From positions 124,001-188,000 of the forward strand of contig MPCU01000005.1 of assembly GCA_001874305.1 (NCBI GenBank): DNA of 64,000 nt, read 5' to 3'. This document shows, piece after piece, positions 1 through 64,000 of the stretch. The position numbers were made by a program, and so were the translations under genes. Every line of letters starts with the position of its first letter. The stretch's first letter is position 1. The DNA comes from Bacteriovorax sp. MedPE-SWde. Its GTDB lineage: Bacteria; Bdellovibrionota; Bacteriovoracia; Bacteriovoracales; Bacteriovoracaceae. Under the pieces are notes generated by a model, which worked only from the letters and a program-made list of their open reading frames with translations, did not search any database and was not told where the DNA came from.

Positions 1-735
1 GTCGAAAATATCTGGGGATGGGGAATACAAGACAATCTATCTTATATTCAATATGTACAAAACTTTAAAGAAATAGAAAAAAGTAAGAAACCAGTCTTTT
101 CTATGATGAGCACGATAAGTCATCACATGAAGTTTAACAAAGTTCCTAACTCTCAAAAATATATTTTCAAAAACAAATCGGGAAAAAAAGAAGATTTTAT
201 AAATTCACTACATCTCTCCGACAAGTATCTATCTTCATTTATAAATGAGTTGAAGAAAAATAACCTCTATCAAAGTAGTATTATAATAATAACTGGAGAC
301 CATAGCTACCCAGGTGGAGAGCATGGGCTATATGACAATCAGGTTGGCCACTATGAGGAATTTTTTAGAACTCCCCTACTTGTGATATGGAAAGATAAAC
401 TTTCAGCTCAGAGGCTAAAATATAAGACGTCATCGCAGGTTGATATCTTGCCAACAATTTTAGATCTTATAGGTGAAAGCGGTATTTATAATTTTGTTGG
501 TGATTCAATATTAAGGGAAGAAAATAACTTCGCGCATCTCGTTCAGCCATATAATGGACAGTTTCTTAGTGTGGTAAAGTGGCCGTACAAATATGTCTGG
601 GCCAAGAGAAAAAATCGTGGGTTTTTATATGATTTAATGACTGATCCAAATGAGCTGAGTCCTATTAATAACGATGAAATCGAAGATAAGTATAGGAAGC
701 AGCTTGATTATATTTATTTGGATAACCTTAGATAA
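1..735 (+). CDS. LtaS-like sulfatase/phosphatase-superfamily phosphotransferase, C-terminal part
   Basis: The reading frame is open from base 1, so the gene starts outside the window and only the C-terminal part (about 244 residues) is seen. It carries the metal-site block GDHSYPGGEHG and the later QVDILPTILDLIG stretch, both typical of the sulfatase/alkaline-phosphatase fold used by LtaS and phosphoglycerol or phosphoethanolamine transferases. Such enzymes work outside the inner membrane, moving a phospho-alcohol from a phospholipid to a glycan or lipid. The membrane anchor expected at the N-terminus is not visible. Which head group is moved cannot be told. It converges with the GT-C-like gene at 745 with only 9 bases between them. 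Confidence 0.75.
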   Translation, partial: VENIWGWGIQDNLSYIQYVQNFKEIEKSKKPVFSMMSTISHHMKFNKVPNSQKYIFKNKSGKKEDFINSLHLSDKYLSSFINELKKNNLYQSSIIIITGDHSYPGGEHGLYDNQVGHYEEFFRTPLLVIWKDKLSAQRLKYKTSSQVDILPTILDLIGESGIYNFVGDSILREENNFAHLVQPYNGQFLSVVKWPYKYVWAKRKNRGFLYDLMTDPNELSPINNDEIEDKYRKQLDYIYLDNLR

Positions 736-740
736 CCTTA
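721..740. repeat. 10-bp tandem duplication at the end of the sulfatase-like gene
   Basis: The unit GATAACCTTA occurs twice back to back. The first copy is still coding and the stop codon of the sulfatase-like gene lies in the second. It looks like a small local duplication that leaves the protein end unchanged. Confidence 0.6.
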
Positions 741-744
741 AAGG

Positions 745-2187
745 CTACCTAAGTTTATATAAGCTATATTCATTAATTGTTGAAAGCTTTTGAGAGTTTA
801 AAATTAATGAATAACATGGATTATCAATATCAGCTCTTATAAGAGCATACTTAAACATTTTAAACTCTTCTAAATTTTCATCGCTTGAACAGCTTTTAGT
901 AAAATAAGCAGCAGGATTATGCTGATATTGAATTACTCGCATATTCAAAGGCGCATAGTACTGTTGTGACAAATTATCAGAATATAAGAGAGATTTAGAT
1001 GAAGGGTCTATATGCTTCCAAAAAGCAGTTAGAGGTATAACTTTCTTGATAACTTCATCTTCACTTAGATTAATATAATTCTTAGTCATCTTCTTAATTC
1101 TACTAAATGATTTATCTATCTTAGAATCTACCAGGCAGAGTATGAGTAGGATAATTGGCACATAGGTCTTCTTTGGAAGGACATTGCTAATATTACTAAA
1201 GATGTAATAAACCAATACAAAATATGCTGGAAATAAGAATCTAACTGCAGTTACACCACCATTTAGAAACATCATTATAGCGAAACTTGAAAATAAAAAG
1301 TACATAACCTTATTAGAATCATTTCTCTTATCAAGTATATTTTTAACAAAACATACCAAGGATAAAAGAAAAACAACTTTGCCTAGAAATAAGCTTTTAA
1401 TGTTCATCATAATAGAAACAAAAGTAGGCTTTGAAGACATATGATGTGAATAATAATCAATCATTGCTTGAGAAGCTGATCCTGGGATTTGTTCGATGAG
1501 ACCAGGAAAAAGAGGATTTCCAATATAATAGTAATTTCTAAAAAGTATAGGGCCCCAAGTTAATAGAGCAATAAGTGCAACAGATAGAACTTGAAGAGGT
1601 TTCTTTAAATGTAAATAAGTAAAAGTTAATGCAATTGGTATTATGTAGAGAATACCTGAACCCTTAATTGAAGGCGCTAAACCTAATAGAAACCCAAGTG
1701 TAATAAGCTCTTTTTTGCTAAGGGAATCTTTAACTCTTACTCTTTCGAAAAAGATATAGAGTAAGAGGATTGATAGGGCCAAAGGGCCATCGTTTTTAGC
1801 ATAAAGAAAGAAAGAAGATCCTTTAGCGATAGTTAGCAATGAAATACCTGCTAAAGCGGCATATACCTTGTCTTTATTCTTAATAGAATTAAAGACGAGA
1901 ATTGAGCCAATTCCTAGAGAGAAGAAATAATGTAGGAATTGAGAAGATACATGAGCTTTAAGCCCATAATCAAAAATATAATGTGGAATAACATATAAGA
2001 ACTCAAAAAAACCAGACATGAGAGAGCCTGGTATTGTTGTCCAGGCCTCAGTCCAAAGTCCATTTGAAAGATATTTTGCAATTACTATATGATAGTTTAT
2101 CGCATCAACATGTCCGTATATTACAAAGCTTTCAAGTGTTTTTAGTAAGAATATAATACCAAAAATTACAAAGAGAGAGCGTTTCAT
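745..2187 (-). CDS. polytopic membrane protein, GT-C/PMT-like glycosyltransferase
   Basis: A 480-residue protein of repeated hydrophobic segments after a short charged start. An aspartate in the first extracytoplasmic loop (VDAINYH, D28) sits where GT-C/PMT_2 glycosyltransferases have their catalytic acid. Such enzymes use polyprenyl-phosphate sugars to decorate glycans or lipids on the outer face of the membrane. Its start overlaps the stop of the GT2 gene at 2184 by four bases (ATGA), and that GT2 is the type that makes polyprenyl-phosphate sugar, so the two probably work as donor synthase and transferase. The substrate is unknown. Call from topology and context. Confidence 0.6.
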   Translation of the reverse strand: MKRSLFVIFGIIFLLKTLESFVIYGHVDAINYHIVIAKYLSNGLWTEAWTTIPGSLMSGFFEFLYVIPHYIFDYGLKAHVSSQFLHYFFSLGIGSILVFNSIKNKDKVYAALAGISLLTIAKGSSFFLYAKNDGPLALSILLLYIFFERVRVKDSLSKKELITLGFLLGLAPSIKGSGILYIIPIALTFTYLHLKKPLQVLSVALIALLTWGPILFRNYYYIGNPLFPGLIEQIPGSASQAMIDYYSHHMSSKPTFVSIMMNIKSLFLGKVVFLLSLVCFVKNILDKRNDSNKVMYFLFSSFAIMMFLNGGVTAVRFLFPAYFVLVYYIFSNISNVLPKKTYVPIILLILCLVDSKIDKSFSRIKKMTKNYINLSEDEVIKKVIPLTAFWKHIDPSSKSLLYSDNLSQQYYAPLNMRVIQYQHNPAAYFTKSCSSDENLEEFKMFKYALIRADIDNPCYSLILNSQKLSTINEYSLYKLR

Positions 2188-2969
2188 AATATATTGTTAA
2201 CACGACTCTTAGATTTTTCAATAAACGTTTTAATATCTGGTTTAAAAGACTCATCAAAAGAAGTTAGTACATTGAATTTAAAGATTGACCAAAGTGCTGA
2301 AAAACCATCTTTCCAACCAATCTTTTTACCTTCAGCGTAAGTTCTACCGTAATAAGAAATAGGAACTTCATAAATTCTAATCTCTGGAAGTTTAGCAATC
2401 TTAGCTGTCATCTCTGGTTCAATTCCAAATCTTTTTGAAGTTAGTTTCATGTTCTGAATTACTTCTCTTCTAAAAACCTTATAACAAGTTTCCATGTCTG
2501 ATAGGTTTAAGTTTGTGAACATATTTGAAAGTAATGTTAAGAACTGATTACCTTTGTAGTGCCAAAAATACAGAACCCTTGAAGCTTCACCTTTAAAACG
2601 AGAACCATAAACAACATCGGCTTTATCATTTAGAATTGGCTTTAGTAATACAGGGTACTCAAATGGATCATATTCCATATCTGCATCTTGAATTATCGCT
2701 ATGTCTCCAGAGATCTCAGTGAATCCTCGAGTAATTGCAGCACCCTTACCTTGATTAAAATCTTGGAAGAATAATTTTACTTTATCGTGATTTGAGAAGT
2801 TTCCTTCTAGTACAGTCTTCGTTTTGTCAGATGAAGCATCTTCAACAATAACTAACTCATAATCAGAAATGATATCTTTACAGCTCTCTAGTGCTCTAAA
2901 AACTGTATTTACTAATTCTACTACCGTTCTTTCTTCGTTATAAACTGGTATTACGACTGATAATTTCAA
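2184..2969 (-). CDS. GT2 family glycosyltransferase, polyprenyl-phosphate sugar synthase type
   Basis: The protein begins KLSVVIPVYNEE, the classic GT2 N-terminus, and has the metal and nucleotide motif DADMEYDP. It resembles dolichyl-phosphate mannose synthase-type enzymes that load a sugar onto undecaprenyl phosphate. There is no C-terminal membrane pair. I place the start at a TTG at 2969 because AGGAG lies at 2975-2979 with a proper spacing. A longer frame to 2990 exists but would run into the upstream DUF2079 gene and has no such site. It is coupled to the GT-C-like gene downstream. Confidence 0.8.
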   Translation of the reverse strand: MKLSVVIPVYNEERTVVELVNTVFRALESCKDIISDYELVIVEDASSDKTKTVLEGNFSNHDKVKLFFQDFNQGKGAAITRGFTEISGDIAIIQDADMEYDPFEYPVLLKPILNDKADVVYGSRFKGEASRVLYFWHYKGNQFLTLLSNMFTNLNLSDMETCYKVFRREVIQNMKLTSKRFGIEPEMTAKIAKLPEIRIYEVPISYYGRTYAEGKKIGWKDGFSALWSIFKFNVLTSFDESFKPDIKTFIEKSKSRVNNIL

Positions 2970-2974
2970 GATTA

Positions 2975-2979
2975 CTCCT
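2975..2979 (-). promoter_or_regulatory. ribosome binding site that decides a TTG start
   Basis: AGGAG on the minus strand lies five bases before the TTG at 2969. It overlaps the stop codon of the upstream DUF2079 gene, which suggests translational coupling and rules against the longer 2990 start. Confidence 0.6.
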
Positions 2980-4408
2980 AATAGATACAAGACTGAGGGA
3001 ACTTTCCCTTGGCCATGAAAATATGTTCTGTATTTATATAAATTTTATCACTAAATTCTTTACACTTATTTTTAATCGATAGAATTTTTGTTCTATCAAG
3101 AGGCCAGGTGTTACTTACACCAGATGTTTCTAGGATGATAACGTCATAGAAGTCTTCTAATGGACTCCATCTATGATGATGTAAGCTCATATTTGGTCTT
3201 AAAACTTTCGCTCCAATACCACCAGTAGTATAGATCTTTGCGTTGAGTGGTAACTCAGAAATAGAATTGTGCACAAGTTGACTAGTAGATCTCATTTCTT
3301 TGCTGGGGCTACATGCAGTTATTTTATTGAATACAAAATTTTTAAAAATCTTAGTATACATTGAACTACCACCAATAATTAGTAATAGAATGCATAAAAA
3401 TTTTAACTTTTTATTAGTTAAATGATTTTTGATATTAGAGAATGCCACTGTTGCAATCATAACTGCACCAAATTTAGATGCGTGATGGTAAGAATATCGA
3501 TTTATTATTATATGTATAGCTATTAGAGGTAATAAGAAGCAAAGCACAGATGTAAAGTAGTGATGTCTTAATTGGGTGAGGTTTTTAATCTCTTTACGCG
3601 CCACTAGAAATACTGGTATTAAATATGCAAAGAAGACTTTGAAAAAGTCTTTGTAATGAAATTCTTTTAGAATCTTTGTACCATAGATAATAGGGTCACT
3701 TATAATATTACCAAGGAATTGGTTACCATATCCTATAGTTTTACCAATTAAAATAGCTCTTAGTTTTAGTTCAAATATTATAAAGAAAGTAGAAATTACA
3801 AAAAGAATTAGAAAGCGTTGATATTGCTTTCTTAGTAAGAAGGCAAATGAAAGTCCAAAAATACCAAATGGAAATGTTTCTTTAAAAAAGCACAAAGAAA
3901 TACAAGCAATAAGAACCCCTTTAAAAGAGTCTTTAGAGAGTGAGTATACTAAGTATGCAAGAGGTAGGATTGCCCATGTTACAGGGTGTGCAGGATATAA
4001 AAGTCCACCAAGTATGCTTCTTGAAAAGAGTATTAAAGCTACAAAGAACAATGGGTGTTTTTGAATACTTTCACGCTGCTTTGTAAATATAAATAATGCA
4101 AAAGCTAAATACCAAAGCCACTCAAATATTAAAAGGCTAGATGGTGTATAAGAGAGTAGACGAACAAATGGAGCAGCCAAAAATATAACAGGATCAAAGT
4201 GCTCATTAAAAATAAATACATTTCTTATTGTATTAAATGGGTTCCATGTCTCAAAAAGCGAAAGATCGTAAATGGCCTGTTGATAGATAGTGTAATCAAC
4301 AACACTCATACAGTTAAAGGTTAAGCTTCTAATCATATGAATAAGCGGCAGCAAGCATAATACTACTGCTAAGATTAAGAGTATCTTGTTTTTAATTTGA
4401 TAATTCAT
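2978..4408 (-). CDS. DUF2079-type polytopic membrane protein
   Basis: A 476-residue protein with many hydrophobic helices. The N-terminal part, with SVVDYTIYQQ around residue 38 and NEHFDPV further on, matches what I know of the DUF2079 family, predicted GT-C-like membrane proteins of unknown substrate. It lies between two GT2 genes on the same strand, so it plausibly uses a polyprenyl-linked sugar made by one of them. The C-terminal 100 residues form a soluble tail. Function beyond membrane glycosylation is inference. Confidence 0.65.
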   Translation of the reverse strand: MNYQIKNKILLILAVVLCLLPLIHMIRSLTFNCMSVVDYTIYQQAIYDLSLFETWNPFNTIRNVFIFNEHFDPVIFLAAPFVRLLSYTPSSLLIFEWLWYLAFALFIFTKQRESIQKHPLFFVALILFSRSILGGLLYPAHPVTWAILPLAYLVYSLSKDSFKGVLIACISLCFFKETFPFGIFGLSFAFLLRKQYQRFLILFVISTFFIIFELKLRAILIGKTIGYGNQFLGNIISDPIIYGTKILKEFHYKDFFKVFFAYLIPVFLVARKEIKNLTQLRHHYFTSVLCFLLPLIAIHIIINRYSYHHASKFGAVMIATVAFSNIKNHLTNKKLKFLCILLLIIGGSSMYTKIFKNFVFNKITACSPSKEMRSTSQLVHNSISELPLNAKIYTTGGIGAKVLRPNMSLHHHRWSPLEDFYDVIILETSGVSNTWPLDRTKILSIKNKCKEFSDKIYINTEHIFMAKGKFPQSCIY

Positions 4409-4419
4409 ATTTAGCCTAA

Positions 4420-5175
4420 TTATGATTTTCTTACAGCACTAAGTAACCTTAAGTTACCGACTATTGTTTTCTTAAACGGCATTTTTGATTCACCAAGCTT
4501 TAAGTCATATCTTAATAAGAAAGGGACTTCTGTGCAGATGGCACCTTCATTATGACACTTAACAAGAACTTCAACCATTGAAGCGAAACTCTTTTCGAGT
4601 ACAACTTCTGGACCATATTTAGAAACAACTTTCTTAATAATATTTGGTGAATATAAACGGTAACCGCAAGAGTAATCTTTTACTCCCGGAATATTTCTTA
4701 ATAGTTTAAAGAGTAGACCAAGGCCAGCTGATAGAATTTGTCTCCACCATGCAACACCTTCGATTCTACTTCCTGGTCTATATCGCGAAGCTACAACAAT
4801 GTCGTAACCTTCCGCTATTCTAGGCATCATCCTTTCAAAGTTAATTGGATGATGTGAATTATCTCCATCCATTAGCCCACAAGCAAATGGAGGTGTCTCA
4901 GAATTACAAGCTGAGTTAAAGAGATTTAAGGCAGTATTTATTCCACCTGTTAAACCTTTGTTTACTTCATGCTTAACATATTCAAATTTTGTATTACATT
5001 TAAGGTTTTTTACAACCTCGTCAGTATCATCTTTACTGCAGTCATTAATAATTATAACTCTCGTTTCAAAGCTATTGCCATGAAGTGCGTTAAGTTTGTC
5101 AAAGTTCTCCATAAGCGGAGGAAGGTTTTCAGCTTCGTTATAACATGGCAGTGCAACAAGAATATATGGCTTCAT
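4420..5175 (-). CDS. GT2 family glycosyltransferase, DPM1-like
   Basis: 251 residues beginning MKPYILVALPCYNEAENLP, with MDGDNSHHP as the DXD-type motif and an ASRYRPGS segment, all usual in dolichyl-phosphate mannose synthase-like GT2 enzymes. It probably makes a polyprenyl-phosphate sugar for the neighbouring GT-C-like proteins. First gene of a four-gene minus-strand operon. It diverges from the membrane protein at 5206 across only 30 bases, a space that must hold both start regions. Confidence 0.8.
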   Translation of the reverse strand: MKPYILVALPCYNEAENLPPLMENFDKLNALHGNSFETRVIIINDCSKDDTDEVVKNLKCNTKFEYVKHEVNKGLTGGINTALNLFNSACNSETPPFACGLMDGDNSHHPINFERMMPRIAEGYDIVVASRYRPGSRIEGVAWWRQILSAGLGLLFKLLRNIPGVKDYSCGYRLYSPNIIKKVVSKYGPEVVLEKSFASMVEVLVKCHNEGAICTEVPFLLRYDLKLGESKMPFKKTIVGNLRLLSAVRKS

Positions 5176-5205
5176 ATTTAAAAGACCTTTAAGTATATTA
5201 GATTA

Positions 5206-6582
5206 ATGAATATTTTCCAAAAGATTAACACAAACGAAAAGTATAGAAAAATAATAATTTCAGTCATTCTAACTAAGTTAGCATTGATATTTATCGCGTC
5301 ATTTAATCAAATGGTGAGTCCTCATATTCACAGACAAGTGGATACTTTGGGCGTCGCAATGAGGTATTGGCTTAAAATGACACATGAGTCATTTTCTTTA
5401 GAAACGATACTGCCTGCCGTCATAAACTCTGGCTCTGGAAATGGTATTACTCCAATGGAGTTTCCAATTATTAACCTCTTATTGGCACCGTTCTTTATTG
5501 GTAGCGATCTCATTAATATCCCAATTGTTACACTTGTCTTCGTTGTATTAACGATAATCCTATGGAGGCTTAGCTATAAGTCTTGGGATGGAGTACAAAT
5601 TGGTAAAGTTGAAGTTAAGAATGTCATCCTATGGATGCCTATCTTATCATTAACTTCAATATACGCAGGTAAGTTTATACCAGATACGATTGCACTCTTT
5701 TTAATTCTAATTGCAGTTGGAAGATCTTGGGATAAGCCAAAAATTGAAAGTGTGCTTTATGCATCAGTAGCACTTCTCATCAAGCCAGTACTTGTAATTG
5801 GTTTTGGCTTGTTTTTATATAAAGATATTAAGGAAGTTGTAATTAGATATTGGTATATATGGCTTGTACCGATATTAGTTGCTCTTATTTATTATACTCT
5901 TGGAGTGGCTTTTATAACTGAGCATGGGAGCATGAATCTTTTTGCTATCGAAGTAAGAGGCTTAAGCAAAGGCCTATTAAATTTTGTAAAACACTCTTAT
6001 AAGTTTCCTAAGTTATTGAACGAAATGTTATTCATTCGTTTTGCTTCAATAGTAGTGTTTCCATTTATTATTATAAAACTGTTTAAACGTGACTCATTTG
6101 TAATAAGAAGCTTAATGATTCTGTCTCTACAACTATTATCTATAGCTATAATCGGTGGAAAGGAAGTATATGCACATGATTATTATTTTTTAGGTATGGT
6201 GCCTATTTTACTTTTACTGAGCTTTTCTGTTTTAAATAAAATCAATAATAAGTTAGTTGTCTTGGTTTTAATGATTTTTACTTTTCGCACTCTAGAAGTT
6301 TTTTATAGTGACAGTAAGCCAATATTTTCATCTAAGAAAAGACATTGGAGAATCACAGAGCAGTGTAGGCAGTTAAAAATTGAAAATAAGAACTTTCCTT
6401 GGAGTAAGAATGAAGTCTTCAGGACTTCAAATGAAGGCTATCCCCTACTTGCTATATGCCTGCGTGAAAGAGTTGGCTCTACATTTTCTAAATATGGAGT
6501 TCTCTATGCCACAGATGGCATTCCAGAAGGGTGTAGAGAAATAAAGAGATATAAGGATATTAAAGCAATAGAGTGTGAATAA
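5206..6582 (+). CDS. polytopic membrane protein, putative GT-C glycosyltransferase
   Basis: 458 residues, strongly hydrophobic, with a first loop containing HRQVDT at residues 42-47. An acidic residue there is the hallmark of GT-C/PMT-like glycosyltransferases. The C-terminal 90 residues are soluble and hold several cysteines (ITEQCRQL, AICLRE, EGCREIK), possibly an extracytoplasmic domain. The gene stands alone on the plus strand and ends inside a strong hairpin shared with the convergent wecB gene. Substrate unknown. Confidence 0.55.
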   Translation: MNIFQKINTNEKYRKIIISVILTKLALIFIASFNQMVSPHIHRQVDTLGVAMRYWLKMTHESFSLETILPAVINSGSGNGITPMEFPIINLLLAPFFIGSDLINIPIVTLVFVVLTIILWRLSYKSWDGVQIGKVEVKNVILWMPILSLTSIYAGKFIPDTIALFLILIAVGRSWDKPKIESVLYASVALLIKPVLVIGFGLFLYKDIKEVVIRYWYIWLVPILVALIYYTLGVAFITEHGSMNLFAIEVRGLSKGLLNFVKHSYKFPKLLNEMLFIRFASIVVFPFIIIKLFKRDSFVIRSLMILSLQLLSIAIIGGKEVYAHDYYFLGMVPILLLLSFSVLNKINNKLVVLVLMIFTFRTLEVFYSDSKPIFSSKKRHWRITEQCRQLKIENKNFPWSKNEVFRTSNEGYPLLAICLRERVGSTFSKYGVLYATDGIPEGCREIKRYKDIKAIECE

Positions 6583-6593
6583 CTCTATTGCTT
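6563..6593. terminator. bidirectional hairpin between convergent genes
   Basis: A perfect 12-bp stem (6563-6574 with 6582-6593) and a seven-base loop. It spans the stop codon of the plus-strand membrane protein and lies just past the end of wecB. It could stop transcription from both sides, though neither side has a long T run. Confidence 0.5.
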
Positions 6594-6600
6594 AGAAAAT

Positions 6601-7704
6601 CTAGAGTAAAGTGTCTAGGATGACTTTAGATGCAAAACCGTTACCGTATGGGTTTTGGTTTAGTGAAAATGAAGAGTAATATTCTTTATCAACTAAAAGT
6701 CTATTAGCAGTTTCAATAATCATTTCTTTGTTTGAGCCAAGAAGTATCGATACATTTGCAGTAACACCTTCAGGTCTTTCAGTATTTTCTCTAAGGACAA
6801 GAATTGGTTTTTTAAAGTATGGACCTTCTTCTTGTACACCACCTGAATCTGTTAAAATAAAGAATGACTTACTCATAAACCATGAGAAATCAACATAGTC
6901 TAAAGGCTTTAGTAGATGAACATTATCAACATCATCAAAATAACCATGAATAACATCTTTAACATTAGGATTTAAATGTACAGGTAGAACAAATTGAAGA
7001 TCTTTATTTTTACTTAGCTCAAGGATAGCTTTACAAATATTAACAAGTGGCTCTCCATGATTTTCTCTTCTATGCGTTGTAACAAGAACTAGTTTCTTAC
7101 TTGGATCAACGAAAGAATACTTTTCAGAAAGTTTATCAGCTAAGACTGAATTATTAATCGAGTCGGATGTAATTCTTAAGGCATCAATACTTGTATTACC
7201 AGTTACTACGACATTTTCAGTTATATTTTCTTTGTGCAAATTGGCCGCACTAGCATCTGTAGGAGGAAAGAAGTACTGAGCAAAAGCTGTAACTAGCCTT
7301 CTATTGGCTTCTTCAGGAAAAGGAGAATAAATATCACCGGTTCTAAGTCCAGCCTCAATATGTACAACTGGAATTTTTTGATAAAAAGCAGCAAGACCAC
7401 AAGTGAATGTTGTAGTTGTGTCACCTTGAACCATGACATAGTCAGGTTTTACTTCATCAAGAACATTAGACATCTTTGTTAATATATTTGCCGTCATATC
7501 CGCAAGAGATTGATTAGGCTTCATAATATCTAAATCATAGTCTGATATTATTTCGAAGAACTCTAGAAATGGGATGATCATATCTCTGTGCTGACCAGTT
7601 AGACATACGATTGCTTTATGTCCTCTATCTATAGTCTCTTTAATTACTGGTGCCATTTTAATTGCTTCTGGTCTTGTTCCGAAGCAGAATAATAATTTTT
7701 TCAT
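6601..7704 (-). CDS. wecB: UDP-N-acetylglucosamine 2-epimerase (non-hydrolysing)
   Basis: Interconverts UDP-GlcNAc and UDP-ManNAc in the cytoplasm. The sequence shows GTRPEAIKMAP near residue 9, HIEAGLRTG, FPEEANRR and the C-terminal TDSGGVQEEG block with RENTERPE, all classical for this family. At 367 residues it is the usual length. AGGGA lies just upstream of the ATG. No WecC dehydrogenase is in the window, so ManNAc may be used as such or oxidised by an enzyme coded elsewhere. It is a different branch from the FnlC-type epimerase at 18607. Confidence 0.92.
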   Translation of the reverse strand: MKKLLFCFGTRPEAIKMAPVIKETIDRGHKAIVCLTGQHRDMIIPFLEFFEIISDYDLDIMKPNQSLADMTANILTKMSNVLDEVKPDYVMVQGDTTTTFTCGLAAFYQKIPVVHIEAGLRTGDIYSPFPEEANRRLVTAFAQYFFPPTDASAANLHKENITENVVVTGNTSIDALRITSDSINNSVLADKLSEKYSFVDPSKKLVLVTTHRRENHGEPLVNICKAILELSKNKDLQFVLPVHLNPNVKDVIHGYFDDVDNVHLLKPLDYVDFSWFMSKSFFILTDSGGVQEEGPYFKKPILVLRENTERPEGVTANVSILLGSNKEMIIETANRLLVDKEYYSSFSLNQNPYGNGFASKVILDTLL

Positions 7705-7785
7705 ATTTATTCCCTAAAAATTGGATTGTAAGTCGTAATAATGTACCATAATAGCTAATTCTATGTGAATCATATTGGCTATATA

Positions 7786-8832
7786 ATGACTTTGAAAATA
7801 AAAAAAGTTTTATTTATTACTTTAAGATCGGATACAGGAGGTGGTCCTAAGCACTTGCTGGACCTTTGTACAGGGATAAAAGATATAGAGATTCATATCG
7901 CGTCTCCAACAACTTTGCCTTTTGGTGAAAAATTTCAATCAATAGCGACAGGTTTTATAGAATTGAAACATAGAGAGTTCTCTTTTATAAAATTATTTAA
8001 AATTTTACACTATTGTAAAGAAAATGGAATTGATTTGATACATTCTCATGGCAGAGGTGCTGGGCTATACTCCCGTATATTATACTTGTTTGGAGTAAGA
8101 GTTATTCATACTTTTCATGGTGCCCATTATGATAATAACTTCATTGGAAGAGTTAAAGTTTTGATTGATAAATTTTTAAAAAATAATTGTGATAATTATA
8201 TCTGTGTTTCTGAAGATGAGTTCAATAAAGCTAAAGAGATGAACTTTGTTGGTAATACTAAAGTAAGTGTAATAAATAACGGAGTTTCAATATTGAATAT
8301 AAGAGACTCTTTAAGTATTGGATTCCCTAAAGAAGGTGTTGAGTTTGGAACCTTAGCTAGACTTAGTTATCAAAAAGGGATTGATATTTTAATAGATGAG
8401 TTATCTAAGAATAAAACACCAAACCATTGGAAATTCATTATTGCTGGTGAAGGTGAAGAAGAGAGGTTTCTAAAAGAAAAGGTTAATAATTTAGGTTTAC
8501 AGGATAAGATAATATTTTTAGGTAATGTAAGTAAACCACTAGAGTTTCTAAATCGGATAGATGTGTACTTCTCAACGAGCCGATGGGAGGGGCTTCCGAT
8601 AGGCGTTCTAGAGGCTATGTCATTAGGTAAACCTTGTATATTAAGTAATGTTGAAGGACATAGAGAATTCAATAAGATCATGAACTCTGTTTTACTTTAT
8701 GATGATTTTGTTGAGGAGTGTCATGAAATAATATTAATGAAAGAGCAATATTCAAAAATGGCATTAAATAACGTTAAAGAAAACTTTTCATTAGAAAGTA
8801 TGTGTAATTCAACACGTAAGTTATTTATTTAA
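7786..8832 (+). CDS. GT4 family glycosyltransferase
   Basis: A two-domain GT4 (GT-B fold) enzyme. The N-terminal half has TGGGPKHLLDL and HSHGRGAGLYS. The C-terminal half has FGTLARLSYQKG, the donor-site entry, and the EX7E motif in EGLPIGVLE. It transfers a sugar from a nucleotide donor to a lipid-linked glycan in the cytoplasm. I chose the ATG at 7786; an in-frame GTG at 7765 would add seven residues. No strong ribosome site is visible for either. It ends eight bases into the convergent LicD-like gene. Confidence 0.85.
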   Translation: MTLKIKKVLFITLRSDTGGGPKHLLDLCTGIKDIEIHIASPTTLPFGEKFQSIATGFIELKHREFSFIKLFKILHYCKENGIDLIHSHGRGAGLYSRILYLFGVRVIHTFHGAHYDNNFIGRVKVLIDKFLKNNCDNYICVSEDEFNKAKEMNFVGNTKVSVINNGVSILNIRDSLSIGFPKEGVEFGTLARLSYQKGIDILIDELSKNKTPNHWKFIIAGEGEEERFLKEKVNNLGLQDKIIFLGNVSKPLEFLNRIDVYFSTSRWEGLPIGVLEAMSLGKPCILSNVEGHREFNKIMNSVLLYDDFVEECHEIILMKEQYSKMALNNVKENFSLESMCNSTRKLFI

Positions 8833-9538
8833 TGAGCCCGACATCTTTAGTTAAGATACGAATACTTCTTTGATCTAAACTCCATTTAGAATTAGGGACT
8901 TTGTAATCATCACCATATAACTCTTTTAAGTGCTTATCGGCATCAGTTTTTGAAGGCGCCATAAAGTTTAATCCCATAAACTCAATAGGTTCTAAGTCAA
9001 ACTTTGAAAATGTATTCTTGTGTGCTCTTAGGCCACCAATGAAATTAATTGTTTCACCCCAAGTCTTACCAGGAATACTTGAAAAGTCATATGTAGTGAA
9101 AAACCTCCCATCCTCTTTGACTACAAAGAAATCTACATGTGCTCCTTTGTATGAATAAGTTTTTTCTACTAGTGAATTATCACTCTTTAAAACTATAGTT
9201 CTGATTAATTTAAATCCTCTTTTGAGTAACTCTTTTTCGAGACGCACTAGGTCGTTAATGCTTTTGACAGCAAAGTCGATATCAAAGTCGTGAGAAATTA
9301 TAGAATTGTTTCTAAAGGCGCCGAGAAAGCTACCGAACTCTAACCAAACTTCAGATCTGGACTCTTGTATTGCCTCATGAAGTAGGTTGATTGCAGATGT
9401 TGAAGACATTTTAAACCTAAGGTTTACAAAGTAATATATAGGCTTTGAAAAGTACTTTTTTACAAGAGGAAGTAGTCCAATTACAGCGATAAACTCTTTT
9501 ATTTGTTCAAGAATAGTCATACTATATTGGTAACACAT
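8825..9538 (-). CDS. LicD/fukutin-family phosphotransferase-like protein
   Basis: The core has EFGSFLGAFR, HDFDIDFAV and the C-terminal ELYGDDYKVPNSKW, matching the LicD pattern (G-x-LLGAxR, DDDIDI-like acidic cluster, YGxDY near the end). LicD enzymes move a phospho-alcohol from a CDP carrier to a glycan. The second acidic motif is HDFDID instead of DDDID. The neighbour across 19 bases is TagD, which makes CDP-glycerol, so glycerol phosphate is a likely cargo. An inner ATG at 9520 is an alternative start. The true donor is unknown. Confidence 0.7.
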   Translation of the reverse strand: MCYQYSMTILEQIKEFIAVIGLLPLVKKYFSKPIYYFVNLRFKMSSTSAINLLHEAIQESRSEVWLEFGSFLGAFRNNSIISHDFDIDFAVKSINDLVRLEKELLKRGFKLIRTIVLKSDNSLVEKTYSYKGAHVDFFVVKEDGRFFTTYDFSSIPGKTWGETINFIGGLRAHKNTFSKFDLEPIEFMGLNFMAPSKTDADKHLKELYGDDYKVPNSKWSLDQRSIRILTKDVGLIK

Positions 9539-9557
9539 CTAATAAAGAACGGAAACT

Positions 9558-9944
9558 ATGAAGAAAGTAATTACTTATGGAACCTTTGATTTGTTGCACT
9601 GGGGGCATGTTAATCTACTTAAAAGAGCCAGAGAACTTGGAGATTATCTTATCGTAGGATTATCTAGTGATGAGTTCAATAAAATAAAGCATAAACAATC
9701 TTTTCATAAATATGAGGAGAGAAGACTAATTCTAGAAGCGATTAGATATGTAGATGAAGTAATTCCTGAGGATAACTGGACTCAAAAAGAAGAAGATATT
9801 AAAAAGTATAGTATAGATACTTTTGTTATGGGCTCTGACTGGGAGAACGAATTTGATGAGCTATCTGAGCTATGTGAAGTAAAATATCTTAAAAGAACTG
9901 ATGGCATTTCTACTTCTCAAATTAAAGAAGACCTATCAAATTAG
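9558..9944 (+). CDS. tagD: glycerol-3-phosphate cytidylyltransferase
   Basis: Makes CDP-glycerol from CTP and glycerol-3-phosphate. 128 residues, near the family's usual length. It has YGTFDLLHWGH with the HxGH nucleotide motif at residues 14-17 and the C-terminal RTDGISTS signature. CDP-glycerol would supply the LicD-like protein next door or the TagF-like protein at 37924. The last codons overlap the end of the convergent flippase gene by nine bases. Confidence 0.9.
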   Translation: MKKVITYGTFDLLHWGHVNLLKRARELGDYLIVGLSSDEFNKIKHKQSFHKYEERRLILEAIRYVDEVIPEDNWTQKEEDIKKYSIDTFVMGSDWENEFDELSELCEVKYLKRTDGISTSQIKEDLSN

Positions 9945-11207
9945 TTTGATAATTATTTTTTTTAGAGTAAAAACTGAAACGAGATACTCTATATTTAAAT
10001 CCCTGATCTCTTTATTAAATATCGAAAAAATAATAAGTCCTAAAATATTTGAAAGAATTGAAGCATATATTACACCAATAGTTCCAAGTCTATGAATAAA
10101 GATATAATTAAAAACTAGGTTTAATACAAGGATTGATGTTGCTAGTATTAGGTTTAAGATGTTTGCAGACTTTGTTAAGAAATAGTTTATTCTACCAAGA
10201 GCATAAAAGACAAATATAAACTGTAATGAATAAAGCTTTAAAAACTTTGTAGCTTGAGAATACTGCTCTCCATAAAAAAGTGAAATTATAAGATCTCCAA
10301 ATATGTAACAACCTACCGAAAGTCCAATAGATCCTATATTTAAAAGGCAGAAATATTCTTTTATACTATCTCTATCTTTAGCCATTTTTGATAAATAGAT
10401 TGTTGAAATAATTGATGGAAGAAATTGCCAGGAGTCTAAGAGTTTTGAAGCTGCACTGTAAAGTCCTAATTGGTTCATAGTGCTATATTTAGCTATATAA
10501 ATCTGATCAATTTTGGCCATACCTCTAAAAACAATAAGACTTATCATAACAGGAAGAGATTGCTTAAGAAGCAATTTAAGAAGTACTTTGTTAAATTTCC
10601 ATTCAGAAAAATGTAAGTTTTTATATGACTTTATAAACAATAAATAACTTATTAGTGTCATTATTATAATCTCAGCAGTACTTATAATAACAAAATATAA
10701 AAGGTCTAAATTCAAGTAAATAAACAGAACCTTTAACAAAGCTAGAATAAAAAATAGAAGGCTTCTGCTTTTTGCTTGGTCTTTAATATTGTGTTTTGCG
10801 TTTAGATACATTTCTGTATTTGAAAAAGGGATTGTTATAAATGCACTTGTGATCAAAAAAGTTAAATACATCACATCTTTTTGAACGTTAAGCCCTAATA
10901 GTGATGGAATGATTAATAAATAGAATAAAAAGAAAATAATAAAGCGGAATATAAAAGTTGTTCCTAAAATTTCTCTATCAGAATGCTTTCCTTTTGCAAT
11001 CTCACTTAGAATGACTTCGTCCAGACCGAAAGTCATAAGTGGTTTATACAGAAAGTAGAATGATAGAATGAAATTGAATTTTCCGTAATTATCTACACCT
11101 AGGTGGCGAGCTACCCATGCTCCAACGAAAAGAGATATTATCAGGCGAAATATGTTCTGATTAAAAAGATAAGAGATATTTTTAATATTTAGCTTGGTTG
11201 AAGACAA
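9936..11207 (-). CDS. Wzx-type polysaccharide flippase (MOP superfamily)
   Basis: 423 residues with about 12 to 14 hydrophobic helices and the N-terminal pattern of Wzx proteins: NISYLFNQNIFRLI, then FVGAWVARHLGVDNYG, where the ARxLG..xYG motif is typical. It would turn undecaprenyl-linked repeat units across the inner membrane. It diverges from the polytopic phosphoglycosyl transferase at 11357, its likely functional partner. A second flippase sits at 41914. Confidence 0.88.
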   Translation of the reverse strand: MSSTKLNIKNISYLFNQNIFRLIISLFVGAWVARHLGVDNYGKFNFILSFYFLYKPLMTFGLDEVILSEIAKGKHSDREILGTTFIFRFIIFFLFYLLIIPSLLGLNVQKDVMYLTFLITSAFITIPFSNTEMYLNAKHNIKDQAKSRSLLFFILALLKVLFIYLNLDLLYFVIISTAEIIIMTLISYLLFIKSYKNLHFSEWKFNKVLLKLLLKQSLPVMISLIVFRGMAKIDQIYIAKYSTMNQLGLYSAASKLLDSWQFLPSIISTIYLSKMAKDRDSIKEYFCLLNIGSIGLSVGCYIFGDLIISLFYGEQYSQATKFLKLYSLQFIFVFYALGRINYFLTKSANILNLILATSILVLNLVFNYIFIHRLGTIGVIYASILSNILGLIIFSIFNKEIRDLNIEYLVSVFTLKKIIIKLI

Positions 11208-11289
11208 TGTAATCTCAGTAGTTCATTTAATAATAGCTCTATTCTATTTGAGAAACATTACTTAATCTACTTTCAATTACCCTATATAC

Positions 11290-11316
11290 TTTAAAACATT
11301 AAAAAATAGGTATAAT
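11290..11316 (+). promoter_or_regulatory. candidate sigma-70 promoter for the 11357 operon
   Basis: A consensus TATAAT lies at 11311-11316, about 40 bases before the ATG. TTTAAA at 11290 is a weak -35 element with a short 15-base spacer. It lies in the 149-base divergent gap. Confidence 0.4.
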
Positions 11317-11356
11317 ATTGTAAAAAGTCAGAAAGTAAAAAAGGATTAGATGTATT

Positions 11357-12706
11357 ATGTTGAAAGAGTACGAGAGAGCCTTTTCGTATATTCAAAAGGT
11401 AGTTGATGTTATACTTGTGTGTCTTTGTTGGCTATTTGCTTATGTCATTAGGTTTAAGCTATTTGATAATGCGGAAGTTGGACTTGATTTACTATTTTTG
11501 AGTATTACTCCTGTAATATGTTTTTTAACATATTGGAACTTCCTGAAAGAAGGACTTTATTATTCTCAAAGATACAATTCAAGTTATTCTGAGCTCTTTA
11601 AAGTTATAAAAGCTAATGTTTATACTATAGTAACATTCGTTATATTACTGTATTTTTTTGCGGAGAATAGACTATCTAGAATGACAATTGTGTTATACTT
11701 CGGAGTTTCTACTTTTGCCTTTGTAATTAGTAAAATTCTAATTAGAAACTACCTAAAGAGAATGAGAGAAAAAGGTAAGAATCTTCGCTTTGTTACACTT
11801 GTAGGCAATAATCCTAATATACTTACTTATATTGATGTTGTCAGAAATCATAAAAATTCAGGCATAAAAATAGGAAACTGGCTTGACTCTGATGGACTGA
11901 ACGAAGAAAGTGACATTTCAGCTCTAGGTACAATTAGTGACTTATATGTTGTCTCATATAAAAGTGAAGATAAACATAAAGAGGGAATATTTTTAAAAAA
12001 TCATTATAATAGTGTAACTCCTATAAAAATTATACCAGATTTATCATATTCACTAGTAGGTCATGTGATAGAAGATTTTGAAGGTGTACCTTTACTTTCG
12101 TATAACGAACCGAGCTTTTCTTTATTCGAAATGCTTTTAAAGTCAATAATAGACAAAGTTGTGGTTTCAATTGGTATATTTTTAATATCACCTGTATTAA
12201 TTACAATAGCGCTCGCTGTTAAATTAACTTCTAGAGGGCCAGTACTTTATGGACAAGAGAGGATTACTGAAAATGGCAGAAAATTCAATATGTGGAAATT
12301 CAGATCGATGAGACCAGCTAGAAAAAATGAAGACCTTAATACATGGGAATCTAAGGGAAATCCTAGAATTACTAAAATTGGTACTTTTCTTAGAAAAACA
12401 TCTATAGATGAATTACCACAATTATTTAATATTCTTCTCGGCGATATGAGCCTTGTTGGACCAAGACCAGAAAGAACGCACTTTGTTAATAAATTTAAGA
12501 ATGAAATACCTAACTATATGTTAAGGCATAAAATGAAGGCTGGCCTTACTGGTTGGGCGCAAGTTAATGGACTCCGTGGTGATACATCGATAGAGGAAAG
12601 AATAAAATTTGATATTTTTTATATTAGAAACTGGTCAATCTGGCTTGATATAAAAATAATTATTCTTACATTTATAAAGGGTTTCATAAATGACAATGCT
12701 TATTAA
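11357..12706 (+). CDS. polyprenyl glycosylphosphotransferase (WcaJ-like)
   Basis: Starts a glycan by moving sugar-1-phosphate to undecaprenyl phosphate. The 449 residues show N-terminal membrane helices, a central nucleotide-binding-like domain (VTLVGNNPNILT), one helix near residue 275 and the C-terminal catalytic domain with KFRSM, IDELPQ, SLVGPRPE and GLTGWAQVNG. This is the long, polytopic class, unlike the short PglC-like enzyme at 28663. First gene of the operon that runs to 18023; it overlaps the next gene by 17 bases. Confidence 0.92.
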   Translation: MLKEYERAFSYIQKVVDVILVCLCWLFAYVIRFKLFDNAEVGLDLLFLSITPVICFLTYWNFLKEGLYYSQRYNSSYSELFKVIKANVYTIVTFVILLYFFAENRLSRMTIVLYFGVSTFAFVISKILIRNYLKRMREKGKNLRFVTLVGNNPNILTYIDVVRNHKNSGIKIGNWLDSDGLNEESDISALGTISDLYVVSYKSEDKHKEGIFLKNHYNSVTPIKIIPDLSYSLVGHVIEDFEGVPLLSYNEPSFSLFEMLLKSIIDKVVVSIGIFLISPVLITIALAVKLTSRGPVLYGQERITENGRKFNMWKFRSMRPARKNEDLNTWESKGNPRITKIGTFLRKTSIDELPQLFNILLGDMSLVGPRPERTHFVNKFKNEIPNYMLRHKMKAGLTGWAQVNGLRGDTSIEERIKFDIFYIRNWSIWLDIKIIILTFIKGFINDNAY

Positions 12707-13769
12707 TTACTTTAAAAAAATATCCTACTTAATACCTATATTTAATATAAAAACAATAGCAGGCCATAAAACATTTTTACCACTATTATTTCCTCTCTTG
12801 GGTTGGTTAAACTTCTTTAAAGAAAAAAAAATAATGAAGGTGACAAGTTTTATAGTAATTTTGCCTTTGTATTCTATTGTTTTAGGAGCAATAAATAAAG
12901 ATATAGAATCAATAGCACGAAGCTTTCAATTATTGGGCTTAATGCTATCTATAGACTTATTTTCGACTATTGCTGACAAAAAGTATTTAAAGAATTTTAC
13001 TAAAGTAACAATAGTACTTACATTAATAATAATATTTTATGAATTATTTGCAACTGAGCTAATGAGTACTCATTACATGATGTCTATTAAAAGGTTTAGG
13101 CTAATACTTGGTGAACCAAATTTCTCGGCATTTTTCTACGTATTGTTACTAAGTTTATTAATTGATTCTAAAAGTAGCTATAAGTTGAGAATACCTTTAG
13201 TTCTGTTTACACTAATGACCATGTCAAGAATGGGAATGATAGCTCTTCTAATGTTAGCTTTTATACAAGTTCTTTCAAATAAGAAAGGGATAATAGCAAT
13301 ATTAGCAATTGCCTTCTTTTCGTTTCCTATTATTTTATACTTTTCTAATAGCATGATGCCGAAGACTACAATAGAAAAACTTAGTAAGAACTATTCAAGA
13401 TATTATATACAGACGATATATGTCGAAAACTTAAAGAATAATGTCTTTGGTAGTGGCTATTTTAGATCTAAAAAAGCTAACAAGATGTATATTAAGGAAA
13501 ATAGTGAATCTATTAAAAAGAAGTTTGGTATAACACATATCGGAATTACTGAACAACATAACGGGTCTGTTCAGTTAGTTAGCGACTTTGGAATATTTAT
13601 ATATATCTATATTATATCACTATTTTTTTACTTTAAAATTCCGGAAAGGTGTAAATTTTATGGTAATGCAGTTGTTACAATATTCTTATGTTCATTCTTT
13701 CTAAATTTTATGAATGAAATACTGATATACATTACCATTGGAGCAATAATTAAATCTAATGAGCCCTAG
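12690..13769 (+). CDS. O-antigen ligase/polymerase-like membrane protein (Wzy_C type)
   Basis: 359 residues with many membrane helices and one larger outer loop. NNVFGSGYF followed by EQHNGSVQLVSDFG fits the pattern of Wzy_C proteins (G-x-G, then HNxxLxxLxxxG). Members either polymerise repeat units or ligate glycan to lipid A core. AAAGGG lies upstream of the ATG, which sits inside the end of the preceding gene. The family is too variable to separate polymerase from ligase. Confidence 0.65.
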   Translation: MTMLINYFKKISYLIPIFNIKTIAGHKTFLPLLFPLLGWLNFFKEKKIMKVTSFIVILPLYSIVLGAINKDIESIARSFQLLGLMLSIDLFSTIADKKYLKNFTKVTIVLTLIIIFYELFATELMSTHYMMSIKRFRLILGEPNFSAFFYVLLLSLLIDSKSSYKLRIPLVLFTLMTMSRMGMIALLMLAFIQVLSNKKGIIAILAIAFFSFPIILYFSNSMMPKTTIEKLSKNYSRYYIQTIYVENLKNNVFGSGYFRSKKANKMYIKENSESIKKKFGITHIGITEQHNGSVQLVSDFGIFIYIYIISLFFYFKIPERCKFYGNAVVTIFLCSFFLNFMNEILIYITIGAIIKSNEP

Positions 13770-13837
13770 CTTTAGTATAGTGAAATAAATCAAGTTTAGA
13801 TGTGGGCTTTTTATATAAGTTTTATTAATATATTTTA

Positions 13838-15721
13838 ATGAATAAACTAATCTATAAACTCCCTTATGCGAAAAGAAAGGCTCTCGCTTTTATCTATGAT
13901 AGTGTCTTTTCGGTTGCATTATTTCCTATTGCAATCCTTTTGAGAATGGGAAATATAAGTTCCTTAATCTTTAATGAACACCTTTTTATTAAGCTAGCCA
14001 TTATACTTATAATTAATCAGCTTACTTTTGTTATCTTCGGCCAATATAAAGGTGTTTGGAGATATGCTAGTACTCATGATCTAATTCAAATTGTAAAAGC
14101 AAGCAGTACATCTACAGTTTTTATAATTATAATTTTCTTCTTTTTTAATCAATTGGAATTTGTACCTAGAACAAGTTTCATAATTTATTGGACAATAAAC
14201 ATTTTGTGTCTTTCTGGAGGACGTTTTGCTTATAGGCTTTATAAAGATAGTACAGCAAATAGATCTGGTGATAACTGCTTAATTGTTGGAGCTGGTAATG
14301 CAGGTTCACAGCTAGCAAAGTCGATAAAGACAGAAAACTCATCAGGGTTAAACGTAGTAGCTTATCTAGATGATGATAAAGAAAAATATAAAAGGTACAT
14401 TAATGGATTTCCTGTAGCTGGAACTTTTGATGATATCGGAAAAGTCGTTGATCAATACTCTATTAAAGTAATTATTATTGCTATTCCATCGGCAGATTCA
14501 GAAATAGTTAGAAGAATTATAGATCAAGTTCCAGAAAGAGAAGATTTGAGTGTAAAGATCTTACCTCCTCTAAGTCAAATGATTAAGCCAACTGTAGACT
14601 TCTCTCTTGTAAAAGAAGTAGATCCTGAAGATTTACTTGGTAGAAGACCCGTTAGACTAGATCAAGAAAAGATTGCAGAGATAACTACAGGAAAAGCAAT
14701 CCTAATTACAGGTGCAGCAGGATCTATTGGTAGTGAACTATGCAGACAAATTGCTAGATTTAACCCAAGCAAAGTTATTATGTTCGATATCTCAGAGTAT
14801 AGTTTGTACAAACTTGAAATGAATATTAAAAGGGAGTTCCCTGAGATTGAATTTATTCCAACTATTGGTACAGTAACTGATGTTGAAAGATTATATGAAG
14901 TATTTCAAACGTACTCACCTTCTATTGTTTTTCATGCAGCGGCTTTTAAGCATGTGCCTCTGATGGAGCAATCGGTTAAGGAATGTATAAAAAACAATAT
15001 ATTTGGGACCAAAAAGCTTGTTGAATGCTGTATCAATAATAAAATTGAAGATTTTATTCTAATTTCAACAGACAAGGCTGTTAACCCTACAAATGTAATG
15101 GGAGCAAGTAAAAGAGCTGCAGAAATGATCTGTCAGAACAAGCTAGCTAGAAAGTCAGAAACTAGATTTACAGTTGTTAGGTTTGGAAATGTATTAGCCA
15201 GTAAAGGAAGTGTAGTTCCTCTGTTTAAAGAACAAATTGAAATGGGCGGGCCAGTTACTATTACCCATAAAGATATCACTCGATATTTCATGTCAATACC
15301 AGAAGCATGCCAGTTAGTTCTTGAGTCCCTAACTCTAGGTAAAGGAGATGATATCTTTGTTCTAGATATGGGTGAGCCTGTTAAAATTGTGACTCTTGCT
15401 GAAGATTTAATTAAGCTATCGGGATTTAGGCCATATAAAGATATAAAAATTACTTTTACTGGTTTACGTCCAGGTGAAAAGTTATATGAGGAACTTTTTG
15501 ATGCAAAAGAAAAACTTGATAAAACAAGCCACAAGCTAGTATATAAAGCAATGGCGTTTCAACAAGATGAAAACCTAGAAGAAAACTTGGAACAGTTAGA
15601 GGAGTACTTAAATAACTTATCTAATTGTGAAGCTAAAAAATTTCTTAAAGAAACAGTCAAAACTTACTCGTATAACGATACAGACGAAAATGAAAATGAA
15701 GAAGAGCGTAAACTTCAATAG
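13838..15721 (+). CDS. UDP-GlcNAc 4,6-dehydratase, WbpM/PglF type
   Basis: 627 residues: four membrane helices, a first nucleotide-binding fold (IVGAGNAGSQL), then a catalytic SDR domain with ITGAAGSIGSELCRQ and STDKAVNPTNVMGASK. The active site is of the MxxxK kind usual in WbpM/PglF. It makes UDP-4-keto-6-deoxy-HexNAc, the substrate for the aminotransferase directly downstream. Together they would give a UDP-4-amino-4,6-dideoxy sugar such as the precursor of bacillosamine or QuiNAc4N. The last 25 residues are very acidic and probably disordered. Confidence 0.92.
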   Translation: MNKLIYKLPYAKRKALAFIYDSVFSVALFPIAILLRMGNISSLIFNEHLFIKLAIILIINQLTFVIFGQYKGVWRYASTHDLIQIVKASSTSTVFIIIIFFFFNQLEFVPRTSFIIYWTINILCLSGGRFAYRLYKDSTANRSGDNCLIVGAGNAGSQLAKSIKTENSSGLNVVAYLDDDKEKYKRYINGFPVAGTFDDIGKVVDQYSIKVIIIAIPSADSEIVRRIIDQVPEREDLSVKILPPLSQMIKPTVDFSLVKEVDPEDLLGRRPVRLDQEKIAEITTGKAILITGAAGSIGSELCRQIARFNPSKVIMFDISEYSLYKLEMNIKREFPEIEFIPTIGTVTDVERLYEVFQTYSPSIVFHAAAFKHVPLMEQSVKECIKNNIFGTKKLVECCINNKIEDFILISTDKAVNPTNVMGASKRAAEMICQNKLARKSETRFTVVRFGNVLASKGSVVPLFKEQIEMGGPVTITHKDITRYFMSIPEACQLVLESLTLGKGDDIFVLDMGEPVKIVTLAEDLIKLSGFRPYKDIKITFTGLRPGEKLYEELFDAKEKLDKTSHKLVYKAMAFQQDENLEENLEQLEEYLNNLSNCEAKKFLKETVKTYSYNDTDENENEEERKLQ

Positions 15722-15745
15722 CGTTGAATAATATAGGTCAAACGA

Positions 15746-16876
15746 ATGGATAAAATTTACCTAGCTAAACCTCATGTTACAGGAAATGAAGCTAAATACT
15801 TAATAGATGCACTTGAATCAAACTGGATTGCTCCTCTTGGTCCATATGTAAATAAGTTAGAAGACGAGATAGAAACTTACTTGGGTGAAGATAAGCATTG
15901 TGTTCTTATGTCGACCGGGACTTCAGCAATCCATATAGCTCTACACAGAATTGGTGTTAGTAAGGGAGATGTTGTTCTGTGCTCATCTTTTACATTTGTA
16001 GGTAGTTGTAATCCAATATTGTACCTTGGTGCAGAACCAGTATTTTTAGATTGTGAAGAAGATACTTGGTCATTATGTCCAAAATCTCTAAGTAAAGCTG
16101 TCAAAGAGCTTAAGAAAGAAAACAAGAACATTAAAGCTCTTATATGCGTTGACTTGTTTGGAATTAGTGCGGAATACGATGAAATTGTAAAAATTTGTGA
16201 TGAGAATAATATTGCAATAATTGAGGACTCAGCTGAAGCTCTTGGTTCAAGCTATAAAAACCAAAAATGTGGAACATTTGGTGATTATGGAATCTTTTCA
16301 TTTAATGGGAATAAAATCATCACAACATCAGGTGGTGGTGCTTTAATTTGTAATTCAAAGGAAGAGGCTGACAAAGTTACATTTCTAATAACTCAAGCGA
16401 GAGATGATCAAAACCATTACGAGCATAGTGAACTAGGTTTTAATTATCGCTTATCGAATATATCGGCAGCGATTGGCCTTGCTCAATTTGAAAACTTAAA
16501 CGATAAAATATTTGAGAAAAAACGAATTTTTGAAATATACAAAAGCTGTTTTGAAAAATATGACAACATAAAGCTGCTAGAGCCAAACAGTGATAGAGAG
16601 TCAAACTATTGGTTATCTTGTGTTACAATTTCAACAATAAATTATAATGAAAAAGAAAAAATATTCGATGACTTGAGACAAAGAAATATCGAAGCTAGGC
16701 ATGTTTGGAAACCGATGCATATGCAGCCTCTTTTTGATGATACTGAGTATTTTTTCAATGAAGAAGATGTATCTAAAAGACTTTTTAATACAAGTATCTG
16801 TCTGCCATCTAGTTGTGATATGACAAACGAACAGGTTATTGAAGTCGCTAATGTTATTATAGAACACACGACTTAG
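15746..16876 (+). CDS. DegT/DnrJ/EryC1/StrS aminotransferase, PglE-like
   Basis: A PLP enzyme of sugar-nucleotide metabolism. ESNWIAPLGPYV near residue 26 is typical of PglE-type UDP-4-keto-6-deoxy-HexNAc 4-aminotransferases. The PLP lysine is in FNGNKIITTSGGG, and DSAEALGSSY provides the conserved aspartate. It lies 24 bases after the 4,6-dehydratase, which would make its substrate. No PglD-like acetyltransferase follows, so the amine may stay free or be modified by an enzyme coded elsewhere. Confidence 0.88.
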   Translation: MDKIYLAKPHVTGNEAKYLIDALESNWIAPLGPYVNKLEDEIETYLGEDKHCVLMSTGTSAIHIALHRIGVSKGDVVLCSSFTFVGSCNPILYLGAEPVFLDCEEDTWSLCPKSLSKAVKELKKENKNIKALICVDLFGISAEYDEIVKICDENNIAIIEDSAEALGSSYKNQKCGTFGDYGIFSFNGNKIITTSGGGALICNSKEEADKVTFLITQARDDQNHYEHSELGFNYRLSNISAAIGLAQFENLNDKIFEKKRIFEIYKSCFEKYDNIKLLEPNSDRESNYWLSCVTISTINYNEKEKIFDDLRQRNIEARHVWKPMHMQPLFDDTEYFFNEEDVSKRLFNTSICLPSSCDMTNEQVIEVANVIIEHTT

Positions 16877-16901
16877 TTATAAGTTATCGGAACTCTAGAG
16901 G

Positions 16902-18023
16902 ATGATAATTTTTAAAGGTAATTACGTAAATTATATATTCTTTTATATGGTAATTTCTATTACTCTTTTAAATCTAGGTGCCCCGTTCTCCACAATAACA
17001 CCACCTTTTAATCCATTATATTTAAGTTTGATTTTTATTCTTCCAATCCTTCTTTTGAGTCGCAGTAGGGTTATATTGGATAAAATATTCATCTTCTATA
17101 TATTAAGTATATTCAGTGTTAGTCTAATGAATGATAGTTTGAATGACTTTGGACTTTTCTTTATATACTTATCTTGTCCCCTTTTTGCAGCAATGACATC
17201 GTCTGTGAAATCTATATTAGAATTTAGACCACTGATATTGCTTTCCCACTCGTTAGCATATTTACAGCTCCCTCTGTTCATTAAGCATTTATATAATCAA
17301 GTAGAATTACATTCTTTCAATGTTGAGCAGTATGAGAGACTGTCTGGAGTATTTTTTAACTGTCACTCGTTATCTGAATCTTCATTAGTCTTTATGACTA
17401 TCCTTTTATATCAATATGTCTATAAAGGTAATAAGGGCTGGTTTGTTAGAATCTCAATTGGACTACATGCTCTTCTACTATTGTTCGCATTTTCTAAAGG
17501 GTTATTAGTATCAGTTCTATTCGTTGCTAGTTATGAGTTATTTTTTAAGAAGTCAGTTCACTACTATAAGAAGTGGAAGGACTTATCAATGTTCTTCGTT
17601 TTTTCATTAATTGTTTTACTGCTTACGAGATATTTAAGTATGTCTGGACGATCTGAGATGTGGAGAGCGGCTATTGATGTGATGGAGCCAGGTGTACTAA
17701 TTAGCGGAAAGGGAATGCAATACCTTCTTACAAACTATATTTCTCTAGGTATTTTTTCTCCAAACCTTCATAATTCCTATCTCCAAATTCTAATGGAGAA
17801 AGGTCTTTTTCCATTGCTACTTCTTTTATTATTTATTTTCTATACCTTTAATAATAAACGAATTAGTAATATTCGATTGGCAAAATACTATATGTTAATC
17901 ATAGTTTATTGGAGCTTTTTTCTGAATATGATAGACTTGCCAACTAGTTTTAGTGGCTTTTGGTTTTCCTATTTATTAATACATTTTTCAATAAATAAAG
18001 AAGAAGAAATAAAAATGAAATAA
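16902..18023 (+). CDS. O-antigen polymerase-like membrane protein (Wzy)
   Basis: 373 residues with about ten hydrophobic helices. GKGMQYLL and then LHNSYLQILMEKG give the GxG and HNxxLxxxxxxG pattern of Wzy_C-type proteins. It closes the forward operon and may polymerise the glycan begun by the phosphoglycosyl transferase at 11357. The ATG at 16902 follows AGAGG closely; a downstream ATG at 16947 is possible. Its last 74 bases overlap the convergent gene at 17950. Confidence 0.7.
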   Translation: MIIFKGNYVNYIFFYMVISITLLNLGAPFSTITPPFNPLYLSLIFILPILLLSRSRVILDKIFIFYILSIFSVSLMNDSLNDFGLFFIYLSCPLFAAMTSSVKSILEFRPLILLSHSLAYLQLPLFIKHLYNQVELHSFNVEQYERLSGVFFNCHSLSESSLVFMTILLYQYVYKGNKGWFVRISIGLHALLLLFAFSKGLLVSVLFVASYELFFKKSVHYYKKWKDLSMFFVFSLIVLLLTRYLSMSGRSEMWRAAIDVMEPGVLISGKGMQYLLTNYISLGIFSPNLHNSYLQILMEKGLFPLLLLLLFIFYTFNNKRISNIRLAKYYMLIIVYWSFFLNMIDLPTSFSGFWFSYLLIHFSINKEEEIKMK

Positions 18024-18603
18024 AACCTAATAATGATTTCAGGAAATATTTCTTGGTTTTATTTACAGCAGTCCTTTCTAAGAATATGGGGCCAGCCGTT
18101 GCTTGAATAATTTCATTTTCTATATCATTCACTCCCTTTAAGACAAATTTCTGATTAGAGTTATCTCGTAATATACATTTATCAAGCTTTAGAATGTCTG
18201 TGCAACGATTATTTGATTTATAGAATCTGCGAGTGTCTTTAATGACAAATGGGAGTTTATTTCTGTTTAGAAGGATTTCAACCGAACTTTTTAATTGAGT
18301 CTTTGATTTATTAAATGTCTCTTCAAAACATTTTCTCAATTTAATTGTACTAGTTAATCCAAGATGATTAGTTAAGGTAAATTGAGCAAACCTTCCATCT
18401 TTAATATAGGTTAGATTTGATTCTGTTGTCTTTGGTGAATACTTAATAATACAATCTTTGTATAGTCCAACTTCTCCAGTTCCAAAGGATATGGGGGCTG
18501 TTAGTTGGAGACTACGAGCTTTATATTCATTAGCATATGAGATGACAAAAAATCCCATACTGATAACTAATACTTTAAGTACAAGTAAAAGTGTTTCCTT
18601 CAT
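17950..18603 (-). CDS. unknown membrane-anchored protein at the end of the fnl operon
   Basis: 217 residues, not recognised. It has one hydrophobic segment near residues 5-23, a soluble middle with paired cysteines (CIIKYS, RKCFEE, RCTDIL, KCIL) and a second strong helix near residues 185-207 followed by a basic tail. This suggests a periplasmic domain held by two helices. It starts three bases after fnlC stops, so it belongs to the same transcript and may act with UDP-L-FucNAc glycan assembly. It overlaps the convergent polymerase gene by 74 bases. Confidence 0.55.
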   Translation of the reverse strand: MKETLLLVLKVLVISMGFFVISYANEYKARSLQLTAPISFGTGEVGLYKDCIIKYSPKTTESNLTYIKDGRFAQFTLTNHLGLTSTIKLRKCFEETFNKSKTQLKSSVEILLNRNKLPFVIKDTRRFYKSNNRCTDILKLDKCILRDNSNQKFVLKGVNDIENEIIQATAGPIFLERTAVNKTKKYFLKSLLGFISFLFLLLYLLKNVLINRKTKSH

Positions 18604-18606
18604 AGA

Positions 18607-19737
18607 CTAGTCAAATTCATACCATACTTTTTGCTTAACGAAGTCCTTGTAGGAAAGCATTATTCTACATACTTTTTTTGACACATTATCTAGGGAGTAG
18701 TCTTTAACAATATGATAATTTTCTTGGCTATCTTCGGAGATAGACGTGATGGCCTGTAAAATACGTTCCCAATTGTATCCTGTCATAATAACAGTTCCTT
18801 CTTCCATTGCTTCAGGTCTTTCGTGCGCTGCACGCAGGTTTAAGGCAGAAAAGTTGAGAATAGAAGATTCTTCAGAAATAGTTCCACTGTCTGACAGTGT
18901 TACTTTAGAGTTTGTCTGAAGGTTAATATAGTCAAAGAAGCCAAAAGGTTTTAAGAAAGAAATGTTATTCGAAAATTCTACATCGATGGCCGCTAGCTTG
19001 TTTTTAGTTCTAGGGTGTGTCGAGACAATTACAGGGAGATTGTAGTGACGTTCTAGGTTCTGCAGTAATGTTGCAAAGTCTCTAATTCCCTTCTCAGTAT
19101 CTACATTTTCAGCTCTATGAGAAGAAACTAAAAAATACTTACCTTTCTCTAAATCAAGAGTAGATAAAATTTTAGATTTACCAATATCATTTCGATACTT
19201 CTTTAATACTTCAAACATTGGAGAGCCCGTTTTGATAACTCTTTCAGGAGGAATCCCCTCTCGTAAAAGGTACTCTCTTGCAATGTCACTATAGCAAAGG
19301 TTGATATCACTAATATGGTCAACTACCTTTCTATTGATTTCTTCAGGTACTCTTTGGTCAAAGCATCGATTCCCTGCTTCCATATGGAAAACAGGAATTT
19401 TTAGTAACTTTGCGGATAAGGCTGCAAAACAACTATTTGTATCCCCTAATACTAAAAGAGAATCAGGTTTTTCAGCTTTCAAAATGTCTTCAAGCTTTGT
19501 GATTACATTTCCAATTGTTCCAAGAGCTGTTCCTGTAGCAGATTCTAAAAAGTGTTTTGGCTTTTCTATTTGTAGGTCATCAAAGAATATTTGGTTTAAC
19601 TCATAATCATAGTTTTGACCTGTATGAACTAAAACGTGATCAATAGCAGGATTAGATTGAAGCTCAGAGATAACACAAGACAATCTAATTATTTCTGGTC
19701 TTGTACCTACTACTGTTAATACTTTAAACCTTTTCAT
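18607..19737 (-). CDS. fnlC: UDP-GlcNAc 2-epimerase-like enzyme of L-FucNAc synthesis
   Basis: 376 residues of the WecB fold: VVGTRPEIIRLS, LVLGDTNSC, MEAGNRCFDQRVPEEINR and LSDSGTISEESS. The EAGNRCFD and SGTISEES variants distinguish the FnlC/CapG branch, the last step towards UDP-L-FucNAc, from true WecB. It overlaps fnlB by four bases. The set fnlA-fnlB-fnlC in this order makes UDP-L-FucNAc from UDP-GlcNAc. Confidence 0.9.
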   Translation of the reverse strand: MKRFKVLTVVGTRPEIIRLSCVISELQSNPAIDHVLVHTGQNYDYELNQIFFDDLQIEKPKHFLESATGTALGTIGNVITKLEDILKAEKPDSLLVLGDTNSCFAALSAKLLKIPVFHMEAGNRCFDQRVPEEINRKVVDHISDINLCYSDIAREYLLREGIPPERVIKTGSPMFEVLKKYRNDIGKSKILSTLDLEKGKYFLVSSHRAENVDTEKGIRDFATLLQNLERHYNLPVIVSTHPRTKNKLAAIDVEFSNNISFLKPFGFFDYINLQTNSKVTLSDSGTISEESSILNFSALNLRAAHERPEAMEEGTVIMTGYNWERILQAITSISEDSQENYHIVKDYSLDNVSKKVCRIMLSYKDFVKQKVWYEFD

Positions 19738-20864
19738 TTTATCACTTCCTCAAAAAATGTATCAGGGTTATCTCTGTCAAATATTTCGTTAGAACAAAAG
19801 ATCACGCATAATTCTTCATTTCCAATATTTTCGATACTATGTGTGTATCCTATTGGTATATCAACGATTCTAGCTTCTGAGCCTGCAACTTTATATTCTA
19901 AAACTTTATTGTTCATTACATGGCGAAAGCGAATCATTGCTTCACCTTTTACGACTATGAATTTTTCGACCTTAGTATTGTGATAATGATTTCCTCTTGT
20001 TACGCCAGGGTTTGTCGTTGAAAAGAAAATTTGTCCAAATTGATGAGATTTAGCAATTTCAAACAATGAGCCCCTGTCGTCATTGTAGCATTGAACTTGA
20101 TAATCAAACTTGTCTTCAGGTAAATAACTTAGATATGTCGAATATAGCTTTTTTACTAAAAGGTTTGAAAAGTCAGGTACTAGTAAGCTATTGCGGGATT
20201 CATTAAATGCAACTAAGGTATTGGCCAAATCCCCTAGGGAAACACTGTATTCAACTTCTGTTTCTTCAATGATTTCATTGAGCTTTTTATTTTCTATATC
20301 TTTAAGAACTTGATCTATTAAATCTTCTATATAAAGAAGTTTTAACATTGAATTTTCGTCATTAATTTTAATTTCAATTCCTCTTGAAATATTGTGACAA
20401 AAGGTAGCAATAACAGAGTTGTAATTAGGTCGACACCATTTCCCAAAAATATTGGTAAATCGGTAAATTAAATATTTAGATTTTGTATTCTCAAGACCTG
20501 TGGTTAGAGCATTCTCACCTGCAAGTTTTGACTCACCATAAATACCTTTTTTGTGAACTTGCAGAGAAGAGGAAAGTATAACAAGTCTTTCTTTAGTATC
20601 GTCTTCTTTGATAATATTAGCTATTCTTTGAGTAAGATTACTGTTTACAGATTCAAAGTCGTCCTTTTTCTCAGATCGATTTACTCCAGCAAAGTGAAAA
20701 ATTACATCAGCATCTTTAATGGAGCTCTTTAATAAACTTTCTGAGGCGTCTTTAGTGATTTCAATGTAATTTGAAATTTCTAATTGATTTAATCTGTTGA
20801 TGAAGTTTTTTCCAACAAATCCGTTGGAACCTGTAATTACAATTTTCTTAGTTTTTAAGTTCAT
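19734..20864 (-). CDS. fnlB: bifunctional SDR-cupin reductase/epimerase of L-FucNAc synthesis
   Basis: 376 residues. The N-terminal SDR domain has ITGSNGFVGKNF and YGESK (YxxxK). The C-terminal cupin domain has GNHYHNTKVEKF, where the histidines bind metal, and IPIGYTHSIEN. This SDR-plus-cupin build is that of CapF/FnlB, which epimerises and reduces the 4-keto intermediate made by FnlA. It overlaps fnlA by 17 bases and fnlC by four. Confidence 0.92.
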   Translation of the reverse strand: MNLKTKKIVITGSNGFVGKNFINRLNQLEISNYIEITKDASESLLKSSIKDADVIFHFAGVNRSEKKDDFESVNSNLTQRIANIIKEDDTKERLVILSSSLQVHKKGIYGESKLAGENALTTGLENTKSKYLIYRFTNIFGKWCRPNYNSVIATFCHNISRGIEIKINDENSMLKLLYIEDLIDQVLKDIENKKLNEIIEETEVEYSVSLGDLANTLVAFNESRNSLLVPDFSNLLVKKLYSTYLSYLPEDKFDYQVQCYNDDRGSLFEIAKSHQFGQIFFSTTNPGVTRGNHYHNTKVEKFIVVKGEAMIRFRHVMNNKVLEYKVAGSEARIVDIPIGYTHSIENIGNEELCVIFCSNEIFDRDNPDTFFEEVIK

Positions 20865-21858
20865 TTTGGATATAGTCCAGTTTTAGTAAAACTTTCTTTA
20901 GCTCTTCTACGTTCAATATCTTTGTATTAGATGAGTTATAATCCTCATTTGGGTCTTTTATGACTTCGCCTTCTGTGAAATACAACTGATAATTCAGATC
21001 ACGGTCATCTACTGGAACACGGAAGTAGTCACCTAGGTCTTGAGCCTTTGCAAGTTCTTCTCGGCTAAGTAAACTTTCATATGGTTTTTCACCATGTCTT
21101 GTTCCAATAACCTTGATATCTGAATCGCTATTAAAAATCGATTTAAGTGCTAGAGCTAATGTTTCAACAGTCGCAGCCGGAGCTTTTTGAACGAAGGTGT
21201 CACCATTTTCACCGTTGAGAAAGGCATAGAGTACAAGATCCACAGCTTCTTCTAAAGACATCATAAAACGAGTCATCAAAGGATCTGTAACAGTAATATC
21301 TTTCCCTTCTTTCATTTGCTTAATAAATAAAGGTATAACTGAACCACGAGAAGCCATTACGTTTCCGTATCGTGTACAAACAAGGCTTGTCGTTGATTCG
21401 ACTCTAGACTTAGCGATCATTATTTTTTCCATGAGGGCTTTTGTGATCCCCATGGCGTTAATTGGATAGACGGCTTTATCTGTTGAAAGACATATAACCT
21501 TGTCTACCTCTTCTTCGATAGCACTATTGAGAACGTTTTCTGTTCCTATTGCATTCGTCATTAACGCTTCAATAGGGTAAAATTCACATGATGGAACTTG
21601 CTTTAGAGCAGCCGCATGGAAAACGTAATTTACACCTCTCATTGCAAATCTTAGACTTTCTTTATTGCGGACATCACCTATATAAAATTTAAGACGATTG
21701 TCTTTAAAGTTATTTCTCATGTCGTCTTGTTTCTTTTCATCACGACTGAAAATGCGGATCTCTCTCACATCCAAATTTAGTAATTGTTTTACAACGGTAC
21801 TTCCAAACGAACCGGTACCACCTGTAATCAAAAGAGTCTTTCCATTAAATTCTTTCAT
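20848..21858 (-). CDS. fnlA: UDP-GlcNAc 4,6-dehydratase/5-epimerase of L-FucNAc synthesis
   Basis: 336 residues: ITGGTGSFGSTVV nucleotide site, FHAAALKQVPSCE, and STDKAVYPINAMGITK with the MxxxK active site of the inverting CapE/FnlA/FlaA1 group. It has no membrane helices, unlike the WbpM-type enzyme at 13838. The C-terminal region with TRHGEKPYE and YNSSNTK is characteristic. First of the three fnl genes and follows wbuB on the same strand. Confidence 0.92.
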   Translation of the reverse strand: MKEFNGKTLLITGGTGSFGSTVVKQLLNLDVREIRIFSRDEKKQDDMRNNFKDNRLKFYIGDVRNKESLRFAMRGVNYVFHAAALKQVPSCEFYPIEALMTNAIGTENVLNSAIEEEVDKVICLSTDKAVYPINAMGITKALMEKIMIAKSRVESTTSLVCTRYGNVMASRGSVIPLFIKQMKEGKDITVTDPLMTRFMMSLEEAVDLVLYAFLNGENGDTFVQKAPAATVETLALALKSIFNSDSDIKVIGTRHGEKPYESLLSREELAKAQDLGDYFRVPVDDRDLNYQLYFTEGEVIKDPNEDYNSSNTKILNVEELKKVLLKLDYIQNELKN

Positions 21859-21922
21859 AATCTACCTATATAAATCATTTACAATGACTATAATCTATCG
21901 AGAAGACTATTGGAATGTCTAT

Positions 21923-23179
21923 TTAGGCTAATGATTTAAAAATCCGTTCAAACTTTTGTGCACCAGATAATCGACTCAAGTTTTGAACATAGTAGTTTTG
22001 GCCATTGTTCCCCATTTTGGTTAATTCATCATTGGAGTGTTCCAATAATCTATTTAACTTTAGAGCTAGATCAATTGAATCTTCTGGCTCAAAGCAGTAT
22101 CCTGCACCAGATTCTTCTATCATGTCTTTGGCGTCACCTCTTATTCCGGCGAGCAAAGGTCTTCCTGCAAGTAAATATGCCTGAATTTTAGAAGGAATTG
22201 TAATATCAAAAAGAGGGTCTTTATTTAAGTGAACGATTAAGCAATCAGCTGCTTCAAAATAATCCTGAACTTCGGTACTCGATACCCAGTCCAAAAACCT
22301 TACATTGTTAAGATCAAGCTCTTTACTTAGGTTGATAAGAGATTCTTTTTGTAAACCACCACCAATAAAGAGAAATTCTACATCTTTTTCGCGAAACTTT
22401 TCAGCGGCTTTGACGAGAGTCGACAATGCTTGTGCTTTTCCATGATTTCCTGCGAAAAGAACAGTGAATTTTTTCATACCAAACTTTTCTCTAAGTATTT
22501 CTCTGGGTTCAGTCTTTGGACCACTTTCACTTAAAGACCAATTGGGAACAACTGTTATTTTATGACTATCAACACCTCTTTCTATAAGTTTCTTTTTGAA
22601 TCCATTTGATAAGGGGGCAATGTGGTCAGCTCTTTTGTAGACGAAATCACACAAAATACCGATTTTTTTGATAATGGAAGGGTTGTTAATCATACCGGTA
22701 GCGCTTAATGTATCCGGCCAAAAATCTTGAATATCTAGGACTAACTTAGAGCCTTTGCAGTATTTTAGTAAAAGTGCACTTAGTGCTGTTGTGATCGGAG
22801 GTTGGTATGCATATAGCAGTTCTTTACGTCTAACAATGAAAAGACCATACAGAAAAGAGAATAAAAAGAAGCTTCCATAGTTTAAGATTCTTTTTATTTT
22901 GCTACTATCGTGGCTAGGATAGAGCGGAACTCTATAAATTGGGACGCCACCAATAATTTCCTTGAAGAAAATGCCAATTTTGTAGTTTTTGTGAACCTTC
23001 CCACCAGGATAATTTGGATATCCAGTGATAATCTTTACGTTGTGCCCTTTTTCTAAAAGACTTTGTGCAAGTGGTAGGCATTTTAGATCTGGCTCTGGAT
23101 AGCACCACTGAGATATTAAACATATCGACAATTTTTTATCTCGATAACCTTTTGATTTATCAAAGCTCAATCTTTCCAT
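21923..23179 (-). CDS. wbuB: GT4 glycosyltransferase, WbuB-type L-FucNAc transferase
   Basis: 418 residues with the WbuB pattern: SQWCYPEPD near the start, GYPNYPGGKV, then LFAGNHGKAQ and, in place of the common EX7E, the DITIPSKIQAYLLAGRP segment. WbuB proteins add L-FucNAc to a lipid-linked glycan and are nearly always coded with fnlABC, as here. First gene of the minus-strand operon; the 119-base gap to asnB should hold its promoter. Confidence 0.85.
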   Translation of the reverse strand: MERLSFDKSKGYRDKKLSICLISQWCYPEPDLKCLPLAQSLLEKGHNVKIITGYPNYPGGKVHKNYKIGIFFKEIIGGVPIYRVPLYPSHDSSKIKRILNYGSFFLFSFLYGLFIVRRKELLYAYQPPITTALSALLLKYCKGSKLVLDIQDFWPDTLSATGMINNPSIIKKIGILCDFVYKRADHIAPLSNGFKKKLIERGVDSHKITVVPNWSLSESGPKTEPREILREKFGMKKFTVLFAGNHGKAQALSTLVKAAEKFREKDVEFLFIGGGLQKESLINLSKELDLNNVRFLDWVSSTEVQDYFEAADCLIVHLNKDPLFDITIPSKIQAYLLAGRPLLAGIRGDAKDMIEESGAGYCFEPEDSIDLALKLNRLLEHSNDELTKMGNNGQNYYVQNLSRLSGAQKFERIFKSLA

Positions 23180-23190
23180 TATATCCTAAC

Positions 23191-23217
23191 TTGTAAACTT
23201 TTTCGATATTGTATAAA
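23191..23217 (+). promoter_or_regulatory. candidate promoter for the asnB-like gene
   Basis: TTGTAA at 23191 and TATAAA at 23212 with a 15-base spacer lie in the divergent gap between wbuB and the asnB-like gene. Match is only moderate. Confidence 0.3.
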
Positions 23218-23298
23218 TTTAAGTGTAAATTATCTAGGATAAATGCGACAATCATTGCTTTGATAAGGCAAATTGTAGCTTTAATAAACGGTAAGCAA

Positions 23299-24984
23299 AT
23301 GTGTGGAATCTTAGTTTCTAAAAACTTTGTTAGAAATAAAAATGAATTTGAATCTCTTTTAAAAACATTGGAAAAAAGAGGACCAGATGCAAGCTCTATT
23401 GAAGAGCTTGGGGAGACATTGTTAGGCCATACGCGACTAACTATAATAGACACTAATGAACGATCAAATCAACCGCTAAGAGATGAATCTGGACGCTATT
23501 CAATTGTATATAATGGTGAAGTTTATAATTATATAGAACTAAGAAAAGAGCTAGAACTAGAGGGTGTTAAGTTTCATACTGAATCAGATACCGAAGTTTT
23601 ATTGAATTGGGTAATTCATAAGGGGATGAGCAACATTGATAAGCTCAATGGTATGTTTGCTTTCGTTATTCATGACAAGGAAACGGACGAACTGCTTATT
23701 GCAAGAGACAGATATGGAATTAAGCCTTTGTATTATATCCATAATGAAAACGGAATCACTTTCTCATCTCAAATTTCAACACTTAAAGGCTTTTCAACGG
23801 GTGTAGATCTCAACAGCAAAATTCTTTTTTCGGGTTTTGGACACATACCTGAACCATATACTTTGTATAAGAATGTTAAGTCTTTTGAGCCTGGAGCATA
23901 TGCTACATATAAAAATAACAAATTATCTCTCCAGACCTACTTCTCTATTTTTCAAGAACAAACAGAAAAAAATGTAGACTTAAAATCAACCATCTCTCAC
24001 GCCGTTAATATATTTAACCGTTCTGATGCCCCTCTGGGCTCATTTTTGTCAGGAGGAGTAGACTCTTCAATATTAAGTTCGATGCTTACTAAAGAAAATA
24101 AGAATCTAAGAACTGTTTCGATAAACTTTGAATTTGGAAATCTCAATGAAAAAGAATATCAAGACATGGTTATTAAAGACTATCCCCATGAAAATATTTG
24201 TGAATTTATAAGCTTTGATGAATTTACAAAATATAAAGAAGAGTATGATCAAATTATGGAGCAACCATCGATAGATGGACTTAATTCATTTATAGCGAGT
24301 AACGTGGCTAAAAAAAATGGCCTTAAAGTTATGGTAAGTGGAGTTGGGGGTGATGAGCTCTTTTATGGATACCCATCATTTGAAAGATATGAAAAAATAA
24401 AAAGTATTTCATCTTTGTTACCTAGTTTCTTGATTGGTTTTCTTCCCGCAAAATTTAAGCGTTTTGAGTATGCTAAAATTAACAAAACTGTAGGCAGTTA
24501 TTATGTTCAAAGATCTATTAATTCTCCGAGTGAGGTTTCTAATATATTAGGAATAAATATCAAGGAAGTTGAGAAAGTATTTAAGGATTTCTTTTGTACA
24601 GTTGAAAAAAAAATAAATTCTAACGATGAAAACCTGATTTCAAAACTAGAGATTAGTGAATACATGAAGAACCAGCTTTTGCGAGATAGTGATGTATATA
24701 GTATGTATAATAGTATTGAAATAAGAATACCGTTTTTAGATAATGATCTTGTTAATAGAACATTATCATTATCACCAGTTCAAAAGATCACAACACCAAA
24801 AAAGAAACTGTTAATTGAAAATTCTTCTACGAAGTTAAATGAAGGCCTTGTCGTTAGACCAAAAAAGGGATTTGAACTACCGTTTGCATACTTCTATAAA
24901 CGAACTGGGAACCAAGAAGATGCTCATTGGTCTAAGATAAGAGTTAAAGAATTACTCCAGAAGTTTGATAACTATAATGAATAA
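23299..24984 (+). CDS. asnB: asparagine synthase-family glutamine-dependent amidotransferase
   Basis: 561 residues from the ATG at 23299, chosen because it leaves Cys2 (MCGILVS) as the N-terminal nucleophile of the class II glutaminase domain. The longer open frame from 23209 would bury it. YNGEVYNY and RDRYGIKPLYY complete the glutaminase half. FLSGGVDSS is the PP-loop of the synthase half, with VSGVGGDELFYGY further on. In glycan clusters such proteins often amidate uronic acids rather than make asparagine; which applies here cannot be told. It overlaps the next GT4 gene by eight bases. Confidence 0.88.
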   Translation: MCGILVSKNFVRNKNEFESLLKTLEKRGPDASSIEELGETLLGHTRLTIIDTNERSNQPLRDESGRYSIVYNGEVYNYIELRKELELEGVKFHTESDTEVLLNWVIHKGMSNIDKLNGMFAFVIHDKETDELLIARDRYGIKPLYYIHNENGITFSSQISTLKGFSTGVDLNSKILFSGFGHIPEPYTLYKNVKSFEPGAYATYKNNKLSLQTYFSIFQEQTEKNVDLKSTISHAVNIFNRSDAPLGSFLSGGVDSSILSSMLTKENKNLRTVSINFEFGNLNEKEYQDMVIKDYPHENICEFISFDEFTKYKEEYDQIMEQPSIDGLNSFIASNVAKKNGLKVMVSGVGGDELFYGYPSFERYEKIKSISSLLPSFLIGFLPAKFKRFEYAKINKTVGSYYVQRSINSPSEVSNILGINIKEVEKVFKDFFCTVEKKINSNDENLISKLEISEYMKNQLLRDSDVYSMYNSIEIRIPFLDNDLVNRTLSLSPVQKITTPKKKLLIENSSTKLNEGLVVRPKKGFELPFAYFYKRTGNQEDAHWSKIRVKELLQKFDNYNE

Positions 24985-26119
24985 TAAAAAGTCTAAAATA
25001 TTAATTGTAACTGACCATTATTTTCCTTCTGAGAATGCAGGTGGCCCACTGATCTCTATAAAAAACTTAGTTCTTAATTTTAAGGATAAATTTGATTTTT
25101 CCATTTATACAAGAAACCATGACGTCAATAGTTCTGAGACACTTAAAGACATAGAGTTTGATAAATGGGTTAAATATGAAAGTACAGATGTTTTCTACGC
25201 AAGCCATTTTCACTTAGTAGAGATTAGAAAAATGGTCAAAAATTTTGATGATATCTATCTCAATAGCTTCTTTTCGCCATTAACTATATCGTTTTTATTA
25301 GCGACTGTATTTCTAAGAAAAAAACTTATAATTGCTCCTAGAGGAGAATTTAGCCCTCGTGCTCTAAAGTTAAAGTCATTTAAGAAAAATTGTTATATTA
25401 AGTTTTTTAAACATTTTTTGAACAAAACAAATGTTATATTTCAATCAACTTCACCAGAAGAGACTTCAAATATTTTATCAATATTTCCAAAGCAAAATGT
25501 ATATGTGGCACAAAATATTCCTGACTTTCCAGAGTACGGTTCTTTAAACCAGGCTGGGTCCGAATGTTTGAAACTGATACATCATAGTCGTATTGTGCCA
25601 AAGAAAAACCTTCTCTATTTCTTAGAATTGTTAAATTTGATAAATATTCAAAGGAAGGTTGAATTTTTAATTTATGGAAATATAGAAGATCAAGCTTATT
25701 GGAAACAATGCCAAAGAGAAATAGAGCAAATAGAAAATCCTCTTCTTTCGGTTGTATATCTTGGAGCTCTTAAATCTAGTGATAAGTTTGAATGTTTATC
25801 GAAGTCTCATGTAGGAGTTCAACCGACCTTGGGTGAAAATTTCGGGCATTCTATTTTCGAGTGTTTTGCTTCAAACCTCCATGTTGTCGTAGGGATAGAT
25901 ACTCCATGGCAAGATTTAAATTCGAATGAAGTAGGTATAAATCTAACTCTTGATAAAGTATCAGACTCTAAGAAGTTGGAAGATTATATAGAGACTTTTG
26001 AAATTAATAACAAAAATAAAAAAGCGTATAATTATGCTTTGAAAAAATATAAGACAATATTAAAGACTTCAAATTATAATGAACTATTTAGTTCAGTTGA
26101 GTCTCAGAAAACTTTTTAG
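24977..26119 (+). CDS. GT4 family glycosyltransferase
   Basis: 380 residues from the ATG at 24977 (a TTG at 24965 is also in frame). It starts KILIVTDHYFPSENAGGP, a GT4 N-terminus, with APRGEFSPRAL in the first domain and HHSRIVPKKNLLYF and ENFGHSIFE (EX7E) in the second. It is probably co-transcribed with the asnB-like gene and acts in the cytoplasm on lipid-linked sugar. Its final 32 bases overlap the convergent SGNH gene. Confidence 0.82.
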   Translation: MNNKKSKILIVTDHYFPSENAGGPLISIKNLVLNFKDKFDFSIYTRNHDVNSSETLKDIEFDKWVKYESTDVFYASHFHLVEIRKMVKNFDDIYLNSFFSPLTISFLLATVFLRKKLIIAPRGEFSPRALKLKSFKKNCYIKFFKHFLNKTNVIFQSTSPEETSNILSIFPKQNVYVAQNIPDFPEYGSLNQAGSECLKLIHHSRIVPKKNLLYFLELLNLINIQRKVEFLIYGNIEDQAYWKQCQREIEQIENPLLSVVYLGALKSSDKFECLSKSHVGVQPTLGENFGHSIFECFASNLHVVVGIDTPWQDLNSNEVGINLTLDKVSDSKKLEDYIETFEINNKNKKAYNYALKKYKTILKTSNYNELFSSVESQKTF

Positions 26120-27098
26120 CAATAATTTCACTTAAAACCTTGTTTCCTTTTCTGTTTAAATGGTTACCATCATAAAATAGCTCATCTTCATACGTTTTTA
26201 ACTTTGTGTAGTCCCAAAAGTCGAAATTCTCTTCCTCTTGAAGTAAGACAGAAAGTCTTTCAAAGGCTTTGTTGTAAATCTTATCAAATAACGGAGGGAA
26301 TGCTTTCATGTAGGTGTGATGCTTTGGTAATCGTAAGAAAATGACTTTAATTCCACGATCAGAAAACATTTTCACCATGCGAAAGTATGAATTTATAGCT
26401 AGGTTCCAGTCGAATTTATAACTGTTATATTGGTTATAATGTCCTTTTACTCTGGATTTACCATCTGTCTTTGCCGAAATTGTACCATCTTTAACAGTAT
26501 AACCAGGAATATGTTTTTCTCTTTCAATGAACTGAGACCATACTTGAGGAATTGTTAATCTGAAGCGTAAGAAATTTGGTTCTGCAAGCCACCTAACAAA
26601 GTGATAATAGTACTCTTTAGTATTAAAATGTTCTCTTATATCCCATGGTTCAACACCTGTTCTCCATAGTAGATATAAATCTTTTCCCATATGCTTAAAG
26701 TGACGAGTGAAAAGAACATGGTCAAACTCTATGAAAACTGTTTCTAGATCTTGGAGTTTATGAAAATGCTTCTTAACTAGTTGTTCAATTGCAATGGCCC
26801 CTAATCCACCAGAACCTAAGTTCATTACACTTTTTGAAAAAGCTCTTGGGTCAATACCATACTGTACGTGTGAGCTACCTAGCATCACAATCTTAGTGTC
26901 TTGAGTTAATGCTGTTGCTTCAGGTTGTGGATAATATTCTTCACCATAAATATAGATACGGATTGCTATACGTGATACTAAAAATAAAACAATTGCTAGT
27001 CCACACGTAATTATTAGTGCTTGATGCTTTCTCCTTTTAGCGGGAGGTAAGGCCATATATTTATGTGCATAATTAAAATTGAAAATAGATGAAAACAT
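26088..27098 (-). CDS. membrane-anchored SGNH-type hydrolase/acetyltransferase partner
   Basis: 336 residues: a membrane helix near residues 28-50, then a periplasmic domain with VMLGSSHVQYG (block I serine), NLGSGGLGA (block II) and YDGNHLNRKG near the C-terminus (the D-x-x-H pair). This is the arrangement of AlgJ/AlgX or PatB-like proteins that accept acetyl groups from an MBOAT partner and transfer them to polysaccharide. The MBOAT gene overlaps its start by 26 bases, so the pair is almost surely one acetylation module. Confidence 0.75.
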   Translation of the reverse strand: MFSSIFNFNYAHKYMALPPAKRRKHQALIITCGLAIVLFLVSRIAIRIYIYGEEYYPQPEATALTQDTKIVMLGSSHVQYGIDPRAFSKSVMNLGSGGLGAIAIEQLVKKHFHKLQDLETVFIEFDHVLFTRHFKHMGKDLYLLWRTGVEPWDIREHFNTKEYYYHFVRWLAEPNFLRFRLTIPQVWSQFIEREKHIPGYTVKDGTISAKTDGKSRVKGHYNQYNSYKFDWNLAINSYFRMVKMFSDRGIKVIFLRLPKHHTYMKAFPPLFDKIYNKAFERLSVLLQEEENFDFWDYTKLKTYEDELFYDGNHLNRKGNKVLSEIIAKKFSETQLN

Positions 27099-28494
27099 AC
27101 GGTCTTATGACTCCTAAAAAAGTAATACACACACTGAAAAGAGCATATATAGCGACTTTTCTTTTGTAGCTAAAATTCACCATAAAATATTCATCATGAT
27201 GCCTCTCTTCATATATTTCCATATAAAGAATCGGAAGAGCAAAAGTTAAAATTGTGGCTAGCGCCACTAGAGGAATATTACTTCCTGAAGTGAAGTTAAA
27301 TAAGTTCTGACTAATTGTTAAGATGTCAGGAATTGATTGAGCAGCAAAAAGCATCCATCCAATACAAGTAAGTTGAAAGAAAATAATCATTGAGATAAAG
27401 TGCCAAGCTTTATTGGAAAGCCTTAAGGCTTTTTGTAACCTTTCTAAATATGGTGAAATCATTCTATGAATTGCAAGAAGTCCTCCATGATAAATTCCCC
27501 AAAGGACAAAATTCCAGGCTGCACCATGCCAAACGCCACCTAAAACCATTGTGATCATTAAATTTCTGTAAGTATTGAGCTTTCCAAGCTTGTTTCCTCC
27601 AAGTGGAATATATAAATAATCGCGTAACCAAGTGGATAATGAAATATGCCACCTTCTCCAAAAATCACTAGGACTGACAGCAAAGTATGGCCTTTTGAAG
27701 TTCTCCATTAGGTCGAATCCCATTAGTCTAGAAATTCCTCTTGCTATGTCTGTATATCCAGAGAAGTCTCCATAGATCTGAAAAGCAAATGCATAAATAC
27801 CTAGCATTACTTCAAATCCATATTTTCCTTCAGGCTGTGAAAAAAGTTCCATCGCATAAGGAGCAAGGTTGTCTGCGAGTACCACTTTTTTAATGTAGCC
27901 TCTTGCAATTAACCAAAGACCTCTTTCAATATCAGATAATCTAATCTTTCTAATCTTCTCTATTTGAGGAAGTAAGTGAGATGCTCTCTCTATAGGCCCT
28001 GCAACAAGTTGTGGAAAGAAGGCTACAAATACTGCAAAATCAAGAAACTTCTCCGTAGGTTTTAACGTTCCTCTATAAATATCAATGGTATAGCTCATCG
28101 TTTGGAAAGTATAAAATGATATTCCAACAGGAAGAATGATATTAAGAGTTGTAATATTTGCACTTAACCCTACTGACTCGAGTAGAAAATGTAGATTCTC
28201 TGCAAAGAAGTTAAAGTATTTAAAAAATGCAAGCATCCCTAGGTTTGAGAAGACACTAATCATTAAAAATAATTTCTTCCGAGTTTTTTCTTTCGATTTA
28301 TAAATTTCATGACCTGTAAAAAAGTCAATAACAGTAGATAAGAAAATTAGAGTTAAGAATTTTTCACTCCAACATCCATAAAAGAAATAACTAGCAACTA
28401 AAAGTAGAATGTTCTGATAACGGTGTGTAAGAACTATATACAATAGGTAAACCAAAGCAAAAAATACTGGGAACTCAAATGATGAAAATAGCAT
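27073..28494 (-). CDS. MBOAT O-acyltransferase (AlgI/DltB-like)
   Basis: 474 residues from the ATG at 28494 with about ten helices. It has GDFSGYTDIARG, RPYFAVSPSDFWRRWHISLS and GGVWHGAAWNFVLWG, holding the invariant histidine of MBOAT enzymes. AlgI-type members pass an acyl group from cytoplasmic acetyl-CoA across the membrane to an SGNH partner, here the overlapping gene at 26088. The target is likely one of the glycans of this locus. Confidence 0.92.
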   Translation of the reverse strand: MLFSSFEFPVFFALVYLLYIVLTHRYQNILLLVASYFFYGCWSEKFLTLIFLSTVIDFFTGHEIYKSKEKTRKKLFLMISVFSNLGMLAFFKYFNFFAENLHFLLESVGLSANITTLNIILPVGISFYTFQTMSYTIDIYRGTLKPTEKFLDFAVFVAFFPQLVAGPIERASHLLPQIEKIRKIRLSDIERGLWLIARGYIKKVVLADNLAPYAMELFSQPEGKYGFEVMLGIYAFAFQIYGDFSGYTDIARGISRLMGFDLMENFKRPYFAVSPSDFWRRWHISLSTWLRDYLYIPLGGNKLGKLNTYRNLMITMVLGGVWHGAAWNFVLWGIYHGGLLAIHRMISPYLERLQKALRLSNKAWHFISMIIFFQLTCIGWMLFAAQSIPDILTISQNLFNFTSGSNIPLVALATILTFALPILYMEIYEERHHDEYFMVNFSYKRKVAIYALFSVCITFLGVIRPYVFIYFQF

Positions 28495-28662
28495 TATCAA
28501 TAGACTATCTTGTAATAGCTAAAGTGTAAATGAAAGCATTTTTATCAGAGTGGCTTTAGGCTTATTGTTTTAACTTCTTGGTTTTATAGGTATCTGACGC
28601 TTAGATCATTTGCATATGTTAGTAAAAATGGTACAAATTTATAAATAATTCCAGGAGTAAGA

Positions 28663-29268
28663 ATGCTTAAAAGAGCTATAGATATTGTCTTTAGTTTTCT
28701 TATTTTGATTATTGTGAGTCCAATTATCTTGATAAGTGCTATTGTTGTTTTAATTACAATGGGCTCCCCTATTTTCTTTACTCAAGCACGTGCTGGTAAA
28801 GACGGTAAACTATTTCATATTAAAAAGTTTCGAAGCATGTTCTCATTAAAGCCCGACAATAAACATCTAACAGACGAACAAAGAATTACAAAGTTTGGAC
28901 GTTTTCTTAGAAGCTCTAGCATCGATGAACTTCCTGGCCTTTTTAATGTTTTAAAGGGAGAGATGAGTCTTGTTGGTCCTCGACCACTTTTAATGGATTA
29001 TTTACCTCTGTACTCAAAAGAGCAAGCACGTAGACACAAAGTTTTACCAGGGATAACAGGTTGGGCACAGATAAATGGACGAAATGCAATTAGCTGGGAA
29101 GAGAAATTTAGACTAGATGTATGGTATGTCGACAATAGATCTATACTCCTTGATATCAAGATACTCTTTTTAACAGTAAAAAAAGTTCTTATAAAAGAAG
29201 GAATTACAGCAGTTGAAGAAGTGATAATGCCTCGATTTAAAGGGTCAAAAAGTGATCAAGATGAATAA
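28663..29268 (+). CDS. small phosphoglycosyl transferase (PglC-like)
   Basis: 201 residues: one N-terminal re-entrant hydrophobic segment, then the monotopic catalytic domain with KKFRSM, SSIDELPGL, SLVGPRPLLMDY and GITGWAQINGRN. It loads a sugar-1-phosphate, often a diNAcBac or FucNAc4N-like unit, on undecaprenyl phosphate. AGGAG precedes the ATG. It opens a nine-gene forward operon to 37935 that holds the predicted phosphoramidate genes, so it may start the glycan that gets that decoration. Confidence 0.92.
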   Translation: MLKRAIDIVFSFLILIIVSPIILISAIVVLITMGSPIFFTQARAGKDGKLFHIKKFRSMFSLKPDNKHLTDEQRITKFGRFLRSSSIDELPGLFNVLKGEMSLVGPRPLLMDYLPLYSKEQARRHKVLPGITGWAQINGRNAISWEEKFRLDVWYVDNRSILLDIKILFLTVKKVLIKEGITAVEEVIMPRFKGSKSDQDE

Positions 29269-30052
29269 ATCAATCGTACTAATTTCTGATATTCACGGTA
29301 ATGCAAACGCTTTAGAAGTGGTATTGAAAGAGATTAGTACGATTGAAAAAGTCGATCAAATTATAATCCTTGGAGATCTTCTAACTTATGGCTGTAGACC
29401 AAATAAAGTCGTAGAGCTACTTGAAGAGCTTAATAATGAGTATGAGTGTATTTTTATAAAAGGTAATCACGAAGAATTTTATTTCAATATTCAATCTAGT
29501 AAAGAGCCTTTTACATATGAACCACCGGCCTTTGTAAAAGAAGCAATTCTTTGGACTGGTAATAATCTGAAGAAAGATCTTAACTGCTCGTTTAAATGGG
29601 TCGAGAGTCTAACTGTTGATGAGTGCTATTTTGCACACGCAAACCCATTTGGTTATGGAGATTGGACCTATTTAAATGATAAGGACAGTCATACTAGAGC
29701 GGCTCTTAAGTTAGAAGAGTTGAATTGTAAGTATTCTTTTTTTGGGCATACCCATCGTAATAAAGCTGGAATATATACTGATAAGAAGTTTACTTTTTTT
29801 GAAAATACTGAAAAGGTTTTTAGTCTTGATAAGAGTGATGAAGAATCTAGATATATATTCAATACAGGGTCGATTGGTCAAGCGAGAGGAACTAAACCTT
29901 CCTATATCAAACTATTAATAAACGAAAAAAATATTCAGGTAATAATTAGAGAACTTGACTTAGATCATACGAATACAATTTCTGAAATAGAAGAAAGTTC
30001 ATTATCTGATGAAACTAAGAAACGTCTAATTTCTTACTTAAGGAGTAGCTAA
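29252..30052 (+). CDS. calcineurin-like metallophosphoesterase
   Basis: 266 residues with the full metal set: ISDIHGNANA, ILGDLLTYG, IKGNHEEF and FGHTHRN, then NTGSIGQARG. This matches the YfcE/MJ0936-like phosphodiesterase/phosphatase group. It is cytoplasmic, with no signal peptide. It overlaps the phosphoglycosyl transferase by 17 bases from a GTG with AAAGGG upstream; an ATG at 29261 is the alternative. In this operon it may hydrolyse a phosphate or nucleotide intermediate, but the substrate is unknown. Confidence 0.85.
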   Translation: MIKMNKSIVLISDIHGNANALEVVLKEISTIEKVDQIIILGDLLTYGCRPNKVVELLEELNNEYECIFIKGNHEEFYFNIQSSKEPFTYEPPAFVKEAILWTGNNLKKDLNCSFKWVESLTVDECYFAHANPFGYGDWTYLNDKDSHTRAALKLEELNCKYSFFGHTHRNKAGIYTDKKFTFFENTEKVFSLDKSDEESRYIFNTGSIGQARGTKPSYIKLLINEKNIQVIIRELDLDHTNTISEIEESSLSDETKKRLISYLRSS

Positions 30053-31062
30053 TGATAACTGTATTTGTAACAGGTGCTGGGGGAGGAGTAGGCCAAGGTA
30101 TAATAAAATCTTTAAAACTTGTTGAAGATTTAGATATTAGGATTATATCTGCTGATATGAGTCCACTAGCTACGGCCTTATATAAAACAGATTGTTCTTA
30201 CCTTATACCAAAGGCTTCTGACGATGGTTATACGGATTTTTTAGTCAATATTTTTAAAAAAGAAAAAGTAGACTTTTATTTTCCGGGCACTGATGTAGAG
30301 CTATTAATATCTTCAGAGCAAAGTGATTTTTTTAGAAAAGAATCAAATACTACTGTAGTTGTTTCTCCATATAATTCCATTGAGATTGCAGACGATAAAT
30401 ATCTAACTTATAAGTTTATATCTGAAAATAATTTACCAGCACCAGAAAGTTATTTACCAGATGAGCTTCCTGCAGACTTAAAATATCCAATTATTGTTAA
30501 ACCAAGAGTTGGCTGTCGATCAATTGGTGTATCGATTGCAAATAATGAGAAAGAGCTTCAGGCAAGATTGTCTACAGAAAGCGGACTCATGGTTCAAGAA
30601 CTAGTAGGAAGAGATGATGAAGAGTACACATGTACTGTAGCATCTTATGATGGACAAATTTCTGAAGCATTAATCTTAAGACGAACACTTAGGTCTGGAG
30701 ACACTTACCGTGCTACTCCAGTAAAATCAGAAGCAATATCTAATTATGTTCGGAAGTTAACTAAGCTTCTTAATATCAATGGTTCATGTAACTTTCAGCT
30801 TAGACTTACCAATGATGTGCCAAAAGTATTTGAAATTAACTGCCGCTTTTCAGGGACAACGCCATTTTGCTCACAGTTAGGATTTAACCCTGTCGAGTTC
30901 TACTTAAAAAGTGCGCTAGGTAAAACATACGAAAGCTCAGTTGATTATAATAAGATTGTTCTTCGGCATTGGACAGAGTCAGTAATTGATAATACTGAGA
31001 TTGAAAAGTTATCTGCTGAAGGAAAGCTTTACCCTTCTGATCATAAAATATCAACACTTTAG
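30052..31062 (+). CDS. ATP-grasp ligase (CarB/PylC-like)
   Basis: 336 residues: an N-terminal Rossmann-like part (VTGAGGGVGQGI), then an ATP-grasp domain with IIVKPRVGCRSIGV for the nucleotide and FEINCRFSGTT for metal. Such enzymes activate a carboxylate with ATP and join it to an amine or thiol. The ATG overlaps the previous stop by one base. It lies two genes before the predicted glutamine kinase. It may make an amide-linked substituent or process a glutamyl intermediate; both ideas are inference. Confidence 0.82.
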   Translation: MITVFVTGAGGGVGQGIIKSLKLVEDLDIRIISADMSPLATALYKTDCSYLIPKASDDGYTDFLVNIFKKEKVDFYFPGTDVELLISSEQSDFFRKESNTTVVVSPYNSIEIADDKYLTYKFISENNLPAPESYLPDELPADLKYPIIVKPRVGCRSIGVSIANNEKELQARLSTESGLMVQELVGRDDEEYTCTVASYDGQISEALILRRTLRSGDTYRATPVKSEAISNYVRKLTKLLNINGSCNFQLRLTNDVPKVFEINCRFSGTTPFCSQLGFNPVEFYLKSALGKTYESSVDYNKIVLRHWTESVIDNTEIEKLSAEGKLYPSDHKISTL

Positions 31063-31072
31063 GAATTAGGCT

Positions 31073-31969
31073 TTGAAACTAACAAAAGTTGCAATTACAG
31101 GTGCTAGAGGAATGTTGGGGTCACACATGAAGGTGGTTCTTAGTGAAAATGACATTGATTGCAAGGTTATTGATCGGAACTCATGGGACTTATGTGACTG
31201 GAAAACAGGTGAAGAGCTGGATGAAATATTTAATGGAATAGATGCTTTTATACATATTGGAGCAGCAGTTCCTTCCGTGACGAATCCAAAAAATATTCAA
31301 ACACTATTTGACTCAAACATAAGAAGTGTTACTAATTTATGTGAGCATGCACTCGAAAAGGATATTCCTATTGTTTATATTTCAGGTGCAACTGTATATA
31401 AAGGTGTTCATTCAGTGGACATAAAGGAAGACGCTTTAAAAACCACAAATAATTTTGGAGGTTTTTATGGTTTCACAAAATACCTTGCTGAGCAGGTTGT
31501 TTCGCATTTTGCGCATAATGGTTTACGACAAGTTTCCTTACGTCCTTCGTCGATATATGGATATGGAATGGGCGACGATGTACTTGTCGCAAACTTCTTG
31601 GCTAGAGCAAAAAAGAACTCAGAGATAACAATTAAAGCTCCTAGTAGTAATAGTGTTAATTTAATACATGCATATGATGTTGCTAACGCAGTCATCTTGG
31701 CACTAAGAAATGAAGCTTGGGGAGTATATAATATAGCCGCTAAGTCAAATACATCTATATATGACTTAGCAAAATACTGTACTGAAATATATGACGCAGG
31801 AAAGATCATTATTGATGTTGAAGATGAAAAGCTTAAAGATCAAGCTTTCCTTAGGTTTGACTTAAATTATGAAAAAGCTCAAAAGTTTTTTGACTATAAG
31901 CCACTAGTTAGCATTAAAAAAGGTCTAGAGATTATGGCCAAAAAAAAGTTCTCGCCAGAAGAAATTTAA
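31073..31969 (+). CDS. NAD-dependent epimerase/dehydratase (SDR)
   Basis: 298 residues, extended SDR type: ITGARGMLGSHM nucleotide motif, HIGAAVPSVT, SGATVYKG and FYGFTKYLAEQ with the YxxxK pair. The general look is that of sugar-nucleotide 4-keto reductases or epimerases (RmlD/WcaG-like). It could reduce a 4-keto sugar made by Gmd or another dehydratase in this locus. It follows the ATP-grasp gene by ten bases. The exact sugar is not known. Confidence 0.8.
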   Translation: MKLTKVAITGARGMLGSHMKVVLSENDIDCKVIDRNSWDLCDWKTGEELDEIFNGIDAFIHIGAAVPSVTNPKNIQTLFDSNIRSVTNLCEHALEKDIPIVYISGATVYKGVHSVDIKEDALKTTNNFGGFYGFTKYLAEQVVSHFAHNGLRQVSLRPSSIYGYGMGDDVLVANFLARAKKNSEITIKAPSSNSVNLIHAYDVANAVILALRNEAWGVYNIAAKSNTSIYDLAKYCTEIYDAGKIIIDVEDEKLKDQAFLRFDLNYEKAQKFFDYKPLVSIKKGLEIMAKKKFSPEEI

Positions 31970-32048
31970 TTGGTATTTTGAAGATATGTTGCGCTGTATT
32001 GTTCCATTATTAGAATTAGCAAAATAGACGTAACCACTGATTCGTAGT

Positions 32049-34388
32049 ATGATTACGCTCATGTCATTAGTATTTAAAACGAAAGCCCAGAACCTTGATG
32101 ATCTATCAACAAACCTTAAAAGTGCATCTATTCTGCCTTTAGAATATTTCTCATTTTCTGAATGGCAAAGCTCTAAAGAAAAAATTCTAGAAAGATTAGA
32201 AAAATTTAAGAACAAGAATTTAGTTGTTAGAAGTTCTTCTCAAAATGAAGACAGTGAAAAAGAAAGTTTAGCTGGCCATTTTACTTCAATATTAAATGTA
32301 AAATATGAAAATATTATAAGTGCAGTGGAAGAAGTATTAGCTTCTTATAAAGAATCTCTATCAGGTGAAGACCAAGTATTAGTTCAACCCATGCTTGAAA
32401 ATGTAGAAAATTCTGGGGTTGTATTTTCTAGAGATATTTCAAATGCGTCACATTATTACGTAATTAATTACGATGAGGTTTCTGGGTCAACTGACTCGGT
32501 AACTTCTGGTGAAAAGTCAGATAACTTATCTACACTGTATATTGCAAAATCAACTTTAATTGAGAAGATAACAGGTTGGCAGCAACAACTTGTTGTGACT
32601 ATAAGAGAGCTTGAAGAATTATATGATTCAAGTGCTCTAGATGTTGAGTTTGGATTCAGTGAGGGAAATCTGTATGTTTTTCAAGTTAGACCATTAATTC
32701 TAGCTAATAAAGAATCTCTTGTTGATTCAGAAAGTCATCGTTTGTACATTAGACAAATTAAAAATAAAGTTACATCTTTAAGTAAGAAGTTTCCTTACTT
32801 GGCTGGGGATAAGTCAATTTTTGGTGTTATGCCAGACTGGAACCCTGCTGAAATTATTGGTATTCGTCCAAGGCCATTCGCATTGTCTTTGTACAAGGAG
32901 CTAATAACAGATGGGATTTGGGCAGAGTCAAGACATAGGTGTGGATATCGCAACCTTCACTCTTTCCCGCTAATTGTTTCCCTTGGGGGTATTCCTTATG
33001 TGGATGTTAGAGTTAGTTTTAATTCTTTTATACCAAAGGACATTAATGATGAGTTAGCAAATAAGCTTGTAAATCATTATTTAGACGCATTGAGAGAAAA
33101 TCCTAGCAATCACGATAAAGTAGAGTTTGAAATTATATATTCGTGTTTTACTTTTGACCTGGAGAAAAGAGCACTGAGGTTATTGGATCATGGCTTTAAT
33201 AAGACGGAAGTAAGCCAACTAACAAGCTCTCTTACAAAGTTAACTAATAATATTATTGATAACCACGAAGGTCTTTGGAAGCAAGACTTTGAAAGTTTGA
33301 AAGTTCTTCAGGAAAGACAAAAAACGATTTTAAATAGCGACTTAAATGAAATTGAAAAAAATTATTGGCTAATAGAAGATTGTAAAAAGTATGGAACATT
33401 ACCATTTGCTGGTCTTGCTAGAGCGGGCTTCATCGCTGTCCAGCTTCTTAACTCTATGGTGTCAGAGGGTATTTTATCTCAAGAAGACTACGATAGTTTT
33501 ATGAATTCTCTTAGAACAATTAGTTCAGATATGAATCATGATTTTGAAGAATTAGATAAAGAGAACTTCATTGAGAAGTATGGTCATTTAAGACCAGGTA
33601 CATATGATATATTAACACCTAGTTATAAAGAGGATCCTGATAGATATTTTCAGTGGGGAGAGAAAAGTCATCACCGAAAAGAGGAAGAGCCGTTTGTTCT
33701 TTCAGATGAAAAGAATAAAAAACTAGAAAAAGCTTTAAAATCTCATGGACTAAATACGAATATAGAATACTTTTTTGACTTCTTAAAGGGAGCTATTGAG
33801 GGAAGAGAATATTCAAAGTTCTTATTTACAAAAAGTTTATCGGCCTCAATGGATTCACTTATCCTTATGGGAGAAAAATTCGGATTTACAAGAGATGAAC
33901 TTTCATATGCCGATATAAAAGCTATTCATAATCTCTACTCAAGTACTAATAAGCTTAGTTCTACTTTGAATTGGTCAATAGGTATGGGTAAAAAGGTATA
34001 TAATAAAGTTACTAGTAATATAACTCTACCTCCATTAATTATTGATGAAAGCTTTGTTGAAAACTTTGAACTTCCTAAAAACCAGCCTAACTTTATAACT
34101 TTAAAGCAAGTAACAGCTCGAATTACAAATCTAGATAACCTTGAAAACCTGAATGATAGTATTGTAATGATACCTAGCGCAGACCCAGGTTTTGATTGGA
34201 TTTTTACATATAAAATTAAAGGCTTTGTTACAATGTATGGCGGAGCTAACTCACATATGGCCATTAGAGCTGGGGAACTAAGTATTCCAGCAATAATAGG
34301 TGCAGGTGAATTAATGTATAAGAAATGGTCAAAAGCAAAAGTTTTAACTATAGATTGCTCGAATAAGAAAGTTGAGATAATTCAATGA
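32049..34388 (+). CDS. predicted L-glutamine kinase (PEP synthase-like, Cj1418 type)
   Basis: 779 residues. An N-terminal ATP-binding domain of the PEP synthase/PPDK kind has VVRSSSQNED at 59-68, AGHFTS and FQVRPLI at 211-217. A C-terminal phosphohistidine domain has GGANSHMAIRAGELSIPAIIG with the histidine at residue 736. The C-terminal PEP/pyruvate barrel of true PEP synthase is missing. In Campylobacter jejuni, Cj1418 has this build and phosphorylates the amide nitrogen of L-glutamine. The next two genes match Cj1417 and Cj1416 in order, which is the main support. An ATG at 32061 is an alternative start. Function is inferred from family and context. Confidence 0.75.
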   Translation: MITLMSLVFKTKAQNLDDLSTNLKSASILPLEYFSFSEWQSSKEKILERLEKFKNKNLVVRSSSQNEDSEKESLAGHFTSILNVKYENIISAVEEVLASYKESLSGEDQVLVQPMLENVENSGVVFSRDISNASHYYVINYDEVSGSTDSVTSGEKSDNLSTLYIAKSTLIEKITGWQQQLVVTIRELEELYDSSALDVEFGFSEGNLYVFQVRPLILANKESLVDSESHRLYIRQIKNKVTSLSKKFPYLAGDKSIFGVMPDWNPAEIIGIRPRPFALSLYKELITDGIWAESRHRCGYRNLHSFPLIVSLGGIPYVDVRVSFNSFIPKDINDELANKLVNHYLDALRENPSNHDKVEFEIIYSCFTFDLEKRALRLLDHGFNKTEVSQLTSSLTKLTNNIIDNHEGLWKQDFESLKVLQERQKTILNSDLNEIEKNYWLIEDCKKYGTLPFAGLARAGFIAVQLLNSMVSEGILSQEDYDSFMNSLRTISSDMNHDFEELDKENFIEKYGHLRPGTYDILTPSYKEDPDRYFQWGEKSHHRKEEEPFVLSDEKNKKLEKALKSHGLNTNIEYFFDFLKGAIEGREYSKFLFTKSLSASMDSLILMGEKFGFTRDELSYADIKAIHNLYSSTNKLSSTLNWSIGMGKKVYNKVTSNITLPPLIIDESFVENFELPKNQPNFITLKQVTARITNLDNLENLNDSIVMIPSADPGFDWIFTYKIKGFVTMYGGANSHMAIRAGELSIPAIIGAGELMYKKWSKAKVLTIDCSNKKVEIIQ

Positions 34389-35008
34389 AAAAAATTCTAG
34401 TTTCACAGCGTGTTTCAATAGAGAAAAGCTATAACGAGAGAAGAGATTGTCTCGATCAATCTTGGATGGCCTTATTAGAAAAATCTGAACTTTTGCCTGT
34501 TTTAGTACCTAATAATATTTCAATAGTAAGAAGCTTAATTAGTGAAATTCAGATAGATGGGGTTTTACTAACAGGTGGTAATAGTCTTATTGAAAATGGA
34601 GGTGATGCTCCAGAAAGAGATGATGTAGAGCTTTTTATTATTAAATATGCAATAGATAATAAGCTTCCAATATATGGAGTTTGTCGAGGAATGCAGATAA
34701 TTCAAAGGTATTTTGGAATCGACCTCTTTAGTGTTGATGGGCATGTGGCAACAAGGCATAAGTTAAAAGATGTAAAAGGAAACCATATTTCATATTTAAA
34801 GTCTCTTGAAACGGTTAATGCATTTCACGACTTTGGAACTACAGAGACGTTAGGTGATTTAAAAGTGTCTGCGAGATCAGAAAATAATATCGTTATGGCA
34901 ATTGAGAATACTGAAAAAAAAATATTCGGACAGATGTGGCATCCTGAAAGGGAGTCGCCATATATAGAGGCGGATATTAATCAAATAAAATTATTTTTTG
35001 GAGTTTAA
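34385..35008 (+). CDS. predicted gamma-glutamyl-CDP-amidate hydrolase (Cj1417 type)
   Basis: 207 residues of the class I glutamine amidotransferase/peptidase C26 fold: LLTGGNSL, the nucleophile elbow GVCRGMQII with Cys100, and MWHPERESP with His186 and Glu188. Cj1417 has this fold and splits CDP-L-glutamine into CDP-amidate and glutamate. A general gamma-glutamyl-GABA hydrolase would look alike, so the call rests on its place. It overlaps the kinase gene by four bases and touches the cytidylyltransferase gene with no gap. Confidence 0.72.
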   Translation: MKKILVSQRVSIEKSYNERRDCLDQSWMALLEKSELLPVLVPNNISIVRSLISEIQIDGVLLTGGNSLIENGGDAPERDDVELFIIKYAIDNKLPIYGVCRGMQIIQRYFGIDLFSVDGHVATRHKLKDVKGNHISYLKSLETVNAFHDFGTTETLGDLKVSARSENNIVMAIENTEKKIFGQMWHPERESPYIEADINQIKLFFGV

Positions 35009-35752
35009 ATGAAGGGAATTATATTAGCTGCAGGACGAGGTTCAAGAATGGGGAGCCTTACTGATAATCTTCCAAAGTGCAGAACTGAGTTTCTTGGAAA
35101 GGAGCTAATTGATTGGCAATTGTTAGCCCTTAAAGAAGCGGGTATTAATGAGATAGCAATAATCACAGGCTATCTAAAAGAAACGTTTGAGTACCAAGTT
35201 ACATACTTTAATAATAACCGTTGGTCAGAAACAAATATGGTTATGACTCTTATGGAAGCAGAAGAATGGCTAAGCAAAGATGAGTGTATCGTCAGTTATT
35301 CTGATATATGCTTCTCTTCAAGACCAATAAGAAAACTTATGAAAGATAAGTCAGATTTTGCAATATCATATGATCCTGATTGGTATAATTTATGGAAAGT
35401 TCGTATGGACGATCCACTTTCTGATGCAGAAACATTTAAGCTAGATACAGATAGTAATATTATAGAAATTGGACAAAAAACAGATGACTTGAATGATATT
35501 CGTGGTCAGTTTATGGGTCTTATAAAGGTTACCCCAACTTCATTTAAAGACATTACAAAGCTCTTAGAGGAGAGAACTCAACAAGAGCGTGATAAGTTTG
35601 ATTTTACAAGCTTACTTAACGAAATGATTAAAAATAACTGTAAGGTAAGAGCTGTTGAGATTGATGACCAGTGGTATGAAGTTGATACTGAAGATGATCT
35701 AAATGCATATCTGAAGTGGAGAACTCCAGGTAATATCTTTGAGAAGATTTAG
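35009..35752 (+). CDS. predicted CTP:phosphoglutamine cytidylyltransferase (Cj1416 type)
   Basis: 247 residues of the sugar nucleotidyltransferase fold: ILAAGRGSRMGSLTDNLPKC near the start, YSDICFSSRP for the metal site and DQWYEVDTEDDL at the end. The same fold serves LicC (phosphocholine cytidylyltransferase), but no licA or licB gene is present. Instead the two preceding genes look like Cj1418 and Cj1417. In that pathway this enzyme joins CMP to phosphoglutamine to give CDP-L-glutamine. Its start directly follows the stop of the hydrolase gene. Confidence 0.72.
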   Translation: MKGIILAAGRGSRMGSLTDNLPKCRTEFLGKELIDWQLLALKEAGINEIAIITGYLKETFEYQVTYFNNNRWSETNMVMTLMEAEEWLSKDECIVSYSDICFSSRPIRKLMKDKSDFAISYDPDWYNLWKVRMDDPLSDAETFKLDTDSNIIEIGQKTDDLNDIRGQFMGLIKVTPTSFKDITKLLEERTQQERDKFDFTSLLNEMIKNNCKVRAVEIDDQWYEVDTEDDLNAYLKWRTPGNIFEKI

Positions 35753-35764
35753 AGGAAAACTAGT

Positions 35765-36901
35765 ATGAAAGTTTTAATATCAGTAGTTGGGCGCTTTCAT
35801 GCTTTTGATTTAGCACGCTCACTTTATAAACATAATATTTTACACAAGTTAGTGACAACATATCCAAAGTTCGTTGCCAAAAAGTTTGGGATTCCTAGAT
35901 CGCATGTAATTTCTGAAGCGATTTTAGAAGTTCTTGCAAGGTTATCTAGAAAGTTTTCTTTTCTCAATTATGAAAAAATTAATAATCTAGTAAAGTTACT
36001 CCACGATAAAAACTGTTCTAGATATGTCTCTAAAAGTGATGTCTTTATAGGTTGGAGTGGAATTTCATTCAATTCAATGATTAGAGCAAAAAAGCTTGGT
36101 ATACCAACAATTCTTGAAAGAGGCTCAAGCCATGTTAGATTCCAAAATCTTCTTTTAAAAGAGGAATTCGAAAGTCTAGGATTAACTCAAGAGTTAGATT
36201 TTGAGAAAATTAAATTTGACGAAAAAGAATACGAGATAACGGATTATGTTTCTATACCATCAACTTTTGTATTAGAGAGCTTCCTTTCGCAGGGATTTCC
36301 TAAGGAGAAATTGATTGTTAATCCTTACGGGGTTGATGTGGATCAGTTCCCGGTAGAAAACAATAGAACAGAACATTTTAAGATTATCTTTGTAGGAGGT
36401 GGGAAAATAGCTAAAGGATTTCATTATCTTTTACAGGCCCTACATGAACTAAATGATCCAGAAATTGAGCTTATACATGTAGGTCACTTTGCAGAAGAAA
36501 TGAATCATTTTAGAGAAAAGTACTACAATGCAAAAGTTAGTTATAGAGGAATTAAGCCTCAGGCCGAGTTATATAAATACTACGGGGAAGCACACGCATT
36601 CGTTCTTCCATCTTTAACAGAAGGTATGGCAATGGTTCAATTACAGGCCATGTGCTGTGCACTTCCTATTCTTTCTACAACCAATACCGGCGGTTCTGAC
36701 TTAATTACTGAAGGGAAAGAAGGTTTTATAGTTCCTATTCGAGATGTCGGAGCTTTGTCTGAGAAGATTTTATTCTTTAAGAACAACAGAGAACTCACTG
36801 AAGAAATGGGTAGAAAAGGCAGAGAGAAAGTACTGAATAATTTTACGTGGGAACACTACGGAGATAGATACGTACAAAATATAAAAGAAAGACTAAGCTA
36901 G
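35765..36901 (+). CDS. GT4-like glycosyltransferase with altered EX7E motif
   Basis: 378 residues: LERGSSHVRFQN in the first domain, NPYGVDVDQF, IIFVGGGKIAKGF and LPSLTEGMAMVQLQAM in the second. The first glutamate of EX7E is kept but the second is glutamine (E-GMAMVQL-Q). This is uncommon, and the enzyme may still be active because the residue mainly contacts the donor sugar. It lies 12 bases after the cytidylyltransferase, so it probably serves the glycan that receives the decoration. Confidence 0.8.
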   Translation: MKVLISVVGRFHAFDLARSLYKHNILHKLVTTYPKFVAKKFGIPRSHVISEAILEVLARLSRKFSFLNYEKINNLVKLLHDKNCSRYVSKSDVFIGWSGISFNSMIRAKKLGIPTILERGSSHVRFQNLLLKEEFESLGLTQELDFEKIKFDEKEYEITDYVSIPSTFVLESFLSQGFPKEKLIVNPYGVDVDQFPVENNRTEHFKIIFVGGGKIAKGFHYLLQALHELNDPEIELIHVGHFAEEMNHFREKYYNAKVSYRGIKPQAELYKYYGEAHAFVLPSLTEGMAMVQLQAMCCALPILSTTNTGGSDLITEGKEGFIVPIRDVGALSEKILFFKNNRELTEEMGRKGREKVLNNFTWEHYGDRYVQNIKERLS

Positions 36902-36909
36902 GAATTTTT

Positions 36910-37935
36910 TTGAATATATTATTTATAGGTGAAATAAATTCAGGATCAAGAGGACTTCAAAGGCTGAACTCCCTTCTCGAATTAGGACATAAGGTAACTA
37001 CGGTGAACCTTGGCCCTATTGCACTTCCATATTTGAAACTAAAATTATTAAATCTTACGTATAAACTTGGCTACCCTTATGATGTACTCAAGGTAAACCA
37101 ACAGGTTATAGATTTTGCTTCGAACAATAAATATGATTATGTTTGGGTAGACAAAGCACTGGTATTGAAGCCTTCAACTCTTAAGAAGGTAATGAGACTT
37201 CAGCCTGAAGTAAAAATTTTAATGTACACAGAAGATAATTTATTTTTAAAGCACAATCAAAGTAAATATTTTTTATCATGTGTTAAATATTTTGATTTGT
37301 TCGTAACAACGAAGTCGGAAAACCTCGAATCCACAGAGCCTATTCGGAAAGATATAAGGAAAATATTCTTTGTTAATAATTCATATGATGAAAATATCCA
37401 TAAACCATCTTTAAAAGAATGGCCTAAGAGATTTCGAAACGAAGTTCTATTTATCGGTTCTTATGAGCCAATAAGAGCTGCAAGTATTGCTCATATTGCA
37501 GAAGGTGGAGTTCCTGTGACTATTTGGGGTGATGGTTGGAAGTCGTTTAGTCATGCCTCACATAAGAACATAAAGTTACATGGAAAAGGTCTGAGAGGGG
37601 AAGATTATGCTGATGAAGTCTTTAATTCACGTATCTCTCTATGCTTTTTACGAAAGGCAAATCACGATCTACAAACTGCACGTTCTGTTGAAATTCCGGC
37701 ATGTGGTGGATTTATGCTTGCAGAAGACACTGACGAGCATAGAGCACTTTTCGAAAACGATAAAGAAGCCGTATATTTTACATCTAACGAAGATCTTCTA
37801 GGTAAAGTTATAAAGTACTTAAACAATGAAGAAAAAAGATTAGATATATCGAAAAGAGCCAGAGAGCGCTGTCTTGATTCCGAATATTCTCACAAAGATA
37901 TGATTAACTTGATTATTAACGAGTTAGAGCAGTAG
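36910..37935 (+). CDS. CgeB/DUF3880-like glycosyltransferase
   Basis: 341 residues. It begins NILFIGEINSGSRGLQR, with WVDKALVLKP, MYTEDNLFL, VLFIGSYEPIRA, and near the end SRISLCFLRKANHD with TARSVEIPACGGFMLAED, the last being typical of CgeB-like GT-B proteins. The start is a TTG preceded by GGAA. Last gene of the forward operon. It overlaps the convergent TagF-like gene by 12 bases. Confidence 0.75.
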   Translation: MNILFIGEINSGSRGLQRLNSLLELGHKVTTVNLGPIALPYLKLKLLNLTYKLGYPYDVLKVNQQVIDFASNNKYDYVWVDKALVLKPSTLKKVMRLQPEVKILMYTEDNLFLKHNQSKYFLSCVKYFDLFVTTKSENLESTEPIRKDIRKIFFVNNSYDENIHKPSLKEWPKRFRNEVLFIGSYEPIRAASIAHIAEGGVPVTIWGDGWKSFSHASHKNIKLHGKGLRGEDYADEVFNSRISLCFLRKANHDLQTARSVEIPACGGFMLAEDTDEHRALFENDKEAVYFTSNEDLLGKVIKYLNNEEKRLDISKRARERCLDSEYSHKDMINLIINELEQ

Positions 37936-39078
37936 TTTTTCAAGCTCTGACTGTATTCTAGAACGAGACCTACCATCATGAAAGTGGTTAATGATACGAT
38001 TGAGTCTTAAGCGGTCTTCTTCAAAATAACGCTTGTCACTTATACTCTTATCAATCTCTTCTTGTAGATCTGATTGGCCATAGACTTTGGGCCCTGGAGT
38101 CCAGTCATCATAAGGGTCCATCAAGAACCCTCTGTTTTTCGTATAGGCTTCTAAATCTATTGGGCAGAAAACACATGGACGATTTAATAGTAGAAAATCG
38201 AAATAGATACCAGAGTAATCAGTAATTAATAAATCTACACCACCAAGAACTTCATAAAGATCAAGGTTCTCTTTTTCCAAAACAGTATTTGATAAGTTAA
38301 AGCTAAACTCTGGATCTATGTTATTTATATACTGACCTAGAAATGGTTCTTCATTTGGGTGAAGTTTATATACAAAAATGTGGTTATTTTCTTTTAAAAA
38401 CTTATTAAATAGACTTGAATCAAATTTTTCCAAACCAAAAATATTAGAAAAGTCTTTGTTACCTTGATCTTCTCCGTATCCAAGTCTAAATGTTGGTGCA
38501 AAGAAAAGAACTTTTGCATCCGTCCTTTTTGATTTAAGAACCTTTAATAGTTTTTCTCTTGAATCAGTATTGTAGAGTAGGTCATTTCTAGGAACACCGG
38601 TGATCTTAAATTTATGTGGATCAGATAAGAAGCATGCACTCATAGAAGTAGTATAAAATGACGAATAAGAAGCTAAGCCATCAACATAATCCCAATCGGT
38701 CTTAATCCTACCCCTGTTTTTTTTGATTTCCATTGCGCCTGTAGCTTTAAGATGAACAGAATGCCAAAAATCAAATGTTTTACGCCCTTTAAGGATAATC
38801 GGACCATGAGTTGAAGCAAGAACTTTAGCTTCACATAGCTTTTTTATGAAAGAACAAAAACCTGTAAAACTACTTTTGTCATACTTTTTACTATCAATCA
38901 GTTCAATTTCATATGAGATTTCTTTTGTTTTTGTATACGTGAATTGTGCTCTTGAGTTACAGCCTGAGTGACCTTCACTTATAAAAACTATTTTATTCTT
39001 AGGAGATATAACTCTTGAATAAAAGTGTTTCAAAATAAAAAAGGAGATCTTTTTAATCATAGAGTTAATCCACGTCAT
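37924..39078 (-). CDS. TagF-like CDP-glycerol glycerophosphotransferase family protein
   Basis: About 384 residues: WHSVHLKATG (family pattern WHGTxxK), VPRNDLLY, FFAPTFR, YKLHPNEEP, LLITDYSGIYFDFLL and NRPCVF, then a C-terminal HDGRSRSRI. These fit the TagF/TarF family, which move glycerol phosphate from CDP-glycerol to a glycan. TagD at 9558 would provide CDP-glycerol. Starts at TTG 39087 or ATG 39060 are also possible. The donor could also be another CDP compound made in this locus, such as CDP-amidate; that is speculation. Confidence 0.82.
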   Translation of the reverse strand: MTWINSMIKKISFFILKHFYSRVISPKNKIVFISEGHSGCNSRAQFTYTKTKEISYEIELIDSKKYDKSSFTGFCSFIKKLCEAKVLASTHGPIILKGRKTFDFWHSVHLKATGAMEIKKNRGRIKTDWDYVDGLASYSSFYTTSMSACFLSDPHKFKITGVPRNDLLYNTDSREKLLKVLKSKRTDAKVLFFAPTFRLGYGEDQGNKDFSNIFGLEKFDSSLFNKFLKENNHIFVYKLHPNEEPFLGQYINNIDPEFSFNLSNTVLEKENLDLYEVLGGVDLLITDYSGIYFDFLLLNRPCVFCPIDLEAYTKNRGFLMDPYDDWTPGPKVYGQSDLQEEIDKSISDKRYFEEDRLRLNRIINHFHDGRSRSRIQSELEKLLL

Positions 39079-40084
39079 GCTTTTCAAGCATTTCTTTAAT
39101 CAGTTCAGCTACACTAATTTGTGCTCTCCATTTAAGCTTTTCAAGTGCTCGAGTAGAATCACCTACTTGAGCTTTATAGTCATTTTTCCTGAAAAATCTT
39201 GGATCAATTACAACGACTATATTTCCTGAAGACTTATCTATGCCCACCTCATCGATTTCTCCACGGTTACCTTTCCATTCTATTTCGATACCTACACTTA
39301 AAAAAGAACTTTCAATAAAGCTTCTTACAGTAGTAGAAACACCTGTAGCGATGACATAGTCATCCGATATTTCCTGCTGGAGAGATAGCCACATGGCCTC
39401 AACATACTCTTTAGCGTGACCCCAATCTCTTGAGACATCGATACTACCAATCTTTAGTGGAGATGAACTTCCCTTGTGGATACTGGCAACAGCTTTTATG
39501 ATCTTACTGGTAACGAAACTTTCACCTCTACGTGGAGATTCATGATTAAAAAGAATTCCATTTACAAAAAACTGGCTTAAACTATCTCTATAATATTTCG
39601 ATAAGAAATATGAGTAGGCTTTCGAAATACCATAGGGTGAAATTGGATTAATCGAGTCGTCTTCAGCTATGTACTCAGCATCAATCTTTCCAAAAATATG
39701 TGAAGAAGATGCGTTAAAAAACTTAAAGCTTTTTCCTGAGTTAATTGCAGCTGTTGATAAATTAAAAAAAGATTCTTGATTGGTAACAAGTGTCTTTTCA
39801 AGGTTATCAAAAGACATGCCAGCTTCTGAAAATCCAGTAAGGTGATATATTTCATCAAAATTGTATTTCGAAAATAAATCTACAAAGTCTAATTTATTAG
39901 CATAATCAACTTTTATAATATTTATTCTATCAAGCAGGTGTGAAATTTTTGAGAAAGAACTAGGGCTTTCATTGTGACTATAGCGAGATAGACCTATAAC
40001 AGTATATTCTTTATTTAATAATAACTCTGCTAGGTATGAACCATCTTGACCAGTGATACCAGTAATTAAAGCAAACTTAGCCAT
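39065..40084 (-). CDS. Gmd-like SDR paralogue with changed catalytic residues
   Basis: 339 residues, clearly related end to end to the gmd gene next door: GITGQDGSYLAELLL, INHESPRRG-like FNHESPRRG, WGHAKEYVEAMW and TTVRSFIESSF. PYGISKAYSYF keeps YxxxK. The dehydratase triad segment STSELYG of Gmd reads SSSHIFG here, so the catalytic glutamate is histidine and the threonine is serine. It may therefore reduce or epimerise rather than dehydrate, or act on another sugar such as a heptose. It lies three bases after gmd and probably arose by tandem duplication. Confidence 0.8.
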   Translation of the reverse strand: MAKFALITGITGQDGSYLAELLLNKEYTVIGLSRYSHNESPSSFSKISHLLDRINIIKVDYANKLDFVDLFSKYNFDEIYHLTGFSEAGMSFDNLEKTLVTNQESFFNLSTAAINSGKSFKFFNASSSHIFGKIDAEYIAEDDSINPISPYGISKAYSYFLSKYYRDSLSQFFVNGILFNHESPRRGESFVTSKIIKAVASIHKGSSSPLKIGSIDVSRDWGHAKEYVEAMWLSLQQEISDDYVIATGVSTTVRSFIESSFLSVGIEIEWKGNRGEIDEVGIDKSSGNIVVVIDPRFFRKNDYKAQVGDSTRALEKLKWRAQISVAELIKEMLEKHDVD

Positions 40085-40087
40085 ATC

Positions 40088-41122
40088 TTAACCGCGTTTT
40101 TTTTCATATTCTAAATCTGCGTTATACATTATTCCAACTAGTTCTTCACAGTTAACTTTTGGAGACCAGCCAAGGTCTTCTTTTGCTTTTGTTGCATCAC
40201 CAATTAAGAGTTCTACCTCTGCTGGACGAAAGAACTGTGGGTCTACAACAACAAGAGTTTTTCCAGTTTCAGTACAAATTCCAAACTCGTCAACTGTCCC
40301 CTTTTCTCCTTTCCACTCAATAGTAATCCCTGCGTGCTTAAAGGCTGATTCTACAAAACTTCTAACCGTTTGAGTCACACCGGTTGCTAGAACATAATCT
40401 TGAGGCTCATCAACTTGAAGCATTCTCCACATTCCCTCAACGTATTCTTTAGCATATCCCCAGTCTCTAGAAGCGTCCAAGTTTCCAATTTTCAACTGAG
40501 TCTCTTTACCAAGAACAATCTTTACAACTGTGTTAGTTATTTTTCTAGTAACAAAACCTAACCCTCTCATTGGCGACTCATGATTAAATAAGATACCGTT
40601 ACATGCAAAGATATTATAAGACTCTCTATAGTTAACAGTAATCCAGTAGGCATACATTTTTGCAGCACCGTACGGACTTCTAGGGTAAAAGGGAGTTTTT
40701 TCAGTTTGAGGAGTTTCTTGAATTCTCCCATAAAGTTCAGAAGTAGAGGCTTGATAAAACTTGGTTTTAGCTTCTAGGCCATTGTGTCGTATGGCCTCTA
40801 GGATCCTTAGTGTACCTGTCCCGTCGACATCGACAGTGTACTCTGGTATTTCAAAGGAGATTCCTACGTGGCTCATCGCTCCTAGGTTATATATTTCGTC
40901 TGGTTGTATTTCACCAATTAGTCTTGTGATAACAGCGGAATCAGCGAGATCACCATTCTTTAGTACTAAGTTTGGATTATCAAAAAATGGTTTTAAACGA
41001 TCTGTTGTAGGTAGAGATCCTCTACGAATCATCCCGTAAACTTTATAGCCTTTTTCAAGTAAAAGTTCCGTAAGGTAATATCCATCTTGACCTGTAATTC
41101 CAGTAATAAAAGCTGTTTTCAT
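40088..41122 (-). CDS. gmd: GDP-mannose 4,6-dehydratase
   Basis: 344 residues from the ATG at 41122; a TTG at 41146 would add eight. It has [22 protein letters not shown] with the catalytic Thr and Glu, [11 protein letters not shown] with the Tyr-Lys pair, and NHESPMRG. It converts GDP-mannose to GDP-4-keto-6-deoxymannose, the branch point to GDP-fucose, GDP-rhamnose or perosamine. No GDP-fucose synthase or perosamine synthase is adjacent. The SDR at 31073 or the paralogue at 39065 may do the next step. Confidence 0.93.
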
Positions 41123-41207
41123 ATTAGTTTTGACCTTGTCTTTCAATCTATAGATGCCTCTAGCATAGTAAATCCTAACTAGTACAAAAACAATATAAAT
41201 TACGTAT

Positions 41208-41927
41208 TCACTTTACAAGGACGGCATAGAAGTTGCGCGTTAGGATAGGGATGCAACCCCCAGCGTCAACTAGATAAATCATTCGTATCATTGGTTTTAC
41301 AATAAGCTTCCACAATAAAAGTCTGACCATACTCTTTATACCGTGAACATATGGACCACATTCACTGAAGCTAACATTGCTATAGCCATTAGACTTTCCA
41401 AGGAGTGAGATTAACTCTGGAGTATATGCAAATTCGTGAGTTAGATCCCCCATTAATACACTTCCAACAATTGGAGACAGTGCATTAGGCTGATGAGTAA
41501 TGAAGCGTCCCCCTTTTTTAAGCTTTGTAGCTAAGGTTCTAAAGAGCGTTGATACATAATCAACTTTTATATGTTCTAAAACATCAATCATGACTATGCA
41601 GTCTAAAGATTCATCTTCGATGTCTTTTAGAACTTCTAAGGCATCACCAGCAATTAGTTTTCCTTTGACTTTCTTGGTACCATTTTCAATTTGGCCCTTG
41701 GAGGCATCTACGCCAGTTAGTTTTGTGTAACCATTCTGTTCTAGAAAGTATATAAAAGTTCCAAAACCACAACCAAGTTCTAAAATGTTACCTTCATTTC
41801 CCATATTAGAAATGTAGTTAGTTTCTATGTACGAATATAGCTGCTTTCTAGACTCTAGAGTAGAGTAGAAACCCTCATCGTCTTCTTGCTTATATTGATC
41901 GAAAAATTCTTGTTTATAGTCTTCCAT
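41208..41927 (-). CDS. class I SAM-dependent methyltransferase
   Basis: 239 residues with the SAM motif [16 protein letters not shown] near residue 45, [10 protein letters not shown] (motif II) and [13 protein letters not shown] (the post II region). The tail has a hydrophobic stretch near [19 protein letters not shown]. It probably methylates a sugar or glycan of this cluster. A methyl group is also part of the Campylobacter phosphoramidate decoration, but nothing links this gene to it directly. It overlaps the flippase gene by 14 bases. Confidence 0.85.
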
Positions 41928-43179
41928 TTGCAGGTTCCAGTTCTGTATCTTTAACTTTATTAGTATAATAGATTGTTAAAATAAATAGCAAAAAATAAGA
42001 TATAAAAGTAGATCCTGCTGCACCAAGTAGTCCATATTTTGAAATAGAAAAGTTGCAAATGAAGTTTATAACTGCACAAAGTAGCGTTAGGTTCCCAATG
42101 TAGCTAATCTTTTTCTTTAGGAAGAAAACTATTCCATATGTTGTATGTAGAATTGAAAAAATAACGGAAATTGTTATAAGGTTTAAAGTTAATCGAGCAT
42201 CTTCGACTTCTAATATACTTGGACTAATTAAGAGCTCTAGCAGAAACCTTGGTGTGAATAGAAATACTCCAAAAAATATAACTAGAATAACGGAGAAAAT
42301 ATTTGCATATCTATAGAGTAATTCAATACCTTCATTCGAGCTTTCCTCATACTTTTTCAAAACAAGTGGATTAACATAAGTCATAAAGACCATTGAGAAA
42401 ACAGATGCTATTGCTCCAACTTGGTAGAGTATAGAATAAACCCCAATGGAGGCTTTATCCATGTAATGATCGATGAAAAATCTATCACTCGCCATAATTG
42501 ACCAAGAGGCAATACTTGTAATGATAATAGGATAAGCAAAAGTGAAATACTTCTTCGTTCTTATTTTACAAAATGAGAACTCTAGCTTTACTTTAGGTCG
42601 AGCAAAAATATAAAAGCAACTTCCTGAAATAATAATACCAAGAAAAAATGATTCTATTGTTTTAAAATAGATATAACAAAGAACTGGAATTATATTCCAA
42701 ATTACTGAGTGTGCAATTTTATATACTAAAAACTTCTTTCTTTTAAGACCGAGTAGTAGATCACTTTGAGCAAGCGAATATATAGCTTCTATAACAAACG
42801 CGAAATAAACTAATAAATAAAGGTAGATGCCTTCATCTTTAAATGAAACCTTGAAATATGCTAAGCCTACAAAAAATGAAAACAATATCAGGAAAAACAA
42901 ATACAATCTAAATTCAGAACGGAAATGATCTAATTGATCTATATTCTCATTATAGAATCTTCTGAATGCTTGAGAAGGTAGGGCTAAAGATAATTGACTA
43001 AGAAGTGCAATTAAAACTAGCGAGATTGAAATAGCTCCAAAAACATCAGTTGGTATTAGGTAAGAAACACTTCTAATATAAACAATACGAATTAAGATTG
43101 GTATTATTGACGCAGCCAAAGCAAGCATGAAGTCTTTATTTGCTAGTTTGCTAATGATTAGAGCTTTTACTTTTTGCAT
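41914..43179 (-). CDS. second Wzx-type flippase/MOP transporter
   Basis: 421 residues with 12 or more hydrophobic helices, ASDRFFIDHYMDKASIGVYS in the middle (a typical Wzx and MATE-like helix-loop) and SKYGLLGAAGSTF near the end. It is different in sequence from the flippase at 9936, which suggests a second repeat unit or lipid-linked glycan. It sits between a methyltransferase and a GT4 in a minus-strand operon with gmd. Confidence 0.82.
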   Translation of the reverse strand: MQKVKALIISKLANKDFMLALAASIIPILIRIVYIRSVSYLIPTDVFGAISISLVLIALLSQLSLALPSQAFRRFYNENIDQLDHFRSEFRLYLFFLILFSFFVGLAYFKVSFKDEGIYLYLLVYFAFVIEAIYSLAQSDLLLGLKRKKFLVYKIAHSVIWNIIPVLCYIYFKTIESFFLGIIISGSCFYIFARPKVKLEFSFCKIRTKKYFTFAYPIIITSIASWSIMASDRFFIDHYMDKASIGVYSILYQVGAIASVFSMVFMTYVNPLVLKKYEESSNEGIELLYRYANIFSVILVIFFGVFLFTPRFLLELLISPSILEVEDARLTLNLITISVIFSILHTTYGIVFFLKKKISYIGNLTLLCAVINFICNFSISKYGLLGAAGSTFISYFLLFILTIYYTNKVKDTELEPANGRL

Positions 43180-43187
43180 GGCTTTTC

Positions 43188-44390
43188 TTAGTTAAGAACG
43201 AACTTTAATGCATTCGACAGCTTATTCGAGAAGCTTTCAATGGAATAATTGTCTTCTACAATTTTCCTAGAATTATTAGAAAGTTCATCTTTGTTTTTAA
43301 AGTTTATTATATCGATAATCCGATCCTTTAATTCTTCATGATCGAAATCTACGATGTAGCCATTTTTCCCATTTATAACATATTCTTCAGGCCCCCCACA
43401 TTTAGTTGTAATAATCGGAGAACCAGTGGCCATTGCCTCTAGGCCCACTATAGCGAGCCCCTCTTGTAGTGAAGGAATAACAAAAAGATCAATACTTTCA
43501 TAGATCGTAATTAACTCCTCTCTAGTAACAAATGAATGATGTTCTAGAATTTGATTAATTCCTTTCTCTTCTACATATTTTCTATCTTCGTCAGAAAGTT
43601 GTTCACCACAAAAAACAAGTTTTATATTAGGTACTATTTCTCTAACTTTTTCAATTGCTTTTAGGAGTATTGTTATGTTCTTTCTTGGATCTGCTAGTCT
43701 TCCTACAAAGCCTATTCTAATTTCTTTCCCTTTAAACTTTGGAACTTGAGTAAACTCTTTCATATTTATAGGAGAGCCAAGAGTTGGAGATTTAATCTCT
43801 CTTACTTTAGATAGTTCCTTTTTTGTATATTCACTCAAGGGAAGAACTTTAATATATTTAGATCTTAATAGTATTTTTTCTAAGAATAGTCCGAATGGCA
43901 TGACAAAAATTGCATCAAATATTCTTCTTAACTTTCCGTAACTTAAGCTAACACGATCGATACGATCTTCTTTATAAGGTGTTGCACACCATGTTACACA
44001 TTTTTTTTTCAATAAATGAAAAGGAAGTGCTTGTAAAATACTACCTGAAATACAAATACAAATATCAGCCTGATTAATATATTCTTTCCAAGTTTTACTA
44101 GGGTAGTAATTGAAGTTTTCCAATTCTGGAAGATAGGATCCGATTCCAACGTATTTGACCCCATCTTTCTCTGATTCTATATGCCCAATAGTCTTTCTGA
44201 ATAGTTCCCAAGTTGAAACTGATAAGTCGGGTGAAATTGATCTCGGTTGATAGTATCCAACTGTTATTTCAGACGTATAGGGTTTAATCAATGCTAAAGC
44301 ATTTCTTAATAGTTGAGGTACTCCACCTTTTTCCGGAAGGATAGTGGAGATAAAAATTTTCTTATTTTTTAAAGAAGCGAGGTCTTTCAT
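43188..44390 (-). CDS. GT4 family glycosyltransferase
   Basis: 400 residues. STILPEKGGVPQLLRN near the start, IRIGFVGRLADPRKNI as the GT-B second-domain start, and IPSLQEGLAIVGLEAMATG with a full EX7E. It is first in the minus-strand operon that carries the second flippase, methyltransferase and gmd. The 58-base gap to the divergent GT4 gene is AT-rich and should hold both promoters. Confidence 0.87.
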   Translation of the reverse strand: MKDLASLKNKKIFISTILPEKGGVPQLLRNALALIKPYTSEITVGYYQPRSISPDLSVSTWELFRKTIGHIESEKDGVKYVGIGSYLPELENFNYYPSKTWKEYINQADICICISGSILQALPFHLLKKKCVTWCATPYKEDRIDRVSLSYGKLRRIFDAIFVMPFGLFLEKILLRSKYIKVLPLSEYTKKELSKVREIKSPTLGSPINMKEFTQVPKFKGKEIRIGFVGRLADPRKNITILLKAIEKVREIVPNIKLVFCGEQLSDEDRKYVEEKGINQILEHHSFVTREELITIYESIDLFVIPSLQEGLAIVGLEAMATGSPIITTKCGGPEEYVINGKNGYIVDFDHEELKDRIIDIINFKNKDELSNNSRKIVEDNYSIESFSNKLSNALKFVLN

Positions 44391-44439
44391 TTTCCCTTTG
44401 AGGTTTAAATGTAGAGAATAATTTTTATTTTAAAAAAAA

Positions 44440-44445
44440 TATAAT
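44440..44445 (+). promoter_or_regulatory. candidate -10 element upstream of the GT4 at 44506
   Basis: A consensus TATAAT. A transcript from it would begin near 44452, after the upstream-most ATG of the reading frame (44449), so if real it supports the later start at 44506. No clear -35 element is seen. Confidence 0.35.
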
Positions 44446-44505
44446 AGAATGGGACTACTGTCAAATTATGTACTCAATCACGGGTACGAAGAGCAGATAT
44501 CGCCA

Positions 44506-45693
44506 ATGAAGATCAAGAAGAAAGTATTTTATTTATTATCACATCCTATACAATATCAATCACCATTGATGAGAGAAATTTCAACTCTTGAGAACTTAGA
44601 CTTAACGGTTCTATTTTGCTCTGAGGAAGGAGCCACTGAATATTTTGATAGGCAATATGGAAGAAAGATCAAGTATGACACACCCCTGCTACAGGGGTTT
44701 AACTTTGTTTTCCTGAAGAACTACTCCCCTTTTCCGTCAGTCTTTAATAATCTATACGGCTTAATAAATTTTGGAGTTTTAAAAAAATTGTATAAAGATA
44801 AGCCTGATCTGTTAGTTGTTCATGGCTGGTCATATTTAACACATATAATGGCGATTATCTTTGCAAGTCTATTAGGGATTAAAGTAGCTCTACGAAGTGA
44901 AAATCCCTACCATCAAGAGATTAAAAAAAGAAAACATATTCTTTTCTTAAAAAAGATATTATTAGGAAGCCTACTATTTAAGTGTATTGATTACTTCTTA
45001 TACATAGGAAATAAGAACAAAGAGTTTTATAGATTTTATAATATACCAGAATCTAAATGTTTTTTTGCTCCTTATTGTATTGATAATAATTTCTTTAAAG
45101 AAAGGGCTATAAAGGACAAAGAAGAAAGAACGAGTTTGAGATCTCAGTTTAATATTACAGAAGAAGACCATGCCTTCTTGTTTGTTGGTAAATTGATCTC
45201 AAAAAAGAGGCCTTTGGATATAATAGAAGCTTTAAATAAAGTAAAAAATAGAAGCTTTAAATTGATTCTAGTCGGAGATGGTGAACTTAAAGATGAAGTA
45301 AGTAGACTTATGGAAGAGTATGGTTTGAGTGATAAGGTAATTTTAACTGGTTTTATAAACCAAAGTGAGCTTCCTAAGTATTACTCAATTGCTGATAGTT
45401 TCATCCTTCCTTCTGGCCAAGGAGAAACATGGGGCTTAGTTGTTAATGAGGCGATGTGTTATGGACTTCCGATTGTTTCATCTTCAACTGTTGGTAGTAG
45501 TTTTGACTTAGTTACACCAAAAACAGGTGAAAGTTTTACTGAAGGAAACATTGAGGAACTTTCAAAGATCCTTTCAAATTTTACTCGAGATACTTCGCAC
45601 TTAGAACACAGCTATATATCTAAATATATTGAGAAATACTCTTTTAAAACAGTGTGTAATTCAATTTCTCAGATTGTTCATAATACAGATTAG
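44506..45693 (+). CDS. GT4 family glycosyltransferase
   Basis: 395 residues from the ATG at 44506, where KKVFYLLSHPIQYQSPL is a common GT4 N-terminus; an ATG at 44449 would add 19 residues with no family support. The first domain has VVHGWSYLTH and LRSENPYH. The second has FLFVGKLISKKRP and GETWGLVVNEAM with EX7E. It stands alone on the plus strand and ends in a strong hairpin shared with the convergent FkbM-like gene. Confidence 0.85.
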   Translation: MKIKKKVFYLLSHPIQYQSPLMREISTLENLDLTVLFCSEEGATEYFDRQYGRKIKYDTPLLQGFNFVFLKNYSPFPSVFNNLYGLINFGVLKKLYKDKPDLLVVHGWSYLTHIMAIIFASLLGIKVALRSENPYHQEIKKRKHILFLKKILLGSLLFKCIDYFLYIGNKNKEFYRFYNIPESKCFFAPYCIDNNFFKERAIKDKEERTSLRSQFNITEEDHAFLFVGKLISKKRPLDIIEALNKVKNRSFKLILVGDGELKDEVSRLMEEYGLSDKVILTGFINQSELPKYYSIADSFILPSGQGETWGLVVNEAMCYGLPIVSSSTVGSSFDLVTPKTGESFTEGNIEELSKILSNFTRDTSHLEHSYISKYIEKYSFKTVCNSISQIVHNTD

Positions 45694-45714
45694 TTATAAT
45701 AACTAATCTGTATT
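45682..45714. terminator. bidirectional hairpin between convergent genes
   Basis: A perfect 14-bp stem (45682-45695 with 45701-45714) around a five-base loop. It includes the stop codon of the GT4 gene and lies just past the end of the FkbM-like gene. The stem is AT-rich. Confidence 0.55.
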
Positions 45715-45737
45715 CATATATAGAAAGCAATTTATAC

Positions 45738-46553
45738 TTAGCTTAAAATAGGTGAAGCTTTTCTATGACATGGAAGTGGTAATTTACAACCATTTTTTAT
45801 TAGAAGGTAGTTACAAAAAACAAAATCATCTAAGGTAAAGTGATAGCTAGGGATAGAAAGAAGGTCGCTACTTCTGATTCTGTAAAGGCTATACCCATAT
45901 TGATTACATAGATCTAAAATCTTTGCAATTGTTCCTCCACCCTCAATCCAAGTTTGATTATACTCTAGTTGTATATAATCGATCTTCCCTTTCTCTAGAG
46001 TACTTCTTGCACCGGAAAGGGCACGGTATTCTGCACCCTCAATGTCTAGCTTTAAAAAGTCTATATGATCTATTCCCTCTTGAGATACTAAAGTGTCGAG
46101 AGTGATGGCATCAACATCTATTTTCTTACTTAGATAGTAATGATTGATTGTAGAGTTTTGGCCACTTGTTTTACTTTCTGGCTCAGAATAGAACGATGTT
46201 TGCCCATCGATTTCGCCAAGGGCTGCCTTTATTAACTTATATTTCATTTGTTCAAGATTCTTTGTCAGAACAGAAATTGTATCAGGAAATGGCTCTACAG
46301 CAAATATTGATGGATTCTTTACGTTGAACTTTTTACAGCTTGAATCAAATCGCTTGATATGATTACCAACATTAGCTCCGCCATCTACAAAGTAAAAGCT
46401 AGACTGATCTTTTTTCAGTTTTACTATGTTTTCAAGAACAGTATACTCACCATTTTTTTCAGGCTCTATAACACTCTTTCCACCAAGTCTTTTAGCAATT
46501 ATTGATAAGTAGTAATCAAAAAAACGTATGTATTTAAACAATTTGAACCTCAT
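45738..46553 (-). CDS. FkbM family methyltransferase
   Basis: 271 residues. FYFVDGGANVGNHIK is the FkbM SAM motif, followed by VEPFPDTISVL, then DHIDFLKLDIEGAEYRAL, the conserved family core. FkbM proteins O-methylate sugars or other small groups, often in capsule and O-antigen clusters. The substrate is unknown. It is the last gene of a three-gene minus-strand group. Confidence 0.88.
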   Translation of the reverse strand: MRFKLFKYIRFFDYYLSIIAKRLGGKSVIEPEKNGEYTVLENIVKLKKDQSSFYFVDGGANVGNHIKRFDSSCKKFNVKNPSIFAVEPFPDTISVLTKNLEQMKYKLIKAALGEIDGQTSFYSEPESKTSGQNSTINHYYLSKKIDVDAITLDTLVSQEGIDHIDFLKLDIEGAEYRALSGARSTLEKGKIDYIQLEYNQTWIEGGGTIAKILDLCNQYGYSLYRIRSSDLLSIPSYHFTLDDFVFCNYLLIKNGCKLPLPCHRKASPILS

Positions 46554-46617
46554 AAGTGATGATATAATAATATAATTAATTTAAACTTTATAAAAATAGT
46601 CTCTACTAGTAAACTCT

Positions 46618-48909
46618 CTATGTTGCTTCGGGTCTTTTTCTAAAAAATAAGGCCATAGCAATAACTAGAAATAAACTTATAAAACTTACGGCTATCGACT
46701 TTTTTAAAGTAGCATCAGAATATCTAATTTCGATTTCAGAATCACCACTCTCAACCTCAAAAGAAATAAACCCAACATTAGCTCTATCAACAATAACCTT
46801 AGAGTCTTTACGTACAACTTCCCACTTAGGGTTATAGCTAATTGAGCAATAAAGACGTGAGCTACCTTTAACGTTCATATTGATGATGTAAGAATCTCCT
46901 GTGAAAGAGATATTTCTAACAGTACTGAGAGAGCTAAAGGATTTCTTAGGGCTCTGACTGTTAGCTAAGTACACAAGGTTCCTAGGGTTGTAGCCTTTAG
47001 ATAAGATTTTCTTTGCAACAAGTTTGTCATCTGGTTCACCAATAGCGGTGTCTATAAACATGCAAAAAGGGAAACGGTTTTTATTTTCGACTACCACATA
47101 GTCTTTATCTTCATAAACAGTATCAAGCTTTTGCTTAAGTTTAGTTTGATCAATAATATGATATTTAACATTGTATAGATCGAATAATGTAGAATCGATA
47201 TCGGTACTTCTGTAAGTGATGCCTGACACACCCCATGGGGAATATCTTCGCTCTAGCCCTACGTCATGATAAGCCATATAAAGGTATCTCATCCATTTCG
47301 TAGCAGGGACAACACTTCCAGTGAGATCAGAGATTTTTTGGAAGGGACTAAATCGACCAAGACCTATCGGGCTTCGTCCATCATGACTAACAACTCTTTC
47401 ATGTCCTTCACCAAGTTTCTGTTTCAAGAATTTAACAACAGGCTCACTCTTATATACTTCTGACTCACTTAGGTGAGGACGCACTTTAGAAGTCATAAAG
47501 TTTAGGGCTATGTAGTCTACGAAGACAAGAGCTGTAATATAGTAAATAATTTTCTTCGGAAGGCAGTTTTTCTTGTAAAAAATCAAAGTGCATAGCGTAA
47601 TAAAAGCTAGAATCACACCCGGTACAAGAACGAACTCTAAGTTCTTATTAAGAAATGTTGAGTGGTATTTATAAAAAACTGCTAAATACCAAAGATAAAC
47701 AAATAGAAGAAGAGTAGAAACCCATGAATATTTTTTAAGATTTTTAAGTGATAATTCATCTTTAATGTTTAAAACAACGTATCCCACACAAAAAACAGGT
47801 AGCAGAGTTACAATTCTCGATGGAATTCTAAACATATTAAACGGAAAAAACTGATTGTAGAGCTTACTTATAAAATTAAATCGACCAAATGATAAAAATA
47901 GTATTCCAGCTATAAAGGCCAGAAGGACAAGATTGAATTTATTTTGTTTCTTAAATAAGGACCCGATGGCAAATATTAATAGTGGAATGCTAAAGTAAAA
48001 GCTACTTTCATGAGGATAGGCAAAACCTCTAAAAACACCCGCTGATGGTAGTCTATATGGGAAAATCAAGGAAATTATCTGGTATGGATGGTAAGAGCCT
48101 TCACTTAACATCTTGTGTGTCATACCCATCTTTCTATCTGAAATTGCAGAAAGTTCACTCATTGGAAAAATTACAATAGCACTTAAGCCGACGAACATTA
48201 AAAGTAATAAGATTCCAAATAAGAAATCTTTTTTCCAAGTTTGACTCTTAGACATCGATATTAAATAAATTACACCATATATCATAAATGAATATATCGT
48301 AACTTGAGGAAACCCTGCGTAAAACTGCATACTCATGGCCAATGCCAAAAGACTAATTTTAGAAAAGCTTTTGGTTTTAAAGTAGCTTAGTAAGAAGTAA
48401 GTACAAACAGGGAACCATGTATAAGTGTAAAAAACGTGAAAGTGTCCGTGAGTGTGCCTAGTTGATAGGATTCCACAGAAGGATATTGCAATTGCAGCAA
48501 GAAAAGATAGTTTTGTATCTTTTGTAAATATCGTACTTAGTTTGAATCCGGCCCAGATGCACATGAGGATATGGATAAGCATAATGACGCTTTCTGCAGC
48601 ACCTAATGGTAGAAATAGCATTGGAAAATGTAGTAAATAGAAATTGCAATAGGATTGGTTTTCTAGATAAGACATGCCACCTGCGGAATATGGATTCCAC
48701 ATTGGTGGAGAAAGCTCTCCGGTGACGTTGTTGAGCATGAAGAACTTTGCTGTAAAGCGCTCAAGTGCATCGTGACCAAAGATCCCGATGTCACCATGTT
48801 GGATGAAATTAAATCCAAAAAAGATCAAATAAAGAAATAATCCAATTAAGCACAGCTTGAGTGTTTCGTTCTTCTTGAAAAAATTAGTTTGGCTTTTTAA
48901 ATTTTCCAA
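46618..48909 (-). CDS. YfhO-like large membrane protein, putative GT-C
   Basis: 763 residues with about 12 membrane helices and a large extracytoplasmic part near residues 480-730, followed by one last helix and a basic tail. GHDALERF near residue 46 gives the loop aspartate expected of GT-C enzymes. The build fits the bacterial YfhO family, which includes proteins that glycosylate lipoteichoic acid. It probably adds a side sugar outside the membrane. Its start overlaps the end of the methyltransferase gene by 26 bases. Confidence 0.7.
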   Translation of the reverse strand: MENLKSQTNFFKKNETLKLCLIGLFLYLIFFGFNFIQHGDIGIFGHDALERFTAKFFMLNNVTGELSPPMWNPYSAGGMSYLENQSYCNFYLLHFPMLFLPLGAAESVIMLIHILMCIWAGFKLSTIFTKDTKLSFLAAIAISFCGILSTRHTHGHFHVFYTYTWFPVCTYFLLSYFKTKSFSKISLLALAMSMQFYAGFPQVTIYSFMIYGVIYLISMSKSQTWKKDFLFGILLLLMFVGLSAIVIFPMSELSAISDRKMGMTHKMLSEGSYHPYQIISLIFPYRLPSAGVFRGFAYPHESSFYFSIPLLIFAIGSLFKKQNKFNLVLLAFIAGILFLSFGRFNFISKLYNQFFPFNMFRIPSRIVTLLPVFCVGYVVLNIKDELSLKNLKKYSWVSTLLLFVYLWYLAVFYKYHSTFLNKNLEFVLVPGVILAFITLCTLIFYKKNCLPKKIIYYITALVFVDYIALNFMTSKVRPHLSESEVYKSEPVVKFLKQKLGEGHERVVSHDGRSPIGLGRFSPFQKISDLTGSVVPATKWMRYLYMAYHDVGLERRYSPWGVSGITYRSTDIDSTLFDLYNVKYHIIDQTKLKQKLDTVYEDKDYVVVENKNRFPFCMFIDTAIGEPDDKLVAKKILSKGYNPRNLVYLANSQSPKKSFSSLSTVRNISFTGDSYIINMNVKGSSRLYCSISYNPKWEVVRKDSKVIVDRANVGFISFEVESGDSEIEIRYSDATLKKSIAVSFISLFLVIAMALFFRKRPEAT

Positions 48910-49618
48910 TTAGAGATATCCCAAATGGTAGTCTTACCCATTTCATTAAGAGTGCTTCGACCGAAAGAATAGAAGTTAAGATTCCATTTATGAGCTTGTT
49001 TGGGATAGGGAGAATCCTTTCCTCGGCACCTTTTTTAGTAAAAAAGCGATCCATAATTAAAACGAAAGCAATTGCAGGGAATAAAAAGAAGTTAAAGTGA
49101 GAAAGCTTTAGCTGTTGAAACCCACTCATTCTCATTTGTTTGCTTAAGCCAGTTAGGGTGTATCTTCTTATGTGATGATTTGCTACATCGTGACTACTCC
49201 ATAAGAGTTGAAATGAAGATGTAACCATGACTAGCTCACCGCCAGGCTTTAAAATTCGATATAATTCTTCAATAAACTTTTGATCATCTTCGATGTGTTC
49301 AATAACTCCAATTGCTGTTACTGAGTCAAAGCTGTTGTCTTCAAATGGTAGTGCAACACCGTCACCCTTGATTAGCAAGTGCTCTGGGTAACCTCTTTGT
49401 TTACAGAACTTTAAAGCTTCGTCAGAAATATCAAAACCGTAGAGTTCCTCTGTCTGCGTAGATAGAGTCTCTAGAAGTCCACCTGTTCCACAGCCAATAT
49501 CCACATGTTTTTTTAGTGGAGAAGAGCCAACTAGGTTCATAATCATTTTATGCATACCTACAAAAAACCAGTAGTTTTTCTCTAAATCATAATTTCTTTG
49601 ATATTCTTCTATATTCAT
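48884..49618 (-). CDS. class I SAM-dependent methyltransferase
   Basis: 244 residues: HVDIGCGTGGLLETL as SAM motif I, YGFDISDEALKF, DSVTAIGVIEHI and RILKPGGELVMV. The C-terminal 90 residues include a hydrophobic stretch (FLFPAIAFVLIMDRFF), as in membrane-associated methyltransferases coded beside GT-C proteins. Substrate unknown; coupled to the YfhO-like gene. Confidence 0.87.
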   Translation of the reverse strand: MNIEEYQRNYDLEKNYWFFVGMHKMIMNLVGSSPLKKHVDIGCGTGGLLETLSTQTEELYGFDISDEALKFCKQRGYPEHLLIKGDGVALPFEDNSFDSVTAIGVIEHIEDDQKFIEELYRILKPGGELVMVTSSFQLLWSSHDVANHHIRRYTLTGLSKQMRMSGFQQLKLSHFNFFLFPAIAFVLIMDRFFTKKGAEERILPIPNKLINGILTSILSVEALLMKWVRLPFGISLIGKFKKPN

Positions 49619-49675
49619 ACAGCTAAATCTCTGATAATTTTACTAAAATTGTAACTTAAACAAGACTGGTTGCCT

Positions 49676-50527
49676 ATGAAAAAAGTAATTATAAATGCTG
49701 ATGACTTTGGTGTTTGCGCAGAAGTTAATCAAGCTATTATACTAGCAAATTCTAGAGGTGTACTCAGTAGTGCGACTATTCTCACAAATGGTGACCATTA
49801 TGATGAGGCAATTAATATTGCTAAACAGCGAGTGGGAAAACTTGGGATAGGTGTGCACCTGAACCTTACTGATGGCAAGTCACTCTCTGAAGAAGTACCT
49901 ATCTGTTCATCAGAGAAGATACTAAACCTCAATTTTGGTAAATTACTCTTTTTACAATTTAGCCCAAAAATAAGAAACTCAATCGAAGCAGAGTACCGTA
50001 AACAAATAGAAAAGCTGATGGCGAGTGGAGTTTTGCCTGATCACGTTGATAGTCATAATCATAGCCACTCAATTCCTCTTATTTTCAATATCGCAGCTAA
50101 ACTATGTAAAGAATATGGGATTCCTGGTATTAGGCTCCCTAGGGAACTTTTTGACAGAAAGCCAGCGGAGCCATTAAACATTGTAAAAGTTCTAATTGTT
50201 AACATCTTCTCAGTCTTTAATAGGTTTTCCGTTAAGAGGTATGGCCTTAAAACGACCAATTCTTTAATAGGAATATCTCATACAGGAAATATGTGCTTGA
50301 ATGCAATTAAGCATGGCATGAACTTACTGAGGGGCGATAATATATCAGTAGAGATCATCACTCACCCATCAACAGCAGTACCATCAGGTTTCTATCTTGC
50401 TAAAACTCAAACAGATTTTTTGAATAATGAAAATAGAATTAGTGAGTTTGAAGCCCTCGTTAGTCCAGAAATCAAAGATTTTCTAGATAATAAGAAATTC
50501 AAACTCTCTAGGTTTTCTGATCTCTAA
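49676..50527 (+). CDS. YdjC/ChbG-family carbohydrate deacetylase
   Basis: 283 residues from the ATG at 49676 (a TTG at 49670 is also in frame). INADDFGVCAEVNQAI at the start supplies the metal aspartate, GVHLNLTDG and HVDSHNHSHS the histidines. This is the HpnK/ChbG/YdjC fold, which removes N-acetyl groups from amino sugars. It could deacetylate an intermediate of this locus, perhaps a polyprenyl-linked sugar. It is alone on the plus strand between two minus-strand groups. Confidence 0.87.
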   Translation: MKKVIINADDFGVCAEVNQAIILANSRGVLSSATILTNGDHYDEAINIAKQRVGKLGIGVHLNLTDGKSLSEEVPICSSEKILNLNFGKLLFLQFSPKIRNSIEAEYRKQIEKLMASGVLPDHVDSHNHSHSIPLIFNIAAKLCKEYGIPGIRLPRELFDRKPAEPLNIVKVLIVNIFSVFNRFSVKRYGLKTTNSLIGISHTGNMCLNAIKHGMNLLRGDNISVEIITHPSTAVPSGFYLAKTQTDFLNNENRISEFEALVSPEIKDFLDNKKFKLSRFSDL

Positions 50528-51516
50528 AGATCAAAAAGTGGAGAGCTTTCGCTATCAAATATCTCTAAATATTTTTTGTACCACTCAATAGTAAGTTTTA
50601 GTCCTTCGTCTAAGTCAACTTCAGGACTCCAGTTGAAAAGTTCTTTAGCTTTTCTATTGTCTGCCTGCATTCTCCAAATTTCAGTTGGCCTATAATCTAG
50701 GCTACCGATCTTAAGTTCGGATTTTGAATTAGTATATTCATGAATTTTTAAAATCAGATCCTTAATAGTAATTTCAACACCTGAACCAATGTTTGTCATT
50801 GTACCAATTGTTTTTTCACAAAGAGCTGCCTGTAAAACACCATCAGATAAGTTCGTAACGTAGTTGAAATCTCTTGTTTGGATCCCTTCTGTAGAGTAAA
50901 TCGTTTCGCCTTTAAGGCACTTGAGTATAACCTCAGCAATAATTGCTTTTGGGCTTTGATACGGCCCAAATACATTAAATGGTCTTAGGATCGTAATTGG
51001 CAAATTAGAAACATGATGTTTCATTTGAGCATAAAGTTCACCAGTATATTTCCCGACAGCGTAAGGAGAAGTTGGGAAAGGAGTCATTGACTCAGTAAAA
51101 GGAACTTCAGCTTGATATCCATAAGCTTCAGAAGTATCAATATATACAAACCTTTCATATCCATCATATGCTTCTAACATATTCACTGAACCAATAGCAT
51201 TTGATTGCATTGACTCCATAACGTGTAAGAAACTGTCTCCAACGTGATTATATGCAGCAAAATGAAAAACATAATGAGGCGCTATATCTTTAATTTGAGT
51301 TAGAGAGTCTGCATTCTTTATGTCAGCTTCGACAATATTAATTTTATCCCAAAGTTTTACTAATCGAATATTGTCGATGACTGAGTTATATTTAACTACT
51401 ACGTAAATATCAGCACCTGCTTCATCAAGTCTTTTTACTAGTTGTGAAGCAAAGAATCCTGAACCACCAGTAACAAGAACCTTTTTCCCTTTATATTGTT
51501 TAAATTCGTTAGACAT
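50524..51516 (-). CDS. extended SDR, NDP-sugar dehydratase/epimerase
   Basis: 330 residues: VTGGSGFFASQLVKRL, FHFAAYNHVGDSF, YIDTSEAYGYQ with Thr and Glu in the dehydratase position, SPYAVGKYTGE (YxxxK) and RPFNVFGPYQSP. The T-S-E plus YxxxK set points to a 4,6-dehydratase. The nucleotidyltransferase next to it would supply the NDP-sugar, so the two form a small pathway. Which nucleotide (CDP, GDP or UDP) cannot be told. Confidence 0.82.
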   Translation of the reverse strand: MSNEFKQYKGKKVLVTGGSGFFASQLVKRLDEAGADIYVVVKYNSVIDNIRLVKLWDKINIVEADIKNADSLTQIKDIAPHYVFHFAAYNHVGDSFLHVMESMQSNAIGSVNMLEAYDGYERFVYIDTSEAYGYQAEVPFTESMTPFPTSPYAVGKYTGELYAQMKHHVSNLPITILRPFNVFGPYQSPKAIIAEVILKCLKGETIYSTEGIQTRDFNYVTNLSDGVLQAALCEKTIGTMTNIGSGVEITIKDLILKIHEYTNSKSELKIGSLDYRPTEIWRMQADNRKAKELFNWSPEVDLDEGLKLTIEWYKKYLEIFDSESSPLFDL

Positions 51517-51520
51517 TTTT

Positions 51521-52249
51521 TTAACCCTCCTCGACGGTATAATAATCTCTTAAATGTTGCTCTGCTACTCTATGTTCATCTTGGGTATTGAAAGAAATAT
51601 TTAATCCCTCGTGAGCATAGAACTTTAATTTTTTCAAGTTTACTAATTTCTTAAATAGTAGAACCAGCCCCTCTCCATCAGGTAGATCAAGAAGCTCTTG
51701 ATCTATTAAGTCAAAGGCACTCTTTTTGAATACAAATGATCCAATATAGTAATTTAATAATGGCTTTTCTTCGAAAGAGGTTACGAGCCCTTCTTCTTCG
51801 TCAACTTTGATAATCCCAAATGGATTTCTGATTTTTCCTGTAACCATTGTCGCAAGGGCTCCATCATCTTCTTCAAGTTCTTTTATTAACTTAACATAGT
51901 CAATGTCAATAAAAGTATCCCCGTAACAAACAAGGTTTAATGGAGTTAGTTTGTCTTTTACATCATAGAGACGCTTAAGCATACTCGTGTTTAAACCACT
52001 ATTAGATAAAGTTAGTGAATTAAAATTAAATTCTCTTCCCTTAATGAAATCATCAATTGCTTCAGCTTTATACCCTGTTGCAAGTACAAGGTCGCCAGAA
52101 ATAAATCGATCCAAGTTTCTTAATATGTGGTCTAGCATAGGACGACCATCAACTACGACTAGGGGTTTAGGGAGTTCTTTAGTCTTCTCCCCCATTCGAG
52201 AACCACGCCCACCGCACATTACAATTAAGGTTGATTTACTACGCTTCAT
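51521..52249 (-). CDS. sugar-1-phosphate nucleotidyltransferase
   Basis: 242 residues: MCGGRGSRMGEKTKELPKP is the nucleotide-binding signature with the catalytic lysine in KPLV, CYGDTFIDID the metal motif. It resembles RfbF/HddC-like enzymes that make CDP- or GDP-sugars. The neighbouring SDR at 50524 would act on the product. It is four bases from that gene and one base from the GT2 gene, so the three are one transcript. Confidence 0.85.
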   Translation of the reverse strand: MKRSKSTLIVMCGGRGSRMGEKTKELPKPLVVVDGRPMLDHILRNLDRFISGDLVLATGYKAEAIDDFIKGREFNFNSLTLSNSGLNTSMLKRLYDVKDKLTPLNLVCYGDTFIDIDYVKLIKELEEDDGALATMVTGKIRNPFGIIKVDEEEGLVTSFEEKPLLNYYIGSFVFKKSAFDLIDQELLDLPDGEGLVLLFKKLVNLKKLKFYAHEGLNISFNTQDEHRVAEQHLRDYYTVEEG

Positions 52250-52250
52250 T

Positions 52251-53183
52251 TTAAACCTCTTCTTCTATTACAAAATTTGGTCTTCCTTTTACTTCTTTAT
52301 AGATTCGACCAATATACTCCCCAAGTACCCCAATTGACAAAATCTGAATAGAGCCAAAGAAGATCACTGTTACGACTAAGGTAGCAAGACCAGGAGGTAA
52401 ATCAAAGTCAGCAACACCAAAGTAGTTCATACTTCCAATTGTTAGAAAGAAAAGTAAGTAAATAAATGATGGAACAAAAATTATAAAACCTAGTTTTAAT
52501 AAGCTTCTTAAGGGGGCGACAGAGAATGAAGTCAAGCCTAGAAAGGCAAACTCAAACAAATGTCGAGAAGAGAACTTGGTTACTCCATGCTTTCTCAATT
52601 CAACCCTATATTTAACAGTGGAAGACTCAAACCCCGTCCAGGAAATTAAGCCTCTTAGAAATTTCTCTGACTCATCAAGTTGGTCAAGCACATTGGCAAC
52701 TTCACGGTCAATTAGTCGAAAGTCAGCCTCTCCAAACCTAAGGCCACTATACTTATACATTAATTCATAGAAAAACTTATCTGCCATCAGTCTTAAAAGA
52801 GTTGATGATTTATTCTTCTTCTCAGTATTAACAATTTTGAAACCTTCTTCCCATTTACGTATTAGAGAAGAAATGACTTCTGGTGGATGCTGTAGATCAG
52901 CATCCATAGTTACAATAGCATCACCTGTTGCCTGACTTATACCTGCAAGCATACCGCCTTGGGCCTGAAAGTTCCTAGAGAGCTTTACAATTCTAAGAAA
53001 TGAAAATTTTTCTTTTAGCTCTGTAAGTTTCACAAAAGTCTTATCTTTACTGCCATTTTCTACAGCTATGAATTCAAATTGATAGCTTGGTTCAGAAAGC
53101 GCTAATTCATGAACACGAGAAACGAGCTCTTCAACACTTTCTTCTTCATTATAAGCAGTCGTTACAATAGAGATTTTTTTCAT
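52251..53183 (-). CDS. GT2 glycosyltransferase with C-terminal membrane pair (GtrB/ArnC-like)
   Basis: 310 residues from the ATG at 53183, where MKKISIVTTAYNEEE gives the GT2 start; a longer frame to 53249 adds 22 unlikely residues. DADLQHPPEV is the DXD region. Two helices near residues 225-290 and the tail GEYIGRIYKEVKGRP are typical of GtrB/ArnC-type enzymes, which load sugar on undecaprenyl phosphate for use outside the membrane by a GT-C partner. The YfhO-like protein at 46618 is a candidate partner. Confidence 0.88.
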   Translation of the reverse strand: MKKISIVTTAYNEEESVEELVSRVHELALSEPSYQFEFIAVENGSKDKTFVKLTELKEKFSFLRIVKLSRNFQAQGGMLAGISQATGDAIVTMDADLQHPPEVISSLIRKWEEGFKIVNTEKKNKSSTLLRLMADKFFYELMYKYSGLRFGEADFRLIDREVANVLDQLDESEKFLRGLISWTGFESSTVKYRVELRKHGVTKFSSRHLFEFAFLGLTSFSVAPLRSLLKLGFIIFVPSFIYLLFFLTIGSMNYFGVADFDLPPGLATLVVTVIFFGSIQILSIGVLGEYIGRIYKEVKGRPNFVIEEEV

Positions 53184-53327
53184 ATTTAACCCAATAGAGT
53201 ATTTATATAGGTCATAACTATATACTTCTGCAAATTCAAAGGCAATCACTTGAGTTTAGAAATCACAGTTACATCAGTGCTATGGAGCATAGCGTAGTAC
53301 ATAAGCTGTATAAATTAATTTATAGAG

Positions 53328-54305
53328 TTACGAAAGGTTCTTTTCCCAATTACTAGCAGTCTTACAAATAAGCTCAATGTCATTAAACTTAGGCTTCCAA
53401 CCAATCGTATGACCAATTTTTTCAGCTTTGGAAATAAGCTTGGCAGCATCTCCAGCTCTGCGCTCTCCTAGATCTACTGGAACATCGTGGCCAGTTACTT
53501 CTCTCACTGTTTCAATAACTTCTTTGACCGAGTAACCTTGCCCATAGCCTGCATTCATGACCTGAGACTTTCCACCTTTCAAAAGGTAGTTAAAACCATC
53601 GACATGGGCCTGAGCCAGATCATCAACATGTATGTAATCACGAATACATGTTCCATCCGGTGTTGGATAATCAGTTCCAAAAATGACCATCTTGTCACGT
53701 TTTCCAGCTGCGACTTGGGAGGCAATCTTAATCAAATGTGTAGCGTTAGGTGTGCATTGGCCAATTTTTCCGTCGACATTAGCCCCGGCTACATTGAAGT
53801 ATCTAAAGATAACGTACTCAAAACTCTTATAGGCATGAGCGAAGTCTTCAAGCATCCACTCAGTCATATATTTCGTTTTTCCATAAGGATTAAGTGGGTT
53901 AATTGGAGTGTCTTCACTACAAATACCACCTTCAACATCACCGTAAACGGCAGCAGTGGAACTGAAAATGAATTTATTGACGGAATACTTATGACAAAGC
54001 TTTAAAAGCTCAAAAGTATTCTTAGTATTGTTTTCATAATATTTAATAGGATCTGTCACAGACTCTGGAACAACAATACTTCCTGCAAAATGGAAGCAGG
54101 CATCAAAGTTTCCACTTTTAATGACTTCTTCGAGTTTCTCAGTATTTCCGATGTTAAGTTCGACAAATTTTCCAAAGAGGACAGATTCTTTTTTTCCTGT
54201 ACTTAGATCGTCGATGATTGTTAACTTGTGATCGGATTCTCCAAGTAATTTAACAACATGAGAACCAATATATCCAGCACCGCCTGTAACCAAAATATTT
54301 GCCAT
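53328..54305 (-). CDS. galE: UDP-glucose 4-epimerase
   Basis: 325 residues: VTGGAGYIGSHVVKLL, FHFAGSIVVPESV, SSTAAVYGD and NPYGKTKYMTEW with YxxxK, then FRYFNVAGA and the RDYIHVDDLAQAH block. All are GalE signatures, with the usual length. It interconverts UDP-Glc/UDP-Gal or the GlcNAc/GalNAc forms. It supplies galacto sugars to the locus. The nearby UDPGP-like protein at 58665 could make its UDP-glucose. Confidence 0.93.
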   Translation of the reverse strand: MANILVTGGAGYIGSHVVKLLGESDHKLTIIDDLSTGKKESVLFGKFVELNIGNTEKLEEVIKSGNFDACFHFAGSIVVPESVTDPIKYYENNTKNTFELLKLCHKYSVNKFIFSSTAAVYGDVEGGICSEDTPINPLNPYGKTKYMTEWMLEDFAHAYKSFEYVIFRYFNVAGANVDGKIGQCTPNATHLIKIASQVAAGKRDKMVIFGTDYPTPDGTCIRDYIHVDDLAQAHVDGFNYLLKGGKSQVMNAGYGQGYSVKEVIETVREVTGHDVPVDLGERRAGDAAKLISKAEKIGHTIGWKPKFNDIELICKTASNWEKNLS

Positions 54306-54314
54306 AAAACTAAC

Positions 54315-55412
54315 CTACTTTTTCATAAGAGCATTAACTTCGCTCATTATTCTCTCTTTAAATGCCTCTTTTGAAAAGTCTTCAGCACGTTGAAAAAGAG
54401 TTTCTTTATTAAAGTCTCGCATCTCAAAGAGATCAATTGCTTTAGTTAATTCTGAAACAGATTGTTCTTCAAAGAATTGGCATACTTCATCATTTAAAGT
54501 TTCAAGAACACCACCAATTTTATAAGCAATGATAGGAGTGCCAGAGGCAAGTGACTCGAGTGGAGTAATACCAAAGTCTTCAACGCCAGGAAAGATCATG
54601 CCTTTAGCTTTTAAAAATCTATTGATGACCTCTGCTCTACTTACATTCCCTAAAAACTCAATAGTTGGACCGGCAATCTCTTTGAGCATTTCTTCTTGCT
54701 GACCACCACCAATAATAACAAGCTTCTTTCCAAGTTTGTTAAAAGTTTCAATTGCAAGATCTACTCTTTTATTAGGAGCAAATGCTGTTACCATTATATA
54801 GTAATCTTCTTTTTCAATATTTTCTTTTTGAAATGGTCTAAAATCATCTAAGTCTACAAATGGATGAATAACATCAGATTCTAGTCCGTAGTATTTCTTT
54901 ATTCTCTGACTGACAAAATGACTATTTCCAATAGGAACATCAACATTCTCGTTGCTCTTTAAGTCCCAGTTGACCAAGTAATCTTTGAAGAACTTTATTC
55001 CAATTCTCTGATAAATTGGTGCATCAGCTCCAAAGTATACGTCAAATTGATCATATAGGTACCTCATTGGAGAATGAATATATGAGATATGTTTTGAGCC
55101 CTCTGGTTTCTTCACGCCCTTGATAACACAATGTGAAGAACTAAGAATTATATCTGCATCTTCCTTTATAACTAAGGACTCTGCAGCCTTAGGAAAAAAG
55201 GGAAGAAATTTTCTATAGTGCTTAGAAATGCCTGGAATATTATTTAGAAAAGAAGTGTGAATTACACGAGATTCAATGATTTCACTTGTTGATCCAGGAT
55301 CATGAATCAAAGTATAGATAGGTGCATCAGGAAAGAGTTCACAGAAAGCTTCTAAGACTCTTTCTCCACCTCTGAATCCAGTTAACCAATCATGTAAGAG
55401 TACTACCTTCAT
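54315..55412 (-). CDS. GT4 family glycosyltransferase
   Basis: 365 residues: LLHDWLTGFRGGERVLE near the start, SSSHCVIKGV and SYIHSPMRYLYDQ in the first domain, IMVTAFAPNKRVD and FPGVEDFGITPLESL with EX7E in the second. This is the WbaZ/mannosyltransferase-like GT4 group often met in capsule loci. It overlaps the ligase gene by one base. Confidence 0.87.
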   Translation of the reverse strand: MKVVLLHDWLTGFRGGERVLEAFCELFPDAPIYTLIHDPGSTSEIIESRVIHTSFLNNIPGISKHYRKFLPFFPKAAESLVIKEDADIILSSSHCVIKGVKKPEGSKHISYIHSPMRYLYDQFDVYFGADAPIYQRIGIKFFKDYLVNWDLKSNENVDVPIGNSHFVSQRIKKYYGLESDVIHPFVDLDDFRPFQKENIEKEDYYIMVTAFAPNKRVDLAIETFNKLGKKLVIIGGGQQEEMLKEIAGPTIEFLGNVSRAEVINRFLKAKGMIFPGVEDFGITPLESLASGTPIIAYKIGGVLETLNDEVCQFFEEQSVSELTKAIDLFEMRDFNKETLFQRAEDFSKEAFKERIMSEVNALMKK

Positions 55413-56593
55413 TATGATTTAGCCTTAATTGTTTCAATTGTAGTGAATGCCCATACGGCCATAATGAGAAACATGTTCTCTCCATCTCCAAAAGTATATT
55501 GAAACAATCCCGAAGTGAAGAATCCAATAAAAAATGGAAACCCTATAAAACTGTATTTATACGTTTCTATTCCCCAAAAAAGACAAAATGCTAAGAAGGC
55601 TATTGCCCCAACGGCTCCAGTTGAAGCTAAGTGTTCAAGGAAGTTGTTATGGGCATGACCACTTTGGTATTTAAAAGGAATATTATACTTTTCCTTAAGG
55701 GCTTTGGAATTAGACTCGAAGTTCTTATATCCAAAACCAAAAAGTGGTCTTTCTGAGAATGCTTTATAAGCAGTATGATAGAACGCTATTCTCTGTGCGT
55801 TCGAACCTTTCCTTTTTAGAACTGTATCTCTAACAGATTGCGAGCCCGTAAAAATAGCTCCAGCCGCTATTACTGAGACAGCAATAATTGAAAGGAAGAC
55901 TTTCTTATTTTCTTTGAATAGAAAAAATGGAGTTGCAACTAAAAAGGCAATCCATCCACCTCGAGCATAAGCAAGAAACAAACCAGCGAAGTTTATAAGC
56001 CATGAAATATAAAGAAAGTACTTATTTATATTAGGTGCAAACTTTTCTCTTTTTAAAATGAGACCAGTAAGTAGAATTTGAAAAAGAGCTATTCCATAAC
56101 CATAAGTCATGTACATACCGTACAGTCCACAGGCCCTCGTTTCGTGACATGCGTTTTTAAATTTTAATGGATTAAAACCTGTTGCGAGTCCAACTAGTCC
56201 AGATATCGTTGCAATAGTTGTTGCAGTTATGAATAGGTATAACAGAAATTTCTTCTTTTTATCATCAAGGTAATCTCTGAGAAGATAATAGTAAGCAAAG
56301 AGTCCCATTGCTGGGAGCACGAAATATTTAAACTTAAAAAGATTTTTTACAGGCTTTTCAAGTATATCTAAATTAAAAACAACTGATAAGAATATAGAAA
56401 CGATAATTGCTATTACGGCCCAGAATGATCCTGGAAGTCTAAAGTCTTTTTTCTTTACGTATTCATATGTAAAGTAGCCGCCAGGAATTGCGATTAGTAT
56501 GTGTGAAAGTGCACTAAAGCTCATCGATGTAAAAACACCTGCGCATAGTACAAAAATCGAAGCTAATGTTAGTTTGAATGAAAGTGTTCTCAT
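55412..56593 (-). CDS. O-antigen ligase family protein (WaaL/Wzy_C)
   Basis: 393 residues with about 11 helices. RPLFGFGYKNFE and YQSGHAHNNFLEHLASTGAVG form the Wzy_C motif with the conserved His-Asn, and LAYARGGWIAF precedes them. It is the clearest O-antigen ligase-like protein of the three in this window and may join finished glycan to lipid A core. First gene of the minus-strand operon ending at 50524; its promoter should lie in the gap to 57120. Confidence 0.85.
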   Translation of the reverse strand: MRTLSFKLTLASIFVLCAGVFTSMSFSALSHILIAIPGGYFTYEYVKKKDFRLPGSFWAVIAIIVSIFLSVVFNLDILEKPVKNLFKFKYFVLPAMGLFAYYYLLRDYLDDKKKKFLLYLFITATTIATISGLVGLATGFNPLKFKNACHETRACGLYGMYMTYGYGIALFQILLTGLILKREKFAPNINKYFLYISWLINFAGLFLAYARGGWIAFLVATPFFLFKENKKVFLSIIAVSVIAAGAIFTGSQSVRDTVLKRKGSNAQRIAFYHTAYKAFSERPLFGFGYKNFESNSKALKEKYNIPFKYQSGHAHNNFLEHLASTGAVGAIAFLAFCLFWGIETYKYSFIGFPFFIGFFTSGLFQYTFGDGENMFLIMAVWAFTTIETIKAKS

Positions 56594-56691
56594 GCAGGTA
56601 TTCTACTTTGAAAGTTCTGACTTTAATATTGAAAAATCTCTAAGTGTTTAAGAATGTGTGGTGGTGACAGGGCTTGCTGTAATGTACACAA

Positions 56692-56762
56692 ATGAAGTCT
56701 TCCGTAATTTTTTGCTCCAATGGAGGAGCCCTTGAACAAAGGAAAGTTATGGAAGACTTCAT
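56692..56762. repeat. 71-bp imperfect palindrome (foldback)
   Basis: The arms 56692-56713 and 56741-56762 pair over about 22 positions; the outer 12 are perfect and the rest hold four or five G-T wobbles. A small GCTCC/GGAGC hairpin sits in the loop. Because of the symmetry, both strands read nearly the same short peptide (MKSS...LEQ...EDFI). That favours a DNA or RNA structure over a gene. Confidence 0.6.
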
Positions 56763-56800
56763 AAGGGTGCTGACTCTTGAAATCCCTCTTGTAATTCTCA

Positions 56801-56820
56801 TGCTGCAACTAGTTGTAGCA
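56801..56820. repeat. 20-bp near-perfect palindrome
   Basis: TGCTGCAACTAGTTGTAGCA has one G-T wobble between its two halves and no loop. Palindromes of this kind can bind dimeric proteins; it may also be part of the hairpin group around it. Confidence 0.5.
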
Positions 56821-56847
56821 CTTGTAGAATTATTTAAGTAGGCTTTG

Positions 56848-56872
56848 AGGTGAGTGTAAATGGCACTCACCT
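56848..56872. repeat. 9-bp stem hairpin
   Basis: AGGTGAGTG and CACTCACCT flank a seven-base loop. No T run follows on the plus strand, so it is not a clear terminator. Confidence 0.5.
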
Positions 56873-57119
56873 ACCTTATGAATTCTAGCATGGGTTTCTG
56901 GTTAAATTCAAAATTCAAAATTTATTTTGTGGGGTACGCGCGTCCGTATCGTGATTACGTGTGTTTATGTAGAATATGGTGGGTGAAGTTACTAATGCAT
57001 TAAGCTATACTGAAGACAGGCCAATCCGCCCATGCATTGATGTCACTGTGGTGACACAATTCACAACGGTAAAGCTCTGACATTAAAACGCTAACGCGTT
57101 CCAGCGCAGGCAGGATCTT

Positions 57120-57458
57120 ATGGAATATAATTTCGCAACAAAGCATGATTTACGTGAACACACATTTATCACAAGCGCTGATCTAAAAGACACGCGTCTT
57201 TCTTTTGAAAAGCGTTGCGATGAGCTGGACCAAAAGTTTGATAAGCGTTGTGATGAGTTGGATCAAAAGTTTGATAAGCGTTGTGATGGGTTAGACCAAA
57301 AAATTGATAAGCGTTTTGACGAGTTAGATCAAAAAATTGATGGTTTGAGATTAGAAATGAATCAAAGGTTTACTCAGTTGGAAAATAAATTAACGATTAA
57401 ACTTGGTGGTTTGCTCGCTCTGTCTGTTGGATTAATGAGTGTGGTTACAAAACTTTAA
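57120..57458 (+). CDS. small coiled-coil protein with 11-residue repeats and C-terminal membrane helix
   Basis: 112 residues. After a 30-residue start come four copies of an 11-residue unit (KRCDELDQKFD and variants), then a further coiled-coil stretch and a hydrophobic tail (LGGLLALSVGLMSVV) that should anchor it in a membrane. AGGAT lies five bases before the ATG. Function unknown. Codon choice and the GC-richer leader differ from the polysaccharide genes, which hints at separate origin. It may oligomerise through the coiled coil. Confidence 0.65.
   Translation: MEYNFATKHDLREHTFITSADLKDTRLSFEKRCDELDQKFDKRCDELDQKFDKRCDGLDQKIDKRFDELDQKIDGLRLEMNQRFTQLENKLTIKLGGLLALSVGLMSVVTKL
57210..57341 (+). 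repeat. four tandem 33-bp repeats in the coiled-coil gene
   Basis: Units at 57210, 57243, 57276 and 57309, each 33 bases and in frame. The first two code for identical peptides; the third has Gly for Glu and Ile for Phe; the fourth Phe for Cys and Ile for Phe. Copy number could vary between strains. Confidence 0.85.
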
Positions 57459-57462
57459 ACTA

Positions 57463-57483
57463 AAAGGGCCTGACGGCCCCTTT
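57463..57483. terminator. GC-rich hairpin between convergent genes
   Basis: AAAGGGCC and GGCCCCTTT pair around TGAC with one bulged C. The A and T ends make it usable as a terminator in both directions, for the coiled-coil gene and for the aminotransferase gene at 57492. Confidence 0.7.
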
Positions 57484-57491
57484 GGTAATAC

Positions 57492-58574
57492 TTATAAACT
57501 TAAAACAGCTTCAATAACTTTATTCTGAGTCTCTTCATCCATATATGGGTAAAAAGGAAGTGAAACAACTTTGCTGGCAACAGAATTAGTAACTTCGTTC
57601 TCAACATCATACATTCCGTGATAAACAGGCTGTGAGCTAAGTGACCCTGGGTAATGAACAGCAGTTGGAACATTTAGCTTCTTCATTTCATCTTGAAAAT
57701 TTGTTCTGTCTTCAACTTCAATCGTATATTGTGCCCATGCACTAAGGTTATGTTCTTCAACACTTGGTGTTTTGAATTTCTTACTTAGAGCATCATTGTA
57801 TCTCTTAGCTACAACTTGTCTTAATTCAATTTCTTTTGGAAAAATCGCTAATTTCTCAAGTAGGATTGCAGCTTGCATAGTATCAATTCTTCCATTGATT
57901 CCTATTCTTGTATGAACATATCTACCTGACTGGCCGTGATTTAAAAGCTCTCTCATTTTTGATGCTAATTCGTCATCATTTGTAAAAATAGCTCCACCGT
58001 CACCATAAGCACCTAAAGGCTTAGAAGGAAAGAATGATGTACAACCAATAGTTGATAGTCCACAAGATTTCTTACCTTTATATTCTCCACCAAAACTTTG
58101 CGCTCCATCTTCAATAACTGGGAGTGCATTGGCCACTGCGATTTCATTAATTTCGTCAAAGTCAGCGCATTGTCCATATAGAGATACTGGCATGATAGCT
58201 TTAGTATCTTTAGTAATAGCAGCTTTCATTGATTCGATATCCATATTATAAGTCTTAGGATCAACGTCTACGAATACTGGCGTTGCACCTAGAAGACTAA
58301 CAACTTCTGAAGTAGCAAAAAATGAAAAGTCTGGAACGATTACTTCGTCACCTGGACCAATATTTAATGCCATTAGTGCGAGTAAAAGAGCATCTGTTCC
58401 ACTTGAACATCCTATTGCATGCTTCACACCAACATATTCAGCAAGGTTTTTTTCAAGCTCTTTAACTTCTGGACCCATTACAAATTGTCCATGCTCTAGA
58501 ACTGCATTTATTCTACTTTTAATTTTATCTTCGATTGGTCTGTATTGTGCTTTAAGGTCAATGAATGGGATCAT
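57492..58574 (-). CDS. DegT/DnrJ/EryC1/StrS aminotransferase, WbpE-like
   Basis: 360 residues: MIPFIDLKAQY start typical of WbpE/WlbC-like enzymes, GCSSGTDALLLAL, EDGAQSFGGEYKG and FFPSKPLGAYGDGG with the PLP lysine. WbpE aminates UDP-3-keto-GlcNAcA on the way to diacetylated mannuronic or glucuronic acids. Its usual partners WbpA, WbpB and WbpD are not in this window. It differs from the PglE-like enzyme at 15746. AGGAG stands before the ATG. Confidence 0.85.
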   Translation of the reverse strand: MIPFIDLKAQYRPIEDKIKSRINAVLEHGQFVMGPEVKELEKNLAEYVGVKHAIGCSSGTDALLLALMALNIGPGDEVIVPDFSFFATSEVVSLLGATPVFVDVDPKTYNMDIESMKAAITKDTKAIMPVSLYGQCADFDEINEIAVANALPVIEDGAQSFGGEYKGKKSCGLSTIGCTSFFPSKPLGAYGDGGAIFTNDDELASKMRELLNHGQSGRYVHTRIGINGRIDTMQAAILLEKLAIFPKEIELRQVVAKRYNDALSKKFKTPSVEEHNLSAWAQYTIEVEDRTNFQDEMKKLNVPTAVHYPGSLSSQPVYHGMYDVENEVTNSVASKVVSLPFYPYMDEETQNKVIEAVLSL

Positions 58575-58664
58575 TCTATTCTCCTGAAAATATAATATTC
58601 AGGGAGATCATAACACAAGTTAATGTATTTTCCGAATGATGCGCTGGGTGTATATGCCTGTTAT

Positions 58665-60095
58665 TTAACGGATATGTCCACTCAAGTTTTGATTAGAAAA
58701 ATTCATTCTCTTCTCAAGAACTAAAGACTTTAACTCACCTACTTTAGCCCCTTGAAAGTCCTCAAGAACAGTTGAGACGTCTTTATAGTCTGAAGGAATT
58801 TCGACTCTTGGCAGCTTTCCAGGATAATTGTTAACTAAGTGGAAAGTGTCTTGGTTAAAAGTAAACCTATCAGAGTGATATTGCATAAAAAAGTCAAAAG
58901 CACTTTTAATAGGAGAGAAAAATCTCGTTCTATTAACCTTGGACACATTCATTATGTGGATTAGAGGAGTCTTAAAGTTTTCTCTCCAGTAAGTGTCGAG
59001 GTTTAAAAATACAGAGCCCATCGCACCTTCAAGTTGTGTAAACTGCTTACCACCCTGCTCTTTCTTATTAAGGATTAAATCAGGTAGTGAAGCCTTAAGA
59101 ACTTCATCCTTATTTAAGTGAGATAGCTTTTTTACAAGAACATCAATATTTAAAAGCACGAGGTTCGTGTTAAAAAATGCACCAGCATCCCCATCTCGAA
59201 GACCAATTTCAGAAAAAAGCTCTAATTGGTCAGCTTCTTCAGCCTGGGCCTTTTCAATTATTGTAAGAAAAACTCCATCATTGCCTTTATCCCAAAGAGA
59301 AATCTGGCCGCCTTTCATATCATTCTTAGTTTTAGTTGTTGTCACCATGCAAATTGGAACTTCTTCTTTAATCATCCAGTTAACAACAGCACGATCTGGA
59401 GTAGAACTTAGGTCTTCACCATTTCCAATACAACAAACGAGATTCTTGGTTTTTGGCCTTAGCGTCTCATCAAAAATTGTGTTGAGAATTTCATAACCAA
59501 AGAGACCATGTCCAGCTGGGGCTTGTCTCTCGCGAGTAAGCTCACCTTCACTATCAAGTGTAGGTACATGTGATTGAATTAATGATTTGAAACGCGTAAC
59601 ACCTTCTGGTTTAACTTTGTTCCAAATCGTTTCGAAAAGCTCTTCAACGTCTTGATTAAGGATGTCCTGAAAAATAACTTCTTGAAAAGAACTAACCTTC
59701 TTACTTGCTTGAACTAGTTGTGCCTCTGCAATAGAGATAGGGCCCTTCTCTGTTTCGAGATAAAGATCAGTACCTTTTGCACCAACAGAAGATCTACCGA
59801 ATTTCTTTAAGTAATCATCTCGTTTGATACTTGAGCCAATTCCACCATGCATTTTTCTAAGCCATAGTGAAGCATCAAGTTTTCCCTCAACCGAATATTT
59901 CTCTTTAATATCTTCATAGTGGCACCAAGGCAGTTCATCAACCAACTCTTTAGGAGCAATTGCTGTTGGGTAAACCCCTGATGGGTTTGTTTCAGTATGA
60001 ATAGAGAGTTTTTGTGCTTTGGCGTTCTTCTTTGAAAGAAGCCCTGCAAAATAATCACGTTCGATTGGGTTTTTGATGCTTTGTAATAAATCCAT
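58665..60095 (-). CDS. UDPGP-family UTP-sugar-1-phosphate uridylyltransferase-like protein
   Basis: 476 residues of the eukaryote-like pyrophosphorylase family: LRKMHGGIGSSI stands for the family's KLNGGLGTSMG, RQAPAGHGLFGYEIL for the PPGHGD block, CIGNGEDLSSTPD for the uridine-site NxDNLGA, and RTRFFSPIKSAFDF for the R-x-RFxPVKTxxDL block. It likely makes UDP-glucose or UDP-HexNAc. Several normally fixed residues differ (NGEDL for NxDNL), so substrate or activity may be changed. It is quite unlike bacterial GalU. Confidence 0.7.
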   Translation of the reverse strand: MDLLQSIKNPIERDYFAGLLSKKNAKAQKLSIHTETNPSGVYPTAIAPKELVDELPWCHYEDIKEKYSVEGKLDASLWLRKMHGGIGSSIKRDDYLKKFGRSSVGAKGTDLYLETEKGPISIAEAQLVQASKKVSSFQEVIFQDILNQDVEELFETIWNKVKPEGVTRFKSLIQSHVPTLDSEGELTRERQAPAGHGLFGYEILNTIFDETLRPKTKNLVCCIGNGEDLSSTPDRAVVNWMIKEEVPICMVTTTKTKNDMKGGQISLWDKGNDGVFLTIIEKAQAEEADQLELFSEIGLRDGDAGAFFNTNLVLLNIDVLVKKLSHLNKDEVLKASLPDLILNKKEQGGKQFTQLEGAMGSVFLNLDTYWRENFKTPLIHIMNVSKVNRTRFFSPIKSAFDFFMQYHSDRFTFNQDTFHLVNNYPGKLPRVEIPSDYKDVSTVLEDFQGAKVGELKSLVLEKRMNFSNQNLSGHIR

Positions 60096-60157
60096 GGGAC
60101 GATTATATACTGTTTACGGTAAATATTAAAGCTGCAGAGTATCTCGCAGTGGGTCAG

Positions 60158-60163
60158 TATAAT
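60158..60163 (+). promoter_or_regulatory. candidate -10 element for the lipoprotein gene
   Basis: TATAAT in the 165-base divergent gap, about 100 bases before the lipoprotein ATG. No good -35 element was seen, so this is weak. Confidence 0.25.
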
Positions 60164-60260
60164 ACCAGATTGGAATCAAATTCTTATCCCTATGTGGAAA
60201 ATCAAGGTGCTAATGGAGTCATGCCTATAGTTATTCCGTAAACGAAAAATAGGAGCGTTT

Positions 60261-61280
60261 ATGAATAAATTATTAGGTTTAATACTTTCACTGTTAATGA
60301 TTACGAGTTGTGGAGAAAACTCTAACGATAAGGGGGCTAGAAATAACCTTGAGGTAAACAGACTTGAGAGTCTAGATTTCTTTGAAGGTGTGAAAATCAA
60401 ATCAGCGAAAGTTAACGGAATTGAGCTAGAAACAAAAGTGAGAAGCAAGTCTCTTTATGAGCTTGCTGGAGTAGATGAAGAACTTGGAGAAATTCGAAAT
60501 GACGAAAAGCTAATTCTGGAGATCGAATTAGAAGAATTTAAAACAAAAATTGGCTACCGCTTGGATGAGATTAATTTTTCTCTAGTTGATGGTCATGAAC
60601 AAGGCTTTAGACAGGATCACTTTATTGGAGGAAACAGCAATACCCTTAGAGTTGTAATCGAAGGCAAAGAAAAGATTTTTAACTTTCTTGGAAGAAAGAA
60701 ATATCTATCAGTTACTAAACTTGTCATGCTTGATGATCTTGGAAATGTAGAAAGTATAAATATAGAAGATGAGGTTCCTCTTACAAATATGAAGTGTCCG
60801 GTTGGATATTATAAGGGAGATATTCGAGAGATTGATGAAGTTTGTCCTTCAAGTCGAATTGTTGGAAAACTTGATGTTTACGAGAATAGAGCAATTGTAC
60901 AAGATAAGATAACCTCAACCAATGTTTCTAAATCAAGATCTGGAAGTTCAATCACTATTGCCACAGATTACAGAAGGCATGATTTAAGTCTTAAAGGTTT
61001 TGAATATACCCTTTCAGACAGTATTCAGGTGAGTAATATGATCGAACTTTTAGAATATGATTTATCTGCTAAGAATGGAACATACTTCATTGGCCTAAGT
61101 CATTACGAAAATAGTTATGGTTTTAGGCTAGACAGCAATATTGATATGGGTCGCTCGGGAAGAACAAAAAGGTACCATGACTCTCAAAATGGTAAATGGC
61201 TTAATAAGAATTCGTTTGGTCACAATGTAAGTTATGAAATAGACGTTGAAGCCAATGTTGAAATGATTATATTCGAATAA
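60261..61280 (+). CDS. lipoprotein of unknown function
   Basis: 339 residues. A signal peptide (MNKLLGLILSLLMITSC) ends in a lipobox with Cys17, so the protein should be lipidated and held in the inner or outer membrane. The mature part is rich in charged residues and beta-like stretches, with two cysteines (MKCPVGYY, DEVCPSS). GGAG lies five bases before the ATG. It does not resemble a family I know. It is followed by a hairpin, so it is probably transcribed alone. Confidence 0.8.
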   Translation: MNKLLGLILSLLMITSCGENSNDKGARNNLEVNRLESLDFFEGVKIKSAKVNGIELETKVRSKSLYELAGVDEELGEIRNDEKLILEIELEEFKTKIGYRLDEINFSLVDGHEQGFRQDHFIGGNSNTLRVVIEGKEKIFNFLGRKKYLSVTKLVMLDDLGNVESINIEDEVPLTNMKCPVGYYKGDIREIDEVCPSSRIVGKLDVYENRAIVQDKITSTNVSKSRSGSSITIATDYRRHDLSLKGFEYTLSDSIQVSNMIELLEYDLSAKNGTYFIGLSHYENSYGFRLDSNIDMGRSGRTKRYHDSQNGKWLNKNSFGHNVSYEIDVEANVEMIIFE

Positions 61281-61293
61281 AACAAAAATACTC

Positions 61294-61321
61294 GGCCATA
61301 TTTTCACTAAGAAATATGGCC
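61294..61321. terminator. 10-bp stem-loop after the lipoprotein gene
   Basis: GGCCATATTT and AAATATGGCC pair perfectly around an eight-base loop, 14 bases after the stop. There is no T run after it, so termination would be weak or factor-assisted. Confidence 0.5.
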
Positions 61322-61361
61322 TAACTAGCCGATAAATTGGTGAGAAACCAAGGAAGGGTTA

Positions 61362-62510
61362 GTGAAAATATTGCATCTCGGAAAGTACTATCATCCATAT
61401 ACAGGCGGAATTGAAACAGTCACAAAAGATATTTGTGAGGGAATGGTTTCAAAAGGTCATGAGGTCACTGTACTTTGCTCAAATGATAAAAATAAATCAG
61501 AAGAAAGAAACATTAATGGAGTGAATGTTATATATTCATCTCGCCTTCTTGTTCTTCTATCACAACCGATTAACTTATTTCTTGCACTAACTCTTTATAA
61601 AATTGTGAAGAACTTTGATGTCGTTCATGTTCATTCACCAAATCCATTCGCTGAGCTAATTTCGTTATTCATTCCAAAGAATATAAAAGTCGTTACAACT
61701 CACCATGCAGATGTTGAGAGACAAAAGATTTTTTTAAAGTTTTACAAGCATCTCTATAATGCATTCTTAAAACGTTGTGACAAAATCTATGTGGCAACTG
61801 AGAATCATATTAAGTATTCAAAATTTCTTCCAGCATTTAAAGACAAGTGCGAGGTGATTCCTTTTACTATCGATGAATCAAGATTTAATAAGAATCCAAA
61901 GGTTGAGGCACATATTAAAGAGCTTCGTGAGAAACATGGAAACTACGCTCTCTTTGTTGGGCGTTTAGTTTCATATAAGGGACTAGACTATCTAGTTGAG
62001 GCGGCCAAAACAACGAATGGTAAAATACTCATAGTTGGTGGTGGACCAGATCAGGAAAAGCTAGAGCAGAAAGTTTTCGATTCTCGTATTGAAAACGTAG
62101 AGTTCCTTGGAAAGGTTTTAGATGAGGACTATTTTTCAGCTCTTTATCATGCATCTAATTTCATGGTTCTACCTTCTACAACACATGCTGAAAATTTTGG
62201 TGTTGTTCAACTTGAGGCCATGTATTGTAGAAAACCGATGATTACTACTCGAATAGATTCTGGTGTTCCTCTTGTTGGAAAACATAATGAAACATCATTT
62301 ATAATTCCTCCAAAAGATTCTGAAGGTCTTAGTAGAACAATGAATATTTTATTTGAAAACCAAGAGCTTGTTCGCCAAATGGGCCTTAATGCAATGAAGA
62401 GATTCTTTAAGCTTTATACTAAGAATATCTTTAATAAGTCTCATGATGAATCTTATCGAGCTCTATTGGAAGATACCTCTGAAAATGAAGACTTTAAGAT
62501 TGCGGCATAA
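61362..62510 (+). CDS. GT4 family glycosyltransferase
   Basis: 382 residues: LHLGKYYHPYTGGIETVTKD, the usual GT4 start, VVHVHSPNPFAEL, TTHHADVERQ, LFVGRLVSYKGLDYL and ENFGVVQLEAM with EX7E. The start is a GTG with AAGGAAGG a few bases upstream. It stands apart from the main block, after the lipoprotein gene, and may act on another glycan or on lipid A core. Confidence 0.9.
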   Translation: MKILHLGKYYHPYTGGIETVTKDICEGMVSKGHEVTVLCSNDKNKSEERNINGVNVIYSSRLLVLLSQPINLFLALTLYKIVKNFDVVHVHSPNPFAELISLFIPKNIKVVTTHHADVERQKIFLKFYKHLYNAFLKRCDKIYVATENHIKYSKFLPAFKDKCEVIPFTIDESRFNKNPKVEAHIKELREKHGNYALFVGRLVSYKGLDYLVEAAKTTNGKILIVGGGPDQEKLEQKVFDSRIENVEFLGKVLDEDYFSALYHASNFMVLPSTTHAENFGVVQLEAMYCRKPMITTRIDSGVPLVGKHNETSFIIPPKDSEGLSRTMNILFENQELVRQMGLNAMKRFFKLYTKNIFNKSHDESYRALLEDTSENEDFKIAA

Positions 62511-62631
62511 CTCATTGAATACATGCTATATGAAGACAATTTTGTAATTACTTCATGAATATTTCCCATCTGAAACAGAAGCTGTCCCACTGCGGAAAGT
62601 TAAAGTTTTCTTAACCCATTCTATTTATAAC

Positions 62632-62660
62632 AACTTATATCTAAACAATAAGTATAAGTT
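62632..62660 (+). terminator. weak AT-rich stem-loop followed by T run
   Basis: AACTTATA and TATAAGTT pair around a 13-base loop and TTTC follows. It lies about 120 bases after the GT4 gene and before the regulator gene, so it could end the GT4 transcript. Confidence 0.3.
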
Positions 62661-62731
62661 TTTCACTTTTGAACTACTGAACAAGATTCATTGTAGAACT
62701 AGTGAAACACAAAATGGCAAAAATGGTAATT

Positions 62732-62737
62732 AAGGGG
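62732..62737 (+). promoter_or_regulatory. ribosome binding site that decides the regulator start
   Basis: AAGGGG lies seven bases before the ATG at 62745 but only one base before the ATG at 62739, so the later ATG is the likely start. Confidence 0.6.
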
Positions 62738-62744
62738 AATGGTA

Positions 62745-63500
62745 ATGGACAAGGTTTATTTGAACCGTCCGAATGCATGCGAGGTCCTTCGCACACGCAT
62801 TCGACAGTACAAGAGAGAACACCCGAGACTCAACTCATCTCAAGTAGCACGAAAGTTTGGTGTAGCGACATCTTCTTTCAATAGAATAGAAAATAACGAT
62901 ATTCGCAACCCTAGTATCGATCAGGCAGTTAAAATACTACGTGGCTGTGGAAGTAATGAAGACGTTGCAGACTTCATCAGAATGTATTACCCAGAGATTC
63001 ACGAAGGCCTTTTCGAATACTTCGTAGAAAGTTCAAAAACAGAAACACTGGATGAATCAGTTGAAAAATACTTCTGTGATGAATCAACATATAAAATGAT
63101 GATGCTTGCGACATCTAAGTGTGGCCTTGATGAAAACTATGTCCTTCAGGAATTCGGTCGTGCTGGTCATAAGACATTCATGAAGCTTGCTGCTAAAGGT
63201 GTTTTGGTTAATCGTGATGGGCGATTCTTTGCTGCTTCTAAGGATGTCTATGTTACAGATGTGATGATGTGTAATATTTCAAAATACATGTTTGAAGAGG
63301 CTACTCAGAAATATAATATCGGAGAAGAATGTATCGGAATGACAGCATTACATTATGAATCAATTGATTTAGGAAAGATTGGCAATGATTTAAAAGCGCT
63401 AACAGAAGACTATCATATGTCTGTTCAGAAGCTTTTAAAAAATCCTAATAATCATGGTGATCAGCTTGTAGCTGTTTCTAGTATAGTAAACTTTATATAA
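62745..63500 (+). CDS. TIGR02147-like DNA-binding regulator
   Basis: 251 residues from the ATG at 62745. The first 70 residues form a helix-turn-helix domain of the XRE kind (SSQVARKFGVATSSFNRIEN with NPSIDQAVKIL). The rest is a longer alpha-helical region without known catalytic motifs. The general build, an N-terminal HTH with a long C-terminal half, matches the TIGR02147 group that is expanded in Bdellovibrio-like predators. It probably controls nearby genes; the secreted protein gene 14 bases downstream may be in the same transcript. Confidence 0.65.
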   Translation: MDKVYLNRPNACEVLRTRIRQYKREHPRLNSSQVARKFGVATSSFNRIENNDIRNPSIDQAVKILRGCGSNEDVADFIRMYYPEIHEGLFEYFVESSKTETLDESVEKYFCDESTYKMMMLATSKCGLDENYVLQEFGRAGHKTFMKLAAKGVLVNRDGRFFAASKDVYVTDVMMCNISKYMFEEATQKYNIGEECIGMTALHYESIDLGKIGNDLKALTEDYHMSVQKLLKNPNNHGDQLVAVSSIVNFI

Positions 63501-63514
63501 GAGTGGAGAATAGA

Positions 63515-63901
63515 ATGAAATTAATTATAACACTAATAATGAGCTTAAATATATTTGCCGGTGGTTATGGAAGTACTGGGACTTGGCCGACAGGAAAACG
63601 TATAATTAACTTAGATGAAGTTCTTAAAATTAGACCAAATTTTAAGTTAAAAAAGTTTAAGCATGGTATTGTTGACATTGATAAAGAGTCAGGTCTTCTA
63701 CTTTTAAAGACTAAAGCTAGAGTCGTCGCAGTAAAGTCAGTCGACGATATTTCAAGCTATAGAAACAAAGAAACAGACATGAAAGAAATGGTAGATTTCG
63801 AAATGTTTTACGAAGACACCAGAGAAAATGCAGTTTTAAAGATTAAGGAAAGAATTAACCCTCAAGAGCTCTTACCTTTTAACTTTGAAGATTTTCTTTA
63901 G
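63515..63901 (+). CDS. small exported protein of unknown function
   Basis: 128 residues from the ATG at 63515, chosen because GGAGA lies five bases upstream; a GTG at 63503 is less likely. A signal peptide (MKLIITLIMSLNIFAGG) should direct it out of the cytoplasm. The mature part has no cysteine and mixed charged residues, with no motif I know. Its stop overlaps the end of the convergent partial gene at 63898. Confidence 0.65.
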   Translation: MKLIITLIMSLNIFAGGYGSTGTWPTGKRIINLDEVLKIRPNFKLKKFKHGIVDIDKESGLLLLKTKARVVAVKSVDDISSYRNKETDMKEMVDFEMFYEDTRENAVLKIKERINPQELLPFNFEDFL

Positions 63902-64000
63902 TTACAGATCTTGATATCTTGAACTTTTGATAAGTCATTTTTTACTATAAACTTGCCGTCTCGAGTGAACTCGTATTGACGGTAAGTTTCATTCTTTGAA
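63898..64000 (-). CDS. C-terminal end of an unknown protein, cut by the window edge
   Basis: One frame on the minus strand is open from the window edge to a TAA at 63898-63900 and reads 33 residues (ending KVQDIKICN). The other minus-strand frame with a nearby stop is broken by TGA codons. It converges on the small exported protein gene with a four-base overlap. Too little is visible to name it. Confidence 0.45.
   Translation of the reverse strand, partial: SKNETYRQYEFTRDGKFIVKNDLSKVQDIKICN

Follow-up and report, generated by a model that had tools for sequence, protein, structure and literature searches.

Few examples of phosphorus-nitrogen bonds are known from living organisms. In Campylobacter jejuni, where Cj1418, Cj1417 and Cj1416 form such a bond, a fourth enzyme, the CDP-amidate kinase Cj1415, acts before transfer. 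The CDP-amidate pathway of this bacterium has been described (PMC6429109), and the O-methyl phosphoramidate (MeOPN) is lost following the knock-out of Cj1416, Cj1417 or Cj1418, each alone (PMC3546167), while Cj1415 is also required (PMC3546167; title cited in PMC12409886). The Campylobacter tag is a phage receptor (PMC9561416), and both this tag and the glutamine kinase are treated in the published literature as a Campylobacter matter (PMC9561416, PMC6429109), with the kinase being termed "C. jejuni-specific" in a 2022 review. Biochemical work was found for no family member outside Campylobacter.

The window analysed here, a stretch of 64,000 nucleotides from contig MPCU01000005.1 of Bacteriovorax sp. 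MedPE-SWde, includes three genes that resemble this set (Table 1). The original prediction described three touching genes in a surface-glycan locus, coding for a PEP synthase-like kinase that lacks the pyruvate barrel, a hydrolase of the class I amidotransferase fold and a LicC-like cytidylyltransferase, with the families, order and lengths of Cj1418-Cj1417-Cj1416. The genes are real and intact, at exactly those positions, the kinase and hydrolase reading frames overlapping by 4 bases and that of the cytidylyltransferase starting directly after the hydrolase end, and the flanking genes confirm the glycan setting. The Campylobacter likeness held in families and order, and the lengths were set against the NCBI models (789 and 198 positions) only. 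The scans for promoters and terminators gave signals no better than those in shuffled sequences, and a homologue of the upstream ATP-grasp protein was looked for near other trios, where none was found.

Table 1. Features of the window discussed in the text
Feature	Positions	Strand	Size or supporting match
Glycerol-3-phosphate cytidylyltransferase (TagD type), makes CDP-glycerol	9558..9944	+	TIGR01518, 183 bits (cut-off 165)
Bacterial sugar transferase (initiating glycosyl-1-phosphate transferase)	28663..29268	+	PF02397, E 8e-65
Metallophosphoesterase	29252..30052	+	PF00149, E 3e-18
ATP-grasp protein, PRK12767 "carbamoyl phosphate synthase-like" family	30052..31062	+	NF009402, 302 bits (cut-off 218)
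NAD-dependent epimerase/dehydratase, upstream of trio, probable glycan gene	31073..31969	+	PF01370, E 5e-30
Predicted L-glutamine kinase (Cj1418-like)	32049..34388	+	779 aa; NF004508, Pfam PPDK_N and PEP-utilizers
Predicted gamma-glutamyl-CDP-amidate hydrolase (Cj1417-like)	34385..35008	+	207 aa; NF045546 best, class I amidotransferase fold
Predicted phosphoglutamine cytidylyltransferase (Cj1416-like), LicC/PntC type	35009..35752	+	247 aa; 1jyk LicC
GT4 glycosyltransferase, 12 bases 3' of trio	35765..36901	+	PF00534, E 2e-27
Glycosyltransferase-like protein	36910..37935	+	PF13524, E 9e-25
TagF/TarF-like CDP-glycerol glycerophosphotransferase family protein	37924..39087	-	PF04464, 160 bits

The kinase belongs to the NF004508/PRK05849 family (979 bits against a cut-off of 501), in which the phosphohistidine is present and the pyruvate barrel absent, and its domains are a PPDK_N ATP-binding domain (residues 45-140), a central substrate domain and a mobile (swivel) PEP-utilizer domain (703-772), which carries the predicted phosphohistidine, His736; this residue is invariant across 22 aligned relatives, even in the most distant of them. 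The PEP synthase models reach only about 55 bits, that of PpsA (TIGR01418) giving a partial match of 52.9 bits against a cut-off of 739.75. The AlphaFold2 model (pLDDT 89) has rifampin phosphotransferases of the same domain plan as its top Foldseek matches, with TM-scores of 0.30-0.37. At NCBI, NF004508 carries only the name "hypothetical protein", which counts against the explanation preferred here.

The hydrolase, a Peptidase_C26/GATase protein in Pfam, finds its top NCBIfam match in NF045546, the gamma-glutamyl-CDP-amidate hydrolase, with 109.4 bits against 49.5 for the next family; this score lies below the strict cut-off of 250 bits, which looks to have been set for close Campylobacter relatives. 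The same model matches 27/27 operon homologues (best E 6e-40), in all of which the predicted triad of Cys100, His186 and Glu188 is invariant. The model of PuuD, the gamma-glutamyl-GABA hydrolase (NF008471), gives 40.3 bits against a cut-off of 266, and so the grouping with PpsA or PuuD that would have refuted the original prediction was not seen. The cytidylyltransferase has the nucleotidyltransferase fold, and its top PDB match by sequence is LicC (1jyk; E 2e-14 with the single sequence, 2.8e-26 with a profile), while the nearest folds to its model (pLDDT 94.9) are PntC (6pd2) and the inositol-1-phosphate CTP transferase of T. maritima (4jd0). The trio cytidylyltransferases also have a set of conserved residues of their own, common to 24 aligned members.

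The trio, judged by its relatives, is not a Campylobacter speciality. Its relatives, 526 in all, were found in sequenced species belonging to many phyla. Most of the 80 loci inspected keep the order kinase-hydrolase-cytidylyltransferase, which rules out a chance arrangement; the same trio is also found in plasmid records of Azospirillum, Vibrio and Agrobacterium. The rarity implied by the original prediction was not supported, although the trio is rare in the phylum of the window bacterium, where 6/369 genomes have it, and five sampled species of the same genus lack both the trio and the PF04464 gene of the window. A phage origin was considered, since the kinase also occurs in one IMG/VR record and in another labelled "Bacteriophage sp.", and rejected; the latter record is unverified and unannotated, with a thioredoxin-reductase-like neighbour, and looks like bacterial DNA.

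Given the reactions of the characterised C. jejuni enzymes, it is highly probable that the trio makes CDP-amidate. The cytidylyltransferase would join the phosphoglutamine made by the kinase to CMP, with CTP being consumed, to give CDP-L-glutamine, from which the hydrolase would remove glutamate, leaving CDP-amidate (H2N-P-O-P-cytidine).

The steps that would follow appear to differ from those of C. jejuni. An APS-kinase-like CDP-amidate kinase is found in 74 inspected trio loci, of which 60 also have a methyltransferase, against 0/7 of the loci without the APS kinase, and a sulfotransferase-like gene is also frequent in the loci of the APS-kinase type. The whole genome of the window bacterium, which is 99.7% complete, has no APS kinase (PF01583), no Sulfotransfer_3 protein (PF13469), the family through which a phosphoramidate transferase of the Cj1421/Cj1422 type was sought, and no trio-associated SAM methyltransferase (alignment A4, E <= 1e-8), and the sister trio in genome G034, which is only 67% complete, likewise lacks the APS kinase and the trio-type methyltransferase. 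The set had been read as a route to O-methyl phosphoramidate, a reading that was not supported, given that the APS-kinase family and the trio-associated methyltransferases are absent from the genome; 3'-phosphorylation and methylation of the trio type are thus unlikely. As the next two enzymes of most such clusters are absent, the window bacterium probably attaches its tag in a different way, and perhaps without the methyl group.

This minimal architecture is common to the window, Vibrio, Treponema, Agrobacterium and two other lineages of the window's phylum, and the kinase of G034 is the sister of the window kinase in the tree (support 98). Minimal trios usually adjoin a transferase of the TagF, LicD or CDP-alcohol type, with PF04464 proteins beside the trio in G034, G240/G241, Treponema, Vibrio and Rhodobacterales, LicD in a Bacillus and a CDP-alcohol transferase in Agrobacterium. 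A PF04464 gene lies within 4 kb in 7/10 loci without the APS kinase and in <=3/25 of the others (p = 0.002, from a small contingency table that ignores kinship). Some apparent cases were set aside: the contigs of two seemingly kinase-free trios (L054 and L081) end early, and their genomes have the trio-type APS kinase elsewhere, while a longer stretch of L010 (G083) has APS kinase, formyltransferase-like and sulfotransferase genes.

The neighbouring CDP-using transferases suggest the direct use of CDP-amidate, and, as 3'-phosphorylation and trio-type methylation are unlikely, we infer that CDP-amidate may itself be the donor, from which a CDP-using transferase would put an unmethylated phosphoramidate on the surrounding O-antigen or capsule. 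For the window, this ending has about an even chance of being right. A wider reading, which we hold tentatively and just short of an even chance, is that CDP-amidate reaches the bacterial surface by two routes. The first, which is the known one, passes through a 3'-phosphate (PAPS-like) and, as the gene content suggests, employs sulfotransferase-like enzymes and a methyltransferase. The second, which the window would follow, would skip these steps and pass CDP-amidate straight to CDP-dependent phosphotransferases of the TagF-like, LicD-like or CDP-alcohol type. Its product would be an unmethylated phosphoramidate carried by glycans, perhaps also by lipids or small molecules, in bacteria of several phyla.

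The TagF-like protein of the window may be the transferase itself, converting CDP-amidate into phosphoramidate on the glycan plus CMP, a proposal that would specify the direct-donor reading and does not contradict it, though it is rather unlikely. The PF04464 enrichment beside minimal trios argues for it, as does the fact that this is the sole PF04464 protein of the genome and is missing, together with the trio, from the five sampled species of the genus. On the other hand, the glycerol-3-phosphate cytidylyltransferase scores above its cut-off, making CDP-glycerol a ready donor, which weakened the idea of a clear phosphoramidate transferase taken from G034; the protein scores best with TarF, its gene is on the opposite strand from the trio, its Rheinheimera relatives adjoin a CDP-glycerol synthase, and its kinship with the PF04464 type next to the trio of G034 is distant, at 27% over 84 residues. 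From these comparisons it is more simply a CDP-glycerol enzyme, with phosphoramidate transfer as a candidate role. The glycosyltransferase-like protein at 36910..37935 is another possible candidate for the transfer step.

The trio could also supply the first steps of the complete Campylobacter-type route, in which CDP-amidate receives a 3'-phosphate and the group is O-methylated before a dedicated transferase moves it; the missing enzymes would then lie elsewhere in the genome or belong to unrelated families. The extra genes in most other trio loci and the requirement for Cj1415 favour this, and it is nonetheless improbable, given the three families absent from a nearly complete genome and the similar lack in the less complete G034. 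Least probable of all is a different specificity for the hydrolase or the cytidylyltransferase (e.g., a PuuD-like hydrolase and a LicC-like phosphocholine enzyme), with a merely chance position beside the kinase. Both folds are large and multifunctional, and NCBI labels neighbours of this kind "phosphocholine cytidylyltransferase family" and "gamma-glutamyl-gamma-aminobutyrate hydrolase family", but the order and adjacency of the three genes are kept across loci from distant phyla that are intermingled in the kinase tree, and PuuD-type and other amidotransferase models fall far below NF045546 on the window hydrolase. A further point against the preferred explanation is that specificity can drift inside these folds, as the kinases of Cupriavidus and Microvirga, with neither partner gene nearby, indicate.

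If the trio works as predicted, phosphorus-nitrogen chemistry would extend across many phyla, masked by labels such as "PEP-utilizing enzyme" and "gamma-glutamyl-gamma-aminobutyrate hydrolase", and, given the phage-receptor role of the tag in Campylobacter, it may also matter for phage sensitivity in bacteria far outside that genus. Both this spread and the minimal architecture without APS kinase and methyltransferase are additions to the original prediction, and the latter predicts a second, kinase-free attachment of phosphoramidate and names candidate transferases. The best of these candidates are those of G034, G241 and Vibrio alfacsensis, whose genes either touch the trio or lie next to it.

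Among the known systems, the rifampin phosphotransferases (RPH, 5hv1/5fbs) have ATP-grasp, substrate and phosphohistidine domains in common with the window kinase, with only 14-16% identity and 23.5 bits for the RPH model (NF041857, cut-off 999). The CTP cytidylyltransferases LicC and PntC share the fold and the nucleotide-binding start of the third protein at 20-24% identity, the window protein being embedded in a trio. Full operons of the MeOPN type (in Azospirillum, Pseudomonas, Planctomycetes, Lachnospiraceae and G304 of the same phylum) have the same trio, with some 38-53% kinase identity to the window. They also encode an APS-kinase-like protein, which is fused to the kinase in some cases, along with a methyltransferase or formyltransferase-like protein; sulfotransferase-like proteins are often present as well, and a CysQ-like 3'-nucleotidase in some, and none of these extras stands beside the window trio. 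The minimal trios of G034, G240/G241, Treponema (L049/L086), a Vibrio alfacsensis plasmid (L130) and Agrobacterium vitis (L136) likewise lack the APS kinase and methyltransferase, although most of them have a CDP-using transferase immediately adjacent, the nearest in the window being 2.2 kb off on the other strand. In relation to C. jejuni, with the likeness judged through family models, the window bacterium differs in having no Cj1415-type kinase or trio-associated methyltransferase in its genome and in a hydrolase well under the NCBI cut-off, and it agrees with Cj1418-Cj1417-Cj1416 in the three families, their order, the His-relay kinase without a pyruvate barrel and the surface-glycan location.

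The domain content that the original prediction gave for the three adjacent proteins (the trio, predicted counterparts of Campylobacter jejuni Cj1418-Cj1417-Cj1416) was recovered by domain search: an ATP-grasp (PPDK_N) and a phosphohistidine swivel domain, without the pyruvate barrel, in the kinase, a class I amidotransferase fold in the hydrolase, and a nucleotidyltransferase domain in the third protein. ORFs 1 and 2 overlap by 4 bases, while ORF 3 begins directly after the end of ORF 2. Among the neighboring genes, many encode glycosyltransferases, and others encode nucleotide-sugar enzymes, a sugar transferase, and membrane proteins resembling Wzy and MatE, which confirms the surface-glycan setting. 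The metallophosphoesterase and ATP-grasp protein upstream have no homologues near other trios.

Features of the window and of the compared loci (L-numbers)
Locus	Feature	Coordinates	Strand	Length
Window	Glycerol-3-phosphate cytidylyltransferase	9558-9944		
Window	Metallophosphoesterase and ATP-grasp protein	29252-31062	+	
Window	Trio ORF 1, predicted glutamine kinase	32049-34388	+	779 aa
Window	Trio ORF 2, hydrolase	34385-35008	+	207 aa
Window	Trio ORF 3, cytidylyltransferase	35009-35752	+	247 aa
Window	PF04464 protein	37924-39087	-	
L049	2-aminoethylphosphonate-synthesis-like genes	4529-8770		
L086	2-aminoethylphosphonate-synthesis-like genes	8016-9842		
L098	Kinase with extra N-terminal domain	4911-7856		
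L107	Kinase with extra N-terminal domain	9365-12415		
L130	Kinase with extra N-terminal domain	7347-10355		
L133	Kinase with extra N-terminal domain	5164-8373		
L108	Divergent kinase relative	8511-10838		
L109	Divergent kinase relative	6584-8944		
L129	Kinase-hydrolase fusion	652-3687		1011 aa

The predicted synthesis of CDP-amidate by the trio is well supported by sequence. The kinase scored 979 bits on the NCBIfam model NF004508 (cut-off 501), against some 55 bits on PEP synthase models, and its H736 is invariant across the alignment, as is the hydrolase triad C100/H186/E188. The top family of the hydrolase is NF045546 (gamma-glutamyl-CDP-amidate hydrolase), with 109 bits against 49.5 for the runner-up, a score below the model's cut-off of 250, which seems to be tuned to close Campylobacter relatives, given that 27 of 27 hydrolases from trio operons match the model (best E 6e-40). 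Paralogues in the same genome reached at most 127 bits on the trio profile of the kinase and 55 on that of the hydrolase, versus 1150 and 267, respectively. The nearest sequence match of the cytidylyltransferase is LicC, whereas its predicted structure (pLDDT 94.9) most resembles PntC. The top structural matches of the kinase model (pLDDT 89) are rifampin phosphotransferases, which share its three-domain, His-relay plan, with low TM-scores (0.30-0.37), probably because the domains are differently placed.

Within the window's phylum, the kinase family was found in 6 of 369 genomes and in none of five sampled from the same genus. Outside the phylum it is common, with at least 526 relatives in one scan of GTDB species, those listed including Pseudomonadota, Acidobacteriota, Bacillota, Planctomycetota, Spirochaetota, Nitrospinota, Verrucomicrobiota, and others, and the kinase-hydrolase-cytidylyltransferase order is kept by a majority of the 80 inspected loci. 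Phyla are intermixed in the kinase tree, in which the window groups with G034, a genome of the same family (support 98), and this fits a horizontally moving operon, as we infer the trio to be. A 2019 review described the modification as so far identified in Campylobacter only (PMC6429109), and one from 2022 refers to "a C. jejuni-specific glutamine kinase" (PMC9561416); no description of a wider distribution was found in the literature searched, most subscription papers being outside its reach.

The kinases also vary in form and setting. Some carry an extra cytidylyltransferase-like N-terminal domain (L098, L107, L130, L133), and a very divergent relative with an apparently membrane-spanning N-terminus (L108, L109) belongs to a compact set of four genes that is not part of a glycan locus. 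On plasmids of Cupriavidus taiwanensis (L137) and Microvirga lotononidis (L138), the kinase has no hydrolase or cytidylyltransferase nearby, the former being close to a thiamine-diphosphate enzyme and a transaminase, and possibly makes other use of N-phosphoglutamine. The kinase-hydrolase fusion of MT837632.1, labelled bacteriophage, is beside a thioredoxin-reductase-like gene, and this record is probably bacterial DNA. By sequence reading, a gene resembling that of the flagellar hook-associated protein FlgK immediately precedes the trio in Pseudomonas and a related MAG (L019, L020, L022, L024, L026, L030), which suggests a phosphoramidate-type group on flagellar glycans, and genes resembling those for 2-aminoethylphosphonate synthesis adjoin it in Treponema (L049, L086), where phosphonate and phosphoramidate decoration may be combined.

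When neighboring ORFs were clustered, most trio loci also had an APS-kinase-like protein of ~190 aa and a methyltransferase of ~250 aa, with a sulfotransferase-like or CysQ-like gene as a frequent addition. This agrees with the known need of C. jejuni for the CDP-amidate kinase Cj1415 (PMC3546167; title cited in PMC12409886). About 10 loci encode a fusion of the glutamine kinase with an APS-kinase-like part (~960-1060 aa; L031, L032, L036, L037, L038, L041, L046, L050, L061, L077), which links the two steps. CysQ-like 3'-nucleotidase genes within trio operons (L017, L044, L058, L065, L066, L073, L078, L107) are what one would expect of a transfer step that gives off a 3'-phosphorylated nucleotide. 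Six loci without the methyltransferase (L019, L034, L040, L048, L065, L098) have, by reading, a formyltransferase-like protein nearby, the tested example of which matched nothing in Pfam or NCBIfam; the phosphoramidate may receive another final modification there.

None of these four gene types lies beside the window trio. The whole genome (3.76 Mb, 99.7% complete) contains no PF01583 APS kinase and no PF13469 sulfotransferase, and the methyltransferase family associated with the trio has no match there at E <= 1e-8. The two Pfam searches worked in control genomes. Given this, the predicted continuation from CDP-amidate to O-methyl phosphoramidate is unsupported, and methylation and 3'-phosphorylation are, judged by the families searched, absent from this genome. 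Unmethylated phosphoramidate has been observed in C. jejuni itself (PMC9561416).

Loci lacking the APS kinase commonly have a gene for a CDP-using type of transferase near the trio. The PF04464 (TagF-type), LicD-type, and CDP-alcohol phosphotransferase families are known for CDP-activated donors. For example, a PF04464-like gene overlaps the kinase start in G034, with no surrounding glycan locus, and its homologues adjoin the kinase in G240 and G241, which represent a highly divergent lineage within the phylum, and also occur in Treponema L049 and L086 and in L085. Among plasmid records, PF04464 directly follows the trio in Vibrio alfacsensis and matches weakly just before it in the near-identical Pseudohalocynthiibacter and Roseovarius loci, and a CDP-alcohol phosphotransferase is present in Agrobacterium vitis. 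A LicD-type gene lies upstream in a Bacillus locus in which the kinase gene is broken into two reading frames. The following counts come from small numbers of loci, some of them related. The methyltransferase accompanied 60 of 74 trios that have the APS kinase and 0 of 7 that lack it (p = 3e-5). A G034-type gene was present in 5 of 7 loci lacking the APS kinase and 6 of 74 having it (p = 3e-4); its profile had been trained in part on members, although the initial matches came from a single-sequence search. PF04464 lay within 4 kb in 7 of 10 loci without the APS kinase and in no more than 3 of 25 drawn at random from those with it (p = 0.002). The kinase tree requires about five changes of architecture, at least three forced by well-supported branches. 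For the plasmid records, the APS kinase was scored as missing on the basis of the locus, and the other loci were checked genome-wide: the genomes of L049, L085, L086, and L074, whose completeness is not established, have none of the trio type, and G240/G241 has one APS-kinase-like protein of ambiguous type.

The sole PF04464 protein of the window's genome, 2.2 kb downstream of the trio, would fit this architecture as a candidate phosphoramidate transferase. On the other hand, it resembles TarF, the window encodes a glycerol-3-phosphate cytidylyltransferase scoring above its cut-off, and Rheinheimera relatives of the protein adjoin a CDP-glycerol synthase, so that CDP-glycerol is the simpler donor. 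The gene context makes surface decoration likely. A glycerol-phosphate polymer and a phosphoramidate tag can coexist, as in the C. jejuni HS:1 capsule, which has both a glycerol-phosphate backbone and the phosphoramidate (PMC11924219).

What the first reader, a model, noticed from the sequence alone, without database searches (positions are those of the whole stretch)
56692..56872. Run of three palindromes, including a 71-bp foldback that reads alike on both strands
The largest has arms of about 22 positions with an inner hairpin. It gives a short open frame with almost the same peptide on both strands (MKSS...LEQ...EDFI), a sign of structure rather than coding. Two more inverted repeats follow within 110 bases. 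This may be a small non-autonomous mobile element, a REP-like unit or a structured RNA.
Basis: seen in the sequence. Interest (0 to 1): 0.5.

Follow-up and report, generated by a model that had tools for sequence, protein, structure and literature searches.

The report
Tiny toxin gene with RNA lock
The three palindromes belong to a tiny gene for a 30-residue greasy peptide whose messenger RNA folds up to hide its start signal and which is followed by a promoter for an opposing RNA, so it looks like a new family of the self-poison and RNA-antidote pairs called type I toxin-antitoxin modules, in predator-type bacteria.

Summary
The palindromes are real (RNA fold z = -8.1), but they are parts of a gene. 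The right arm of the foldback holds the start codon of a 30-aa hydrophobic peptide (56749-56841, MEDFIRVLTLEIPLVILMLQLVVALVELFK). The third palindrome is the hairpin after its stop codon. A covariance model found 113 matches (E <= 0.1) in 39 of 129 genomes of the same family (records titled Halobacteriovoraceae or Bacteriovoracaceae) and, at E <= 0.001, none in the 239 other genomes searched in the phylum. Copies are dispersed or in tandem.

Three things are conserved: the peptide (typical in 82 of 97 copies; pN/pS 0.37); RNA helices with compensatory changes, including one between codons 4-6 and the 3' end; and a promoter for an antisense RNA just downstream (25 of 25 first copies; supported on 70 later copies).

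Best explanation: a new type I toxin-antitoxin family that works like hok/Sok and aapA/IsoA, with a faintly TisB-like peptide below Pfam's cut-off. Toxicity and the antisense RNA are inferred, not shown. The 'REP-like' idea fits a separate repeat at 56933-56954.

The parts
56692..56711 (+). P1 left arm: 5' UTR strand that pairs with the start region
   Evidence: family P1 83% of cells paired over 24 copies
56714..56729 (+). P2: inner hairpin with a conserved loop (A-x-U-G, then mostly A-A-G)
   Evidence: 100% of cells paired in 24 copies, 3 of 4 pairs with changes on both sides
56730..56742 (+). P3: small CCUU/AAGG hairpin that pairs the Shine-Dalgarno
   Evidence: fold; not tested for covariation
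56738..56743 (+). Shine-Dalgarno AAAGGA, 5 nt before the ATG
   Evidence: sequence; mean unpaired probability of SD positions 0.07 in the window copy
56743..56762 (+). P1 right arm, covering the start codon and the first codons
   Evidence: AUG unpaired probability 0.00
56749..56841 (+). ORF, 30 aa hydrophobic peptide, putative type I toxin
   Evidence: conserved; pN/pS 0.37
56758..56766 (+). P6 5' arm TTCATAAGG (codons 4-6)
56801..56820 (+).
   Evidence: family P4 86% of cells paired, 5 of 7 pairs with changes on both sides
56848..56872 (+).
   Evidence: 91% of cells paired, 7 of 10 pairs with changes on both sides
56874..56882 (+). P6 3' arm CCTTATGAA, complementary to codons 4-6
56882..56887 (-). 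-10 box TAGAAT of predicted antisense promoter (extended: TGC TAGAAT, TG element in sense bases 56888-56890)
   Evidence: score 11.1, above all 100 shuffles
56906..56911 (-). -35 box TTGAAT of predicted antisense promoter, spacer 18
56692..56875 (-). Predicted antisense RNA (antitoxin), start near 56875; 3' end inferred near the foldback
   Evidence: inferred; transcript not shown, terminator signal weak
56933..56954 (+). Neighbouring REP-like repeat GGTACGCGCGTCCGTATCGTGA (not part of the module)

Best explanation
This is a type I toxin-antitoxin-like module. The + strand makes a short mRNA for a 30-aa peptide that looks like a single membrane helix (putative toxin). The mRNA is born locked: the 5' arm pairs with the start codon (P1) and a small hairpin pairs the Shine-Dalgarno (P3). 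When the 3' end is made, it can fold back onto codons 4-6 (P6). A - strand promoter just past the 3' end drives an antisense RNA across the gene; this RNA would bind the mRNA and keep it silent or have it degraded. If antisense RNA falls or the mRNA is trimmed, the start is freed, the peptide is made and the membrane is damaged or the cell goes dormant. Supported by sequence: peptide conservation, helices with compensatory changes, antisense promoter. Inferred: transcripts, processing, antisense repression, toxicity.
For: Peptide: 82 of 97 copies keep a typical ATG-started peptide of 22-30 aa; GRAVY 1.18-1.72 and pooled pN/pS 0.37 over 170 pairs of 19 intact ORFs. Copies: 113 matches in 39 of 129 family genomes; of 99 at E <= 4.4e-5, 9 neighbouring pairs lie under 600 nt apart. 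RNA: 42 pairs, 88.6% of cells paired, 136 cells with two-sided changes against 50.4 shuffled, slid versions 38-49% paired. RNAalifold found the core of P6 unaided. Among 72 copies outside the first 25, 53 were testable for P6, with 37 distinct arm combinations: 168 of 222 variable positions paired against 135.7 (max 153) permuted. Antisense promoter: 25 of 25 first copies have TTG, spacer 17/18 and the expected position (shuffles 41 of 500); mean score 9.22 against 5.80 shuffled; later copies 8.33 against 5.58 (70 of 72 testable).
Against: No transcript or toxicity data. No sigma-70-like sense promoter upstream (mean 3.77, below the shuffle mean 4.69). In the window copy P1 runs through codon 5 and shares TTCAT with P6; the predicted fold keeps P1 and leaves the P6 3' arm open, and cutting off that arm does not free the AUG, so the unlocking step is unexplained. 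Pairing of the start is only moderately unusual: mean unpaired AUG 0.13 in 94 copies (74 under 0.2) against 0.29 in 10 ordinary genes of the window (5 under 0.2), SD 0.40 against 0.54. Some pair measures do not beat shuffles: number of pairs with two-sided change 20 against 17.2 (27 of 500 as high), pair types 50 against 50.3; likewise for P6 and P1 alone. Some later copies pair badly at P6 (3-5 of 9). Singly, 18 of 25 first copies beat at least 95 of their 100 promoter shuffles and only 36 of 70 later ones at least 48 of 50. Fifteen of 97 copies lack a typical peptide.
Confidence: 0.78

Rival explanations
1. A small stress-induced membrane peptide with a house-keeping or signalling role, whose mRNA is controlled by structure and antisense RNA but which is not a toxin.
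For: All sequence evidence fits any tightly repressed hydrophobic peptide.
Against: Patchy distribution (matches in 14 of 48 genera), tandem and dispersed copies and broken copies that still score high with the RNA model (4 of the first 25: 118-147 bits; three of these four are in the model) are the pattern I expect of type I TA loci rather than of a house-keeping peptide (expectation recalled).
Confidence: 0.15
2. A small non-autonomous mobile element (MITE, REP or BIME), the palindromes being its ends or body.
For: In G161 (Halobacteriovorax marinus isolate 36_234_T64), 1 of 7 pattern copies lies in a 383-bp unit with 18-bp inverted repeats, and 5 of 7 have the 3' repeat at 189-193 nt from the ATG. 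A REP-like repeat lies at window 56933-56954.
Against: The own genome has a single module copy. Peptide and helix conservation and an antisense promoter are not explained. The window's repeat occurs once in the window and, by comparison with the paired copies, points away from the module.
Confidence: 0.03
3. A structured non-coding RNA (for example a regulatory sRNA); the ORF is incidental.
For: z -8.1; 15 of 97 copies lack a typical peptide, and four first copies with a broken ORF still score 118-147 bits with the RNA model.
Against: pN/pS 0.37 and a typical peptide in 82 of 97 copies.
Confidence: 0.04

Closest known systems
aapA/IsoA (Helicobacter pylori type I TA)
   Same: Several chromosomal copies, short peptide, Shine-Dalgarno-hiding hairpins, 5'-3' long-distance interaction in the full-length mRNA, cis-overlapping antisense RNA (PMC6733600, passages).
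   Different: Here the 3' arm pairs with codons 4-6, not with the SD; no aapA sequence was compared; 3' trimming and toxicity untested.
hok/Sok (E. coli)
   Same: Translationally inert fold of the mRNA (passage) and cis-acting antisense RNA (passage).
   Different: No Pfam Hok-family match in 15 peptides at E <= 10; no conserved frame from the P2-loop AUG as a leader ORF.
tisB/IstR-1 (E. coli)
   Same: Peptide of similar size (29 aa) with polar residues on one side (ours judged by eye); sub-threshold Pfam TisB_toxin match in 5 of 15 peptides; inhibitory 5' UTR structure (PMC8309996, passages).
   Different: Best 17.3 bits against a cut-off of 25, two peptides in different registers, window peptide no match; IstR-1 is trans-acting, here the antisense promoter is in cis.
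txpA/ratA, bsrG/SR4 (Bacillus)
   Same: Antisense RNA overlapping the toxin gene (bsrG/SR4 cis-acting; 3'-end overlap recalled).
   Different: No Pfam match to any toxin family other than TisB at E <= 10.

Membership tests
Type I toxin-antitoxin (class) | Gene for a small hydrophobic peptide under coding constraint | tested here: met
Type I toxin-antitoxin (class) | Antisense RNA gene at or near the locus | tested here: inconclusive
   conserved - strand promoter in cis; transcript not seen
Type I toxin-antitoxin (class) | Ribosome-binding region shut by mRNA structure | tested here: inconclusive
   P1 and P6 supported by paired changes and the window copy's SD and AUG are paired, but the contrast with 10 ordinary genes is moderate
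Type I toxin-antitoxin (class) | Peptide toxic, antisense RNA relieves it | not testable with these tools
   needs the bench
TisB family (PF13939) | Score at or above Pfam gathering cut-off | tested here: not met
   best 17.3 bits against 25; window peptide no match
Other Pfam type I toxin families (Hok, Ldr, Ibs, Fst, Hol_Tox; names recalled) | Any Pfam match | tested here: not met
   none at E <= 10 for 15 peptides; HMMER's filters drop most matches above E about 0.1
Any Rfam family | Gathering score reached | tested here: not met
   0 matches in the window; at E <= 5 in 56500-57200 only the microRNA family MIR7996 at 21.5 of 119 bits
REP or MITE element (for 56692-56872) | Many copies in the genome, bounded by element ends | tested here: not met
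   one module copy in own genome
aapA/IsoA family | Homologous peptide and SD-to-3'-end pairing | not tested
   no aapA sequence was compared; pairing site here is codons 4-6

The most novel reading that the evidence does not exclude
A new toxin-antitoxin family of predator-type bacteria in which, in the window's type of copy, two mRNA segments, the 5' arm and the 3' end, compete for the start-codon region itself. The 3' end co-evolves with codons 4-6 even where the amino acid changes. In at least one lineage REP-type inverted repeats have captured the whole module, so that a RAYT transposase could spread an addiction module.
Probability: 0.3. Interest if true: 0.75.

Novelty: new member of a known kind. 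Interest (0 to 1): 0.6.

Why it matters
[quoted passage not shown] A family with about 100 copies in Bdellovibrionota, with natural covariation that maps its RNA lock, would extend the class to bacteria that include predators of bacteria and give a ready comparative data set for how such mRNAs are kept silent. (Bdellovibrionota were formerly placed in Proteobacteria, recalled, so 'new phylum' depends on the taxonomy used.)

Tried and rejected
Rfam at gathering and at E <= 5: nothing credible. Pfam, NCBIfam, PHROGs and PDB searches of the peptides: nothing above a cut-off; five PHROG families without a name matched weakly (best E 0.011). Viral contigs: 0 matches of the pattern. Leader peptide from the loop AUG (hok/mok style, recalled): its frame relative to the toxin is scattered, 24/18/29 of 71. 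N-terminal MKSS extension: not conserved. Sense sigma-70 promoter: not found. A peptide search found only 4 of 129 genomes at E <= 1 and the exact pattern 11 of 129; the covariance model found 39. Literature: searches, in a library of openly licensed papers only, listed no paper that by its title or abstract start reports a type I TA system in Bdellovibrio, Bacteriovorax or Halobacteriovorax. Only listings were seen, except for passages of PMC12390103, PMC6733600 and PMC8309996.

Rows dropped: alignment A3 used 24 of 25 first copies (L040 left out for an insertion). pN/pS used 19 of 25: four copies have broken ORFs (L037, L040, L044, L048), and two of the 24-aa type (L038, L046) were left out for length. 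Of the 113 matches (E <= 8.3e-6) were fetched and analysed; 16 weaker ones were not. Promoter test on later copies: 70 of 72. P6 test on later copies: 53 of 72, the rest lacking a recognised start or the ACCT anchor. The 112 rows include repeats of the same place in overlapping loci; the 97 were picked by hand. The pair counts use a structure derived from these same sequences, so the slid controls lean its way; P6 was therefore retested without the alignment.

Full report
What is in the sequence. The three inverted repeats are confirmed. Reading the + strand through them gives a standard small gene: AAAGGA (56738-56743), a 5-nt gap, then ATG at 56749 and 30 codons to TAG at 56839-56841. The 71-bp foldback is the 5' untranslated region paired with the start region. 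The second palindrome lies inside the gene and the third is the hairpin after the stop. RNA energy is better on + than on - (-77.6 against -62.0 kcal/mol).

How it was recognised. A DNA search of 144 relatives hit the foldback in two family genomes (L014, L018). L018 has the unit three times in a row at 361-nt spacing, each encoding MEDFIRVLTLVTLILQLIVVVLEMTK. A search with the window peptide found six dispersed copies in G161. A DNA pattern (inner loop plus start region) found 23 copies in 11 of 129 family genomes with no match to the reversed control, and none in the 239 genomes of the phylum outside the family. In a collection of 84,980 species genomes a tighter pattern gave 20 matches in 19 stretches, all titled Halobacteriovoraceae, Bacteriovoracaceae or Halobacteriovorax. 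NCBI places Halobacteriovoraceae in Bdellovibrionota.

Extent of the family. A covariance model built from 24 copies gave 113 matches at E <= 0.1 in 39 of 129 family genomes, 14 of 48 genera, and at E <= 0.001 matches in 36 of 368 phylum genomes, all 36 in the family. Both searches used Infernal's stricter filters, so weak copies may be missed. The window copy scores 133.7 bits. It is the only copy found in its genome. Of its five genus mates searched, G003 has six matches and G005 two; G001, G002 and G004 have none. Of 99 matches at E <= 4.4e-5, 9 neighbouring pairs lie under 600 nt apart and 15 more under 6 kb.

The peptide. Consensus of 15 first copies MEDxIRVLTLIxLxLQLxxAILELxK, with M1, E2, D3, R6 and L19 (window numbering) invariant among them. 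Another large group reads like MEEMIRVLTLFILLLQLAVILRMN. Over the 92 of 97 copies with a recognised start, the peptides begin MEE 41, MED 39, MDD 5, MDE 5, MEG 1, MKE 1; 82 of 97 have a typical 22-30 aa peptide. Hydropathy fits a short membrane helix. Nei-Gojobori counts over 19 intact copies give pooled pN/pS 0.37. Synonymous sites here are also held by RNA pairing, so that figure probably understates the coding constraint. Pfam gives TisB_toxin below cut-off in 5 of 15 peptides (best E 0.0063, 17.3 against 25 bits). The two peptides shown align in different registers, so I take this as likeness, not membership. The window copy has four extra residues not seen in the other 14 aligned copies.

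The RNA. RNAalifold, given only the alignment, proposed the inner hairpin, the ORF hairpin, the 3' hairpin and a long-range helix between codons 5-6 and the bases after the 3' hairpin; it did not propose P1. With P1 added and the long-range helix extended to nine pairs over codons 4-6 (P6), 42 pairs are 88.6% paired over 24 copies. There are 136 cells with two-sided changes against 50.4 in shuffles (0 of 500), and slid structures fall to 38-49%. The number of pairs with any two-sided change (20 against 17.2) and of pair types (50 against 50.3) do not stand out. P6 alone is 90.2% paired with 31 against 14.2. P1 alone is weaker: 83.0%, 16 against 9.0, reached by 14 of 500 shuffles. P6 was then tested on copies found later, without the model's alignment: 168 of 222 variable positions paired against 135.7 (sd 5.1, max 153) after permutation, over 37 distinct combinations. 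Even amino-acid changes are matched: ATTTACAGG with CCTGTGAAT, ATAGCTAGG with CCTGGCTAT. A few combinations pair at only 3-5 of 9. U-G pairs in several combinations (for example five T/G at one position) fit pairing in the sense RNA and would be mismatches in the antisense RNA. In the window and G161 copies the predicted antisense start also lies inside the P6 3' arm; in other copies the -10 box is further out and the antisense RNA would contain more or all of the arm's complement.

The antisense promoter. In all 25 first copies the best - strand promoter in the 75 bases after the 3' hairpin has a TTG -35, a 17 or 18 spacer and a -10 box 10-21 nt from the CACC; 23 of 25 have the TG of an extended -10. 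Mean score 9.22 against 5.80 in shuffles (largest of 100 set means 6.50). Singly, 18 of 25 beat at least 95 of their 100 shuffles. The model covers only the first 12 or so of these bases. On later copies the mean is 8.33 against 5.58 (largest of 50 set means 6.14), 57 of 70 have the -10 at 8-24 nt, and 35 of 70 meet the full criterion against 156 of 1400 shuffles; 36 of 70 beat at least 48 of 50 own shuffles. Copies are related, so these are not independent trials. No such signal was found upstream for the sense strand in the 25 first copies.

Mechanism. In the window copy the Shine-Dalgarno and start codon are predicted to be paired (mean unpaired 0.07 and 0.00). Over 94 copies the contrast with 10 ordinary window genes is moderate (AUG 0.13 against 0.29, SD 0.40 against 0.54). 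In the window and G161 copies P1 extends into TTCAT, which P6 also needs, so the two are alternatives there, and the window fold prefers P1. In other copies, such as L033, P1 ends at codon 3 and both fit. This resembles aapA/IsoA, where SD-hiding hairpins act first and a 5'-3' interaction takes over in the full-length mRNA (PMC6733600, passages). It differs in that the 3' end targets codons 4-6. U runs favour ends near the two hairpins only mildly: four or more in 31 of 96 on the antisense side (background 0.17) and 52 of 97 on the sense side (0.22), five or more in 14 of 96 and 16 of 97. How the lock opens is not known.

Surroundings. The window copy lies between an O-antigen-ligase-type gene (Wzy_C) and a coiled-coil gene, with DegT aminotransferase and UDPGP genes beyond. 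The two multi-copy clusters that I looked at in other genomes also lie beside capsule or sugar-transferase genes and near PIN_3 or Gp49-type genes (10 of the 20 listed ORFs scanned). Two clusters are only a lead.

Verdict. The gene, the helices and the antisense promoter are well supported. 'Toxin-antitoxin' is an inference from architecture and spread, at about 0.78.

Noticed in passing
window 56933-56954; L075:1117-1877; L082:252-463; L077:206-447: A 22-bp repeat GGTACGCGCGTCCGTATCGTGA has at least 13 further places in this genome, some as inverted pairs 212 or 242 bp long. One 761-bp pair encloses a 213-aa Y1 transposase (PF01797, 39.9 against 23 bits) that also matches NCBIfam's REP-associated tyrosine transposase below its cut-off (52.3 against 80): probably a REP/RAYT system.
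   Followed up: partly
L084:251-633 and L085-L087 (G161, Halobacteriovorax marinus isolate 36_234_T64): The module is enclosed by perfect 18-bp inverted repeats GGTACGCGGTTACTTTTC in one copy (383 bp), and 5 of 7 pattern copies in that genome have the 3' repeat at 189-193 nt from the ATG (four measured, the fifth by subtraction). No target duplication was obvious.
   Followed up: partly
window 57026-57075: A second structured intergenic repeat, CCGCCCATGC-(variable hairpin)-CAACGGTAAAGC, is in 12 of 129 family genomes (18 places, no reversed-control match); by eye its inner stem varies by paired changes; no Rfam family matches.
   Followed up: partly
window about 56983-57160; compare L022 near 1400-1530 (- strand): By eye that repeat interrupts the start of a coiled-coil gene: the bases before it match the first codons of a relative's gene and the ORF 57120-57458 continues it (read).
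   Followed up: partly
window 57120-57458: 112-aa coiled-coil protein with near-identical repeats KRCDELDQKFD; no family above cut-off.
   Followed up: no
just upstream of P1 in L014, L042, L047, L053 (less clearly L049): In genus g10 a further palindrome (CTGCAC or CTGCAT ... GTGCAG or ATGCAG) lies just upstream of P1; it could be an operator or a 5' hairpin (read).
   Followed up: no
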